This document shows, piece by piece, positions 1 through 64,000 of a DNA stretch of 64,000 nt; the stretch's first letter is position 1, and each line of letters begins with the position of its first letter. The notes beneath the pieces were generated by a model, which saw only the letters and a list, made by a program, of their open reading frames with translations, was not told where the DNA came from and ran no database searches. A program made the translations under genes and the position numbers. Origin of the DNA: Lathyrus oleraceus (lineage: Eukaryota > Streptophyta > Magnoliopsida > Fabales > Fabaceae); contig NC_066583.1 in NCBI RefSeq assembly GCF_024323335.1, forward strand, positions 17,468,665-17,532,664, in the 5' to 3' direction.

Positions 1-505
1 ATGAGATACGTAGGCATAAGACGCGATGTCTTAGCGAGCACACTCCTCTTTAACCCATAGGTAGCCGAGCTACGAAGACTCTGATTCTCAGATTCAAATG
101 AGATACGTATGCAGTGGATGCGACGTCCGTGCGAGTCATTTTCTTTTGACCCTTCTTTTAGTAAGTAGTACATTAGATAAACATACACACTTTTCTCATC
201 CCTTCAATCATGTTTGCACAAATAAATTTTCAAAAAAAACAACAACAACCTTTGAAACAAATGTGAAAAGGGCTCCCTAGGAGTACCTAGGATGCTTTGG
301 GTGCCTAATACCTTCCCATTGCATAACCAACCCCCTTACCCAGATCTCTGACATTTTTACTAGTTTTTTATTCGATAAAACTTTTAGGTTTTTGTTCGCT
401 TTCTAACCATTCCTTTGGATAAATAGAAGTGCGGTGGCGACTCAACTTGTATGATTTACCTTGGATTTAGTCAATATCTCTAATGGTAACGAATACCCCG
501 CTACA
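1..505 (+). repeat. Element A 5' LTR, 3' terminal part (U5 side)
   Basis: It ends in CCCCGCTACA just before the PBS and is nearly identical to 47595-48099. It carries a TGGCGACTC motif at 435-443, identical to the first nine bases of the PBS, and two small hairpins (18-32, stem AAGAC/GTCTT; 116-128, stem GGAT/GTCC) with the same kind of GCGAY loop. No protein is encoded; the short frame at 98-280 is chance. Confidence 0.9.
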
Positions 506-511
506 GAAAAA

Positions 512-529
512 TGGCGACTCTGCTGGGGA
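512..529 (+). other. Element A primer-binding site
   Basis: TGGCGACTCTGCTGGGGA lies six bases after the LTR end. Its initial TGG would pair with the CCA of a tRNA 3' end. From memory, Ogre elements use tRNA-Arg; the complement of this site fits that, but I could not check a tRNA sequence. The same 18 bases occur at the PBS of B, B2 and C. Confidence 0.88.
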
Positions 530-1421
530 TCGAAACATCCTAGTGGGTTTTGCCAACTTTTTTTTGTTGTATTGTATTGTATATTTTTTTGTGTGACATA
601 TTTTTGTGCAATTTGAGATTACTGTATTGTATGTAATGATTGAATTGTTTGAATATTAATTCCTTGTATTCTTGGTGATCTTTGTGAGATGAGTTCTATA
701 CCCGGACTCGAGTGCACTTAGGATAGGAGAATGGCATAGTCTTGTCGACTTGTGTGGAGTTATTCCTTAGCAAGTTGACTTGCAAGTCCATTCACTTGGT
801 GGAGGTTATGTTGGGATCAATAATGTCACACAAGTAAGTTGTGGTTAGACATTACTCTTTCCAATATAGACCTTAGAAGCCAAGGACCTTAGTTTACCAA
901 GCCCATCTTGGCCTATTCTTAGGATGTAATGCGAAAGTCGTTCAAGTGTAAGATTTGATACGATTGTTACGCGATACTACACTCATAAGAGTCTCTCTTG
1001 AGAATATTTTCGGAATACGAGTAGTCGTTTCTCCAATAATATCCGAAAGATGGGATGATGACTATGGGAACCTCTTGTAGAACATGTTTGGCAGGTTTAA
1101 ACCCTAGTACACTCCCTTTTGGGTGGTTCTTAACCTAACTCCATGCTCGTGACTTACAACAAACCCTTGATTCATGGTTGATCCATTCATGAATCCTTAA
1201 TATCAATGGAACTTGGGTGTTGATAAGGTGTAAACCATAATCCACCAAAATGGATGATTGATATTAAGCATAACATGATCCATCCCATGACCTTTGTTTG
1301 GTGTGCTTTGCTTGATCCTTGAGTGTGATTGTTGCATTCATGCACCCATTTGCATCCATATCATCAATAAATAAGAAAATTTTCAAGGAACTTAAGGGGT
1401 TTATTTGCAAAATTTTCAGAC
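530..1421 (+). other. Element A 5' leader (untranslated)
   Basis: This is non-coding sequence between the PBS and ORF1. The part from about 683 to 1310 is closely similar to 38378-39010 in the leader of element C, although the internal coding regions of A and C differ greatly. It probably contains the packaging and dimerisation signals. No gene is seen. Confidence 0.75.
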
Positions 1422-1992
1422 ATGGAAAGACAAAGAAGGAATACAAAGAAGTACAGCTTCAGGCAACCAGATTTGAAAGAGTTAAGGAATCTGACATCCT
1501 ATGTATTAGATCCTTTGGGTTTCAAGGCTCGTTTTGGGAAGCTTCTTCCTCTTCTGACTACTATGGTGGATGAAGGATTGGTGAGTGTATTGGTGCAGTT
1601 TTATGATCCCTTGTACCGTTGCTTCACGTTTCCGGATTTCCAGCTTTTGCCTACCCTTGAGGAGTATGCTTACCTTGTGGGTATACCTATTCTAGACCAG
1701 TTGTCGTTCAATGGCTTGGAGAGTATTCCTACTTCTCAAGAGATAGCTGACATGTTACACATAGATGAATCTCTGGTTGGTGCTCATATGACTACCAAAA
1801 GAGGAATTCAAGGTCTCCCTTCTGAGTTCCTCATTTCTCAAGCTACTATGTATGGGAAGGCCATGAGTGAGGACGCCTTTGAGGCCATATTTGTACTTCT
1901 CATCTATGGGCTAGTATTATTCCCCAACATCGACAATTTTGTGGATGTGAACGCTATTAGGATCTTCTCTAATCTTAATCCCGTTCCGACTC
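1422..1992 (+). pseudogene. Element A ORF1, 5' part (plant-mobile-domain-like), split by element B
   Basis: An open frame starts with an ATG in the leader and encodes about 190 residues of a protein resembling the ORF1 product of Ogre elements and the plant mobile domain (aminotransferase-like) family. Visible features are a basic N-terminus, a conserved segment around FPDFQLLPTLEEYAYLVG and a helical region after it. The frame meets the target-site duplication GACTC at 1988-1992, where the LTR of element B begins, and resumes in the same phase right of 27776. The function of ORF1 in Ogre elements is unknown to me. Residues read beyond 1992 belong to the B LTR. Confidence 0.8.
1988..1992. repeat. 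Left target-site duplication of element B (GACTC)
   Basis: GACTC directly precedes the B LTR terminus TGTCATACCCC and is repeated at 27772-27776 directly after the other terminus ...CCGTATGACA. A 5-bp duplication is standard for these integrases. Confidence 0.95.
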
Positions 1993-4131
1993 TGTCATAC
2001 CCCAAAATTTGCCCATTAATATTTCAAGACATTTTGCAAGGCATTCCGACTCATATATAACACTGATCTTGAAGAAACAAAGGCCCAGCTCACGGATGGC
2101 CCAATCCAGAAAATGGCCCAAACTGGCCTGTTCGCTACGCGCTCGCCTAGCGAAGCTGACAGACAACAAAAATTTCGGGCTTCATTCTGAGCCCAAAAAA
2201 AAAAAAAAAAAAAAAAAAACGAGAAACGAAAAAAAAAAAAAAAGAGAGAGAATTTTTTTTAATTAATTAATTAATTAATTAAATAATTAAAATAAATAAA
2301 TAAATAAAATATAACAAATTATTTTGGACTTGGGTCTCCCTCATTCCAAGCCCATTACCCACGAAATTAGTCTATAAATACTGAAGTTTCAGTAGGGGAG
2401 TGACACTTGGAGTTACACTTGGAGTTACACTGGGAGATTCACTGGGGAAAAAAAAAGAGGAGGAGAACAGAGAAGAACGAATAGAAGTTTTGGCATAGGA
2501 ACCCTGCCTACCCGGAGAATTCAGAGTAAAGAAACCCTGAAGGCAGCCCATCTGCACCGAAGCCATCGCCGTCCAATTCCCGCTGCCTAACTTATTCCGA
2601 TACTACAAGTGGTCAATCCCTTCAACCTTGAATTGGCAAACAGGTTTGCGTATCTCTATTGTTTATACTTTCAATTGGCCATATCTACATATATAATGCA
2701 TCATGATTAAATGTTGATATATAATTTGCTTTCGTATGGGAATTTAAATATGCCTGAATACCCTGAATGTTTGATCATGTTATTCCTGTGATAAAATGCC
2801 ATAAAATTCAAAGTTCCTAACGTGGGGCTGTTTTCAAATTCAAAATCCGTGGCCGCTCGCTAGCACCTCGCTAGGCGAGCCTGGGGCGAATATTCGCCTG
2901 GCCTTCGCTAGGCGAGGCAGAGGCGAACGAGACAGTAGCTGACTTTTCTATTCTGTTTTTTTTTGTTTTATCATAGCCATGCATTATTCATCCTATCCTA
3001 TTTATTGTTGTGATATTTCTCCGGTGTAATCTTCGATTGCACCCTGATTTGGTGTTCTGACATGTTTCTTTTTTTTGAGTTTCGTAAAGGTTCACATATC
3101 CCAGGAAAATGTTATTGGCTAGGTATTCCACTTTATTTGTGGGATACCCTTGTGGAGTTTCACCCTAAATTAATTTTTAATGTATTAATTTCTAATGTAT
3201 TAATTTTTTAATATATTATTTTTAATAATTTTAATGTGGAGTTTCATCCTAATTATATAATTAATTGTAAAACTTTGCCTTTGAATAAGTGATCTTGGAC
3301 CTCTCTTTGTTGCCTTACGATTACGATATTACGGTCATGTCCCGCGAACGTGGGGATACCCTTAGCAAAGACCCTTCGGTTAAATCATCATAAAATAAAT
3401 TATAGTCCCTCGGATGTTGCCTTCGAATATACAACTTTGTCCCTCGATGACCCTCCGATGTTGCCTACGGTTAAAAGATGATAGTCCCTTCGAATGCTAA
3501 GATATCCTCGTAACTGTTGCCTTCAATGACCTATCGATGACCCTACGATGACCCTTAAACATCCAAAGGATAAAACTACTTATTTCTCAATAATAAGGAC
3601 AGTTTTACCCTCATAAGGATAGGAAATGCTCATAAAGACCTTGGGTCGGTATAACTCTTAATTGTTGGCTCACAATCTAAAAACAATTTTCACACCTCAC
3701 ACCTTTCAAAATATCTTTAGAAAATCACCACTTGGTATATATTCATACTAGAATCATTACCGAGTTATATTTTTCTAAACAATTTTCAAAACTAAACGAG
3801 ATAATCACTTTGTATACATTCATACAAGAATCATTACAAAGTTAAATTCTCTTTTCAAAACAATTTTTCTAAGCAATTCACAAACACTTTTTTTTTTAGA
3901 CAAAAATAATATAAGTGATCGAGCAATTAAGAGCCCATGGATAACCATGGATACAAAGGGTGCTAACACCTTCCCTTTGTATAATGTACCTCCCAAACCC
4001 AAAATCTAAATTAAGGTTTTTCCTGTTCTTTTCCACCTTTCCTTATTGGATAAAAGAAAAGTCGGTGGCGACTCTTGCTAACCGCGACATTGCGATTAAA
4101 ACCACAAAAAAGTCCAGTTCACCGTATGACA
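1993..4131 (+). repeat. Element B 5' LTR
   Basis: It starts TGTCATACCCC and ends CCGTATGACA. It contains A-rich runs and (TTAA)n tracts near 2196-2290, a TATA box at 2373, CG-rich palindromes related to GCTCGCTAGGCGAGC (2135-2156, 2853-2925), and a U5 copy of TGGCGACTCT at 4066-4075, 70 bases before the PBS. No protein is encoded. Confidence 0.95.
2373..2380 (+). promoter_or_regulatory. LTR TATA box (element B 5' LTR)
   Basis: TATAAATA lies in the U3 part and is conserved in the LTRs of B, B2, C and D (TATAAATT in A). It is followed at once by a palindrome (ACTGAAGTTTCAGT), near where transcription would start. The start site itself is inferred. Confidence 0.65.
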
Positions 4132-4135
4132 GAAC

Positions 4136-4153
4136 TGGCGACTCTGCTGGGGA
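4136..4153 (+). other. Element B primer-binding site
   Basis: TGGCGACTCTGCTGGGGA starts four bases after the 5' LTR and is identical to the PBS of A and C. Confidence 0.9.
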
Positions 4154-4421
4154 CCCTAAATATTTAAAAAAGAGAGGTTACCTTAAAAACAAGATCACTT
4201 ATTCAATTTGTCTGATTTATTTTTAAGGGATTGCTTGGGTATGTTATGCTTGAGTGAAAGATCCTACACCCGGATCTAGTGTACCTTAGGTAAGTAGCAA
4301 GAGATCATCGCGACTGTCCGGCGTATACTGGAATGGTCAAAATGATGGCTACGGTTAATGTGGCACTTTGGATGTCCTGATGTTCCTCATGTTAGTTGAG
4401 GAAATATTTGGCATTCGCGTG
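4154..4421 (+). other. Element B 5' leader, first part
   Basis: Non-coding leader, cut at 4421 by insertion of B2. The uninterrupted version is visible on the minus strand inside B2 (about 13870-14148), which proves the insertion. The leader continues at 16122. Confidence 0.85.
4417..4421. repeat. Left target-site duplication of element B2 (GCGTG)
   Basis: GCGTG precedes the reversed LTR end TGTCATACGG and recurs at 16117-16121 after the other end. The empty site GCGTGGTGTCATAAAAG can be read in the B2 leader itself. Confidence 0.95.
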
Positions 4422-6308
4422 TGTCATACGGTGAACTGGACTTTTTATGTTTTTTATCGCAATGTCGCGGTTAGCAAGAGTCGCCACCGACTTTTCTTTT
4501 ATCCAATAAGGAAAGGTGGAAAAGAACAGGAAAGACCTTAATTTAGATTTTGGGTTCGGGAGGTACATTATACAAAGGGAAGGTGTTAGCACCCTTTGTA
4601 TCCATGGTTATCCATGGGCTCTTAATTGCTCGATCACTTATATTATTTTTGTCTAAAAAAGTGTTTGTGAATTGTTTGGAAAATTGTTTTGAAAAGAGAA
4701 TTTAACTTTGTAATGATTCTTGTATGAATGTATACAAAGTGGTTATCCCGTTTTAGTTTTGAAAATTGTTTAGAAAAATATAACTCGGTAATGATTCTAG
4801 TATGAATGTATACCAAGTGGTGATTTTCTAAAGGCATTTTGAAAGGTGTGAGGTGCAAAAAAAATGTTTTAAGTTGTGAGCCAGCAATTAAGAGTTATAC
4901 CGACCCAAGGTCTTTACGGGCATTTCCTATCCTTATGAGGGTAAAACTGTCCTTATTATTGAGAAATAAGTAGTTTTATCCTTTGGATGTAAAAGGGTCA
5001 TCGTAGGGTCATCGATTGGTCATTGAAGGCAACAGTTATGAGGATACCTTAGCATTCGAAGGGACTATCATCATTTAACCGTAGGCAACATCGGAGGGTC
5101 ATCGAGGGACAAAGTTGTATATTCGAAGGCAACATCCGAGGGACTATAATTTATTTTATGATGATTTAACCGAAGGGTCTTTGCTAAGGGTATCCCCACG
5201 TTCGCGGGACATGACCGTAATATCGTAATCGTAAGGCAACAAAGAGAGGTCCAAGATCACTTATTCAAAGGCAAAGTTTTACAATTAATTATATAATTAG
5301 GATGAAACTCCACATTAAAATTATTAAAAATAATATATTAAAAAATTAATACATTAGAAATTAATACATTAAAAAATTAATTTAGGGTGAAACTCCACAA
5401 GGGTATCCCACAAATAAAGTGGAATACCTAGCCAATAACCTTTTCCTGGGATATGTGAACCTTTACGAAACTCAAAAAAAGAAACATGTCAGAACACCAA
5501 ATCAGGGTGCAATCGAAGATTACACCGGAGAAATATCACAACAATAAATAGGATAGGATAAATAATGCATGGCTATGATAAAAACATAAAAAAAAACAGA
5601 CTAGAAGAATCAGGTATTGTCTCGTTCGCCTCTGCCTCGCCTAGCGAAGGCCACGGATTTTGAATTTGAAAACAGCCCCATGTTAGGAACTTTGAATTTT
5701 ATGGCATTTTATCACAGGAATAACATGGTCAAACATTCAGGGTATTCAGGCATATTTAAATTCCCATACGAAAGCAAATTATATATCAACATTTAATCAT
5801 GATGCATTATATATGTAGATATGGCCAATTGAAAGTATAAACAATAGAGATACGCAAACCTGTTTGCCAATTCAAGGTTGAAGGGATTGACCACTTGTAG
5901 TATCGGAATAAGTTAGGCAGCGGGAATTGGACGGCGATGGCTTCGGTGCAGATGGGCTGCCTTCAGGGTTTCTTTACTCTGAATTCTCCGGGTAGGCAGG
6001 GTTCCTATGCCAAAGTTTCTATCCGTCCTTCTCTGTTCTCTCTCTTCTTTTTCCTCAAGGTTTTGTTCCAAGGAAACCTCAGAGTGTTTTGCTTCTCTTC
6101 CTTCTTTCTCCAGTAAATCTCCCAGTGTAAACTCCAAGTGTCACTCCCCTACTGAAACTTCAGTATTTATAGACTAATTTCGTGGGTAATGGGCTTGGAA
6201 TGAGGGAGACCCAAGTCCAAAATAATTTGTTATATTTTATTTATTTATTTATTTTAATTATTAATTAATTAATTAATTAATTAATTAATTAATTAATTAA
6301 ATTTTTTT

Positions 6309-6341
<33 letters not shown>

Positions 6342-6359
6342 CGTTCGTTTTTTTTTTTC

Positions 6360-6397
<38 letters not shown>

Positions 6398-6429
6398 GAA
6401 AAATGATGGGTAATTTTTGGGGTATGACA
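4422..6429 (-). repeat. Element B2 3' LTR
   Basis: Reversed LTR reading TGTCATACGG at the left and GGGGTATGACA at the right. A long poly-T and (AATT)n tract occupies about 6260-6395 and differs in length from the other LTR. Relative to the B LTR it lacks a ~50-bp stretch of CG-rich palindromes near 5640 and part of the distal U3. No gene. Confidence 0.93.
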
Positions 6430-6442
6430 GCTGCCCCTGTTC
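6430..6442 (-). other. Element B2 polypurine tract
   Basis: On the minus strand this reads GAACAGGGGCAGC directly before the LTR. It is the same tract as in B (25618-25630) and close to those of C and D. Confidence 0.8.
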
Positions 6443-6654
6443 AATATTCTTGAACCGAGAGAGTTAGGATGGCGTGTATGCCATTCGTGGTCTGGAGGTG
6501 GAAGATTATTGAACACTAGAATGCCCCAAAAATTTGCACTTGAGAATCGACAGTTGGTCTTGATGGAGATGGGCTTAAAGATGCCATCCGGGAGGTTTGA
6601 TGACGAAAGCTTCAGATCGCGCCGTATATTAGGCCAATTTGAAGACATGGGTGC

Positions 6655-7385
6655 CACACTGGGTCGTACGTTAGACCGTATAATGAGTCATCCATTAGGC
6701 TGCCGACTTCGCTGGGGAGTCGGAGTGTGTCATATGCTGTTGGGGATAAAGGATCAGAATGGACCATACGCTAGATCGTATCTGAGTTGCAGAATGAGCC
6801 GTACGTTAGGCTGAATCTGATGACGAAAGGGGTAGTCGTACGTTAGACTACACTTCAGAAATGTACCGTATGTTAGGTAGGATCTGATGATGAAAGGGGT
6901 AGTCGTACGTTAGACTACACTTCAGAAATATACCGTATGTTAGGTAGCATCTGAGGGGATGGACATCCGAACGGGTCGTACGTTAGACCGTCGCAGAATG
7001 AGTCGTCTGTTAGGCCGCATCTGATGATGAAAGCGGTAGTCGTACGCCAGACTACACTTCAGAAATGTACCGTACGTTAGGTAGCATCTGAGGGTTGTAA
7101 GATCCAAACGGGTCGTACGTTAGACCGCGTTGGGGTTGTTGAAGTTCAGAATGGATCGTACGTTAGATCGTATCCGAGTTGTAGAATGAGCCGTCCGTTA
7201 GGCTGCATCTGAAAAAGAAAGTAGTCGTACGCTAGACTACACCCCTGAATGTACCGTACGCTAGGCAGCATCTGAGGATTTGAAGGTCCAAATGGGTCGT
7301 ACGTTAGACCGCATTGGAGTTGCTGAAGAAGTCATATGTTGGGCTGAATCAGAATGAACCGTACGTTAGGCTGTATCTGATAACC
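6655..7385 (-). repeat. Element B2 constant-loop hairpin array
   Basis: This is a series of short inverted repeats around a near-constant 8-base loop (GTACGTTA on the + strand, TAACGTAC in the element RNA). Examples on the + strand are GGTC-loop-GACC at 6662-6677, with others having stems AGTC/GACT, GATC/GATC, TACC/GGTA and AGCC/GGCT. The stems change but stay complementary. It is the counterpart of 24755-25450 in B. No reading frame is conserved. Confidence 0.85.
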
Positions 7386-8435
7386 TGTATATGTTGTACT
7401 TGCAATAAATGTCTGGGATGGGCTTAAAGATGCCATCGTTAGGAGGATATCGAAGTGTTGTCAGAATGAATGTTCCCATGAACTGTATTTGAAATATGTA
7501 TCTGAATCTTGAATGTGATTGATAAAGGTGTCTGTCTGAATGAACCTTCTACTTTGACTATATCAGGAGGATAATTAACCTGCAAAGAAAAAGTTAGCTT
7601 CATGCTATGTCATGATGCATGAGATGTTTCGTGTTATGCTAAAATAAATGTGAATGTTGTATGCATGCGTATGCTGTGAAAGGATGTAATGAATGAGTTA
7701 TGCGTATGAGAAGTTCTGCTTGGGGACTCTACTGGGGAAAATAAATCCCCATCTACTGATTTGAGACATTTGTGTCGATGACCCTTTCTCGGATGGGGAT
7801 GCTTGATTTCTGTCTGATGGTGGAAATATTCAACAGAGCCTGGCTGGGGATGGATGAGATGATCAATCTGTCTGATGATGCCGACCTCTGTTGGGGAGTA
7901 ACTGGCTGTGCCGGGGAATACTGCTAATTTCTTCTGAGGAATAACAGACTTGCTGGGGGAATAGAACTGGTAGCGGATTCATTGGAAGCATGGTTAGACC
8001 TTCTCCTCGATCCTGAAGTCGGGTAGTAATTGCTATTGCTATTCTACGCATATATTTTGGTAAACATTTATCATATTCAAATGCACATATTAATTCAAAT
8101 TAAATCAATGGACATTTACGCAACCAAAACAGAAAAGTAAAAACAAAAGCATCTTTTTTTTGAAAGAGGGTTGTATTGATTTTGAAAGGAGGCCTATAAA
8201 CAGGCAATTTGTGTACAAGGAGACAGAAATCCTAGTAAGAGGAAATTGTCGAAAACAAAGAGAAAGCTATGTGGAAGAAGTCCTATTGATTTTAAGCCTA
8301 CTACTGTCATTATGTCTTCGAGCATCTCATCCCTTGCTGTCGGATAGAAGTGATTGGCTTGGTCAGTCCCTCGAACTTGGATGAAAGTTGACTGAGAACG
8401 GGACATAGTCATACGCTTTAATCCCTAATTTTTGC
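7386..8435 (-). other. Element B2 3' untranslated region with PBS-complement-like motifs
   Basis: Non-coding. Between about 7720 and 8000 the + strand has several CTGGGGA-type motifs such as CTACTGGGGAAAA; in the element RNA these read TCCCCAGTAGAG and resemble the complement of the PBS. The rest is unique to the B family and shows no frame. Confidence 0.6.
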
Positions 8436-8610
8436 CTGGACCGCCTTTTCAGGTTTTCAGTCCACCAGGATACCCTTTTTTGCCCAAGCCGCCTTTTCAG
8501 GTTTTCGACTTGCCGGGTGTACATTTTTTTTATATATCCCTAATTTTTGCCCGAACCCTTTTGGTTCGCCGGGATGCCCTTACTTTTGCCTAGATACGTC
8601 GATCTAGCGG
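8436..8610 (-). other. Element B2 post-integrase four-hairpin cassette
   Basis: It directly follows the integrase stop in element sense and is nearly identical to 23517-23690 of B. Stems in element sense include CTAGAT/ATCTAG, CGAACC/GGTTCG, CAAGTCG/CGGCTTG and TGGACTG/CGGTCCA. Confidence 0.75.
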
Positions 8611-8617
8611 GTCTCTT

Positions 8618-9310
8618 TTATGCGTAGTATTTTTTAACTATGTCCGCGTTCGCGGGATGTGGGAAGTCTTCACCATCCATAGTAGCGAGTATCATGGCTC
8701 CACCAGAGAATACCTTCTTAACCACAAATGGCCCTTCGTATGTGGGAGTCCATTTGCCTCTGGGATCACCTTGTGGTAAAATGATACGCTTGATCACCAA
8801 GTCGCCAAGTTGGTACACCTGTCTCTTAACTCTTTTGTTAAATGCCTGGGTCATGCATTTCTGATATATCTGCCCATGACAAACAGCCGCAAGTCTCTTC
8901 TCATCAATCAGATTTATCTGATCGAGTCGAGTCTGAATCCATTCATCTTCATCTAAGCCCGCCTCTTTCATGATTCTTAGAGAGGGAATCTGAACTTCCA
9001 CTAGTAAGATGGCTTCCATTCCATAGACTAAAGAGAACGGAGTTGCCCCTGTCGTAGTGCGCACTGAAGTGCGATAACCGTAAAGAGTAAAGGGTAACAT
9101 CTCATGCCAGTCTTTGTATGTTACTGTCATTTCTTGCATGACCTTCTTGATATTGTTAGCAGTCCCCACGGCGTCGTTCATCTTTGGCCGGTACGGAGAA
9201 GAGTTATGGTGTTTTATTTTGAACTGCGTGCAGAGTTCAGTAATCATCTTGTTGTTCAAATTAGTACCATTGTCAGTGATAACTCTTTCAGGAGACAGCA
9301 GGTTTCTCAA
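8618..9310 (-). pseudogene. Element B2 integrase C-terminal remnant
   Basis: The frame covers the second half of the integrase, from the region of the second catalytic Asp (ITDNGTN) to the C-terminal end HPANADIVKKYYA. The zinc-binding N-terminus and the first catalytic Asp are missing because a deletion joins the RNase H region to this point at about 9300. The segment equivalent to NGAVEAANKN in B reads NDAVGTANN here: the catalytic Glu is Gly and one codon is lost. It cannot work as an integrase. The C-terminal part, with the conserved GDLVIKRIILPQGDPRGKW segment, is well preserved. Confidence 0.88.
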
Positions 9311-9959
9311 ATAGGTATTTGATAGAATCCATCTTAGAAGTCAATAAGGTGGTATGATTCAACATATACTGTCTTAGTCGGCGAGCAGCCCAGGCCAAAG
9401 CACAACAAGCTTTCTCGGGCCGTGAGTATCTTGTTTCACAGTCGGTACCTTTTGCTAAGGCAGTATATGGCATGCTCTTTTCGACCAGACTCGTCATGTT
9501 GCCCCAACACACCTCATTGAATTTTCTAACACGGTCAAATACGTAATTAAAGGTCTTCCTTCAACTGGTGGCATCGGAACTGGAGGTTCTTGGCGATATT
9601 TCCTGATTTTGTCATAAGCTTCTTGGCATTCATCATTCCATACCATCTCTTGATTTTGTCTCAGTAATTTGAAGATGGGTTTGCAGGTAGCAGTCAAGTG
9701 TGGAATGAATCGGGCAATGTAATTCGAGTGCCCCAAGAAACCTCTGACTTCTTTCTTGTTTATTTTAGTACCCAGATTTACAATTTCAATTGATTCCTCA
9801 TGCGACTGTATAGTCTTTTCTTCTTGCAGTAGTCGGGCAAGTTCTCCAGGGACTTCACAATCTTCCTCGCTTCCATCCTCGGCTTGGTAGATCGGATTTT
9901 CAAAGTCATAATGAACAGTAGCAGAGTCATTACCAACAGGATCCAGAGTGGATATGGAT
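9311..9959 (-). pseudogene. Element B2 RT/RNase H remnant with RT core deleted
   Basis: From the predicted intron, the minus strand encodes the acidic pre-RT segment (DFENPIYQAEDGSEEDCEVP), then jumps in frame to the RT connection segment (KEVRGFLGHSNYIARF) and the start of RNase H. About 846 bp found in B (20246-21092) are missing, including the YVDD active site. The junction at 9745-9754 is one copy of a 10-bp sequence (AAAGAAGTCA in element sense) that flanks the missing part in relatives, which points to microhomology-mediated or template-switch deletion. Small frameshifts follow near 9500. RNase H ends abruptly at about 9312. Confidence 0.85.
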
Positions 9960-10205
9960 CTGCAATTCGTTACGTGCGTGTGTGTAAGAAAACATAGCTC
10001 GTTTGAAAGATAATAGGAAAGACAAAGAGCGCAATATTTGAATGCAAAACGTCCATTGATTTATTGAATATAAATATGCTTATGAAAATGACAAAACCCT
10101 TAACAAATTAGCTATTGTGCCTCGGGCATAGACACAATGCTTTAAGAAGTTTGATTGTAAAAGAAAATTAAAATTTGCAATTCTAGAATAAACAATAACA
10201 ATTAC
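9960..10205 (-). other. Element B2 predicted intron between PR and RT
   Basis: In element sense, GTAATT overlaps the stop codon of gag-PR (..CAGGA|GTAATT) and TTGCAG|A closes the intron; removal keeps the reading frame. Length is 246 bp, identical to B. A spliced PR-RT junction is known for Ogre elements; splicing here is inferred. Confidence 0.7.
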
Positions 10206-13200
10206 TCCTGACTAAAGGAAATCGGGATAATGTCTTCAGTCTTCCAATTGTTGAGTCCGTCACCAATTGTTGGGAAAATCCAGCTATCCAAGTCGCAATC
10301 ACTATCAGCATCTTCCATAGCATTAATCTGATTTTTGACTATATTTCCAGAGTTAAACCCCAGGCCAGCTTTATCAGACTTGTACGGTACATTGATCAGT
10401 TGACTCCAACCAGCACGATCACCATTTTCAATCGCGGCTTGAGCATCTTTCAGAGAGATCATGACAGGGGGAGCACGAACAACCATGGGCACAAGGGGAG
10501 TTGGCTTAAGGACAGGACTGGGTGGAGGAACCACTTCAAATGACTGAGAAGGAGTCTCAAAGAATTCACCATCCATCTCGACGTATTTGAAGGCTTGCAC
10601 ACTACTGACAATATACTCTTCTTCTCCACATACAGTGACAACCATGCCTGCTATTGGATACTTCAGCTTTTGATGAAGCGACGAAGCTACCGCACCTGCC
10701 CCATGGATCCAAGGGCGCCCCAACAAGCAGGAGTAGGCGGGACGAATGTCCATCACGTGAAAGGTAGTGTTGAAGACTTGAGGTCCTATCTTGATAGGGA
10801 GAACCACTTCACCATAGACAACACTCTTCGCACCATCGTAAGCACGCACCACAACATCACTAGGTTTCAGTTCAATGCCTTTGTAGTCAAATTTATCGAG
10901 TACAGCTTTCGGGAGCACATTCAAGGAAGAGCCGTTGTCGATCAACACGTGAGCCAGGGTGATCCCCTCACACTCGATGGAGATATGCAGAGCTTTATTG
11001 TGATTCTTTCCTGCTGGCGTCAGGTCAGCATCGGAAAAGCCTAGGCCATTGTCAACAGTCAAATTAGCAACATAATGTTCGAATTGATCGACGGATGTTT
11101 CTTGAGGCACATGAGCGGTCTTCAAGAATTTCATCAATGCATTGGCATGGGATTCAGAGGATAATAACAAGGACAACATTGAGATTTTAGACGGAGTATG
11201 CCCCAATTGTTCCACTACATCAAAATCGCTCTTACGGATGATTTTCAGCATCTCTTCCATTTCCTGTTTGGCAACATCTTCAGAAGTAACTTCGACCGAT
11301 GTCTCTGACTGAGGAGGATTGACTGGTCTTTTTCCTCGAATTTCGGGAGCGGGAGGTGAGATTTCTGGGGAGTAGATCCTTCCACTTCGAGTAACTTTAC
11401 TAGTCCCCACAATATCATTAGGATTAGCAGAACTACCAACTTGCTTTATGCCATGGATGTAAACGTCGCCTCCATAGTTCCACGGAATAGCTTTGCTGGA
11501 GGAATATGGCACGGGGCCAGGTGCGGTAATAATCAGGGGAACCACTTTGGGCTCAGCGGTAATCTTCACAGGCACTCTAGTAGCGGTAATCTTCACTGGA
11601 GCTTTGGACCTAGCAATCACAGATACCTCTTCAATAGAGTTGTCCACCTTAGGAACCCTTTCAAATAGAATTGTACGATCATCCATCAGCCGTTGAATGC
11701 CGTTCTTCAACTTCAAACAATCATTGGGTCGGAGTACACAGAGATCGCAATCTTCAGCACAACCTGGAAATAAACCAGCTTGCAATAAATTCTTCTTAAC
11801 GATCAGGAGAGGAGATGCTAAATCAGCAACGTCAGTAACGTGAGAATTGTCGTCCACAACATTAACATTCTGGTCATGATTAGGCATAGGTGCTGTGATG
11901 ACATTGGGGGTCGCCGGAGGATCAAATTCAATTTCTCCAGCGTCGATCATATCCTGAATCTTGTTCTTCAACAACCAGCAATCATTCGTATCATGCCCGG
12001 GGCTATCGGAGTGATAGGCACACCTGGCGTTGGGATTATAACGAGGAGAAGTAGTGTTGGGATTCGCAGGAGGGCCTCTGAGGGTAATCAAATTGGCCTT
12101 TAACATACTCTGCAGTGCTTGGGTTAAAGTCATATTGATCTTGGTAAACTGTCTTCTCGACCTGTCTTGTCTGTGTTGGAAGTTCTGAGATGGCGGTGCG
12201 GCAATTGTAACTGCCCCAACAGTATGGTCACGATTCTTCTTGTTATGCTTCCTCTCACTGTACACAGCATTTGATTCATTCTTTCCCTGATAGGACTTTT
12301 TGGTGCTTGCAGAAGTAGCTGCCTGTATCTTTCCACTTCGAATGCCGCTTTCAACCCGTTCACCTGTCAAGATAAGTTCAGTGAAAACTGACGAGGAACT
12401 TCCCAGTAGATGGCTGTAGAATGGGCCAGTCAGTGTACCCATGAACATGTCCACTAACTCTCGATCAGTCATAGGGGGTTTGACTCTGCCAGCCAAATCT
12501 CTCCACTTTTGAGCATATTCTTTGAAACTTTCTTTAGAGCCCATAGTCATATTTTATAGCTGTAGCCGAGTAGGCGCTAACTCAGAATTATACTGGTAGT
12601 GCTTGTAGAAAGCTGTTGCTAAATCAGTCCATGTGCGGATGTTAGAGCTCTCAAGCTGATAATACCACTCTAACTGTGTGCCAGACAGACTCTCTTGGAA
12701 GAAATGGATCCACAGTTTCTTATCAGTAGTGTGCGGCTGAATCTTTCTCACATAAGCCCTTAGATGCATCTGAGGACAAGAGGCACCATCATACTTAGTG
12801 AAAATGGGAACCTTGAATTTGCGGGGAATGACCACATCAGAGACCAGACCCAAGTTTTCGAAATCCAGACCGGGCACTTTCTGCCCCTCCATAGCTAGCA
12901 TACGTTCTTCCAGCAACTTGTACTTATCATCCTTCGGAGAGTACTGTTCATGTTCATAATCTTCATCGTCGTCCTCAGAATTGACGAGATTAGGATTCTC
13001 ATCTTCCGAATCATTCTCGGTCTCTTCTTCTGAATCCTTCGGAATTCTAATCTTGACTCCTGTAACCTGTCCCTTAAGCCTTCTCCCCGGGTTGATGTAA
13101 CCCACAGGTTTCTGGTCCTTCTTCTTCTCCATCAAAAGAGCTTTCAGTTCTTCCTGCCCCTTAGATAAGCTCAACATCATTTCCTGGAATTGAGCATTCT

Positions 13201-13237
13201 GGGCCTGGAGATCTTTGACAGTTTGTTCGAGAGCCAT
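10206..13237 (-). pseudogene. Element B2 gag-protease polyprotein, one nonsense codon
   Basis: A minus-strand frame of about 1,010 codons starts with ATG at 13235-13237. In order it has an N-terminal coiled-coil-like segment (ALEQTVKDLQAQNAQF), an acidic region, the gag core (HFFQESLSGTQLEWYYQL), a CX2HX5HX4C knuckle, a second cluster CX3CX2CX6C, and a retropepsin-like domain with IDNGSS and LLGRPWIHGAG. A single TAA at 12554-12556 replaces the CAA present in B, so the frame is split into 12554-13237 and 10202-12550. The first half is intact where the copy in B is frameshifted. Apart from the stop, it looks like a recently functional gag-PR. Confidence 0.9.
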
Positions 13238-14148
13238 TGTTCAATCTGTTTGAATCTGCTGGAATCTGTTTGATTGGAAAATCGTGAGAACACTGATCCT
13301 TTAGAATACCTGTTATGCGATGCAATGCAATGTATGAAATGTTTTCAAGGACTTTCGGGATTTAACTTTGCATAAACTAACAAAAAGAGCTTTTTTTTCT
13401 TTTCTCTTTTGTTTTTGCTTTTGTTTTTGTTTTTTCTGTTTTTTTTTTTAGCAGAGTTAAATCCCTAAATCCTTGAAATGGTTAGTACAATGCCATGATG
13501 TTATGATGTTATGTTGTTATGAGGTCATGTTGTTAGATAAATAACAAGCACAAGCAAGTCACACAACAATCATTCCTAGGTTTTAAGGCTTGCGTGAGTT
13601 CCATAGGTAAATACCCTCCCCACTGAAGTTTGGTTGGTTCAACCTGTCTTAGAATAGTAACCGGGTTCTAGAAGGATCTCAAATCATTGACCTTTCCTTA
13701 AGTCCACTTCAGTGCAACACCAAGTGGTTGACCGAAGTTTCCCTAAAGTCCAATCTCAAAGAGTGTAGTATCGAGTCTCAACCAACTCCAGTCGGAACCG
13801 AAGCCAGTTATCTCACTACTTTCTAATGGCCAGGATGAGTCAATTAGGGTTCTAAAGGTCTGGTTAATGCTTTTATGACACCACGCGAATGCCAAATATT
13901 TCCTCAACTAACATGAGGAACATCAGGACATCCAAAGTGCCACATTAACCGTAGCCATCATTTTGACCATTCCAGTATACGCCGGACAGTCGCGATGATC
14001 TCTTGCTACTTACCTAAGGTACACTAGATCCGGGTGTAGGATCTTTCACTCAAGCATAACATACCCAAGCAATCCCTTAAAAATAAATCAGACAAATTGA
14101 ATAAGTGATCTTGTTTTTAAGGTAACCTCTCTTTTTAAATATTTAGGC
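13238..14148 (-). other. Element B2 5' leader
   Basis: About 0.9 kb between PBS and gag, non-coding. It includes a poly-purine/pyrimidine stretch near 13385-13450 and the intact version of the site into which B2 itself inserted in B. There is no ORF1, as in B. Confidence 0.8.
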
Positions 14149-14166
14149 TCCCCAGCAGAGTCGCCA
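14149..14166 (-). other. Element B2 primer-binding site
   Basis: TCCCCAGCAGAGTCGCCA on the + strand is the exact complement of the PBS in A, B and C, four bases from the LTR. Confidence 0.9.
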
Positions 14167-14170
14167 GTTC

Positions 14171-16049
14171 TGTCATACGGTGAACTGGACTTTTTATGTT
14201 TTTTATCGCAATGTCGCGGTTAGCAAGAGTCGCCACCGACTTTTCTTTTATCCAATAAGGAAAGGTGGAAAAGAACAGGAAAGACCTTAATTTAGATTTT
14301 GGGTTCGGGAGGTACATTATACAAAGGGAAGGTGTTAGCACCCTTTGTATCCATGGTTATCCATGGGCTCTTAATTGCTCGATCACTTATATTATTTTTG
14401 TCTAAAAAAGTGTTTGTGAATTGTTTGGAAAATTGTTTTGAAAAGAGAATTTAACTTTGTAATGATTCTTGTATGAATGTATACAAAGTGGTTATCCCGT
14501 TTTAGTTTTGAAAATTGTTTAGAAAAATATAACTCGGTAATGATTCTAGTATGAATGTATACCAAGTGGTGATTTTCTAAAGGCATTTTGAAAGGTGTGA
14601 GGTGCAAAAAAATGTTTTAAGTTGTGAGCCAGCAATTAAGAGTTATACCGACCCAAGGTCTTTACGGGCATTTCCTATCCTTATGAGGGTAAAACTGTCC
14701 TTATTATTGAGAAATAAGTAGTTTTATCCTTTGGATGTAAAAGGGTCATCGTAGGGTCATCGATTGGTCATTGAAGGCAACAGTTATGAGGATACCTTAG
14801 CATTCGAAGGGACTATCATCATTTAACCGTAGGCAACATCGGAGGGTCATCGAGGGACAAAGTTGTATATTCGAAGGCAACATCCGAGGGACTATAATTT
14901 ATTTTATGATGATTTAACCGAAGGGTCTTTGCTAAGGGTATCCCCACGTTCGCGGGACATGACCGTAATATCGTAATCGTAAGGCAACAAAGAGAGGTCC
15001 AAGATCACTTATTCAAAGGCAAAGTTTTACAATTAATTATATAATTAAGATGAAACTCCACATTAAAATTATTAAAAATAATATATTAAAAAATTAATAC
15101 ATTAGAAATTAATACATTAAAAAATTAATTTAGGGTGAAACTCCACAAGGGTATCCCACAAATAAAGTGGAATACCTAGCCAATAACCTTTTCCTGGGAT
15201 ATGTGAACCTTTACGAAACTCAAAAAAAGAAACATGTCAGAACACCAAATCAGGGTGCAATCGAAGATTACACCGGAGAAATATCACAACAATAAATAGG
15301 ATATGATAAATAATGCATGGCTATGATAAAAACATAAAAAAAAACAGACTAGAAGAATCAGGTACTGTCTCGTTCGCCTCTGCCTCGCCTAGCGAAGGCC
15401 ACGGATTTTGAATTTGAAAACAGCCCCATGTTAGGAACTTTGAATTTTATGGCATTTTATCACAGGAATAACATGGTCAAACATTCAGGGTATTCAGGCA
15501 TATTTAAATTCCCATACGAAAGCAAATTATATATCAACATTTAATCATGATGCATTATATATGTAGATATGGCCAATTGAAAGTATAAACAATAGAGATA
15601 CGCAAACCTGTTTGCCAATTCAAGGTTGAAGGGATTGACCACTTGTAGTATCGGAATAAGTTAGGCAGCGGGAATTGGACGGCGATGACTTCGGTGCAGA
15701 TGGGCTGCCTTCAGGGTTTCTTTACTCTGAATTCTCCGGGTAGGCAGGGTTCCTATGCCAAAGTTTCTATCCGTCCTTCTCTGTTCTCTCTCTTTCTTTT
15801 TCCTCAAGGTTTTGTTCCAAGGAAACCTCAGAGTGTTTTGCTTCTCTTCCTTCTTTCTCCAGTAAATCTCCCAGTGTAAACTCCAAGTGTCACTCCCCTA
15901 CTGAAACTTCAGTATTTATAGACTAATTTCGTGGGTAATGGGCTTGGAATGAGGGAGACCCAAGTCCAAAATAATTTGTTATATTTTATTTATTTATTTA
16001 TTTTAATTATTTAATTAATTAATTAATTAATTAATTAATTAAATTTTTT

Positions 16050-16084
<35 letters not shown>

Positions 16085-16116
16085 GAAAAATGATGGGTAA
16101 TTTTTGGGGTATGACA
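14171..16116 (-). repeat. Element B2 5' LTR
   Basis: Nearly identical to 4422-6429. Differences seen are a few single bases (for example near 15047, 15309 and 15688) and the length of the poly-T/(AATT)n tract near 16010-16080. It ends at 16116 before the right TSD copy at 16117-16121. Confidence 0.93.
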
Positions 16117-16121
16117 GCGTG

Positions 16122-16759
16122 GTGTCATAAAAGCATTAACCAGACCTTTAGAACCCTAATTGACTCATCCTGGCCATTAGAAAGTAGTGAGATAACTGGC
16201 TTCGGTTCCGACTGGAGTTGGTTGAGACTCGATACTACACTCTTTGAGATTGGACTTTAGGGAAGCTTCGGTCAACCACTTGGTGTTGCACTGAAGTGGA
16301 CTTAAGGAAAGGTCAATGATTTGAGATCCTTCTAGAACCCGGTTACTATTCTAAGACAGGTTGAACCAACCAAACTTCAGTGGGGAGGGTATTTACCTAT
16401 GGAACTCACGCAAGCCTTAAAACCTAGGAATGATTGTTGTGTGACTTGCTTGTGCTTGTTATTTATCTAACAACATGACATCATAACAACATAACATCAT
16501 AACATCATGGCATTGTACTAACCATTTCAAGGATTTAGGGATTTAACTCTGCTAAAAAAAAAAAAAACAAAAACAAAAGCAAAAACAAAAGAGAAAAGAA
16601 AAAAAAGCTCTTTTTGTTAGTTTATGCAAAGTTAAATCCCGAAAGTCCTTGAAAACATTTCATACATTGCATTGCATCGCATAACAGGTATTCTAAAGGA
16701 TCAGTGTTCTCACGATTTTCCTATCAAACAGATTCCAGCAGATTCAAACAGATTGAACA
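16122..16759 (+). other. Element B 5' leader, second part
   Basis: Continuation of the leader from 4421. Non-coding, with an A-rich stretch (16554-16612) shortly before gag. Same sequence as the B2 leader in reverse. Confidence 0.85.
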
Positions 16760-19700
16760 ATGGCTCTCGAACAAACTGTCAAAGATCTCCAGGCCCAGAA
16801 TGCTCAATTCCAGGAAATGATGCTGAGCTTATCTAAGGGACAGGAAGAACTGAAAGCTCTTTTGATGGAGAAGAAGAAGGACCAGAAACCTGTGGGTTAC
16901 ATCAACCGGGGAGAAGGCTTAAGGGACAGGTTACAGGAGTCAAGATTAGAATTCCGAAGGATTCAGAAGAAGAGACCGAGAATGATTCGGAAGATGAGAA
17001 TCCTAATCTCGTCAATTCTGAGGACGACGATGAAGATTATGAACATGAACAGTACTCTCCGAAGGATGATAAGTACAAGTTGCTGGAAGAACGTATGCTA
17101 GCTATGGAGGGGCAGAAAGTGCCCGGTCTGGATTTCGAAAACTTGGGTCTGGTCTCTGATGTGGTCATTCCCCGCAAATTCAAGGTTCCCATTTTCACTA
17201 AGTATGATGGTGCCTCTTGTCCTCAGATGCATCTAAGGGCTTATGTGAGAAAGATTCAGCCGCACACTACTGATAAGAAACTGTGGATCCATTTCTTCCA
17301 AGAGAGTCTGTCTGGCACACAGTTAGAGTGGTATTATCAGCTTGAGAGCTCTAACATCCGCACATGGACTGATTTAGCAACAGCTTTCTACAAGCACTAC
17401 CAGTATAATTCTGAGTTAGCGCCTACTCGGCTACAGCTACAAAATATGACTATGGGCTCTAAAGAAAGTTTCAAAGAATATGCTCAAAAGTGGAGAGATT
17501 TGGCTGGCAGAGTCAAACCCCCTATGACTGATCGAGAGTTAGTGGACATGTTCATGGGTACACTGACTGGCCCATTCTACAGCCATCTACTGGGAAGTTC
17601 CTCGTCAGGTTTCACTGAACTTATCTTGACAGGTGAACGGGTTGAAAGCGGCATTCGAAGTGGAAAGATACAGGCAGCTACTTCTGCAAGCACCAAAAAG
17701 TCCTATCAGGGAAAGAATGAATCAAATGCTGTGTACAGTGAGAGGAAGCATAACAAGAAGAATCGTGACCATACTGTTGGGGCAGTTACAATTGCCGCAC
17801 CGCCATCTCAGAACTTCCAACACAGACAAGACAGGTCGAGAAGACAGTTTACCAAGATCAATATGACTTTAACCCAAGCACTGCAGAGTATGTTAAAGGC
17901 CAATTTGATTACCCTCAGAGGCCCTCCTGCAAATCCCAACACTACTTCTCCTCGTTATAATCCCAACGCCAGGTGTGCCTATCACTCCGATAGCCCCGGG
18001 CATGATACGAATGATTGCTGGTTGTTGAAGAACAAGATTCAGGATATGATCGACGCTGGAGAAATTGAATTTGATCCTCCGGCGACCCCCAATGTCATCA
18101 CAGCACCTATGCCTAATCATGACCAGAATGTTAATGTTGTGGACGACAATTCTCACGTTACTGACGTTGCTGATTTAGCATCTCCTCTCCTGATCGTTAA
18201 GAAGAATTTATTGCAAGCTGGTTTATTTCCAGGTTGTGCTGAAGATTGCGATCTCTGTGTACTCCGACCCAATGATTGTTTGAAGTTGAAGAACGGCATT
18301 CAACGGCTGATGGATGATCGTACAATTCTATTTGAAAGGGTTCCTAAGGTGGACAACTCTATTGAAGAGGTATCTGTGATTGCTAGGTCCAAAGCTCCAG
18401 TGAAGATTACCGCTACTAGAGTGCCTGTGAAGATTACCGCTGAGCCCAAAGTGGCTCCCCTGATTATTACCGCACCTGGCCCCGTGCCATATTCCTCCAG
18501 CAAAGCTATTCCGTGGAACTATGGAGGCGACGTTTACATCCATGGCATAAAGCAAGTTGGTAGTTCTGCTAATCCTAATGATATTGTGGGGACTAGTAAA
18601 GTTACTCGAAGTGGAAGGATCTACTCCCCAGAAATCTCACCTCCCGCTCCCGAAATTCGAGGAAAAAGACCAGTCAATCCTCCTCAGTCAGAGACATCGG
18701 TCGAAGTTACTTCTGAAGATGTTGCCAAACAGGAAATGGAAGAGATGCTGAAAATCATCCGTAAGAGCGATTTTGATGTAGTGGAACAATTGGGGCATAC
18801 TCCGTCTAAAATCTCAATGTTGTCCTTGTTATTATCCTCTGAATCCCATGCCAATGCATTGATGAAATTCTTGAAGACCGCTCATGTGCCTCAAGAAACA
18901 TCCGTCGATCAATTCGAACATTATGTTGCTAATTTGACTGTTGACAATGGCCTAGGCTTTTCCGATGCTGACCTGACGCCAGCAGGAAAGAATCACAATA
19001 AAGCTCTGCATATCTCCATCGAGTGTGAGGGGATCACCCTGGCTCACGTGTTGATCGACAACGGCTCTTCCTTGAATGTGCTCCCGAAAGCTGTACTCGA
19101 TAAATTTGACTACAAAGGCATTGAACTGAAACCTAGTGATGTTGTGGTGCGTGCTTACGATGGTGCGAAGAGTGTTGTCTATGGTGAAGTGGTTCTCCCT
19201 ATCAAGATAGGACCTCAAGTCTTCAACACTACCTTTCACGTGATGGACATTCGTCCCGCCTACTCCTGCTTGTTGGGGCGCCCTTGGATCCATGGGGCAG
19301 GTGCGGTAGCTTCGTCGCTTCATCAAAAGCTGAAGTATCCAATAGCAGGCATGGTTGTCATTGTATGTGGAGAAGAAGAGTATATTGTCAGTAGTGTGCA
19401 AGCCTTCAAATACGTCGAGATGGATGGTGAATTCTTTGAGACTCCTTCTCAGTCATTTGAAGTGGTTCCTCCACCCAGTCCTGTCCTTAAGCCAACTCCC
19501 CTTGTGCCCAAGGTTGTTCGTGCTCCCCCTGTCATGATCTCTCTGAAAGATGCTCAAGCCGCGATTGAAAATGGTGATCGTGCTGGTTGGGGTCAACTGA
19601 TCAATGTACCGTACAAGTCTGATAAAGCTGGCCTGGGGTTTAACTCTGGAAAGATAGTCAAAAATCAGATTAATGCTATGGAAGATGCTGATAGTGATTG

Positions 19701-19790
19701 CGACTTGGATAGCTGGATTTTCCCAACAATTGGTGACGGACTCAACAATTGGAAGACTGAAGACATTATCCCGATTTCCTTTAGTCAGGA
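16760..19790 (+). pseudogene. Element B gag-protease polyprotein, one frameshift
   Basis: Starts with the ATG of ALEQTVKDLQAQNAQF, as in B2. One C is missing near 16905 relative to B2, shifting the frame until the downstream frame (open from before 17080 to 19794) takes over. Domains in order: coiled-coil-like N-terminus; gag core around 17280-17650; CX2HX5HX4C knuckle at 17974-18018; second cysteine cluster CX3CX2CX6C at 18235-18279; retropepsin-like domain with catalytic Asp codon 19057-19059 in IDNGSS (Asn replaces the usual Thr/Ser) and flap/exit segment LLGRPWIHGAG; acidic C-terminus. The last codons overlap the predicted 5' splice site, so spliced RNA would fuse PR to RT. Confidence 0.9.
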
Positions 19791-20036
19791 GTAATTGTTA
19801 TTGTTTATTCTAGAATTGCAAATTTTAATTTTCTTTTACAATCAAACTTCTTAAAGCATTGTGTCTATGCCCGAGGCACAATAGCTAATTTGTTAAGGGT
19901 TTTGTCATTTTCATAAGCATATTTATATTCAATAAATCAATGGACGTTTTGCATTCAAATATTGCGCTCTTTGTCTTTCCTATTATATTTCAAACGAGCT
20001 ATGTTTTCTTACACACACGCACGTAACGAATTGCAG
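19791..20036 (+). other. Element B predicted intron between PR and RT
   Basis: GTAATT at 19791 contains the gag-PR stop codon, and TTGCAG ends at 20036. Removal joins exon phase 2 to a continuous frame leading into the pre-RT segment. The sequence is AT-rich, 246 bp, the same length as in B2. A TTG-rich polypyrimidine stretch precedes the acceptor. The position matches the known Ogre intron; use is inferred. Confidence 0.75.
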
Positions 20037-22054
20037 ATCCCTATCCACTCTGGATCCTGTTGATAATAGTTCTACTACTGTTCATTATGACTTTAAAAAT
20101 CCGATCTACCGAGCCGAAGATGGAAGTGAGGAAGATTGTGAAGTACCTGAAGAACTTGCCAGAATGTTACTACAAGAAGAAAGGACTATACAGCCGCATG
20201 AGGAGTCAGTTGAGACTGTAAATCTGGGTACCGAGGTGGACAAGAGAGAAGTCAAAATAGGAGCAGGCTTGGAAATCAGTGTCAAAAGAAGATTGATTCA
20301 AATGCTACATGACTATGTGGAGATTTTGCTTGGTCTTACGAAGACATGCCAGGGCTGGATACCGATATAGTAGTGCATCGTTTGCCGACGAAGGAAGATT
20401 GTCGTCCTGTTAAGCAAAAGGTTCGTCGCATGTGTCCTGAAATGTCCGAGAAAATCAAGGCCGAAGTCATGAAACAATTCGATGCTGGTTTTCTGGCGGT
20501 TACTTCTTATCCTCAATGGGTTGCTAATGTGGTACCAGTGCCAAAGAAGGATGGTAAGGTGCGAATGTGTGTGGATTACAGAGATTTGAATAGAGCGAGT
20601 CCCAAGGATGATTTCCACTGCCACACATTGATGTTCTGGTAGACAACACCGCTCAACACAAGGTATTCTCCTTCATGGATGGATTCTCGGGTTATAACCA
20701 GATCAAAATGGCACCTGAGGACATGGAGAAGACTACGTTTGTGACGCAATGGGGCACCTTCTGTTATAAAGTAATGCCGTTTGGTTTAAAGAACGCAGGA
20801 GCAACGTACCAGCGTGCTATGGTGGTTTTGTTCCATGACATGATCCATCATGAAATAAAAGTATATGTGGACGATATGATAGCCAGGTCTCATACTGAAG
20901 AAGAACATCTCAATCATTTATACAAACTGTTTGAGAGGCTGAAGAAATACAAGTTGAGATTGAACCCGAACAAATGCACCTTTGGAGTAAGATCTGGTAA
21001 ACTCTTGGGCTTTATTGTCAGTGGTAAAGGTATTGAGGTCGACCCAGCCAAGGTGAGAGCTATTCAAGAGATGCCAGTTCCCCGTACGGATAAAGAAGTC
21101 AGAGGTTTCTTGGGACGTTTGAATTACATTGCCCGATTTATTTCCCATTTGACCGCTACTTGCAAACCCATCTTCAAGTTACTGAGAAAAAATCAAGAGA
21201 TGATATGGAATGATGAATGTCAAGAAGCTTTCGACAAAATCAAGAAGTACCTCCAAGAACCTCCAATTCTGGTGCCACCAGTTGAGGGAAGACCTCTAAT
21301 CATGTATTTAACCGTTTTAGAAAACTCAATGGGGTGCGTGTTGGGACAACATGACGAGTCCGGTCGAAAAGAGTATGCCATATAGTACCTTAGCAAAAAG
21401 TTTACCGACTGTGAAACAAGATACTCACTGCTCGAGAAAACTTGCTGCGCTTTGGCCTGGGCTGCTCGCCGACTAAGACAGTATATGTTGAATCACACCA
21501 CTTTGTTGATTTCTAAGATGGATCCTATCAAATACATATTTGAGAAACCCGCCCTCTCCGGAAGAATAGCAAGATGGCAGATGATTTTAACAGAGTATGA
21601 TATCCAGTATACCACCCAAAAAGCAATCAAAGGAAGCGTGCTAGCTGATCATTTGGCTCATCAGGCCGTGAATGATTATCAGTCTATGAATTTTGAGTTC
21701 CCAGATGAGGATGTCATGCTTGTTACTGATTATGAAGAACCTGGACCGAATGAAGGACCCGAAGTGGGATCCCGATGGACTATGGTTTTTGATGGATCGT
21801 CTAACGCATTGGGCAACGGTATTGGCGTCGTGATCATTTCCCCCAAGGGTGGCCATACGCCTTTCACCGCTAGACTATGTTTTGAGTGTACCAACAATAT
21901 GGCTGAGTATGAAGCATGTATTTTGGGACTCAGAGCTGCTATAGACCTGAGAATCAAGTTTTTGAGGGTGTATGGAGACTCAGCCTTAGTAATCAGTCAG
22001 GTCAAAGGAGAATGGGACACTAAACATCCGAACCTCATCCCCTATCGAGAGTAG
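20037..22054 (+). pseudogene. Element B reverse transcriptase, RNase H and archaeal-type RNase H
   Basis: Second exon of the polyprotein. An acidic pre-RT segment is followed by RT with WVANVVPVPKKDGKVRMCVD, FMDGFSGYNQIKMAPED and the YVDD active site at 20864-20875; RNase H (GCVLGQHDESGRKEYAI, LEKTCCALAWAARRLRQY); and a second, archaeal-type RNase H (MVFDGSSNALGNGIGVV, NNMAEYEACILGLRAA), typical of the Tat lineage. Lesions are one T missing near 20325, one C missing near 20612, TAG at 21383-21385 and TAG at 22052-22054. Each is a single-base event, so the copy is recently dead or the losses are sequence errors. Confidence 0.9.
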
Positions 22055-23506
22055 GTGTTGACATTAATCCCATACTTTGAAGAGATCACATTCGAACATA
22101 TTCCCCGAGAGGAGAACCAGTTGGCAGACGCATTGGCTACCATGTCATCTATGTTCAGAGTCAGATGGGACAATGAAGCTCCCCGGATTACCATTGAACG
22201 ACTAGACGAACCAGCATATTGTTATGAACTTAACGCTGATGAAGTAGAAGAGAAGCCTTGGTTCCACGAGATAAAAAGATATTTAGAAGCTCAGGAATAC
22301 CCTGAAGGGACATCCATCAATGACAGGAAATTTCTGAGGAAGTTCTCCGCTAAATTCTTTTTGAGTAATGGAATATTGTACAAACGTAACCATGATTCGA
22401 CTTTGCTTCGCTGTGTGGATAGAAAGGAATCAGAGAAGATTATGGAAGACATGCACGACGGTATCTTTGGGACTCATTCTAGTGGACATACAATGGCCAA
22501 GAAGATTCTGAGGTCAGGGTATTATTGGTCTACCATGGAAACTGATTGCCACCATCACTCCAGAACTTGTCATAAGTGCCAGATCTATGCGGATAAAGTA
22601 CATGTGCCTCCTGCTCCATTAAACGTGTTGACCGCGCCGTGGCCCTTTGCAATGTGGGGCATTGATATGATTGGCGAGATTAAACCTACCGCCTCTAATG
22701 GACATCGTTTCATCCTTGTTGCTATTGATTACTTCACAAAGTGGGTGGAGGCAGCCTCATTTGCTTCTGTTACTAAGAATGTGGTGGCACGATTCATCAA
22801 GAACAGCCTCATCTGCCGATACGGCGTCCCTGAGAGAATTATCACTGACAATGGCACTAATTTGAACAACAAGATGATTACTGAACTCTGCACGCAGTTC
22901 AAAATAAAACACCATAACTCTTCTCCGTACCGGCCAAAGATGAACGGCGCTGTAGAAGCGGCTAATAAGAATATTAAGAAGATTATACAAAAGATGACGG
23001 TAACATACAAAGACTGGCATGAGATGTTACCATTTGCTCTTCATGGTTATCGTACTTCCGTGCGAACTTCGACGGGGGCAACTCCTTTCTCTTTAGTCTA
23101 CGGAATGGAAGCCGTTTTACCAGTGGAAGTTCAGATTCCCTCTCTAAGGATCATGAAAGAGGCGGGCTTAGACGAGGACGAATGGATTCAGACTCGACTC
23201 GATCAGATAAATTTGATGGATGAGAAGAGACTTGCGGCTGTATGTCACGGGCAGATATATCAGAAGCGCATGACCAGGGCATTCAACAAAAAGGTCAAGA
23301 GACAAGTGTATCAAATTGGCGACTTGGTAATCAAACGCATCATCCTACCACAAACTGACCCCAGAGGCAAATGGACTCCCACATACGAAGGGCCATTTGT
23401 AGTTAAGAAGGTATTCTCAGGTGGAGCCATGATACTCGCTACAATGGATGGTGAAGACTTCCCACATCCCGTGAACGCGGACATAGTTAAAAAATACTAC
23501 GCATAA
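22055..23506 (+). CDS. Element B integrase region (with end of aRNase H), open
   Basis: A 483-codon open stretch continues the polyprotein after the TAG at 22052. It begins with the tail of the archaeal-type RNase H (REENQLADALATMSS), then the H2C2 zinc-binding region (HDGIFGTHSSGH ... CHKCQ), and the integrase core with catalytic Asp codons at 22664-22666 (WGIDMIG) and 22847-22849 (ITDNGTN) and Glu at 22955-22957 (GAVEAANKN). The C-terminal domain carries GDLVIKRI and ends KKYYA. All three catalytic residues are present, so this is the only apparently intact integrase in the window. It has no start of its own and would be made only as part of pol. Confidence 0.88.
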   Translation: MLTLIPYFEEITFEHIPREENQLADALATMSSMFRVRWDNEAPRITIERLDEPAYCYELNADEVEEKPWFHEIKRYLEAQEYPEGTSINDRKFLRKFSAKFFLSNGILYKRNHDSTLLRCVDRKESEKIMEDMHDGIFGTHSSGHTMAKKILRSGYYWSTMETDCHHHSRTCHKCQIYADKVHVPPAPLNVLTAPWPFAMWGIDMIGEIKPTASNGHRFILVAIDYFTKWVEAASFASVTKNVVARFIKNSLICRYGVPERIITDNGTNLNNKMITELCTQFKIKHHNSSPYRPKMNGAVEAANKNIKKIIQKMTVTYKDWHEMLPFALHGYRTSVRTSTGATPFSLVYGMEAVLPVEVQIPSLRIMKEAGLDEDEWIQTRLDQINLMDEKRLAAVCHGQIYQKRMTRAFNKKVKRQVYQIGDLVIKRIILPQTDPRGKWTPTYEGPFVVKKVFSGGAMILATMDGEDFPHPVNADIVKKYYA

Positions 23507-23516
23507 AAGAGACCCG

Positions 23517-23690
23517 CTAGATCGACGTATCTAGGCAAAAGTAAGGGCATCCCGGCGAACCAAAAGGGTTCGGGCAAAAATTAGGGATATATAAAAAAAA
23601 AATGTACACCCGGCAAGTCGAAAACCTGAAAAGGCGGCTTGGGCAAAAAAGGGTATCCTGGTGGACTGAAAACCTGAAAAGGCGGTCCAG
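23517..23690 (+). other. Element B post-integrase four-hairpin cassette
   Basis: Eight bases after the integrase stop lie four inverted repeats, most followed by GGCAAAA. Stems: CTAGAT/ATCTAG (23517-23534); CGAACC/GGTTCG (23556-23572); CAAGTCG/CGGCTTG (23614-23641) enclosing CC/GG; TGGACTG/CGGTCCA (23662-23689) enclosing CC/GG. The same four occur after integrase in C and D, and three in A, with different bases but preserved pairing. Confidence 0.75.
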
Positions 23691-24754
23691 GCAAAAATTA
23701 GGGATTAAAGCGTATGACTATGTCCCGTTCTCAGTCAACTTTCATCCAAGTTCGAGGGACTGACCAAGCCAATCACTTCTATCCGACAGCAAGGGATGAG
23801 ATGCTCGAAGACATAATGACAGTAGTAGGCTTAAAATCAATAGGACTTCTTCCACATAGCTTTCTCTTTGTTTTCGACAATTTCCTCTTACTAGGATTTC
23901 TGTCTCCTTGTACACAAATTGCCTGTTTATAGGCCTCCTTTCAAAATCAATACAACCCTCTTTCAAAAAAAAGATGCTTTTGTTTTTACTTTTCTGTTTT
24001 GGTTGCGTAAATGTCCATTGATTTAATTTGAATTAATATGTGCATTTGAATATGACTGATGTTTACCAAAAATACATGCATAGAATAGCAATAGCAATTA
24101 CTACCCGACTTCAGGATCAAGGAAAAGGTCTAATCATGCTTCCAATGAATCCGCTACCAATTCTCTTCCCCAGCAAGCCTGTTTTTTTTTTTCCTCAGAA
24201 AATGGCAGTATCCCCAGGCACAGCCAGTTACTCCCCAACAGAGGTCGGCGTCACCAGACAGATTGATCATCTCATCCATCCCCAGCCAGGCTCTGTTGAA
24301 TATTTCCACCATCAGACAGAAATCAAGCATCCCCAGCCGAGAAAGGGTCATCGACACAAATGTCTCAAATCCGTAGATGGGGATTTATTTTCCCCAGTAG
24401 AGTCCCCAAGCAGAACTTCTCATACGCATAACTCATTCATTACATCCTTTCACAGCATACGCATGCATACAACATTCACATTTATTTAGCATAACACGAA
24501 ACATCTCATGCATCATGACATAGCATGAAGCTAACTTTTCTTTGCAGGTTAATTATCCTCCTGATATAGTCAAAGTAGAAGGTTCATTCAGACAGACACC
24601 TTTATCAATCACATTCAAGATTCAGATACATATTTCAAATACAGTTCATGGGAACATTCATTCTGACAACACTTCGATATCCTCCTAACGATGGCATCTC
24701 TAAGCCCATCCCAGACATTTATTGCAAGTACAACATATACAGGTTATCAGATAC
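23691..24754 (+). other. Element B 3' untranslated region with PBS-complement-like motifs
   Basis: Non-coding. From 24167 to 24415 it has repeated TCCCCAGCMR-type motifs (24167, 24212, 24233, 24279, 24331, 24391), some extending to TCCCCAGTAGAGTC, which matches 12 of the first 14 bases of the PBS complement. The frames at 23714-23932 and 24040-24489 are not conserved in the other elements. Confidence 0.6.
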
Positions 24755-25450
24755 AGCCTAACGTACGGTTCATTCTGATTCAGCCCAACATATGACTTCT
24801 TCAGCAACTCCAATGCGGTCTAACGTACGACCCATTTGGACCTTCAAATCCTCAGATGCTGCCTAGCGTACGGTACATTCAGGGGTGTAGTCTAGCGTAC
24901 GACTACTTTCTTTTTCAGATGCAGCCTAACGGACGGCTCATTCTACAACTCGGATACGATCTAACGTACGATCCATTCTGAACTTCAACAACCCCAACGC
25001 GGTCTAACGTACGACCCGTTTGGATCTTACAACCCTCAGATGCTACCTAACGTACGGTACATTTCTGAAGTGTAGTCTGGCGTACGACTACCGCTTTCAT
25101 CATCAGATGCGGCCTAACAGACGACTCATTCTGCGACGGTCTAACGTACGACCCGTTCGGATGTCCATCCCCTCAGATGCTACCTAACATACGGTACATT
25201 TCTGAAGTGTAGTCTAACGTACGACTACCCCTTTCGTCATCAGATTCAGCCTAACGTACGGCTCATTCTGCAACTCAGATACGATCTAGCGTATGGTCCA
25301 TTCTGATCCTTTATCCCCAACAGCATATGACACACTCCGACTCCCCAGCGAAGTCGGCAGCCTAATGGATGACTCATTATACGGTCTAACGTACGACCCA
25401 GTGTGGCACCCATGTCTTCAAATTGGCCTAATATACGGCGCGATCTGTAG
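24755..25450 (+). repeat. Element B constant-loop hairpin array (~19 units)
   Basis: About nineteen short hairpins share the loop TAACGTAC (variants TAGCGTAC, TAACATAC). Checked examples: GGTC/GACC at 24817-24832, TAGTC/GACTA at 24888-24905, AGCC/GGCT at 24923-24938 and GATC/GATC at 24958-24973; TACC/GGTA also recurs. The same few stems return in a rough order, giving a higher-order period. Each unit is usually followed by CATTC or similar. No conserved coding frame. Confidence 0.85.
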
Positions 25451-25617
25451 CTTTCGTCATCAAACCTCCCGGATGGCATCTTTAAGCCCATCTCCATCAA
25501 GACCAACTGTCGATTCTCAAGTGCAAATTTTTGGGGCATTCTAGTGTTCAATAATCTTCCACCTCCAGACCACGAATGGCGTATACACCATTCTAACTCT
25601 CTCGGTCCAAGAATATT
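25451..25617 (+). other. Element B pre-PPT spacer
   Basis: Non-coding sequence between the hairpin array and the polypurine tract, matched in reverse at 6443-6640 in B2. Confidence 0.6.
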
Positions 25618-25630
25618 GAACAGGGGCAGC
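25618..25630 (+). other. Element B polypurine tract
   Basis: GAACAGGGGCAGC ends exactly at the 3' LTR start and would prime plus-strand DNA. Confidence 0.8.
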
Positions 25631-27771
25631 TGTCATACCCCAAAATTTGCCCATTAATATTTCAAGACATTTTGCAAGGCATTCCGACTCATATATAACA
25701 CTGATCTTGAAGAAACAAAGGCCCAGCTCACGGATGGCCCAATCCAGAAAATGGCCCAAACTGGCCTGTTCGCTACGCGCTCGCCTAGCGAAGCTGACAG
25801 ACAACAAAAATTTCGGGCTTCATTCTGAGCCCAAAAAAAAAAAAAAAACGAGAAACGAAAAAAAAAAAAAAAAAAAGAGAATTTTTTTTTTAATTAATTA
25901 ATTAATTAATTAATTAATTAATTTAATTAATTAAATAATTAAAATAAATAAAATATAACAAATTATTTTGGACTTGGGTCTCCCTCATTCCAAGCCCATT
26001 ACCCACGAAATTAGTCTATAAATACTGAAGTTTCAGTAGGGGAGTGACACTTGGAGTTACACTTGGAGTTACACTGGGAGATTCACTGGGGAAAAAAGAG
26101 AGGAGGAGAACAGAGAAGAACGAATAGAAGTTTTGGCATAGGAACCCTGCCTACCCGGAGAATTCAGAGTAAAGAAACCCTGAAGGCAGCCCATCTGCAC
26201 CGAAGCCATCGCCGTCCAATTCCCGCTGCCTAACTTATTCCGATACTACAAGTGGTCAATCCCTTCAACCTTGAATTGGCAAACAGGTTTGCGTATCTCT
26301 ATTGTTTATACTTTCAATTGGCCATATCTACATATATAATGCATCATGATTAAATGTTGATATATAATTTGCTTTCGTATGGGAATTTAAATATGCCTGA
26401 ATACCCTGAATGTTTGATCATGTTAATCCTGTGATAAAATGCCATAAAATTCAAAGTTCCTAACGTGGGGCTGTTTTCAAATTCAAAATCCGTGGCCGCT
26501 CGCTAGCACCTCGCTAGGCGAGCCTGGGGCGAATATTCGCCTGGCCTTCGCTAGGCGAGGCAGAGGCGAACGAGACAGTAGCTGACTTTTCTATTCTGTT
26601 TTTTTTTGTTTTATCATAGCCATGCATTATTCATCCTATCCTATTTATTGTTGTGATATTTCTCCGGTGTAATCTTCGATTGCACCCTGATTTGGTGTTC
26701 TGACATGTTTCTTTTTTTGAGTTTCGTAAAGGTTCACATATCCCAGGAAAAGGTTATTGGCTAGGTATTCCACTTTATTTGTGGGATACCCTTGTGGAGT
26801 TTCACCCTAAATTAATTTTTAATGTATTAATTTCTAATGTATTAATTTTTTAATATATTATTTTTAATAATTTTAATGTGGAGTTTCATCCTAATTATAT
26901 AATTAATTGTAAAACTTTGCCTTTGAATAAGTGATCTTGGACCTCTCTTTGTTGCCTTACGATTACGATATTACGGTCATGTCCCGCGAACGTGGGGATA
27001 CCCTTAGCAAAGACCCTTCGGTTAAATCATCATAAAATAAATTATAGTCCCTCGGATGTTGCCTTCGAATATACAACTTTGTCCCTCGATGACCCTCCGA
27101 TGTTGCCTACGGTTAAAAGATGATAGTCCCTTCGAATGCTAAGATATCCTCGTAACTGTTGCCTTCAATGACCTATCGATGACCCTACGATGACCCTTAA
27201 ACATCCAAAGGATAAAACTACTTATTTCTCAATAATAAGGACAGTTTTACCCTCATAAGGATAGGAAATGCTCATAAAGACCTTGGGTCGGTATAACTCT
27301 TAATTGTTGGCTCACAATCTAAAAACAATTTCACACCTCACACCTTTCAAAATATCTTTAGAAAATCACCACTTGGTATATATTCATACTAGAATCATTA
27401 CCGAGTTATATTTTTCTAAACAATTTTCAAAACTAAACGAGATAATCACTTTGTATACATTCATACAAGAATCATTACAAAGTTAAATTCTCTTTTCAAA
27501 ACAATTTTTCTAAGCAATTCACAAACACTTTTTTTTTAGACAAAAATAATATAAGTGATCGAGCAATTAAGAGCCCATGGATAACCATGGATACAAAGGG
27601 TGCTAACACCTTCCCTTTGTATAATGTACCTCCCGAACCCAAAATCTAAATTAAGGTTTTTCCTGTTCTTTTCCACCTTTCCTTATTGGATAAAAGAAAA
27701 GTCGGTGGCGACTCTTGCTAACCGCGACATTGCGATTAAAACCACAAAAAAGTCCAGTTCACCGTATGACA
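25631..27771 (+). repeat. Element B 3' LTR
   Basis: 2141 bp against 2139 bp for the 5' LTR. The few visible differences include positions near 26425, 26749 and 27634 and homopolymer lengths. Followed by the TSD copy at 27772-27776. Confidence 0.95.
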
Positions 27772-27776
27772 GACTC

Positions 27777-28636
27777 TGTTGGGCGATACCTACTTCTCTT
27801 TGCATATGAGGAATGCAAAGGGTGGTGGCGCCATTGTGTGTTGTTTGCCTCTGTTGTATAAGTGGTTTATTTCTCACTTACCTCAGACGGTCGCTTTGAA
27901 GGAGAACAAGGAATGTCTACGGTGGTCCACGAGACTTATGTCTCTCACTAATGATGATATCTCTTGGTATAACCATGTGTATGATGGTGTGCAGATTATT
28001 GACTCTTGTGGCGAATTCTCCAATGTACCTCTTCTTGGTACATGTGGTGGGATTAACTACAATCCTGTTTTGGCACGTCGGTAGCTTGGGTTCCCCTTAA
28101 AGGATAAACGCAATAACATTCTGTTAGAGGGTGTATTCTTTCAGGATGGTAAAGATCCCCAAGACTTGAAAGCTAGGATGGTCCGCGCTTGGCGCAAGAT
28201 TCATAGGAAAGGAAGGAAAGAGTTGGGTACTAAGAATTGCATCGCTTTGGAGCCTTACACTGTTTGGGTTAGGAAGAGGGCGTCTGAGTATATCATGCCT
28301 TACGAGTATCCGAGACCTACACCTATGATTATGGCTGGGCCTTCAACCCTCCCTAATCAAGGAGCAGAGGAGTTGAGAGACGAAGACCGTTCACGTGCCT
28401 GGATCCGTGAATGTGAAGAGTTGCTTCAGCAGATTAAGGAGAAGGATGCGTTGATTGAGTTTCTTGAGCATCAAGTTATTGATGACCCTGATGATGTATG
28501 GACTTCTCTACTTCCTCAGTCTTCTAAGTTCTGGAAGAGGAGGTATGATCGACTCGCCAAAGAGAAGGCCGATATGGAGGCAGCCTACGAGAGGGAGGTG
28601 AAGAGGCTTCGCGCATCTTATCTTCCTGTGTCCTAA
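27777..28636 (+). pseudogene. Element A ORF1, 3' part
   Basis: The reading frame broken at 1992 resumes here in the same phase. It encodes the rest of the plant-mobile-domain-like region (GGAIVCCLPLLYKWFISHLP, WYNHVYDGVQIIDSCGEF) and a C-terminal part with charged coiled-coil character (WIRECEELLQQIKEKDALIE and onward) ending in a stop after 28636. An in-frame TAG at 28082-28084 probably derives from CAG. Such a C-terminal coiled coil is usual for Ogre ORF1. The role of the protein is unknown. Confidence 0.8.
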
Positions 28637-28978
28637 GCTTTAGATGATTGTTTCTAGGGATCCATAGGATGATTATTTTCCTTTTCTCTTGTATAGGATT
28701 GACGATGATGTACTTCTTTTCCCTGATATTATTTGATGAGATATGTCAATATGTGATAAAATGCTTAATATTTCCAAAATTTGCAAATAAAACTCTAAAG
28801 TTCCTTTGAAACAAAATAAATAAATCATATGCACAAGCATTGCATGCATCATATGCATAAGCAGGTTCTGTTTCCGGTCCCTTGCCCTGTGGTCTAACTC
28901 TGTGTCCTTCATTTATTTTGAAAACAAGCTGACTCACCGGTACTACACTAGAGCCAACATTTCAAGACTGATGGATCA
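28637..28978 (+). other. Element A spacer after ORF1; site of the gag deletion
   Basis: Non-coding AT-rich spacer. It should lead to gag, but at about 28979 it meets the C-terminal part of the protease instead, so gag, the knuckles and the PR active site have been lost. Nothing else is recognised. Confidence 0.65.
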
Positions 28979-29487
28979 CTTAGACCATGGATTCACGAGG
29001 CAGGCGCCGTGACGTCCACCCTACACCAGAAATTGAAATTCGTGAAAAACAAGAAGCTGGTGGTGGTAGGGGGAGAAAGGGCTCTCCTGGTTAGCCATTT
29101 GTCTTCCTTCTCTTATATAGATGCTGAGGTTGAAGTTGGAACTCCTTTCCAAGCTTTATCTATTGCTGAGCCTATTAAGAAGAGAACTCCTTCATTTGCT
29201 TCCTACAAAGATGCAAAGCTGGCCATTGAGCGTGGTGCAACCACTGGTTTAGGAAAAATGATTGAGTTAGAAGACAACGAGTCCCGGGCTGGCATAGGTT
29301 TTTCTTCTGGTACTTTCAACAAGTAAGGGTTATTCAAGAGTGGAGTTTTCATCCACACTGGTCTAGATGATGAGGCTGCTGCCGTTTTAGAAGAAGATAC
29401 AAAGGATTCTGGCAATTTCATCATCCCTGGAGGGGTCTGCAACAATTGGGCCGCTGTGGATATTCCAACAGTTGTCCATAAGTCAAC
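28979..29487 (+). pseudogene. Element A protease C-terminal remnant
   Basis: The frame starts within LRPWIHEAGAV, equivalent to the LLGRPWIHGAG segment near the end of PR in B, and runs through TLHQKLKFVKNKKLVVVGGE to the acidic post-PR tail. Upstream protease sequence and all of gag are missing. A TAA at 29324-29326 interrupts the tail, after which the frame continues (GLFKSGVFIHTGLDDE) to a predicted 5' splice site at 29488. No active protease can be made. Confidence 0.8.
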
Positions 29488-29754
29488 GTAATGATCACTT
29501 TGTTTAAAAACCCTTCTCCCATGCCAAAAGGAGGAGTAATAACATTGTTGGCAACATAAATACAATGATATTTTCATTTAATAAATTCGTGTTAAATGTT
29601 TGTTTTTCCCATTTATTTTCCCTTTTTATTTTTGCATGAAATTGGTGATCACATAAAACCCTAAAAAATAAAATAAAATCAATCTTTTCATTTGCATAAT
29701 GATTTGCTTTGTTTGAATTCTAAAATCTCTTTTATATCCAAAATCATTATGCAG
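29488..29754 (+). other. Element A predicted intron before RT
   Basis: AAC|GTAATG at 29488 and TATGCAG at 29754 bound 267 bp. Removal joins exon phase 2 in frame to LISKPIEHND, the pre-RT segment. Same position and phase as in B and B2. Confidence 0.7.
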
Positions 29755-32700
29755 GTTGATTTCTAAACCCATTGAACATAATGACCCAACACCATCTCCC
29801 AATTTTGAATTCCCTGTATTTGAGGCGGAAGAATATGATGTTGAAGAGATTCCTGATGAGATCACCCGGCTACTTGAGCATGAAGAAGAGATCATTCAGC
29901 TGCATCTTGAGAATCTGGAAACAGTCAACTTGGGGTCTGAAGATTGTGTGCGAGAGGTAAAGATTGGGGCACTTCTGGAAGAATCTGTTAAGAAGGGGTT
30001 GATTAAGTTGCTACGAGAATATGTCGACGTCTTTGCTTGGTCGTATGAAGACATGCCTGGTCTAGATACTGATATTGTGCAACATTTCCTACCTCTAAAG
30101 CCTGAGTGCATGCCTGTAAAGTAGAAGCTCAGAAAAACTCATCCTGATATGACAGTGAAGATCAAAGAGGAAGTTCAGAAGCAAATTGATGTGGGGTTCC
30201 TGGTGACTTCTATATATCCTCAATGGGTGGCCAATATTGTGCTCGTGCCTAAGAAAGATGGAAAAGTCCGGATGTGTGTGGACTATAGAGACTTGAATAA
30301 AGCTAGTCCGAAAGATGATTTCCCTCTACCCCATATTTATATGTTGGTAGAAAATACAACTAAATTCAATGTCTTCTCGTTTATGGACGGATTTTCCGGA
30401 TATAATCAGATTAAGATGGCACCCGAGGATATGGAGAAGACAACATTCATCACACCTTGGGGAACATTCTGTTATCGAGTGATGCCCTTCGGTTTTAAGA
30501 ACGCCGGAGCCACGTATCAACGAGCTATGACCACCTTGTTTCATGATATGATGCACAAGGAGATTGAGGTATATGTTGATGATATGATTGCTAAGTCAAG
30601 AACGGAAGTTGAACATGTAGAGCATTTGTTGAAGCTTTTCCAGCATTTGAGGAAATATAAGCTTCGTCTGAATCCCAACAAGTGTACATTTGGAGTCCGT
30701 TCTGGCAAGTTATTGGGCTTCATTGTTAGTGAAAGAGGTATTGAGGTTGATCCTGCAAAGGTCAAAGCAATATAAGAGATGCCTGCGCCCAAAACTGAGA
30801 AGCAAGTCCGAGGTTTTCTTGGCCGCTTGAATTATATCTCCAGATTCATATCCGACATGACTGTCACATGTGCGCCTATATTGAAGCTCCTCCGGAAAGA
30901 TCAGTCTCATGATTGGACCGAGGATTGCCAGAAAGCTTTTGACAGTATTAAATAGTACCTGTCCGAGCCTCCGATTCTATCTCCGCCTGTGGAAGGGATA
31001 CCCTTGATGATGTACTTGACAATTCTTGAAGACTCCATGGGTTGTGTCCTTGGTCAGAAAGACGAATCAGGGAAGAAGGAGTATGCTATTTACTACCTGA
31101 GTAAGAAGTTCACTGATTGTGAGTCTCGATACTTAATGCTTGAAAAGACATGCTGTGCTTTGGCTTGGACTACTAAGCGCTTACGCCAGTATATGATAAA
31201 TCATACGACTTGGTTGATATCCAGAATGGATCCAATCAAGTACATCTTCGAGAAGCTTGCTTTAACAGGGAGAATTGCCCGTTGGCAGATGTTGTTATTT
31301 GAGTATGATATTGAGTATCGAGTTCAGAAGGCTATTAAAGGTAGTATCTTGGCTGACCATTTGGCACATCAGCCTATTGAAGATTATCAGTCAGTTCAGT
31401 ATGACTTCCCGGATGAGGAAATTTTATATTTGAAAGTGAAAGATTGCGATGAGCCTACACTTGATGAAGGGCCAGAGCCTGGTTCCAGATGGAGTATGGT
31501 GTTTGATGGCGCTGTAAATCAGTATGGAAATGATATTGGGGCCGTGATTATTACTCCTCAGGGCGCGCATATTCCTTTTACAGCAAGGCTAACTTTCAAA
31601 TGCACGAATAATATGGCTGAGTATGAGGCATGTATTATGGGATTGGAGGAATGTATTGATTTAAGGATCAAGCATCTTGATGTATATGGTGATTCGGCCC
31701 TCGTTGTTAATCAGATTAAGGGTGAATGGGAAACGAATCAGCCTGGCCTGATTCCATACAGAGATTATGCGAGGAGGATTTCAAAGTTATTTACTGAGGT
31801 TGACTTCCATCATATTTCTCGAGATGAGAATCGGATGGCAGATGCTCTTGCTACGCTTGCTTCAATGATTATGGTTAAATTGTGGAATGAAGTCCCCAAT
31901 ATCACCGTGATGCGCTTGGACAGACCAACTCATGTATTTGCAGTAGAAGAAGTAAAAGATGAGAAGCCGTGGTATTATGATATCAAGTGTTTCCTTCAGA
32001 GCCAGATTTATCCGCCTGGGGCATCTATAAAAGATAGGAAGACTTTGAGGAGATTGTTAGGCAGTTTCTACCTCAATGGCGAAGTGCTTTACAAAAGAAA
32101 TTTTGACATGGTTCTACTCAGATGCGTGGATAGACACGAAGCAGACCTGTTGATGACTGAGGTTCATGAGGGTTCATTTGGTACTCATTCTAATGGACAT
32201 GCCATGGCTAGAAAGATGTTGAGAGCAGGCTACTATTGGCTGACAATGGAGTCTGACTGCTGCAAATTTGTGAGGAAATGCCACAAGTGTCAGATTTATG
32301 CTGATAATATTCATATTCCCCTGACACTTTTGAATGTGATCTCATCACCATGGCCTTTCTCCATGTGGGGAATTAACATGATTGGCATGATAGAGCCGAA
32401 AGCGTCCAATGGACACAGATTTATTCTCGTAGCAATTGATTACTTCACCAAGTGGGTTGAAGCGGCATCGTATGCAAATGTGACCAGGCAGGTGGTCGTG
32501 AAGTTTATCAAGAATCAACTCATATGCCGATATGGTGTGCCAGATAAGATCATTACTGATAATGGATCTAACTTGGATAACAAGATGATGAAAGAGCTGT
32601 GTAGTGAATTCAAGATTGCACATCATAATTCTTCTCCGTACAGACCCAAGATGAATGGGGATGTTGAAGCTGCTAACAAGAATATCAAGAAAATTATCCA

Positions 32701-33217
32701 GAAGATGGTTGTTACGTACAAAGATTGGCATGAGATGTTGCCATTCGCTTTGCATGGCTATCGTACATCTGTCCGCACTTCAACAGGGGCAACCCCTTTC
32801 TCTCTTGTTTCTGGCATGGAGGCGGTACTCCCAGTAGAGGTGGAGATCCCATCAATGAGAGTCTTGATGGAGGACAAGTTGACTGATGATGAATGGGTTC
32901 AGAGTCGTTATGACCAGCTGAACTTGATAGAAGAAAAGAGATTGACTGCCATGTGCCATGGTCAGTTATATCAGCAGAGGATGAAGAAAGCTTTTGATAA
33001 GAAGGTCAAGCCTCGTGTGTTCCGAGAAGGTGACCTTGTGCTCAATAAAGTTTTATCTTTCGCGCCCGATTCCAGGGGTAAGTGGACTCCGAACTATGAG
33101 GGTCCGTATGTTGTTAAGAGAGCCTTTTCAGGCGGTGCTTTGATACTTATAACTATGGATGGGGAGGATTTCACTCGTCCTGTGAATTCAGATGCAGTCA
33201 AGAAATACTTCGCCTAA
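29755..33217 (+). pseudogene. Element A pol: RT, RNase H, archaeal-type RNase H, integrase
   Basis: One reading frame spans the whole region and is broken only by TAG at 30122-30124, TAA at 30773-30775 and TAG at 30953-30955. Order: acidic pre-RT segment; RT with FMDGFSGYNQIKMAPEDMEK and YVDD at 30572-30583; RNase H (GCVLGQKDESGKKEYAIYYL); archaeal-type RNase H (MVFDGAVNQYGNDIGAVI); H2C2 zinc region; integrase core; C-terminal domain ending KKYFA. The first catalytic Asp of integrase is Asn (codon 32375-32377, WGINMIG) while the second Asp and the Glu remain. It is the only full-length pol besides B, and about three quarters similar to it by eye. Confidence 0.92.
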
Positions 33218-33240
33218 AAAAATAAAAACTAAATAGCTCG

Positions 33241-33399
33241 CTAAGTTGAAAACCCGAAAGGGCGGCTTAGGCAAAAATGAGCGTCTCGGTGGATTGAAAG
33301 CCCGAAAGGGCGATCCAGGCAAAAGTTAGAGACACAAAAAATATATAATAATGATATATGTATCCCGCTAGATTGAGTACCCATCTTGGGGAAATCTAG
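33241..33399 (+). other. Element A post-integrase hairpin cassette
   Basis: Three hairpins. 33241-33270: CTAAGTTG/CGGCTTAG with two G.U pairs, a 5' AAAA bulge and inner CCC-GAAA-GGG. 33290-33317: TGGATTG/CGATCCA, again with inner CCC-GAAA-GGG. 33368-33399: CTAGATT/AATCTAG enclosing CCC/GGG. They correspond to hairpins 3, 4 and 1 of element B. Confidence 0.75.
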
Positions 33400-35975
33400 G
33401 AAAAAATTAAGGATTTGGCAAGTAACTGCATCCTGACAAGACTTTGTTCTACAACTGTCGTCCGTCAGAGATCCTTGCTCATTATCAGCCAAAGCTTCAA
33501 ATACATCGGATTCAGAATTGGTGGAGAAACGGTCATTATGTTGAATGTAGCCCTTTTCCAATATATATCACCAATTTCAAATTTGTAAAGATCTATGGAG
33601 TCTTGCCATTCGCAGACTACCATTCTATCAAATAAATTTGAGCCTTTTATCCAATTATTGACACTCTTATCTGTTTCTATTCAACAAATGTTTTGCATGT
33701 TTTGATTAAGAAACTATCATTGTTTTAAATGATCAAATTTTTTATAATTTGTTTTTAAACAAAGTGAACATTCACAATGACGAAAGGATACTTAGGAGAC
33801 CCTCAGTGCTCTCCCAAGGGTGGTACGATCCCCAACAGGGTAAGATTTTTGTCCATATTCCTGGCATGACTGTATCTCCTCCCTCCGGAACCCCTTGTGG
33901 TTTATCCTACCAAGTGGATTGCTTGTTGAGAGTCATCTCTCTTCCCTTCAGCAGAGTAGCAATCTTTCTTCCTCAGCAGCTTGGATCTCTTTGGGCAAGA
34001 GCGGTATTTGGTGGTTGATCCCGATAAATCCTTTATCTCCTCGGATAGATTCCTCAGTAGAGTTGTTGGTGTGGTGGACCTTGTCTGTGATAACTCTCGT
34101 CCCCAGCTGGAATGATTGATGATTCATCCCCTGCAGAGTTCTTTGCTTCCTGGTATCTCTGATCCCCAACAGATTGGATACTCTCCGGTGAACTTGGCTT
34201 TCTCTCTTGAGATGTAGTACCAGGTGGTTGATTCCTGGACCTGGTTGTGTTAAATATGTTTGTTTGTCAACATACATCATACATAAACCACGCGCTACAT
34301 GCATAATTATAACATTCAGATATTCATGTTCCATTCTTTGCCATATATCGTTGTTTGCTGTCTCCTGCTATTTGGTGATATACTTCCCCAAGCAGACGTG
34401 TGTGTCTGATCTCTCTATATAGAGTCAGCTCCATAGGCAGAAAACGTCTATCCTTTCTTCCATATTCCCCACCGGGTTATATCCTCGTGGATGTTGATTG
34501 TTTTTGTTCCTTCCCAACACATATACTGGGATGGTTTTCCCCATTGAGTTATATCCTCACCGGGACAAGTCTTGATTTGGTGTGCCTATCTAGTTTGATC
34601 CTAGATCGGTCTCTTGAGACTCTTTTCCTGTTTCCCCGTGGTAAATGAATAATTGCTCAATAATTAGTAATTATTATCCCCGGAGGAGTCTGTGGTTCTC
34701 TACCCTCATACCGGTGGTTGTAAACCCTATTTCTTCCCTTTTTGCAGAGTAACCATCTTTGCTCATCTTTAATTGGTGACAATTATCTTCATCCAATATT
34801 CGATGTTGATATCCCCTCATCTGCGTGGATAATTGCCCTGATTATGCAATTTATCCCCAGCGGGTCATCTCTCGTCTACCTTGTTGTTGTTGGTAACTAT
34901 TGTTTCTCCCCTGAATTGGTCATCATTATATACCTAGTTTCGGTATCCCGATGCCTTTTCTTTTCGATCGATTTATCCTTTATTAACCCAGTAACCGATT
35001 ATGGATAATCGTCCATGCGAGTATATTATCTATGTTCTGACGGTAATAGATAGTATATCTCATGCACTCTCGGGTCTGAAGCCTTTTGTTCTTCCCCAGT
35101 TGAGTAAGATTCGTATCCCCTTTGTGGAGTCGAATATCCATCCTGTAATCGAGTTTGCTTTTAGCCCTCTTTTGGATGATGAGTGTTTTAGGAATATTCC
35201 CCAATTCACGCCTTGGTTGGTCACCTATTATATGCCCAGTAACCGGTATCCCTGGTGTTCCTTCCTCTCTGCTCCCTATTATGACTTTTTGTCCCCTGTG
35301 GAGTCAGAATCCCTGAGTTGAAGTATACCTTTTAGGTTTTTCTCAGACGTTTTGAAGTTTTGATATCTCTCACCCTTATACCGGTATTGGATATTCATCT
35401 CTTCCTAAGCATGTTGTATCTCTCACCCTCATACCTGGCGTTCAGATCACATGTCTCCTTGAGCTTATTACCCAGTAATCGGTAATACCTCGTCCCGCTG
35501 CTTCCCCAGGAGTGTCCTTGTGGACATCCCCAGCGAAGTCCCTTAGTGGATTGTTTTCACCCGGATTTTATCCGAAGTATCCGCTGTGGATAGTTTTTTG
35601 CTGTATTAGCATATTCCCCAATACATGCATCTTCGAGTCAGCTCGAGTCTTTCCATTGGATCTTTTCCCTTTGGAATTCTGTTCCCCACGCTTTGAGTCG
35701 TGACCTGCTCGCGCATTTTTATCTCTTTTCTATCCCTTGAGAGTCCCCAGGGTCTTAGTCCCATGGAGTGAATTGCTCATATGGATTATCAGTGGCTTCT
35801 GATTTCTTTGCTTTTGTGGACACATATCTCCACAGAGTGCTACCATTTTTCATACCTACATTTGCATCATGAGGTCTCTTAGGGACCAAAATTCGTCTCT
35901 TTGTTATTATTTAAGCCCATTCTACCCCGTCGAGACGAAGATTTTAACCTTCACTTCTCCGGCTAGAATGACCTT
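33400..35975 (+). other. Element A long 3' untranslated region with PBS-complement-like motifs
   Basis: About 2.6 kb without a conserved frame. It is dotted with TCCCCAGNRGAGT-like motifs (for example 33829, 34125, 34158, 34676, 34852, 35091, 35117, 35293, 35526) at irregular 40-200 base spacing. Motifs centred on ACCGGT recur at about 34713, 35235, 35386 and in altered form nearby. I do not see the constant-loop hairpin array found in B, C and D. The small frames between 33444 and 35703 are chance. Confidence 0.6.
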
Positions 35976-35988
35976 AAATAGGGGCATC
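35976..35988 (+). other. Element A polypurine tract
   Basis: AAATAGGGGCATC immediately precedes the 3' LTR terminus TGTAAGACCCC. Confidence 0.75.
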
Positions 35989-36480
35989 TGTAAGACCCCA
36001 ATTTTGATCCTAAGATCCCTCATAGCATCATAACATTGCATTTGCATTGCCTCAAGGATCTTTAGCATCTTGGTTCCCTTTGCCTTTGGGTGGGACTCCT
36101 TGTGATTGGTTTGAGATCACCAAGCATGCTTGAATTATACATCATTGTTTCTCTTACTTTTGTTTACTAACCAAAAGCACAAAAATGTGTCACTAACATA
36201 TTTTGTTTGAAACTTGAGTATCATCCAAGACACTTTGTGGGTTCTATTTAGATGATCAGTCAACACAAGGGAATGACTTGAGATACTTCCAACAGGTTCA
36301 AATGGGGTCTATTCGTCAGTCAAAACGTTAATCTTGAAGGAGCAAAAGTTTGTTCATGAGCTGTCATGCTCGCTAGGCGAGCAGAATGGGTCGCCTAGCG
36401 AGTCCCAAGAAAAGCCACCAGAATCACCTACGCTCAGAGGAATTTCTTGAACTGTCATGCTCGCTAGGCGAAGCCCACGT
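35989..36480 (+). repeat. Element A 3' LTR, left part (U3)
   Basis: Starts TGTAAGACCCC and is interrupted at 36480 by element C. Near 36367-36475 it holds several copies of the palindrome family GCTCGCTAGGCGAGC. It resumes at 46416. Confidence 0.85.
36476..36480. repeat. Left target-site duplication of element C (CACGT)
   Basis: CACGT precedes the C LTR start TGTAATACCCC and recurs at 46411-46415 after its end. Confidence 0.95.
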
Positions 36481-38169
36481 TGTAATACCCCAAAATTTAC
36501 CCTTCATTTTTCCTAAAAAAAAAAAAAAAAAAAAAACGAAAACGAAAAAAAAAAAAGAAAAAAAAATAATTAATTAATTAATTAATTAATTAATTAATTA
36601 AATAATTAAAATAAATAAATAAAATATAACAAATTATTTTGGACTTGGGTCTCCCTCATTTGAGCCCATTACCCACGAAAATCAGTCTATAAATACTGAG
36701 ATTTCAGTAGAGGAAAAGACACTTGGAGTTAGAATTGGAGTTACACTGGGAGATTCGCTTGAGAAAAAGGGAGAGAAGCAAAATACTCTGAGGTTTCCTT
36801 GGAACAAAACACTGGACAAAAACCTGAAGGGAAACCTACAAGCTACTCTGCAGCAACCTCCAGGCAACTCTGAAAGGTTCATTCTGACTCACAGACTTTC
36901 AGCTCAAGCAAACCCTGCCATTTGATTTTTCTTCTCCAATCAGGTTTGCCCTATATCCATCATCTTTATGCCTTTAATTTGAATGCTCTAAATATATGAG
37001 GTATTATGGTTGAATTTGATACCCTTTTGATGCATGTGTTTGACAAGAGGTTTAGGCCTCCTACCTTTGGTTGCTTTTTATGAGTTTTTAGTGAATTGAA
37101 AGGGCATGATTTATGTGATTACATTTTGATTTGAGGGCAACTCTTGGTTACCCTATTTTGGTTCACTAACCCTTTTGTTGAGTTTTTGTGAAGGCACCTA
37201 ACTTTTGCAGGGATAATTTGCGTGGTTTCCCACTTTATTTGTGGGATACCCCCTGGAGGTTTCATTCCGATTACCTGTACTGACTCACTTTCTTTAATGG
37301 TGTTTAGCTTGGAAGGATCCCTGGGTTTCCCATTCCTTTAATTGCTGTAACTTCGGATCTTTATCCGTGTGGTAATTTTTTCCCTTTCTCATACTTTATC
37401 GCTTTCTTAGCTGGAAGACCTCGATAGGAGGCAATGTTTGAGCCCCTTGGTGGCATTTTACTTTGAGATACATGTTTTGTGTTTTGTATTCATATCCCTG
37501 CAGGTAGCGCGGTTCCTTCGTCAAGGACTGCCTTTTTGCCCTCGAGCATCCCAAACCTTAAAACCCAAAGCAACACGTTTACTCCTTCTACTACAGGCGA
37601 GTAAGTCTCCAAAGGTTGAGCATCCGGTAGATTGCGTAGTGACGTCGTTCGTCCAAAACCCAATCCATAACCCCGTAGTTAGCCGAACTACGGCTTGCTC
37701 TGATTCTCATTCCAGATGAGATACGTAGGCATAAGACGCGATGTCTTAGCGAGCACACATCCCCCAACCCATAGGTCAGCCGAGCTACGAAGACTCTGAT
37801 TCTCATATTCAGATGAGATACGTATGCAGTGGATGCGACATCCGCGCGAGTCATTTTCATTTAACCCTTTTTTGTTTTTTTTTGGGTAAACAGCACAAGA
37901 TAAACTCACACCCTTTGGACGAAAACTACAAAAGTGGATCCCGTAGAGTACTACGGATGCGTAGGGGTGCTAATACCTTCCCTTCGCATAACCGACTCCC
38001 GAACCCAAGATTTGGTTGCGAGACCCTGTCTTGTCCTTTCCTTTTTTTCAGGTTTACTTCGAGCGTTTCCTTTCCCTCCGTTGGGATGAATAACGCACGG
38101 TGGCGACTCTTCTGTCTTTTTCTTTCGCCGGTTGTTTTTTTCGCGCACTGTATTTTTCAGGTTGCGACA
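36481..38169 (+). repeat. Element C 5' LTR
   Basis: Starts TGTAATACCCC, ends CAGGTTGCGACA. It contains an A-rich/(TTAA)n tract, a TATAAATA box at about 36689, tandemly arranged GATGAGATACGTA modules in U5 (37716-37845), a hairpin GGAT-GCGAC-ATCC at 37831-37843, and TGGCGACTCT at 38101, 71 bases before the PBS. No gene. Confidence 0.95.
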
Positions 38170-38171
38170 GC

Positions 38172-38189
38172 TGGCGACTCTGCTGGGGA
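38172..38189 (+). other. Element C primer-binding site
   Basis: TGGCGACTCTGCTGGGGA, two bases after the LTR end. Confidence 0.9.
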
Positions 38190-39317
38190 CCCTATAAGAA
38201 GTTGACCTCTTGCTGGTCCATCTTCCCTAAGCGAGTCCCTCCTAGCTTTTGTAGTTTGTTTGTTTATTGGGTGTTCATGCTTTTGTACAGTTATTTATTT
38301 ACCTGCTTTACCTTATTTCATTGTGTACATATCATTGCTGTATCTGTTGGTTGGCTATGGCTGCTTGGTGATTTTTGTGAGATGAGTTCTATACCCGAAC
38401 TCGAGTGCACTTAAGATAGGAGAATGGCATAGTCCTGTCAACTTGTGTGGAGTAACCCTTAGCGAGTTGACTTGCAAGCCCATTCACTTGGTGGAGGTCA
38501 TGTTGAGATCAATAATGTCACATAAGTAAGTTGTGGTTAGACATTACTTGTTCCCAATATAGACCTAAGAAGCCAAGGACCTTAGTTTACCAAACCCATC
38601 TTGGCCTATTCGTAGGACGTAGTGCGAAAGTCGTTCAAATGTAAGATTTGATACGATTGTTACGCGATACTACACTCATAAGAGTCTCTCTTGAGAATAT
38701 TGTTGGAATACGAGTAGTCGTTCCTCTGATAATATCCGAAAGATGGGATTATGACTATGGGAACCTTTTGTAGAACATGTTTGGCAGGTTTAAACCTTAG
38801 TACACTCCTTTTGGGTGGTTCTTAACCTAAACTCCATGCTCGTGACTTGCGACAAACCCTTGATTCATGGTTGATCCGATCAGGTATCCTTAATATCAAT
38901 GAAACTCGGGTGTTGATAAGGTGTAAACCATAATCCGCCGAAATGGGTGGTTGATATTAAGGATAACATGATCCATCCCATGACCTTTGTTTGGTGTGCT
39001 CTTGATTTCTCTCCAGACAGTGCAACCTGACAGATGTTCAAGCAGATACAGTAATCCTGATTGACATGCCACTGCATTTCATTCACATCGTTGCATCACA
39101 TCATTTGCATTCATATCATTTAACACATGTTTATCCATTTCTGTGGGGTTTATATCTTCTACTTGATTCTAGTCGGAATTTTCTTGGTTCTCATCAACGA
39201 CTTAGTCTTTTCTTACACTGTTTATCAAATGTGAGACTGGAATCAAGGGGGTAGAATACCTTTGGAATTGATAAACATGTCATTGCATTTGCATATTCAT
39301 TAGCATGTCTTGCATAA
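38190..39317 (+). other. Element C 5' leader
   Basis: Non-coding. 38378-39010 closely matches 683-1310 of element A; the remainder leads to a truncated gag. No ORF1 is present. Confidence 0.75.
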
Positions 39318-40329
39318 CAGGTACTGCCGCAGGGGTGACCATTCCAGCTGCAGCACCACTACAACAACAACAATCACAACGTCAACCAGCTCAGTATTAA
39401 CAGCAGCAACAACCAGGTAACAGACCCGCTTATCAACAGAGGCAAAGGATGATGGACCGGCGTTTCGACACCCTTCCAATGTCGTACGCCCAGTTGCTTT
39501 CTAGTCTTCAACAACTACAACTTGTGCAATTGCGCACTCTGGCTCCTCCTATTGGTAGACTTCCAGTGGGTTACGACGCCAACGCTAGGTGTAGCTTCCA
39601 CTCTGGGGCACCTGGCCATGACATTGAGAACTGCAAAGCTTTTAAGCACGTAGTTCAAGACCTCATAGATTCAAAGGCCGTCGACCTTGCACCAGCTCCG
39701 AACGTCGTCAACAATCCCATGCCCCAGCATGGTGGTGCAAATGTTAATTTGGTAGAGGGAGAAGCCAAATCCATTAAGGATGTGTTGAAGCTGAAGACTC
39801 CATTGTCGGATGTCAAAGGATGCTTGCTGAAGGCCGATGTTTTCCCCGGTTGTGGGAAGGGTTGTTTGGATTGTGCCACTCAGAGTGGAGGTTGTTTGAA
39901 GCTACAGCAGGGTATCCAGGCCTTGCTTGACAAAGGTATCCTCCAGGTTGAAGATTTGTCTGTCCAAGAGTCTGTGGAAGAGGTTAAAGCGGGTGCCTCT
40001 ATCTCATCCTTTAAGCAGGCACGGGCCGTGGTGGATTCAGGTGTTGCTCCCGGTTGGAGGCGTCTGTTGGAATTACCAGTGAAAGAAGATAAGTTCGGGA
40101 TTGGGTATCAGCCAGCTCTAACTTCTACAACTTCAACACTTCAGACTCATCAGGGGCCGATCACTTTCTCCAGTGCTGGCATCATTCAGTATGGTCAAGT
40201 CTCTGCAGTCAACGAAGAAGAGGGGGATAGTGATTGTGACATTGACAATTGGGTGCGTCTGAGGATCCCGGGTGAAGTCATCAACAATTGGTCTTCTGAA
40301 GAGATTATCCAAGTCACTCTTCTTGAAGA
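39318..40329 (+). pseudogene. Element C gag C-terminal half and post-protease tail
   Basis: The frame begins in a Gln-rich segment homologous to the middle of gag in D (an in-frame TAA at about 39399 interrupts it), then is open from 39449. It carries the knuckle CX2HX5HX4C (CSFHSGAPGHDIENC) and the second cluster CX3CX2CX6C (CGKGCLDCATQSGGC), then passes directly from VQESVEEV to ASISSFKQARAVV. The whole retropepsin domain is therefore deleted in frame. The acidic tail ends at a predicted 5' splice site (GA|GTAATT at 40330). The gag N-terminal half is missing. Its one long open frame may still bind nucleic acid, but no assembly-competent Gag is expected. Confidence 0.82.
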
Positions 40330-40586
40330 GTAATTTTCTTTGTTTATTCATGCATATCCAAGTCTTACGTTCCGCCCAGGGCGTAATGACTCATTGTAGG
40401 GCCCATCTATGTGACACTTGCATTTTTTATCATAAATAAAGGACGTATTTTTGCATTCAAATATTTCGTTCCCTGTCTTTCTATTTTTGCAGTTTTTCAA
40501 AATAAAAAAAATGGCAATGTTTTGTTTAGTTTTCACTTATTGTTCACACTCATAAGCACATACCATCACTCGTGTGATGCACGTCA
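40330..40586 (+). other. Element C remnant of the PR-RT intron
   Basis: The 5' splice site GTAATT is present at 40330. At the place homologous to the acceptor of D (AAGCAG|A), C has ACTCGTG with no AG. Splicing at the usual place seems lost; an upstream TTGCAG at 40488-40493 could be used but was not tested for frame. Confidence 0.5.
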
Positions 40587-41255
40587 CCGGATCCTATTGA
40601 TAACGGTTCTGCTATGGCTCGCTTCGACTTTGAAAATCCAATCTTTCAAGCTGAAGAAGAGGATGATGAAGATTGTGAACTCCCTGAAGAACTTACCAGG
40701 TTATTGAAACAAGAGGAAAGGGTTATTCAACTGCATCAAGAGTCTGTTGAAGTGATTAATCTCAGCACCGAAGACGCCAAGAAAGAAGTCAAAATAGGAG
40801 CAGGCTTGGAAAACAGTGTCAAAGAAAGATTGAGTCGGATGTTACGTGACTATGTAGAGGTTTTCGCTGGAAAAATCAAGAGATGATATGGAATGATGAA
40901 TGTCAAGAAGCTTTTGACAAAATCAAGAAGTATCTCCAAGAACCTATAAATCCGATGCCACCAGTTGAAGGAAGATCTAATCATGTATTTGACCGTGTTA
41001 GAAAATTCAATAGGGTGTGTGTTGGGGCAACATGACGAGTCTGGTCGAAAAGAGTATGCAATATACTACCTTAGCACAAGGTACCGACTGTGAAACAAGA
41101 TACTCCCAGTTCGAGAAAGCTTGCTATGCTTTGGCTTAGGCTGCTCGCCGACTAAGACAGTATATGTTGCATCATACCACTTTGTTGATTTCTAAGATGG
41201 ATCTTATCAAATATACATCTGAGAAACCTGCTCTCTCCGGAAGAACAACAAGATG
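40587..41255 (+). pseudogene. Element C pre-RT segment and RT/RNase H remnants
   Basis: The acidic pre-RT segment (DFENPIFQAEEEDDEDCELP) is open from 40614 to the start of RT (DYVEVFA). At about 40870 the sequence jumps to the RT connection region (KNQEMIWNDECQEAF of relatives), skipping about 860 bp with YVDD. What follows is RNase H N-terminal sequence in shifted frames with stops, up to PALSGR. At about 41250 it jumps again to the integrase, skipping about 1.3 kb. Both deletions lie close to, but not at, the endpoints seen in B2. Confidence 0.8.
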
Positions 41256-41886
41256 ATTGCTGAACTCTGCACGCAGTTCAAAATAAAACACCATAACTCT
41301 TCTCCGTACCGGCCAAAGATGAATGGCGCCGTGGAGGCTGCTAATAAGAATATTAAGAAGATCATACAAAAGATGACAGTAACATACAAAGACTGGCATG
41401 AGATGTTACCCTTTGCTCTTCATGGTTATCGCACTTTAGTGCGCACTTTGACAGGGGCAACTCCTTTCTCTTTGGTCTACGGAATGGAAGCCGTGTTACC
41501 AGTGGAAGTTCAGATTCCCTCTCTAAGAATCATGAAAGAGGCAGGTTTAGACGATGATGAATGGATTCAGACTCGACTCGACCAGATAAATTTGATTGAT
41601 GAGAAGAGGTTGGAAGCTGTTTGTCACGGTCAGATGTACCAGAAACGGATGATCAAAGCTTTCAATAAGAAGGTTAAGCCAAAGGTATGTCAGGCTGGTG
41701 ACTTGGTAATCAAGAGTATCATACTACCACAGGGTGATCCTAGGGGCAAGTGGACTCCTACATATGAAGGACCATTGTGGTCAAAAGAGTATTCTCAGGA
41801 GGTGCCATGATGCTTACAACTATGGATGGTGAAAACTTCACTTCCCCTGTGAACTCAGACGCAGTTAAAAAAAATACTTCGCATAA
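41256..41886 (+). pseudogene. Element C integrase C-terminal remnant
   Basis: It starts after the second catalytic Asp, at the NNKMIAELCTQFKIKHHNSS segment, and retains the catalytic Glu (NGAVEAANKN) and the C-terminal domain. A single-base loss near 41775 and extra A residues near 41870 shift the frame before the conserved end KKYFA; the ancestral stop is TAA at 41884-41886. The zinc-binding domain and both catalytic Asp residues are missing, so it is inactive. Confidence 0.85.
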
Positions 41887-41896
41887 AATAGACCCG

Positions 41897-42086
41897 CTGG
41901 ATAGTAAAAAGAATAGTCCAGGCAAAAAATGGGCATCCCGACGAACCAAGAAAATGAAAAGGTTCGGGCAAAAATTAGGGACAAAAATAAAAAAGGATTG
42001 TACACCCGGTAAGTTGAAAACCTGAAAAGGCAACTTAGGCAAAAATGGGTATCCCGGTGGATTGAAAACCCGAAAAGGGCGATCCA
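41897..42086 (+). other. Element C post-integrase four-hairpin cassette
   Basis: Stems: CTGGA/TCCAG (41897-41921); CGAACC/GGTTCG (41942-41966); TAAGTTG/CAACTTA (42010-42037), perfect, enclosing CC/GG; TGGATTG/CGATCCA (42058-42086) enclosing CCC/GGG. Same order as in B. Confidence 0.78.
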
Positions 42087-43436
42087 GGCAAAAGTTAGGG
42101 ATTAAGCGAATGACTGCGTTCTGAGTAGTTCTGAATCTCATCTCGTGCCAATGACTGGAAATTTTTGAAGGATAGGAAACAATCCAATCACTCTTTCAGA
42201 AAGCTGATCATCTGGAGGACCTTGAAGACGGGCAAGTCATAGCAGAATTGGAACCCAATAGAAATCCATTTCACATTGCCATTAGATTAATTTCTGTTTT
42301 TATCTATTGTGCGATTACCTCTTTCCAGGGATTGCTTCCTAATGTAAATGCCTATTCAGAGGCCATTCAATCAATAAAATCATATTATTCAGTATATCTC
42401 TGTTTTCATTTTCATTTTACTGTTTTGTTTGCAAAAATGACGTCCGAATTTTTGATAAACATTGCATCATGACACATAAGGGCTTTACAGGTACATGCTT
42501 AATAAACATTTAAAATTGCTGTAAATTTTAAGTGCTTTGGATCATCTATTCAGAACAGATACCCTCGAGGAAGTTCCTTAAAATTCCCTGCAGATGATCG
42601 TGGATATCTTCCCCAGTGAAGTCACCAACAGACAAATTCGGTGTCTTATCCCTGCAGAGCTGATCAGAGCGTTGGATTCTTCAATCCCTACCAGTTTCTC
42701 ACCACCGTACTTCCCCAAGCGGTTGTTTCAGGACATACACTCCCCAGTAGAGTTGACAGTGCCAGACTATATATCCCCAGCGGAGTTGACAGTGTCAGAC
42801 TGTATCTTCCCAGCAAAAGTGGCTGCTCCTTAGAGTTCGATGCCAGATCGATAATCCCAATGCCAGATCCATGGTTTCTTTCCTTGAAGCAGAACCTCGG
42901 TACCGTATCAGTGTTTGCTCCCCCTGCTGAGTCATCTCTCGCAAATCGTGGTTGCCAGAACCATTGTAGCTTTCCTCAGCAGCAGGCTTCCAATGCCATT
43001 CTTTCCCCGATCAGAGTCTCGGTATGGCCAGAACACCGCATGGCTAGTCATCTCCCCGCAGAGTTCATTGCGATGTGTATCTCCAGCAGCCTTGTCAGGA
43101 TCCAGAAGATGGTGATCATTTCCCCAGCAGATCCCCTTGCCTTGGCTTGGCATTCTACCCAGCATTTCGCATCCCTGCATGTAGAATCATATTGCATTGC
43201 ATCCTTCCAAATCGCGTAGCATTTCCATTTTCATGGAGCATTACGCCATTGAAAAATTCAAACATACGCATGTAAGCATAAAACATTCTCGGTATCCCAA
43301 GTGATAAGCTAGAAGTTGTTTCCAGTACTCAGACTGAAGATTGTTCATGACTTACCTTTGTTATCCCCAGCAAGTGTCATTGGCCCATGCGCCGCTTCTA
43401 TTATCATTCCCTATTTCTGCCAATGCTGACAGGCAT
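42087..43436 (+). other. Element C 3' untranslated region with PBS-complement-like motifs
   Basis: Non-coding. Between about 42609 and 43380 there are about a dozen motifs close to TCCCCAGCRGAGTTG (for example 42609, 42740, 42775, 43066, 43121, 43362). Short frames here (42641-43219 and others) are not shared with other elements. Confidence 0.6.
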
Positions 43437-44420
43437 GAAGTTTCCGATGTTCAGATCGAAGTGGCATTCAGGCCAATTTTCCGGTATCCAGACCGAAGTG
43501 GCATTCAGGCTAATTTTCCGGTATCCAGACCGAAGTGGCATTCAGGCCAATTTTCCGGTATTCAGATCGAAGTGGCATTCAGGCCAATTTTCCGATATTC
43601 AGATCGAAGTGGCATTCAGGCCAATTTTCCGATATTCAGATCGAAGTGGCATTCAGGCCAATTTTCTAATATTCAGATCGAAGTGGCATTCAGGCCAGTT
43701 TTTCGGTATCCAGATCGAGGTGGCATTCAGGCCAATTTTCCGGTATCCAGACCGAGGTGGCATTCAGGCCAATTTTCCGGTATCCAGACCGAAGTGGCAT
43801 TCAGGCCAATTTTCCGGTATCCAGACCGAAGTGGCATTCAGGCCAATTTTCCGGTATCCAGACCGAAGTGGCATTCAGGCCAGTTTTCCGGTATCCAGAC
43901 CAAAGTGGCATTCAGGCCAATTTTCCGATATTCAGATCGAAGCGGCATTCAGGCCAATTTTCCGATATTCAGATCGAAGTGGCATTCAGACCAGTTTTCC
44001 GGTATCCAGACCGAAGTGGCATTCAGGCCAATTTTCCGGTATCCAGACCGAAGTGGCATTCAGGCCAATTTTCCGGTATCCAGACCGAGGTGGCATTCAG
44101 GCCAGTTTTCCGGTATCCAGACCGAAGTGGCATTCAGGCCGATTTTCCGGTATCCAGACCGAAGTGGCATTCAGGCCAGTTTTCCGGTATCCAGATCGAA
44201 GTGGCATTCAGGCCAATTTTCCGATGTTCAGATCGAAGAAGTTTCCGACGTTCAGGTCGATGCGACTTGTGGCATTCAGGCCAATTTTCCGATATTCAGA
44301 TCGAAGAAGTTTCCGACGTTCAAGTCGATGCGACTTGTGGCATTCAGGCCAAGTTTCCGATGTTCAGATCGAAGTTATTTCCAGTATTCAGACTGATGAG
44401 CGGCATTCAGGCCATGGTTA
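43437..44420 (+). repeat. Element C tandem array of constant-loop hairpins, ~36-bp unit, about two dozen copies
   Basis: The unit contains two hairpins: TGGC-ATTCAG-GCCA and a second with loop ATCCAG, ATTCAG or GTTCAG. Second-hairpin stems vary with pairing kept: CGGT/ACCG (43482-43495), CGAT/ATCG (43593-43606), CGAC/GTCG (44246-44259), CAGT/ACTG (44382-44395). The first ~21 copies are regular, the last few irregular. Because 36 is a multiple of three, several frames are open throughout; I regard those frames as by-products. Confidence 0.9.
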
Positions 44421-44657
44421 TTTCTGTGTTACCATTTATTTTGGTATCCAGTTTAACATTCTTTTTTCGATATTCAGACTGACTTTCACCGTACCAGACG
44501 GATTCTTCTTTCAAGACCACCTCTTTGCCGATTCTGACAGACATTGTTACTTCACTTCACTTCAGTGCAAATTTTTGGGCTTTTATTGTATTCAATCCCT
44601 TGATACCTCGAAAGCACGAAAGCAGCTGTCATCTTCCTTCCGGGTCTCCAGTTGATT
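44421..44657 (+). other. Element C pre-PPT spacer
   Basis: Non-coding sequence with a few decayed ATTCAG units at its start; nothing else recognised. Confidence 0.5.
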
Positions 44658-44670
44658 GAATAGGGGCAGC
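44658..44670 (+). other. Element C polypurine tract
   Basis: TGAATAGGGGCAGC ends at the LTR start 44671. Confidence 0.8.
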
Positions 44671-46410
44671 TGTAATACCCCAAAATTTACCCTTCATTTT
44701 TCCTAAAAAAAAATAAAAATAAAAAACGAAAACGAAAAAAAAAAAAAACGAAAACGAAAAAAAAAAAGAAAAAAAAAAAAGAAAAAAAAAAAAACGAAAA
44801 CGAAAATAAAAAAAAGAAAAAAAATTAATTAATTAATTAATTAAATAATTAAAATAAATAAATAAAATATAACAAATTATTTTGGACTTGGGTGTCCCTC
44901 ATTTGAGCCCATTACCCACGAAAATCAGTCTATAAATACTGAGGTTTCAGTAGAGGAAAAGACACTTGGAGTTAGAATTGGAGTTACACTGGGAGATTCG
45001 CTTGAGAAAAAGGGAGAGAAGCAAAATGCTCTGAGGTTTCCTTGGAACAAAACACTGGACAAAACCTGAAGGGAAACCTACAAGCTACTCTGCAGCAACC
45101 TCCAGGCAACTCTGAAAGGTTCATTCTGACTCACAGACTTTCAGCTCAAGCAAACCCTGCCATTTGATTTTTCTTCTCCAATCAGGTTTGCCCTATATCC
45201 ATCATCTTTATGCCTTTAATTTGAATGCTCTAAATATATGAGGTATTATGGTTGAATTTGATACCCTTTTGATGCATGTGTTTGACAAGAGGTTTAGGCC
45301 TCCTACCTTTGGTTGCTTTTTATGAGTTTTTAGTGAATTGAAAGGGCATGATTTATGTGATTACATTTTGATTTGAGGGCAACTCTTGGTTACCCTATTT
45401 TGGTTCACTAACCCTTTTGTTGAGTTTTTGTGAAGGCACCTAACTTTTGCAGGGATAATTTGCGTGGTTTCCCACTTTATTTGTGGGATACCCCCTGGAG
45501 GTTTCATTCCGATTACCTGTACTGACTCACTTTCTTTAATGGTGTTTAGCTTGGAAGGATCCCTGGGTTTCCCATTCCTTTAATTGCTGTAACTTCGGAT
45601 CTTTATCCGTGTGGTAATTTTTTCCCTTTCTCATACTTTATCGCTTTCTTAGCTGGAAGACCTCGATAGGAGGCAATGTTTGAGCCCCTTGGTGGCATTT
45701 TACATTGAGATACATGTTTTGTGTTTTGTATTCATATCCCTGCAGGTAGCGCGGTTCCTTCGTCAAGGACTGCCTTTTTGCCCTCGAGCATCCCAAACCT
45801 TAAAACCCAAAGCAACACGTTTACTCCTTCTACTACAGGCGAGTAAGTCTCCAAAGGTTGAGCATCCGGTAGATTGCGTAGTGACGTCGTTCGTCCAAAA
45901 CCCAATCCATAACCCCGTAGTTAGCCGAACTACGGCTTACTCTGATTCTCATTCCAGATGAGATACGTAGGCATAAGACGCGATGTCTTAGCGAGCACAC
46001 ATCCCCCAACCCATAGGTCAGCCGAGCTACGAAGACTCTGATTCTCATATTCAGATGAGATACGTATGTAGTGGATGCGACATCCGCGCGAGTCATTTTC
46101 ATTTAACCCTTTTTTGTTTTTTTTGGGTAAACAGCACAAGATAAACTCACACCCTTTGGACGAAAACTACAAAAGTGGATCCCGTAGAGTACTACGGATG
46201 CGTAGGGGTGCTAATACCTTCCCTTCGCATAACCGACTCCCGAACCCAAGATTTGGTTGCGAGACCCTGTCTTGTCCTTTCCTTTTTTTCAGGTTTACTT
46301 CGAGCGTTTCCTTTCCCTCCGTTGGGATGAATAACGCACGGTGGCGACTCTTCTGTCTTTTTCTTTCGCCGGTTGTTTTTTTCGCGCACTGTATTTTTCA
46401 GGTTGCGACA
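44671..46410 (+). repeat. Element C 3' LTR
   Basis: Matches 36481-38169. It is about 50 bp longer because of the A-rich tract at 44706-44825. Followed by TSD copy CACGT at 46411-46415. Confidence 0.95.
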
Positions 46411-46415
46411 CACGT

Positions 46416-46500
46416 GTTTAAAAAAAAAAAACAAAAAACGAAAAAAAAAACGAAAATAAATAAATAAATAAATAAAAATAAATAAATAAATAATTAAATA

Positions 46501-46580
<80 letters not shown>

Positions 46581-48099
46581 CAGAAATTTTTTGAACTTGG
46601 GCCTCTCTCATTTGAGCCCACAGGTCCACAAAAATCAGGTTATAAATTCAGAGTTTCAGTGAAACAAAAGGGAATTCTATTCCAATTACCATGGCAGGGA
46701 AAAAGATAGTGAGAGAAGAGCTAACAGAGTTCAGAGCAACATCCAGAGACTGAAGGGAACTCATCGGCAAAGAACCAATTCCCTCTCATATAAACCCTAA
46801 GAGTGCTTTGCAAACCCAACCGTGCCATTCAATTTCATCGGTCTCTCCAATCAGATTTTCCTTATTCCCATTACTTCATGCTTTTAATTTGAATGCTCTG
46901 AATGTATGAGGTATTATGGGTGAATTTGATACCTTTTTGATGCATGTGTTTGACAAGAGGTTTAGGCCTCCTACCCTTGGTTGCTTTTTGTGAGCTTTTT
47001 GTGAATTTTAATGGCATGATTCATGGGGTTACATTTTGATTTGGGGGCAACTCTTGATTACCCTATCTTGTTTCTCTTACCTGTTTGTTGAGTTTTGTTT
47101 TGTGAGGATTCATATGACTCTTGCAGAGATGGCTTGCCTGGTGTTCCACTTTATTTGTGGGATACCACCTGGAGGTCTATTCCGATTACCTGTACTGTCT
47201 CGCTTTCTTTGATGGTGTTTAGCTTGGAAGAGTCTTTGGGTTTCTTATTTATCTAATTGTTGTTGCTTCGGATCTTTATCCGTACGGTAGATCTCTCGAT
47301 CCCTTTACTTTTCCCGCATGTTACCGATTTCTTAGGTTTCGTATAGCCTCGTGGCATGTCAATTAAGGTAGCGCGGTTCCTTCATTTAGGACTGCCTTTT
47401 TGCATAAGCATCCCTAAAACCCCAAACTCATTGATTTTTCTTCTCCTAAGAACACGTTATCTCCTTCTACTACAGGCGAGTAAGTCTCCAAAGTTCGAGC
47501 ATCCGGTAGATTGCGTAGTAACGTTGTTCACCCCAAAACACAACCCTTACCCCATAGGTGGTCGAACTACGTTTTGCTCTAATTTTCATCCCAGATGAGA
47601 TACGTAGGCATAAGACGCGATGTATTAGCGAGCACACTCCTCTTTAACCCATAGGTAGCCGAGCTACGAAGACTCTGATTCTCAGATTCAAATGAGATAC
47701 GTATGCAGTGGATGCGACGTCCGTGCGAGTCATTTTCTTTTGACCTTTCTTTTAGTAAGTAGTACATTAGATAAACATACACGCTTTTCTCATCCCTTCA
47801 ATCATGTTTGCACAAATAAATTTTCAAAAAGAAAAACAACAACCTTTGCAACAAATGTGAAAAGGGCTCCCCAGAAGTACCTAGGATGCTTTGGGTGCCT
47901 AATACCTTCCCATTGCATAACCAACCCCCTTACCCAGATCTCTGACATTTTTACTAGTTTTTGATTCGATAAAACTTTTAGGTTTTTGTTCGCTTTCTAA
48001 CCATTCCTTTGGATAAATAGAAGTGCGATGGCGACTCGACTTGTATGATTTACCTTGGATTTAGTCAATATCTCTAATGGTAACGAATACCCCGCTACA
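46416..48099 (+). repeat. Element A 3' LTR, right part
   Basis: Continues from 36480 after element C. It has an A-rich tract, a (TA)n run at 46503-46579, TATAAA at 46641, the U5 GATGAGATACGTA modules (47594-47705) and the terminus CCCCGCTACA at 48099. The TGGCGACTC motif of U5 lies near 48029. No gene. Confidence 0.88.
46503..46579. repeat. (TA)n microsatellite
   Basis: About 38 uninterrupted TA repeats inside the 3' LTR of A, next to A-rich and AAATA repeats. It creates low-complexity Tyr-Ile frames on the minus strand that are not genes. Confidence 0.97.
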
Positions 48100-49432
48100 A
48101 GATTATAAATTACAAAATAAGATCAAGAATGAAAAGGCTAGTAATAGGCGTGAAATGGGATCATTTTGCGAGCAATATGGAGCTACTCCTTTGAGAGCTC
48201 CGAGTAACCCCAAGAATAAAAAACCCGCTAGAAAAGGAAGAAATAACTTCCATTATCATAAGAAGCAATTTTACAAAGACAAGCCAGAATTTTATAAAAA
48301 ACCTTACAAGAAAAATTATGGTAAGAAACCTTACAGAAAATATAATAATAAATCTAAACCCAAGGATAAAGATGTTAAATGCTATAAGTGTGGTCGTTTT
48401 GGCCATTATGCTAATAAATGTAAGGTTTAAGAAAAAATTAATCAACTGAGTAACTTAGACATTTCAGAAGAGTTAAAAGAAAGTTTAATATCTACTTTAA
48501 ATAACATCTTGTTAAACTCGGAGGAAGAAGGGTCGTCAACATCTGAAGAATCTTCTTACGAAGAAATACATCAAATTGACAATTCTGAAAAATCGGATGA
48601 TGATTCTGATGAATGTTTAGGCCTAGATTTCTGTAATTGTGACAATTGCAATAAAATAATTAATGTTTTAACAAATAATCAAGCTAATACTTTGATAGGA
48701 ATATTAGACAAAATGGAAAATTAAGAAAGTAAGAATGCTTTTATGAGACAAATTAAAAATATTATAGATGAAAATGATATTTCCAAAAAGAATATTCACA
48801 AATTAGAATTTAAAAATGTTATGGATTTATTTAAGAAACCGGTTGAAAAAACTGTTTCTATTAAAGATTTACAAGAAGAAATTAGTAATTTAAAAAATGA
48901 AATTAGAATTCTAAAAACCAGGGATGATGAGATAGAAATTAAACTTTTAGAGTTACAAGGAAACATGATTATTCAGAATCAATCCAATAAAAACTTAGCC
49001 TCATCTAGCTTAACCAAAATTGATGAGGAAACTATTGTTCTGAATAATGAAGATGGGTATATTAACAAAATAGAAAAATTAATATCGCATAAATGGTATA
49101 GTAAAATAAATCTCATTGTTAAAGATAAAACTTATGAATCAATTGCTTTGATTGATTCAGGAGCAGATTTAAATTACATCCAAGAAAGGTTGATCCCAAC
49201 CCAATATTATGAAAAAACCAAAGAATCTTTAAGAGGAGCCAATGGTAATAGATTACAAGTTTCTTACAAATTATCAAGTGCTAAAATTTGTAAAGATCAG
49301 ATTTGTTATAAAACCTCTTTTCTTTTAGTAAGAAATATCCATGAGTCCATTATTCTAGGAACCCCTTTTCTAGCTTCACTCTACCCTTTCACAGTTAATA
49401 ATGCAGCTATAACCACTAATGCTTTAGGGCGT
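48100..49432 (+). pseudogene. Endogenous pararetrovirus fragment (Caulimoviridae-like): capsid C-terminus to start of protease
   Basis: One continuous frame, broken by TAA at 48428-48430 and TAA near 48722, reads through a very basic Lys/Tyr-rich region and a CCHC zinc knuckle (CYKCGRFGHYANKC), a Ser/Glu-rich acidic stretch, a coiled-coil-like segment, and then the start of an aspartic protease with IDSGADLNYI and ILGTPFLASLYPF. That order is typical of plant pararetroviruses. The genus is not certain. The fragment is bounded on the left by the LTR of A and on the right by the LTR of D, so both ends are cut and no RT is visible. It is a decayed genomic copy and encodes nothing functional here. 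Confidence 0.85.
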
Positions 49433-51864
49433 TGTCGCAACCTGAAAAAGGAGATGCGAAAAAACAATCGGCGAGAAAGAAATGACAGAAGAGTCGCCAC
49501 CGTGCGTTATTTATCCCAAAGGAGGGAAAGGAAACGCTCGAAGTAAACTTGGAAAAGGGAAAGGAAAAGACAAGGTCTCGCAACCAAATCTTGGGTTCGG
49601 GAGTCGGTTATGCGAAGGGAAGGTATTAGCACCCCTACGCATCTGTAGTACTCTATGAGATCCACTCTTGTGGTTCTCGTCTAAAGGGTGTGGGTTTATC
49701 TACTAAAGGAAGGGTCAAAAGAAAATGACTCGCACGGATGTCGCATCCACTGCATACGTATCTCATCTGAATATGAGAATCAGAGTCTTCGTAGCTCGGC
49801 TACCTATGGGTTAAAGAGGAGTGTGCTCGCTAAGACATCGCGTCTTATGCCAACGTATCTCATCTGGAATGAGAATCAGAGCAAACCGTAGTTCGGCTAA
49901 CTACGGGGTAAGGGTTGTGTTTTGGGGTGAACGACGTTACTACGCAATCTACCGGATGCTCGATCTTTGGAGACTTACTCGCCTGTAGTAGAAGGATTTA
50001 ACGTGTTCTTAGGAGAAGAAAAATCAATGAGTTGTTTGTGTTTTAGGGATGCTCATGCAAAAAGGCAGTCCTAGACGAAGGAACTGCGCTACCTTAATTG
50101 TCATGCAAACGGGAGACTATACGAAGCCTAGCAATCCTATGGGGAGACGATCACACCATACAAAATAAACATGCATAAAGTAAATACACCAGCAAGGGGC
50201 TCAAACATACATGGGTAGGGCTTTAGTCAAGAGGGGTCATATCAACCTCGACAAACAAGCCATGGAAGGGTAATCAAATGGGCTCTTAACCACTGACACT
50301 GAACGTCAGGGTGAGCAGATCAGAAGGGTAATGAGGGTAAGACCTCATAGCTCTTAACCCTGGACAGGGTGAGCTCATGACAAGGCGTGGGGGTTTCAGA
50401 AAGATGGAACCCTCTCCACTGACCGACCGGACAAAAGATCTTGGGCTTTTGTTCTGAAGCATCGATACATAGTGTGATCTTAAAGAACGACGCACTGAAT
50501 AACGGGGGATTGCCTACTAATCCCTTTTATCCGTCAATTGCCTCTTCGTGGAGGTCTTTTAGGCACAAAAGTAAACACACAAAACATTGCCTCCTATCGA
50601 GGTCTTCCAGCTAAGAAAGCGGTAAAATGCGGGAAAAATAAAGGGGTCAAGAGATCTACCGCACGGATAAAGATCCGAAGCAACAACAAATAAATAAATA
50701 AGAAACCCGGAGATCTCTCGAGCTGGCACCATCAAAGAAATCGAGTCAGTACATGCAATCGGAATTAACCTCCAGGTGGTATCCCACAAATAAAGTGGAA
50801 TACCAAGCAAGCTATCCCTACAAGAGTATGTGAGCCCTCACAAAAACTCAACAAACAGGTTAGAGTAACAAGGTGGAATCAGGAGAAAACAATGCCATGG
50901 AAAGCACAAAACAAATTGGAGCAAACAGAAAGAACAACTACTCTCGCGATTGCTGCTGCGTCGCTTAGCGAAGGCTTAGCGAAGCTTCACTGCAGGCTCG
51001 CCTAGCGATGGTGCTAGCGAACGCCTGCGGGTTCTGGATTTCACATTGATAACAGTACGATTTTAGGGACTCCAAACCCTATGGTATCCCTTTCAGAAAT
51101 CAAGTGATTAAACATTCAAGGTATTGTTTCATACATTCATGCATATCTAAACCCGTGGGCAAAAACCTACCGATACCTCATACATTCAGAGTATTCAAAT
51201 TAGAAGCATAAAGTGATAGGAATAAGGCAAACCTGATTGGAGAGATCGATTAAAATCGAGTGACACGACTGGGTTTGCAAAGCGATGTTAGGGTTTGCGT
51301 GAGATGGAGGTGAAAAAGTGTGTGAGTCAGAGTGAACTTTTCAGAGCTGTCTGGAGGCTGCTGCAGATTAGTTCGTAGGTCTCCTTCTCTCTCTCTTGTT
51401 TCTCCCCGGTTTTGTTTCACTGAAACTCTAGTATTTATAACTTGATTTTCGTGACTTGGCGGGCTCAAAATGAGGGCAACTCAAGCCCATGACTTTCTGT
51501 TATTTTCTGAAAATGCGTGCGCTTCGCCTAGCGAAGGATTTGCCCGCCTAGCGAGCATAACAGTTCAGAGTTCGCTAGGCGAACCATTCTGCTCGCCTAG
51601 CGAGCATGACAACTCAGGAACAAATTTTTGCTCCTTCAAGATTAGCGTTTGAATGATGAATAGACCCCATTTGAACCTGTTGGAAGTAACTCAAGTCTTT
51701 CCCTTGTGTTGACTGATCACCCGGATAGAAACCACAAAGTGTCTTTGATGATGTTCAAGCTTCTTGGATCTGATTCTGATTGACATGATGAAATGCAATA
51801 TGAAACGTTAAATGACCTAAAAAATGAATGCATGAATGAGGAGGGCAAATTTTGGGGTGTTACA
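49433..51864 (-). repeat. Element D 3' LTR
   Basis: Reads TGTCGCAACCTG at the left and GGGGTGTTACA at the right (reverse of TGTAACACCCC). It has U5 modules near 49740-49880, TATTTATA (reversed TATA box) at about 51431, and clusters of the palindrome GCTCGCCTAGCGAGC near 50960-51020 and 51520-51605. The 2432 bp contain no gene. Confidence 0.9.
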
Positions 51865-51877
51865 GCTGCCCCTATTT
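51865..51877 (-). other. Element D polypurine tract
   Basis: In element sense AAATAGGGGCAGC, directly before the LTR. Confidence 0.8.
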
Positions 51878-52029
51878 AATCATCAGCTAACCCGAGCAGG
51901 ATGAAAGCGATAAGCTAATCAGACAAATAGGGTGAGCTGTGATTGAATACCAAAGACAGACCGAAAATTTACGCTCTGAGAACACCACAAAAATGCTGAA
52001 ATACACCGCGCTGTTTATTTCTCTTCCGA

Positions 52030-52790
52030 TCCTCTAGCTGAATCTGAATCAGTCTTCTGACTTAATCTGGAGTTTCGATCCTCTGGCCTAATCTATACTC
52101 AATTTAGTCCTCTGGTTGGATATTAATTTTGATCCTTGGGCTGGATGCGATTTTGATCTTCTGGCTAGATCTACTTCGATCTTCTGGCTAGATCTTCTTC
52201 GTTTCGATTCTCTGGCTGAATCTATTCTCTTTGATTCTCTGGCTGAATCTATTTTCGATCTTCGGGCTAGACCTGACTTCGATCTTCTGGCTAGATCTGG
52301 ATTGTTTCGATTCTCTGGCTGAATCTACTTCGATCTTCTGGCTAGATCTGGATTATTTTGATGATTAAATTCCCATCATCAGGATCTCGCATCTGAGGCA
52401 TGCGCTAGTTGACCCTCTTTCGAAATCTACACCCAATCTTCATGTTAGATATGCAGCTTCGAGAATATTCCACCTTTTGGGCTTCGTACATATTCTTCAG
52501 GCTAGAACATGTTGTAACGACTCTTCAGTTAGACTTTTGTTTTCTAAATTGTGATCCGCGGGCTGGATCCTCTTGTAGGTTGATTTTCTGTTGAGCTGTC
52601 AATCCACTCCTCTAGCTGGCTTGCTGGGGAAGTAACGCTTGTAGGCGACTCTCTGGCTGAATCTTCAAATTGAAGCTTAGGCTGGCTCTTTGGAAAACGA
52701 TTCTCAGGATGAATCTTCGAAATGACCCTCATGATGGATCACACACACTTAATTCTCTGGCTGAATCTCATGACTTTGATTGTAAAGCAA
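52030..52790 (-). repeat. Element D constant-loop hairpin array
   Basis: About twenty short inverted repeats around TCTGGCT (+ strand; AGCCAGA in element RNA). Checked examples: GATTC/GAATC at 52206-52222, ATCC/GGAT at 52132-52146, GATC/GATC at 52155-52171 and GATCC/GGATC at 52553-52569. Some units are imperfect. No conserved frame. Confidence 0.8.
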
Positions 52791-53889
52791 TTCTTCAGTC
52801 TGCTTTGAAGAACCTGTTTATTAGCTTATGTGTATGCTTGATATGCATGCAAATGCAAATGTTATGCATGGTGTAAAAAAGAAATCTGCTTGGGGAAGCA
52901 AACTTCGGTAGGGAACGGATCGCTGTATCAATCCTTGAATGCTCTGTGGGGAATGATCCGTCTGCCGGGACCGGGGAGCTGCCGAAAATAAATCGGCTCT
53001 CCCTTTTGAAAAGTTGACCTTGCTGGGGGGAGTATCAACTATGGGAACTTTGTTTGGCGAGGCTCTGTGAGGAGAGTCTGTGGGGAAAGCACTTCTTGGG
53101 GAAATGTCGTAGGAATCGACCTTTGCTGGGGATATGAACTTGCTAATCGTCCTCAGGCTGAGGGTCGAACAAATCTGTTAAAAATAATCCGCTGGGGAAT
53201 GAGATGAACACTGGGAACACCACCCTCTTGTCTGTTGGGTATGCAACTACTCCGCTGTTGCTGGGGATACAAGGTGTAACTCTACTGGGGGCATGCTCTA
53301 CTGAGGAGAGACTTTGTCAATCGCTTGGGGATGAGGATTCACGACTTGGCATCCAGTTCCTGTGACCTGCAATCACACACGTATGTTCCGGGGGAATTAC
53401 TTGGTTTGAATTCACCGTCCGGGATTAAGCACATTCAAAGCAATTTTAAGTGTTTTCCTGTGCAAATCATCTGCAAAAGCCACCATTATATTCAGATGCA
53501 ATATGTTTAATCAAGAATTCAGACATCTTTTGCAAACAAACTGATAAATGAAAAATAAAGAGGCTCTTTAATTGAATTATTCGACTTTTATTGGTTGAAA
53601 AAAATTTGTGCCAGGAATAGGCGAGTACATCAGGAAGCTGATCCCTGAAAAGAGGCGATCGCTATAAATTGAACAAAAGAAAACTATCCTAATAGCAATG
53701 TGGAAACGGGGTCCCACTGAGTTTCGACTCTGCTATGGCTCGTATGACCTCAAGGCGCTATGCTCATCTTGCTTTCTGAAGTGGATGATTAGTCGATCTT
53801 TAACCTTCGAAGATTGCCGGATTGAATGAAACGGTGATATAACACGGATGAACTCAGACTGCAGTCATTCGCTTATTCCCTCTTTTGCG
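52791..53889 (-). other. Element D 3' untranslated region with PBS-complement-like motifs
   Basis: Between about 52885 and 53330 the + strand has a dozen GCTGGGGA/TTGGGGA motifs (for example 52889, 53022, 53126, 53190, 53259, 53286). In element RNA these read TCCCCAGC and resemble the PBS complement. The rest is non-coding and unrecognised. Confidence 0.55.
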
Positions 53890-54072
53890 TGGACCGCCCG
53901 TTCGGGTTTTCAATCCACCGGGATACCCTTTTTTGCCTGAGCCGCCCTTTCGGGTTTTTGACTCACCAGGTGTACATTTTTTTTATATCCCTAATTTTTG
54001 CCTGAACCTCCCTTTTTTTTTTTTGGTTCGTCGGGATACCCTTTTTTTCCTGGACTCTCCTTTTTTGTCCAG
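53890..54072 (-). other. Element D post-integrase four-hairpin cassette
   Basis: In element sense: CTGGAC/GTCCAG (54050-54072), CGAACC/GGTTCA (54003-54031), TGAGTC/GGCTCA with one G.U (53938-53965), and TGGATTG/CGGTCCA with two G.U (53890-53917), the last two with inner CCC/GGG. The G.U pairs exist only on the element-sense strand. Confidence 0.75.
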
Positions 54073-54081
54073 CGGGTCAAT

Positions 54082-54405
54082 TATGCGAAGTATTTTTTTT
54101 TAACTGCGTCTGAGTTGACAGGGGATGGGAAGTCTTCGCCATCCATGGTTGTTAGCATCGAAGCTCCGCCAGAGAAAACTCTTTTAACCACGTATGAACC
54201 CTCATAGTTCAGTGTCCATTTGCCCCTGTGATCTGTGTTGGGAGGAAGAATTCTTTTGAGTACCAATTCACCGACTTGATACTCCTGAGGGCGTACTTTC
54301 TGATCAAACGCTCTCTTCATCCGTCTCTGATATAGTTGGCCATGGCATATAGCTGCCAGTCTCTTAGCTGATTGTATCGGGAACGAACCCATTCTACTTC
54401 GTCCA
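54082..54405 (-). pseudogene. Element D integrase C-terminal remnant
   Basis: Only the last ~105 residues of integrase remain: a segment like WVRSRYNQL, then after a small deletion and frame change RLAAICHGQLYQRRMKRAFD, the C-terminal domain GELVLKRILPP, and the end VKKKYFA. The zinc region and all catalytic residues are gone; a deletion of about 1.2 kb joins archaeal-type RNase H to this point near 54410. It is preserved at the same place as in B2 and C, which may mean the DNA here is needed in cis. Confidence 0.82.
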
Positions 54406-55070
54406 GCTTAACATCCAGGGTTTTAATCCGTAGGTTGATGGCTTCCTCAAGCTCTAGGATACAAGCTTCGTATTCGGCTTCATTGTTGGTGCAGGGAAAA
54501 GTTATTCTGGCACAAAATGGCATATGAACTCCCTCCGGCGTGATCAACACTGCACCAACTCCGCGACCATTGACGTTGACCGCCCCATCAAACATCATAA
54601 TCCATTTGGATTCAGGGTCAGGCCCCTCCTCCGGGAGTGGTTCCTCGCAATCTTCCGATTTGAGAAACAGGATGTCTTCATCAGGAAAGTCGAACCTCAT
54701 AGGTTGGTAATCATCAATCGATTGCTCTGCAAGATAGTCTGACAAGACACTTCCTTTGATGGCTTTTTGTGAAGTATTGGATGTCATACTCTGTTAGTAT
54801 CATTTGCCACCTAGCAACCCTTCCGGTAAGCGCTGGCTTTTCAAAAATATACTTGACTGGATCCATCTTTGATATCAATAGAGTCGTGTGAGTCAACATA
54901 TACTGTCTTAGTCGGCGAGCAGCCCATGCCAAAGCGCAGCAAGTTTTCTCGAGCAGTGAATATCTTTGTTCACAGTTGGTAAACTTTTTGCTAAGGTAGT
55001 ATATTGCATGCTTTTTTCGACCTGACTCGTCGTGCTGACCGAGCACACAACCCATTGACCTTTCCAGGAT
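54406..55070 (-). pseudogene. Element D RNase H and partial archaeal-type RNase H
   Basis: It begins at GCVLGQHDESGRKK, continues with the RNase H segment LEKTCCALAWAARRLRQY and KYIFEKPALTGRVARWQMIL, loses frame near 54780, and resumes through DYQPMRFDFPDEDILFL to the archaeal-type RNase H (MMFDGAVNVNGRGVGAVLI, NNEAEYEACILELEEAINL). The final part of aRNase H is deleted. The RT core, including YVDD, is missing: at about 55068 the start of RNase H is joined to the N-terminal part of RT, with loss of about 880 bp compared with B. Confidence 0.82.
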
Positions 55071-55455
55071 GAGTTCGGCGTAACTTTTGCTTCACCAGCG
55101 GCATATCTTCGTTCCATGGTAACCTGTGCACAACGATGTCTGTATCCAAACCTGGCATATCTTGATAGGACCAAGCAAAGATGTCGACGTACTCACGAAG
55201 CATACGGATCAACTGTTCTTTCGCCTCGGCCTGCAGACTGGCCCGATCTTGATCTCTTTCTTGTCACCAATGTTAACGGTCTCAATCACCTCCTGATAAG
55301 GTGTAACAGTTCGGTCCTCCTGTTTCAACAACCTTGCTAACTCTTCAGGCAATTCACAATCTTCCTCAACCCCTTCTTCGGCTTGATAGATAGGATTGTC
55401 GAAGTCATACTTGGCCATAGCAGTGTCGTTAGCAGTGAGATCCTGGTGATCATCT
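55071..55455 (-). pseudogene. Element D pre-RT segment and RT N-terminus
   Basis: It starts just after the predicted acceptor and reads the acidic pre-RT segment (MAKYDFDNPIYQAEEGVEED) and EYVDIFAWSYQDMPGLDTDI at the RT N-terminus, stopping at KLRRTHP where the RT deletion begins. One G is missing near 55245, splitting the frame into two. Same arrangement as the second exon of B. Confidence 0.8.
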
Positions 55456-55708
55456 CTGCTTGATGGAGGATCATGCTTTATGAGATTTTTGGAAAGAAAA
55501 ACGAAAAAGAAACATTGCCATTTCTAAAAGTAAAAAAATAATTGAAAGAAAGAGAACACAAAATTGTTTGCAAAAGCTATCCTTTATTGATGATGAAAAT
55601 AATTGTGAAATGCGACTAAATGGATGGCCCTACAGATGAGTCATTACACCTTGGGCAAAGTGCAAGACTTTATTATGCATGTAAAAAAAGGAAAACAATA
55701 AAAATTAT
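55456..55708 (-). other. Element D PR-RT intron with damaged donor
   Basis: In element sense the acceptor AAGCAG|A fits the required phase, but the donor dinucleotide at 55708-55707 is AT in place of GT (AAAGA|ATAATT against GAAGA|GTAATT in C). Normal splicing is probably lost. Confidence 0.6.
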
Positions 55709-58510
55709 TCTTTCAGTAGAGTAACCCGGACGACTTTTTCAGACGACCAATTGTTGAGCTTTTCTCCCGGGACACACGGGCGAATCCAGCTATCTAAGTC
55801 ACAGTTGCTATCAGCCTTATCTTCATCTGCAACATTGACGATGTGGGGAGAAACCAAACCCCTGCTGGAGAGAGTACCGACTTCATTCTTCTGAGACCCC
55901 GGAGTAAACCCCAATCCAAACTTGTCTTCTTTGATGATTGGCTCCACAAATTTGCCCCAGCCTTGGGCATTACCAGCTTTAACCACTTCAATAGCTTGCT
56001 TATATGAAGAGATAGAGTCCCGACCTTCTCGGACTCATGTGAAAAGACAGCTTCCGGTGCGACCTCACTGATGTTTATGGCTTCGAAGCCCTGACACAGC
56101 ATCTCATGCATCTCGCCATCCATCTCCACATACTTAAATGCAGACAGGTGGCTAACAAAAATATCCTCTTCACCACAGACAGTGATGACCTGACCTTCTA
56201 GTTCATATTTGAGCTTCTGGTGGAGAGTAGAAGTAACAGCATCGACAACATGAATCCAGGGCCGACCTAGTAGACAACTATTGGCAGGCTGGATATCTAT
56301 CACATGAAATGTGCTCTTGAACACCTGCGGTCCAATCTTAACTGGCAACTCAACTTTGCCAAAGACAGATCTCTTAGAGCCATCAAAAGCCCTCACAACT
56401 AAATTACTTGGCTTCAGGATGATGTCATCGCAATCCAACTTCATTAAGGCTTTCTTAGGAAGAACATCCAGAGAAGAGCCTGTATCAACCAAAACATGGG
56501 AAAGCACCGCCCCTTTGCATTCCATTGTGATATGCAAGGCTTTGTTGTGATTTCTGCCCTCAGATGTCAGGTCATAATTGGTGAAACCTAGCCCATGGCT
56601 AGCGTTTACATTTGAAACTACCGACTCCAGTTGGTTAACGGTTATCTCTGGTGGAACATAGGCCATATTCAGTACTTTCAACAAGGCTGCTCTGTGCGCC
56701 TTAGAGCACATAAGTAATGAGAGAATGGAGATCTTTGAGGGTGTCTGATTTAGCTGGTCGACTACCCTATAGTCACTTTTCTTGATAATCCTCATAAACT
56801 CATCCACTTCCTTCTCGAATGCGGTCTTAGGAGGAGCTTCCTCAGTAGTAACCTCTTCGGTGGCTACTGTTTTCCTTTAGCCTTGGCAGCTGCCTCAACT
56901 TCAGTATTCGTGCGCAATGTCGATGGTGCAAATAGGCGTCCACTGCGAGTGAAGCCACCAACCCCTCCAACATTGTCTATAGCGGAGTTACCAATGTCAA
57001 TGTCTTCCCTGTTAACTTTCTGCCCTTGGCGGTAGATATCAACCCCATAGTGCCACGGGATAGCACTGTCTCTCTCATACGGAACAAGTCCTGGTACCGT
57101 GATGGTGGCCGGGCTAACCAAAGCCGGTTGAGGGCTGTCAGAGTAAATTGTAATTGGTGTTGGACTTTCGTTGCTCACCGTTGCTGGTTCTGTACTTTCT
57201 AGGACATATATTTCTTCAGGAGTGAAATAAATCGTCACTGTCGACACATCATTCTTCACTTGACGGGTCTGATCGAACTGAATACAACCTTCATCTATCA
57301 GTTGCTGAATACCCCTTCTCAAACTGTCACATCCGTTCTCGGCAGCTTGACAATTTCTGCACTCTTCCCCACAGCCTAGGAAAATCTGTCCTTTCAAGAG
57401 TCGGTCTTTGACCACCGATAGCGAAGTCTTCACTTTAGTCACATCAGAAACCAGATTCAAAGTTTCCCCACTATGAACAACATTAATCCTCTGCCCGCCG
57501 TGGGCTGGCATCGGGTTTTGGATAACATTAGGCACCGAAGAAAAATTGATAGCCTGGGCATCTCTCAAATCTTGTACCTTTAGCTGGAGAGCCTTGCAAT
57601 TATCTGTAGTATGGCCAGGTGCGTTGGAGTGAAAAGCACATCTGGCGTTGACATCATAACCTCTAGGCAAATTATTGGGATCGATTGGTGGGGCCAGAGT
57701 TCTTAACGTAACTAGATTCAGGTCAATCAGCCTGGGGAGTAATACAGAATAAGGCATTGGGATTGGCTCAATGACCCGGTCCGTCTGCCTCGGACGTTGT
57801 TGATAGTGTCTCTGCTGACCCGGATTACCTCCTTGTTGTTGATTGTTGTACCTGGGTTGCTGTTACGGATGATACTGCGGTTGTTGTTGCTGTTGAGGAG
57901 CAGGTGTTGGAATAGTGACTGCGGCCACTTGATCTTGATAATAACTAGGGCGTCCTCTGCCCCTGCCTTTGCCGGCATACACAACGCTTGTCTCGCCTTC
58001 TCTTGTTCGCTGACCGTTACCAACAAACGGTTTCTTGGGACCTGATGAGCTAGAAGCACTGTTGTCTTGAATTCGGCTCATCTTCAACAGACTCTCGATT
58101 CTTTCTCTAGCAATTACTATCTCTGCAAAGCTGATTGACAGGCAAGCAACCAACCTCTCAATATAATTGCCTTGAAGAGTGTTCATGAACATGTCCGCCA
58201 TCTCCCTTTCAGACATAGGGGGTTGGACGGACGCAATAATTTGTCTCCAACATTGAGCATACTCTCTAAAGGTCTCCTTGGCAGTCTGAGACATTCCTTG
58301 TAACAAAGTCCGATTTGGAGCCATGTCCAAGTTGTACTGATATTGTTTGACAAAAGCCTCTGTCAAGTCTTTCCAGCTCTTGATGGTAGCACGAGACAAA
58401 TGAGAATACCATTCACGAGAAGCTCCAGTTAGACTGTCTTCAAAATAGTACATCTACAGTTTTTCATCTTCCGTGTGAGCTCCCAACCTTCCCAAATAAG
58501 ATTGGAGATG
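55709..58510 (-). pseudogene. Element D gag-protease, N-terminally truncated and frame-damaged
   Basis: From 58510 the frame enters in the middle of gag (YYFEDSLTGASREWYSHL), with TAG at 58454-58456 and TAA at 57863-57865. It contains the knuckle CX2HX5HX4C (CAFHSNAPGHTTDNC) and the second cluster CX3CX2CX6C (CGEECRNCQAAENGC). After a one-base loss near 56870 the retropepsin-like domain follows, with LVDTGSSLDVLP and LLGRPWIHVVDAV. Another frame change near 56020 precedes the acidic tail ending TLLKE. The PR motif is canonical DTG, unlike DNG in B. A Gln-rich stretch lies between gag core and knuckle. Most similar to the gag of element C. Confidence 0.87.
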
Positions 58511-58513
58511 AGT

Positions 58514-59010
58514 GTCGCAGCCTAAAAAATACAGAAGGTGCGAAAAAACAACCGGCGAGAAAGAAATGACAGAAGAGTCGCCACCGTGCGTTATTTATCC
58601 CAAAGGAGGGAAAGGAAACGCTCGAAGTAAACCTGAAGAGAGGAAAGGAAAAGACAAGGTCTCGCAACCAAATCTTGGGTTCGGGAGTCGATTATGCGAA
58701 GGGAAGGTATTAGCACCCCTACGCATCCGTAGTACTCTACGGGATCCACTCTTGTTGTTTCTTGTCTAAAGGGTGTGTGTTTATCTAATGTACTATTTAC
58801 TAAAAGAAAGGGTCAAAGAAAATGACTCGCACGGATGTCGCATCCACTGCATACGTATCTCATCTGAATGAGAATCAGAGTCTTCGTAGCTCGGCTACCT
58901 ATGGGTTAAAGAGGAGTGTGCTCGCTAAGACGTCGCGTCTTATGCCTACGTACCTCATCGGAAATGAGAATCAGAGCAAAAACGTAGTTCAACTAACTAC
59001 GGGAACAAGG
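58514..59010 (-). repeat. Element E: reversed LTR terminus (U5 side) inserted in gag of D
   Basis: The gag frame of D stops being homologous exactly where TGTCGCAGCC begins. The following ~480 bp are about 90% similar by eye to the U5 end of the D LTR at 49433, including the reversed TGGCGACTC motif and GATGAGATACGTA modules, then diverge. This is the end of another element, candidate left TSD ATGAG (58509-58513). The LTR start, internal region and right end were not found, so the LTR may be long or the element truncated. Confidence 0.7.
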
Positions 59011-59838
59011 GTCTCGATTGCAACTAGGGCAAGAGAAAAGGAAAGTCTCGATCGCAACGAGGGCGAGAGAAAGGATAAGTTGTTAGTTGTTAGTCAAACT
59101 CGGCAAGACATCGCATCTTGTGCCTACGTATCTCATCTGAACATGAGAATCAGAGTTGTCGTAGTTCGGCTGACGCACGCTGAAACAAACACACGCACAG
59201 GCGCTGAGACGTCAAAACAATCACATAGACAGGCAAACGTGGAATCCGAACGCCAATCGCTGGACTTACATCAGATTCCGAACCAAACAAAACCACACTG
59301 GAAACCAGATGCCACTTGATGGACTTATACCGGACTCCAAGCACACAACAATAGGATACGGAATGCCAATTGCTGGGCTTACATCCATCTCCTACACACA
59401 CAAGAAGAAACAAGCAACAAGTTACTAAGGAGTCGGGAACTCGAGCCTAGCAACTGTCAAGCAAACACACACAAAAAAAGGAAAAGGGTGAAAAAGAAAA
59501 AAAAAAGGGTGCCCGGAGAGATCTCGTACGACCTCCTGCCTACGTACCTCATCTGGTATGAGGATCAGAGCAACGTTGTTCCCCTACATAGGGATTGCCA
59601 TCTGAATATGGACTTACAAAAGGAGGACACCAGTTGTGTCAAAGGAGAGTGGGCAATGTGTTCACGTCCTAGCAGTAGGTGTCGCAGCTCGCTGAATCGA
59701 GTCTTAGGCAGTTACCTCTTTGCAATAGAACGGACTACATGCCACAAGATCGGAGACACTCGGAAAGGTCTAGAAGTGGGGAAGCTCTGCCCTAGAGTTG
59801 TCATGCAATATGTACTTAGGTGTTTAGGATTTACAAAT
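59011..59838 (-). other. Non-coding, LTR-like sequence
   Basis: Contains further, more diverged GATGAGATACGTAGGC-type modules (reversed, near 59115-59150 and 59535-59565) and a repeated GCAACKAGGGCRAGAGAAAAG-like stretch near 59015-59075. Probably a continuation of the E LTR. No credible frame. Confidence 0.5.
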
Positions 59839-59975
59839 GGGAATATATACCTAATGTTAGCATGCAAAGAATATGGGAATTCTACCTATGTTATCATACA
59901 AAAGAATAAGGGAATCCTACCTATGTTATCATACAAAAGGATATGGGAATCCTATCTATGCTATCATACAAAGGG
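59839..59975. repeat. Tandem repeat, ~35-bp unit, four copies
   Basis: Units begin GGGAAT and contain CCTAYGTTATCATACAAAAG; copies start at about 59839, 59875, 59910 and 59945. The two central copies are nearly identical. Confidence 0.8.
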
Positions 59976-60053
59976 TTCTATCTAATGGGTGCTACCTAAT
60001 CGGAACAAGAATCGACGAATGGAGCAAGGAGAAGTGTTAGGGATAAGGGTAGA

Positions 60054-60150
60054 TGGCGATGCATGAAGCAATCGACTTACAAGGTTGATGGCGATGCATA
60101 AAGCAATCGGCTTACGAGGTTGATGGCGATGCATAAAGCAATCGACTTAC
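60054..60150. repeat. Tandem repeat, ~35-bp unit, three copies plus a distant one
   Basis: Unit AGGTTGATGGCGATGCATAA followed by AGCAATCGACTTAC; another copy lies at 60461-60500. Non-coding. Confidence 0.8.
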
Positions 60151-60828
60151 AAAAGGGTGGATGAATACGTGCTGGTTCTGTTAGGTTTTGAAAAAATGAT
60201 TACTCGACGTTGGATCGAGGTTTTGATCTTGCTTTGAAATGGTTATCGAATGCTCATTTTTATTTCTTATATTAACAGATGAATGAAGAATGAAAGAATA
60301 AATATTATACATTCCATGGGAGAGGGATACATTTGTTATGAATGGGGATTCAAAGTATTGGAACAATTAAATCGGGTCCAAACAATAAATAATGCAATGT
60401 ATGAGTGTAAGTGCAAAGGAACCGGCTCATTGTAAGAAAGCCCAAGAGTAAGCTATGTGAGGTTGATGGCGATGCTTAAAAAGCAATCGACTTACAAGGG
60501 TGTGAAAATGGGCTCGACATTGAATCGAGAAAATATGATTTTTAATTTTAAAATGGTTTTGAATGGTTTTTTTTATCAATGAGATTGTGATGATTTATCA
60601 GGATTGTAACATAACCCACACATAAAGGCAAATAATTTGTACAAATGAAATGAACAAACACAAATATAATAATTCACGTAGATCCTAAAAAAAATGAATA
60701 ATCACATAAGTCATATTAAAAATAAAACAATAAAAATGAATAAATGATAGAAACATGTTAGTTAAATGGTAAGGCTAGAAAGATATGGAAAGATAAAAAA
60801 ATGTTGGAAAACCAAAGCAACAAACCCG
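60151..60828. other. Unassigned AT-rich region
   Basis: No conserved frame, RNA gene or element boundary seen apart from the repeat copy at 60461-60500. Confidence 0.5.
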
Positions 60829-60889
60829 GGTATTGAACCCACCCCACTCAAGACCATGAAATCACTCCTCTCCACCAGACCACTCAAGA
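60829..60889 (-). repeat. tRNA-like / SINE-like promoter boxes
   Basis: On the minus strand TGGTCTGGTGG (within 60873-60883) resembles a polymerase III A box and GGTTCAATACC (60829-60839) resembles a B box, about 35 bases apart. This is the arrangement of tRNA-derived SINE heads. No full tRNA fold was found and no SINE end was identified. Confidence 0.35.
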
Positions 60890-63487
60890 TCATATGCTAT
60901 TGAAATACTACCTTAAATATATGAACCGGCTAAAACAAAAAAATAAATAACATATAAACATTTTTATGTTTTTTTTTATCTCTGTTAAAAAACAAATTAA
61001 AAAATTAAAAAATTAAAAAAAGGAAAACAGAAAAATGGAAACGAAAAAAAAACAAAACAGAAGCTCGTCTTCTTCTCATCTCTCTCACCTTACGAACTCA
61101 ACCTTCCCCAACAATGGCAATCTCACGCACTCGAAACTCATCCTTCTTATGACATCAACAAAACCCTCTCACGCTCTCCAACTCAGTGAATCGAACTCCC
61201 TCAACTCTCACAAATATTTTCAGACAACAAGCATATGAGAAAGATAGAGAGAAAGAAAAATCCTTACAAAATGTCGCAGTGGTGGCGGTGTGGGACGTGC
61301 AAACGCTGGCCTCCAGGTAATCACTCTTGGGATTTTTAGGGTTTCTTCTCAGATTTTCGCCTCCACCTCTCTGTCGTTTTTTTTCTCTGATTTTTTCTCT
61401 CTTTATGCTCAACATATTAGGGTTTCGATTTTGTCTTTGTTATTCAAAAGGAGCAAATTTGTCAAGCCCTTTTGGTGTTTTCAGAGTCCAATTGCCCATT
61501 TGATGCTAGGCTAGAAACGGTAATCTGAACCTTCGCTTTCTTCCTTGAACTTTATCTCTACTCCAATTTGGGAATTTTCTGATGTTTTGAAATTTGCTGT
61601 GGGCTAATTAACCTTTTTACTGCAGGGAAATAAATGGAACATGGGTTTGATTACAGCTCTGTTTTTTTGATCATGTATGGTTGGATGTTGATGGAGGAAG
61701 GTCCATAGCATAATATGAATGTATGGTGGTTCAATTCTGATTTGGCCTTGCAGAGATTATGAACTGTGAATGAGTGGGTTCTAGTTTGATCAGTTCATGT
61801 TTTTTGTTATGGATGTTTTACAGTGGCATTGTGATGCAGGAATTGCTCTTTGTGAATTGAGTTTTGGATCCTATTGAAATCTATGCACTGGAGACTTGCA
61901 CAACATGGTATTATTCTGGTATGCATCTTGTGATTCAGTTCATGCATTAGGTTTGCATTGTATTTCTGACTTGTGTTCAACATCATGTGTGCAGTATGGC
62001 TCAGGGTTCATTGGCTCAGGTACAAGTGGGAACCAGACCTTAACTTGGTTGTGGTATGGTCATGATTCATACCTGGTTTAAGCCATGTGCCTTGTTTCAT
62101 GTCTGCATAAGTTCATCATTATTTTGGCTTGTGCATTATAATATGGTTCTGACTGGGGAGATGTAGAACTCCTGACCGTCTGCTTGCATTTCATGCCTTG
62201 CCTTGTTCCAACAAGCCTCCATTCATGTGCTGACTTCACTTTAGTATTATTTCTCACCATTTGTAGGTTATGACTTCATGGAGGGTATGGCTGCAACTGT
62301 TGCATATAGGTTGAGACAGATTTGGTTTTAAGTCTAATGTCATGCTTCACTATGTACTAATTTTGGTCGTGGGCTGGCTTTTCTGCAGGATGTGTCATGG
62401 TTGCTGCAGCAGGATTGTGCATGTTGCAATGGTTTGGTGCTAAATTGTTTGGATGTTTGACTGTCATGATGGCGTATCAGTACTAGTTACTTGAGATGGC
62501 TATGGCCTGTTGTTTATTGATGGACTGAATGCCACTCCACGGGGCTCAAGATGATGCAAGCATATGGCTACAGCCAGACACGGGATGCTGCATGATTGTT
62601 GAACATGTACACTGCAGCAAGCCAGAGCAAGAACTGATGTACACACGTTACCATATGATGAGTACAAGCTTTTCATTTTAGCTTGACATTGCATTTGGAT
62701 TAGGCATTAGATGATGGATTTATTGATGCTTTTTGACATGTCATGACTGAGTTTGGTTATGCTGGATTGTTTCTGCAGGGAGGGTCTTCATGCTGCAGCT
62801 TTCATAAGCCTTCTCCATTATCACGAGTCCAAAGCCTACTGCATATGTAAGTATGTCTAATAATCATGTAAACATCAAGGTGCTGGTCATGATTTCTCTT
62901 GCCTTGGTTTGCAGTATTGCTGTAGGATGGTGTTTAGCAATGGTTTGCTTCCTGCTTGTTGTCATGTTGGATGAATGCATGTCACATTGCAAGATGAATG
63001 AGGAGGCTGCATATGCAGGGCTTGATTGAATGAGGCTGCAGGGTTTTTGCACGATGGTTTGTTGGCATAATGATGATGATAACATGATGGCCAGCAGGAA
63101 GAACAAGGAAGATACTGGTATGTGTGGATTTTGTAGTGGTTGTGCAAGACATATGTATGTATGCAGCAGCAAGCAAGGCAAGACAGGGTTCATGTGTTTG
63201 CAGCCATGGTAAGCTTCTCTTTCTTGCTAAATTTTAGACAATTGGTCTTCAAGGTATCTCAGGCCATGTTTATGTGGTTGTGTGAATGCAGGGCATGTTT
63301 GGCCAGATGGAGTTAGGGTTAGAAGTGCGGCAAAACATAGGTCATGACATGGTGGACATGAAATTGAACATGGGCCAAATTACTTAAAAATGAAGAAACC
63401 AAGCAAAAGTATATCAAATTAAGACCTTTGGATGATGCATCAAGGCCAAATGGGTTAGACTAGGTTTTTGATGGTCAAAATGGGGAG
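60890..63487. other. Unassigned region with 5'-UTR-like and splice-like sequence, no gene recognised
   Basis: From 61035 the + strand has a pyrimidine-rich segment of the kind found in plant 5' leaders, a donor-like CCAG|GTAATC at 61313-61321 and TAGGGTTTC motifs. From about 61620 to 63300 there are many acceptor-like TGCAGG sites but only short frames on either strand. It could be part of a long LTR, a non-coding transcript or a decayed element. I see no protein family. Confidence 0.4.
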
Positions 63488-63696
63488 GTTGACTTTGGTC
63501 ACAGTTGACCAAAAAGTCAACTGTTGACCAAAGTCAACAATTGGTCAAAAATTCATTTTTTGGCATTTTCTTTGTAAATGGACAATGGATTGATGATCAT
63601 GATGAAATTTGGGGTATTAGGGTCTTGGGTTGAGTTTGGTCAACGTTGACCAAAAAGTCAACTGTTGACCAAAGTCAACAATTGGTCAAAAATGTC
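63488..63696. repeat. Duplicated TTGACC-rich inverted-repeat module
   Basis: Two copies (63488-63553 and 63631-63696) share GTTGACCAAAAAGTCAAC and TGTTGACCAAAGTCAACA. TTGAC/GTCAA pairs make each copy an imperfect palindrome. The intervening 77 bp is unrelated. Confidence 0.75.
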
Positions 63697-64000
63697 AAGA
63701 CTTGTATTTTCTTATGTAGAATCAGATGTAATGGTTTAAAATGACATGAAATAAATTGAAATGGATTAACAAATGGTTTGAAGTTGGTTTCCAAATTGTT
63801 TTGTCTTATGACTTGAATGTTCGACTTTTGAAAAATAACTTGACTGATAATGTACGTGAACAAGGTCATGAAATGAGACCATAAGGTTAGGGTTTTGGCA
63901 TAGTATCCATGAACCAATAACATGACTAGCAAGTGGCTTGAAACACAAGAAGCTTGATTGTTCAGATGACCAAGACCATATGTGCATTAACAATCACATG
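63697..64000. other. Unassigned end of window
   Basis: AT-rich, no conserved frame or repeat boundary recognised. Confidence 0.4.

Follow-up and report, generated by a model that had tools for sequence, protein, structure and literature searches.

Hairpin arrays with a constant loop and changing stems upstream of the 3' LTR of Ogre/Tat-type retrotransposons in pea: a putative cis-acting RNA element

Short hairpins repeated in tandem near the 3' end of a pea retrotransposon present the same loop on stems of different sequence, which raises the question of what keeps the loop while the stem is left free to change. The array lies in a stretch of 64,000 nucleotides of pea DNA (the window, to which all coordinates refer), together with the following LTR retrotransposons and their landmarks.

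1993..27771, plus strand: element B, an Ogre/Tat-type LTR retrotransposon, interrupted by B2
1993-4131, plus strand: 5' LTR of B
4136..4153, plus strand: primer binding site of B, TGGCGACTCTGCTGGGGA
25619..25652, plus strand: polypurine tract of B and start of its 3' LTR, AGGGGCAGC followed by TGTCATACCCC
25631-27771, plus strand: 3' LTR of B
4422..16116, minus strand: element B2, of the same family as B and nested inside it
36481..46410, plus strand: element C, LTRs 98.6% identical, target-site duplication CACGT
51864-49433, minus strand: 3' LTR of element D

The LTR pairs of B and B2 are 98.3% and 99.3% identical and are flanked by the target-site duplications GACTC (5 bp) and CACGC, respectively. 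For D and a further element, E, the identified parts are limited to the start of the 3' LTR and the polypurine tract. Domains of gag, protease, RT, RH, an aRH-like RVT_3 and integrase were found in B, and its open reading frames follow the same domain order as a frame of E at 30989-33217 (RT_RNaseH 7-106, RVT_3 172-290, H2C2 381-437, rve 457-553). RT, RNase H, second RNase H and integrase is the order given for Ogre and Retand (PMC6317226). The hallmarks of the Ogre/Tat lineage were all found, namely an archaeal-type second RNase H between RH and integrase, LTRs with target-site duplication, primer binding site and polypurine tract (in B, B2 and C), and tandem repeats between pol and the 3' LTR. 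The primer binding site of B is presumably of the tRNA-Arg type. When the proteins of C were compared with those of B, the RT core, the aRH and the first half of the integrase of B remained unmatched, so that C is probably non-autonomous and, since the RT core is among these parts, was probably mobilised in trans; judged by its sequence it is a recent mover. C is also a mosaic, with its gag closer to D and its pol closer to B. B was inserted into a DUF7745 coding sequence (1422-2060). A CCHC knuckle and a retroviral protease from some other retroelement were seen between LTR pieces at 48380-49546, and two 35-bp tandem repeats adjoin an LTR-like stretch at 59848-60152.

Hairpins with a constant loop were found in the 3' regions of all these elements, as arrays in four of them and as a single perfect copy in E.

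24755..25440, plus strand: hairpin array of B, 17 units, loop TAACGTAC / TAGCGTAC, ending about 190 bp 5' of the 3' LTR
6625..7375, minus strand: hairpin array of B2, 19 units, with one additional TACC and TAGTC pair relative to B
43440..44490, plus strand: hairpin array of C, 52 loop matches to [AG]T[TC]CAG
52020..52770, minus strand: hairpin array of D, loop AGCC[N]GA, stems GATTC/GAATC, GATCT/AGATC and others
35466..35487, plus strand: single hairpin TATTACC-CAGTAATC-GGTAATA in the 3' region of E, loop type F2

The initial annotation had described the array of B as about nineteen units in which a constant loop sits on changing, paired stems, with a mirrored array in B2. Its coordinates and sequences were correct, as were its five stem types (GGTC/GACC, TAGTC/GACTA, AGCC/GGCT, GATC/GATC and TACC/GGTA), and the mirrored array was found on the minus strand; nineteen is the number of units in B2, whereas B has 17. 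At up to two mismatches and with overlaps removed, TAACGTAC has 17 matches in B, between 24759 and 25436, and 19 in B2, on the minus strand between 6631 and 7368. The central claim was borne out when pairing alone was scored: perfect stems of at least 4 bp enclosing an 8-nt loop numbered 14 in B and 16 in B2, against 2.1 (maximum 7) in 200 dinucleotide shuffles of each, and 12 of the 14 and 14 of the 16 bear the TAACGTAC loop. Over loop lengths of 4-10 nt in B and B2, a clear excess was seen at 8 nt and at no other length. Complementarity also exceeded chance when the right arms were dealt anew among the units of B: Watson-Crick pairing holds in 15 of 17 units at each of stem positions 2, 3 and 4, compared with means of 8.6, 9.8 and 5.8, while pair 1 is C-G in 17/17 and hence uninformative; the units share duplication ancestry, so that such counts are not independent trials. 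Tandem periods of 137 and 67 bp show that the B-type arrays were clearly amplified as a multi-hairpin block, as had been proposed. An outer stem was considered as a general part of the design and rejected: it is real in B, where 33 of 40 distinct units came out lower with their own flanks, but no support was seen in C (59/117 distinct units) or D (18/45).

The array of C contains 42 perfect hairpins with a 6-nt loop (2.9, maximum 7, in shuffled sequence), 40 of which carry [AG]T[TC]CAG on stems such as TGGC/GCCA, CGGT/ACCG, CGAT/ATCG, CGAC/GTCG and CAGT/ACTG. That of D has 15 hairpins with a 7-nt loop (shuffled 2.2, maximum 6), 10 of them with stems of at least 5 bp (shuffled 0.5). The arrays of B, C and D share one position, after pol and about 155-195 bp 5' of the 3' LTR. 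When the whole window was scanned for a single loop on several stems (1902 sub-windows), 17 sub-windows had 4-5 stems, all in B, B2 or C; the array of D peaked at 3 stems and 8-10 members, and nothing outside these four arrays exceeded 3 members. The same scan of 10 simulated windows gave 0 of 19,020 sub-windows with at least 4 stems and 20 with 3. An array was absent from E by this automatic scan; by eye, one perfect and two imperfect hairpins of the CAGTAACC type (F2) were recognised there. The array of C coincides with an open frame (43387-44652) matched by at least 13 'hypothetical proteins', all from pea, which are probably translations of the array rather than genes. An inverted repeat, GTTCAATAATCTTC / GAATATTGAAC, lies directly 5' of the polypurine tract of B (25540-25640) and is present in the predicted fold of B; a comparable one noted by eye in C is absent from C's predicted fold.

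The design extends beyond the window. B-type arrays were found, in addition to B2, in 10 more pea genome sources (L005, L009-L017) picked for showing loop clusters, which bears out the expectation that other family members carry the array. Together these 12 sources hold 191 units, with 5 to 28 loops per source, and in stem pairs 1-4 689 of 764 cells are Watson-Crick, 42 G.U, 13 A.C and 20 other. Besides the loop families of C and D, weaker ones were recognised, with the loops [CT]TAACC (F1), CAGTAACC (F2) and CGCCG[CT] (G). The junction between polypurine tract and LTR has 35,495 pattern occurrences in the genome; from the first 100 listed places, on one contig, the first members of three LTR-start classes were taken (20 junctions, 1.25 kb upstream of each), the ATCTGTAAG and TCATACC classes lying outside this sample. 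Strong arrays were seen at 14 of the 20 by the automatic scan and at 5 more by eye and from pairing figures. Each of the 10 TGTAATACC junctions has an array of the [AG]T[TC]CAG type, comprising 15-36 perfect hairpins. Among the TGTAACACC junctions, three have AGCC[N]GA arrays and one an [AG]T[TC]CAG array, and L058 has a small CGCCG[CT] set (4 by the scan). The AGCTGTAAGACC junctions carry weak [CT]TAACC sets, flagged by the scan in 2/5 (L062 and L064), which is near chance level, and recognised by eye in 4/5 (L061-L064); the fifth, L065, has no array. At TCATACC (B-type) junctions, at least one exact TAACGTAC lies within 1.3 kb upstream in 11 of 18, by a hand count among the matches listed. 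Two places of arbitrary pea DNA, 200 kb in all, contained no array with a loop of at least 6 nt and at least 4 stems, the best chance match being AT-rich with 4 stems, 4 members and a 5-nt loop; a junction within this DNA (L033) is without an array. The bare count of the loop is uninformative by itself, because TAACGTAC occurs 53,201 times in the genome and the reversed 8-mer 269,005 times. Protein and pattern scans of viral and genome contigs and plasmids, collections nearly free of plants, gave no relatives outside pea.

Pairing holds in every loop group when units are collected by loop, without selection for pairing, a procedure that understates loop variation. Watson-Crick cells amount to 93.4% in C (357 loops, 12 sources), 91.1% in D (74, 4), 92.5% in F1 (16, 4), 81.4% in F2 (14, 4) and 75% in G (7, 1); sliding the arms by 1-3 nt lowers these values to 2-43%. 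These figures bear on an account in which a few chance inverted repeats were amplified neutrally and have no function. The fast turnover and the varying number of units among the B-type sources agree with it, but pairing lies far above the slid and shuffled controls, and this account is already disfavoured because families with other loops share the design; we regard it as highly improbable.

The kind of mismatch tolerated in the stems bears on which molecule they pair in. Because the mutational contexts of the two arms in an inverted repeat are close to mirror images, chance decay would be expected to give G.U and A.C at about 1:1. On the sense strand the ratio among non-Watson-Crick pairs is 42:13 in B, 43:27 in C, 22:2 in D, 5:1 in F1, 5:5 in F2 and 2:1 in G; pooled over the six groups it is 119:49, or 60:28 for distinct stems, with units related by shared descent and hence not independent. 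The excess has p values of 1e-4 (raw) and 0.024 (distinct) in B and 4e-5 (raw) in D; in C it falls short of significance (p 0.07), and F2 shows none. Measured against the expected 1:1 decay, this excess suggests that the stems pair in the sense RNA, a conclusion that is supported but not proven. One pattern from each of two pairs of G.U and A.C forms (CGATATYCAGACCG versus CGGTATYCAGATCG; GGTCTARCGTACGATC versus GATCTARCGTACGACC) was also counted genome-wide: the G.U form of C occurs 1,331 times and the A.C form of B 149 times, different families from which no ratio is derivable.

The same counts weigh against a function at the DNA level, whether as cruciforms, as duplex targets of a DNA-binding or chromatin protein, or as seeds of satellites. 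Perfect inverted repeats are present on both strands and Ogre 3' repeats do seed satellites (PMC7004042), but a double-stranded readout would not allow free change in both arms and the G.U excess indicates the sense RNA, which makes this explanation quite unlikely. Mutation without selection has somewhat more in its favour, although we still consider it unlikely: template switching, which copies one arm onto the other, makes and mends perfect stems (PMC8794818; PMC8604942), and tandem duplication, plain in these arrays, would spread the result. It leaves the G.U excess and the outlasting of the stems by the loop unexplained. No inverted loop was seen among 598 loop matches in five groups, a weak test given that the loop inversion observed in yeast was confined to arms longer than 9 bp (PMC8604942). 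Template switching could thus supply matched stem changes, but not the lasting loop.

Folding energy of whole arrays was set aside as mostly uninformative evidence. The sense strands of B and B2 have z values of -2.7 and -3.4, but the array-less 3' region of E (35000-35700) is as low (about -3.6, both strands low), and in C and D the sense values are ordinary (-0.6, -0.9, -0.4) and the antisense ones lower (-1.9, -1.8, -1.3). Single hairpins are weak in C and D (about -4 to -5 kcal/mol). Since array energies in these two are ordinary and single stems weak, the hairpins, if formed, probably form with a partner.

The initial annotation had pointed to the self-complementary cores ACGT and GTAC in the loop of B and to kissing contacts that might dimerise genomic RNAs. 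Both 4-nt palindromes are there, and in Ty3 a palindrome located in a hairpin loop mediates dimerisation of the RNA (PMC11381356). However, no palindrome of 4, 6 or 8 nt was found in the loop variants checked of C (3), D (3), F2 (2) and G (2), which otherwise follow the same design, and in F1 only TTAACC holds one (TTAA), the CTAACC variant being without. A self-complementary loop is thus confined to B and TTAACC; kissing is rejected as a general mechanism, is at most special to B, and is as an explanation of the arrays very unlikely. Pairing of the loop with another part of the element was likewise rejected: no exact complement was found elsewhere in B (0 for 8 nt) or D (0 for 7 nt), and in C two of the 6-nt loop variants have a single complementary site apiece, which is within chance.

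A single loop kept through changing stems, together with loops that differ by family, points to a ligand that reads the loop and differs between families. We propose, with a probability of about 0.4, that the array is a multivalent cis-acting RNA element whose loops would be read by a family-specific protein, most likely the element's own Gag, selecting the RNA for packaging. The arrays would sit in the 3' untranslated region of the genomic RNA, each unit being a short hairpin that presents one constant loop of 6-8 nt; the stem would be needed for pairing and not for its sequence, and could drift by compensatory change. About 10 to 50 loops in tandem might then offer a high-avidity landing site for a protein acting in trans, with Gag as the likeliest ligand, picking full-length RNA for packaging. 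An element-encoded ligand is preferred to one host factor because the loops differ among families. Gag binding and packaging are what we infer from three observations. First, the loop of C resembles that of D, and its gag is 51.7% identical to that of D and 33.8% to that of B over the same stretch, while its pol is 79.4% identical to B and 61.6% to D; loop likeness thus appears to track gag and not pol, in one informative, mosaic element and with all comparisons made within pea. Second, the 904-aa gag-protease frame of B has no CCHC knuckle. Third, C retains highly similar LTRs (98.6%) and a large array (52 loop matches) although its RT core is unmatched, which is what a cis-acting element served in trans would show. 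Against the proposed reading stand elements without an array (L065 and L033, and E save for one or a few hairpins), as do the ordinary array energies and weak single hairpins of C and D and the uneven G.U excess.

The main rival, which we hold rather doubtful, is a nuclear-export or RNA-stability element, similar to a constitutive transport element, by which intron-containing Ogre RNA would be exported through a host or element protein. The arrays lie shortly 5' of the 3' LTR, as the constitutive transport element does; Ogre RNA is partly spliced (PMC6317226), so that unspliced RNA would need exporting; and export of Cer1 genomic RNA requires a protein of that LTR retrotransposon (PMC10309623). 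A common host factor should, however, fix one loop everywhere, and the loops of the families differ. A known RNA family as the identity of the array was rejected, since Rfam gave no match in the whole window and none at E<=1 in 24600-25700, a result that leaves room for an analogue of the constitutive transport element.

A second motif in the same regions, TCCCCAGCAGAGTC, is the complement of the primer binding site. Across 25 3' regions (36,226 bases), 57 sense copies and a single antisense one were counted at up to three mismatches, with at least one copy in 21 of the 25, whereas permuted motifs gave a mean of 1.0 (maximum 16). None was found in B gag, B pol or E pol; 200 kb of arbitrary pea DNA gave 31 and 14 on the two strands, fewer per base but not zero. 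Copies in the window are the following.

24232, 24330, 24391 and 25342, sense: TCCCCAGCAGAGTC-like copies in B
42610-43121, sense: TCCCCAGCAGAGTC-like copies in C
52895-53307, minus strand (sense of D): TCCCCAGCAGAGTC-like copies in D
33829-35527, sense: TCCCCAGCAGAGTC-like copies in E

We take these copies to resemble the 3' end of tRNA-Arg. Base pairing between them and the 5' primer binding site is conceivable, by analogy with the RNAs of Ty1 and Ty3, which require end-to-end contact (PMC4974528). Joined to the Gag reading, this suggests a wider and more tentative picture, in which the loops would act as a fast-evolving address code of Ogre RNA, each read only by the cognate Gag; related families, dozens of them in a single genome, would sort their own RNA and that of their non-autonomous riders from all other RNA, the primer-tRNA-like copies would pair with the 5' primer binding site for selection and circularisation, and satellite-seeding repeats would be by-products.

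A large share of legume genomes consists of Ogre-type elements, whose 3' tandem repeats have so far been regarded as hypervariable sequence that occasionally turns into satellite DNA. Should they prove to be RNA hairpins under selection, why Tat elements keep them becomes a testable question, and the proposed reading, if true, would offer a first candidate for how RNA is chosen by those plant LTR retrotransposons that lack a zinc knuckle. The hypervariable repeats that Ogre/Tat retrotransposons carry in tandem in their 3' UTR were described by Macas et al. 2009 (cited in PMC7004042), and the origin and function of similar Retand repeats are stated to remain unknown (PMC11963269). The pea arrays share with them lineage, position, family specificity and amplification; unlike the arrays, those repeats have been described as tandem repeats and satellite seeds, and the words hairpin, stem-loop and secondary structure are absent from the main text of PMC7004042 and PMC11963269. 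No account of Ogre 3' repeats as constant-loop hairpins was found in searches of the openly accessible literature; the repeats and their seeding of satellites were already known, and the description as constant-loop hairpins appears to be new.

The constitutive transport element of simple retroviruses lies just 5' of the 3' LTR and has a repeated loop motif. The pea arrays resemble it in both respects and differ in having far more copies, apical loops and a family-specific loop. The genomic RNAs of Ty1 and Ty3 likewise belong to LTR retrotransposons and carry structured cis elements, at both ends, although the accounts in PMC4974528 and PMC11381356, as far as they describe these, do not mention a constant-loop array. 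In single-stranded RNA viruses (MS2, STNV, hepatitis B virus, parechovirus) the coat protein reads dispersed stem-loop packaging signals (PMC6281560). The pea loops, unlike these, crowd one tandem array in the 3' UTR, and their reading by a coat protein is putative; what the two have in common is many stem-loops with one shared loop motif on stems that are free to vary.
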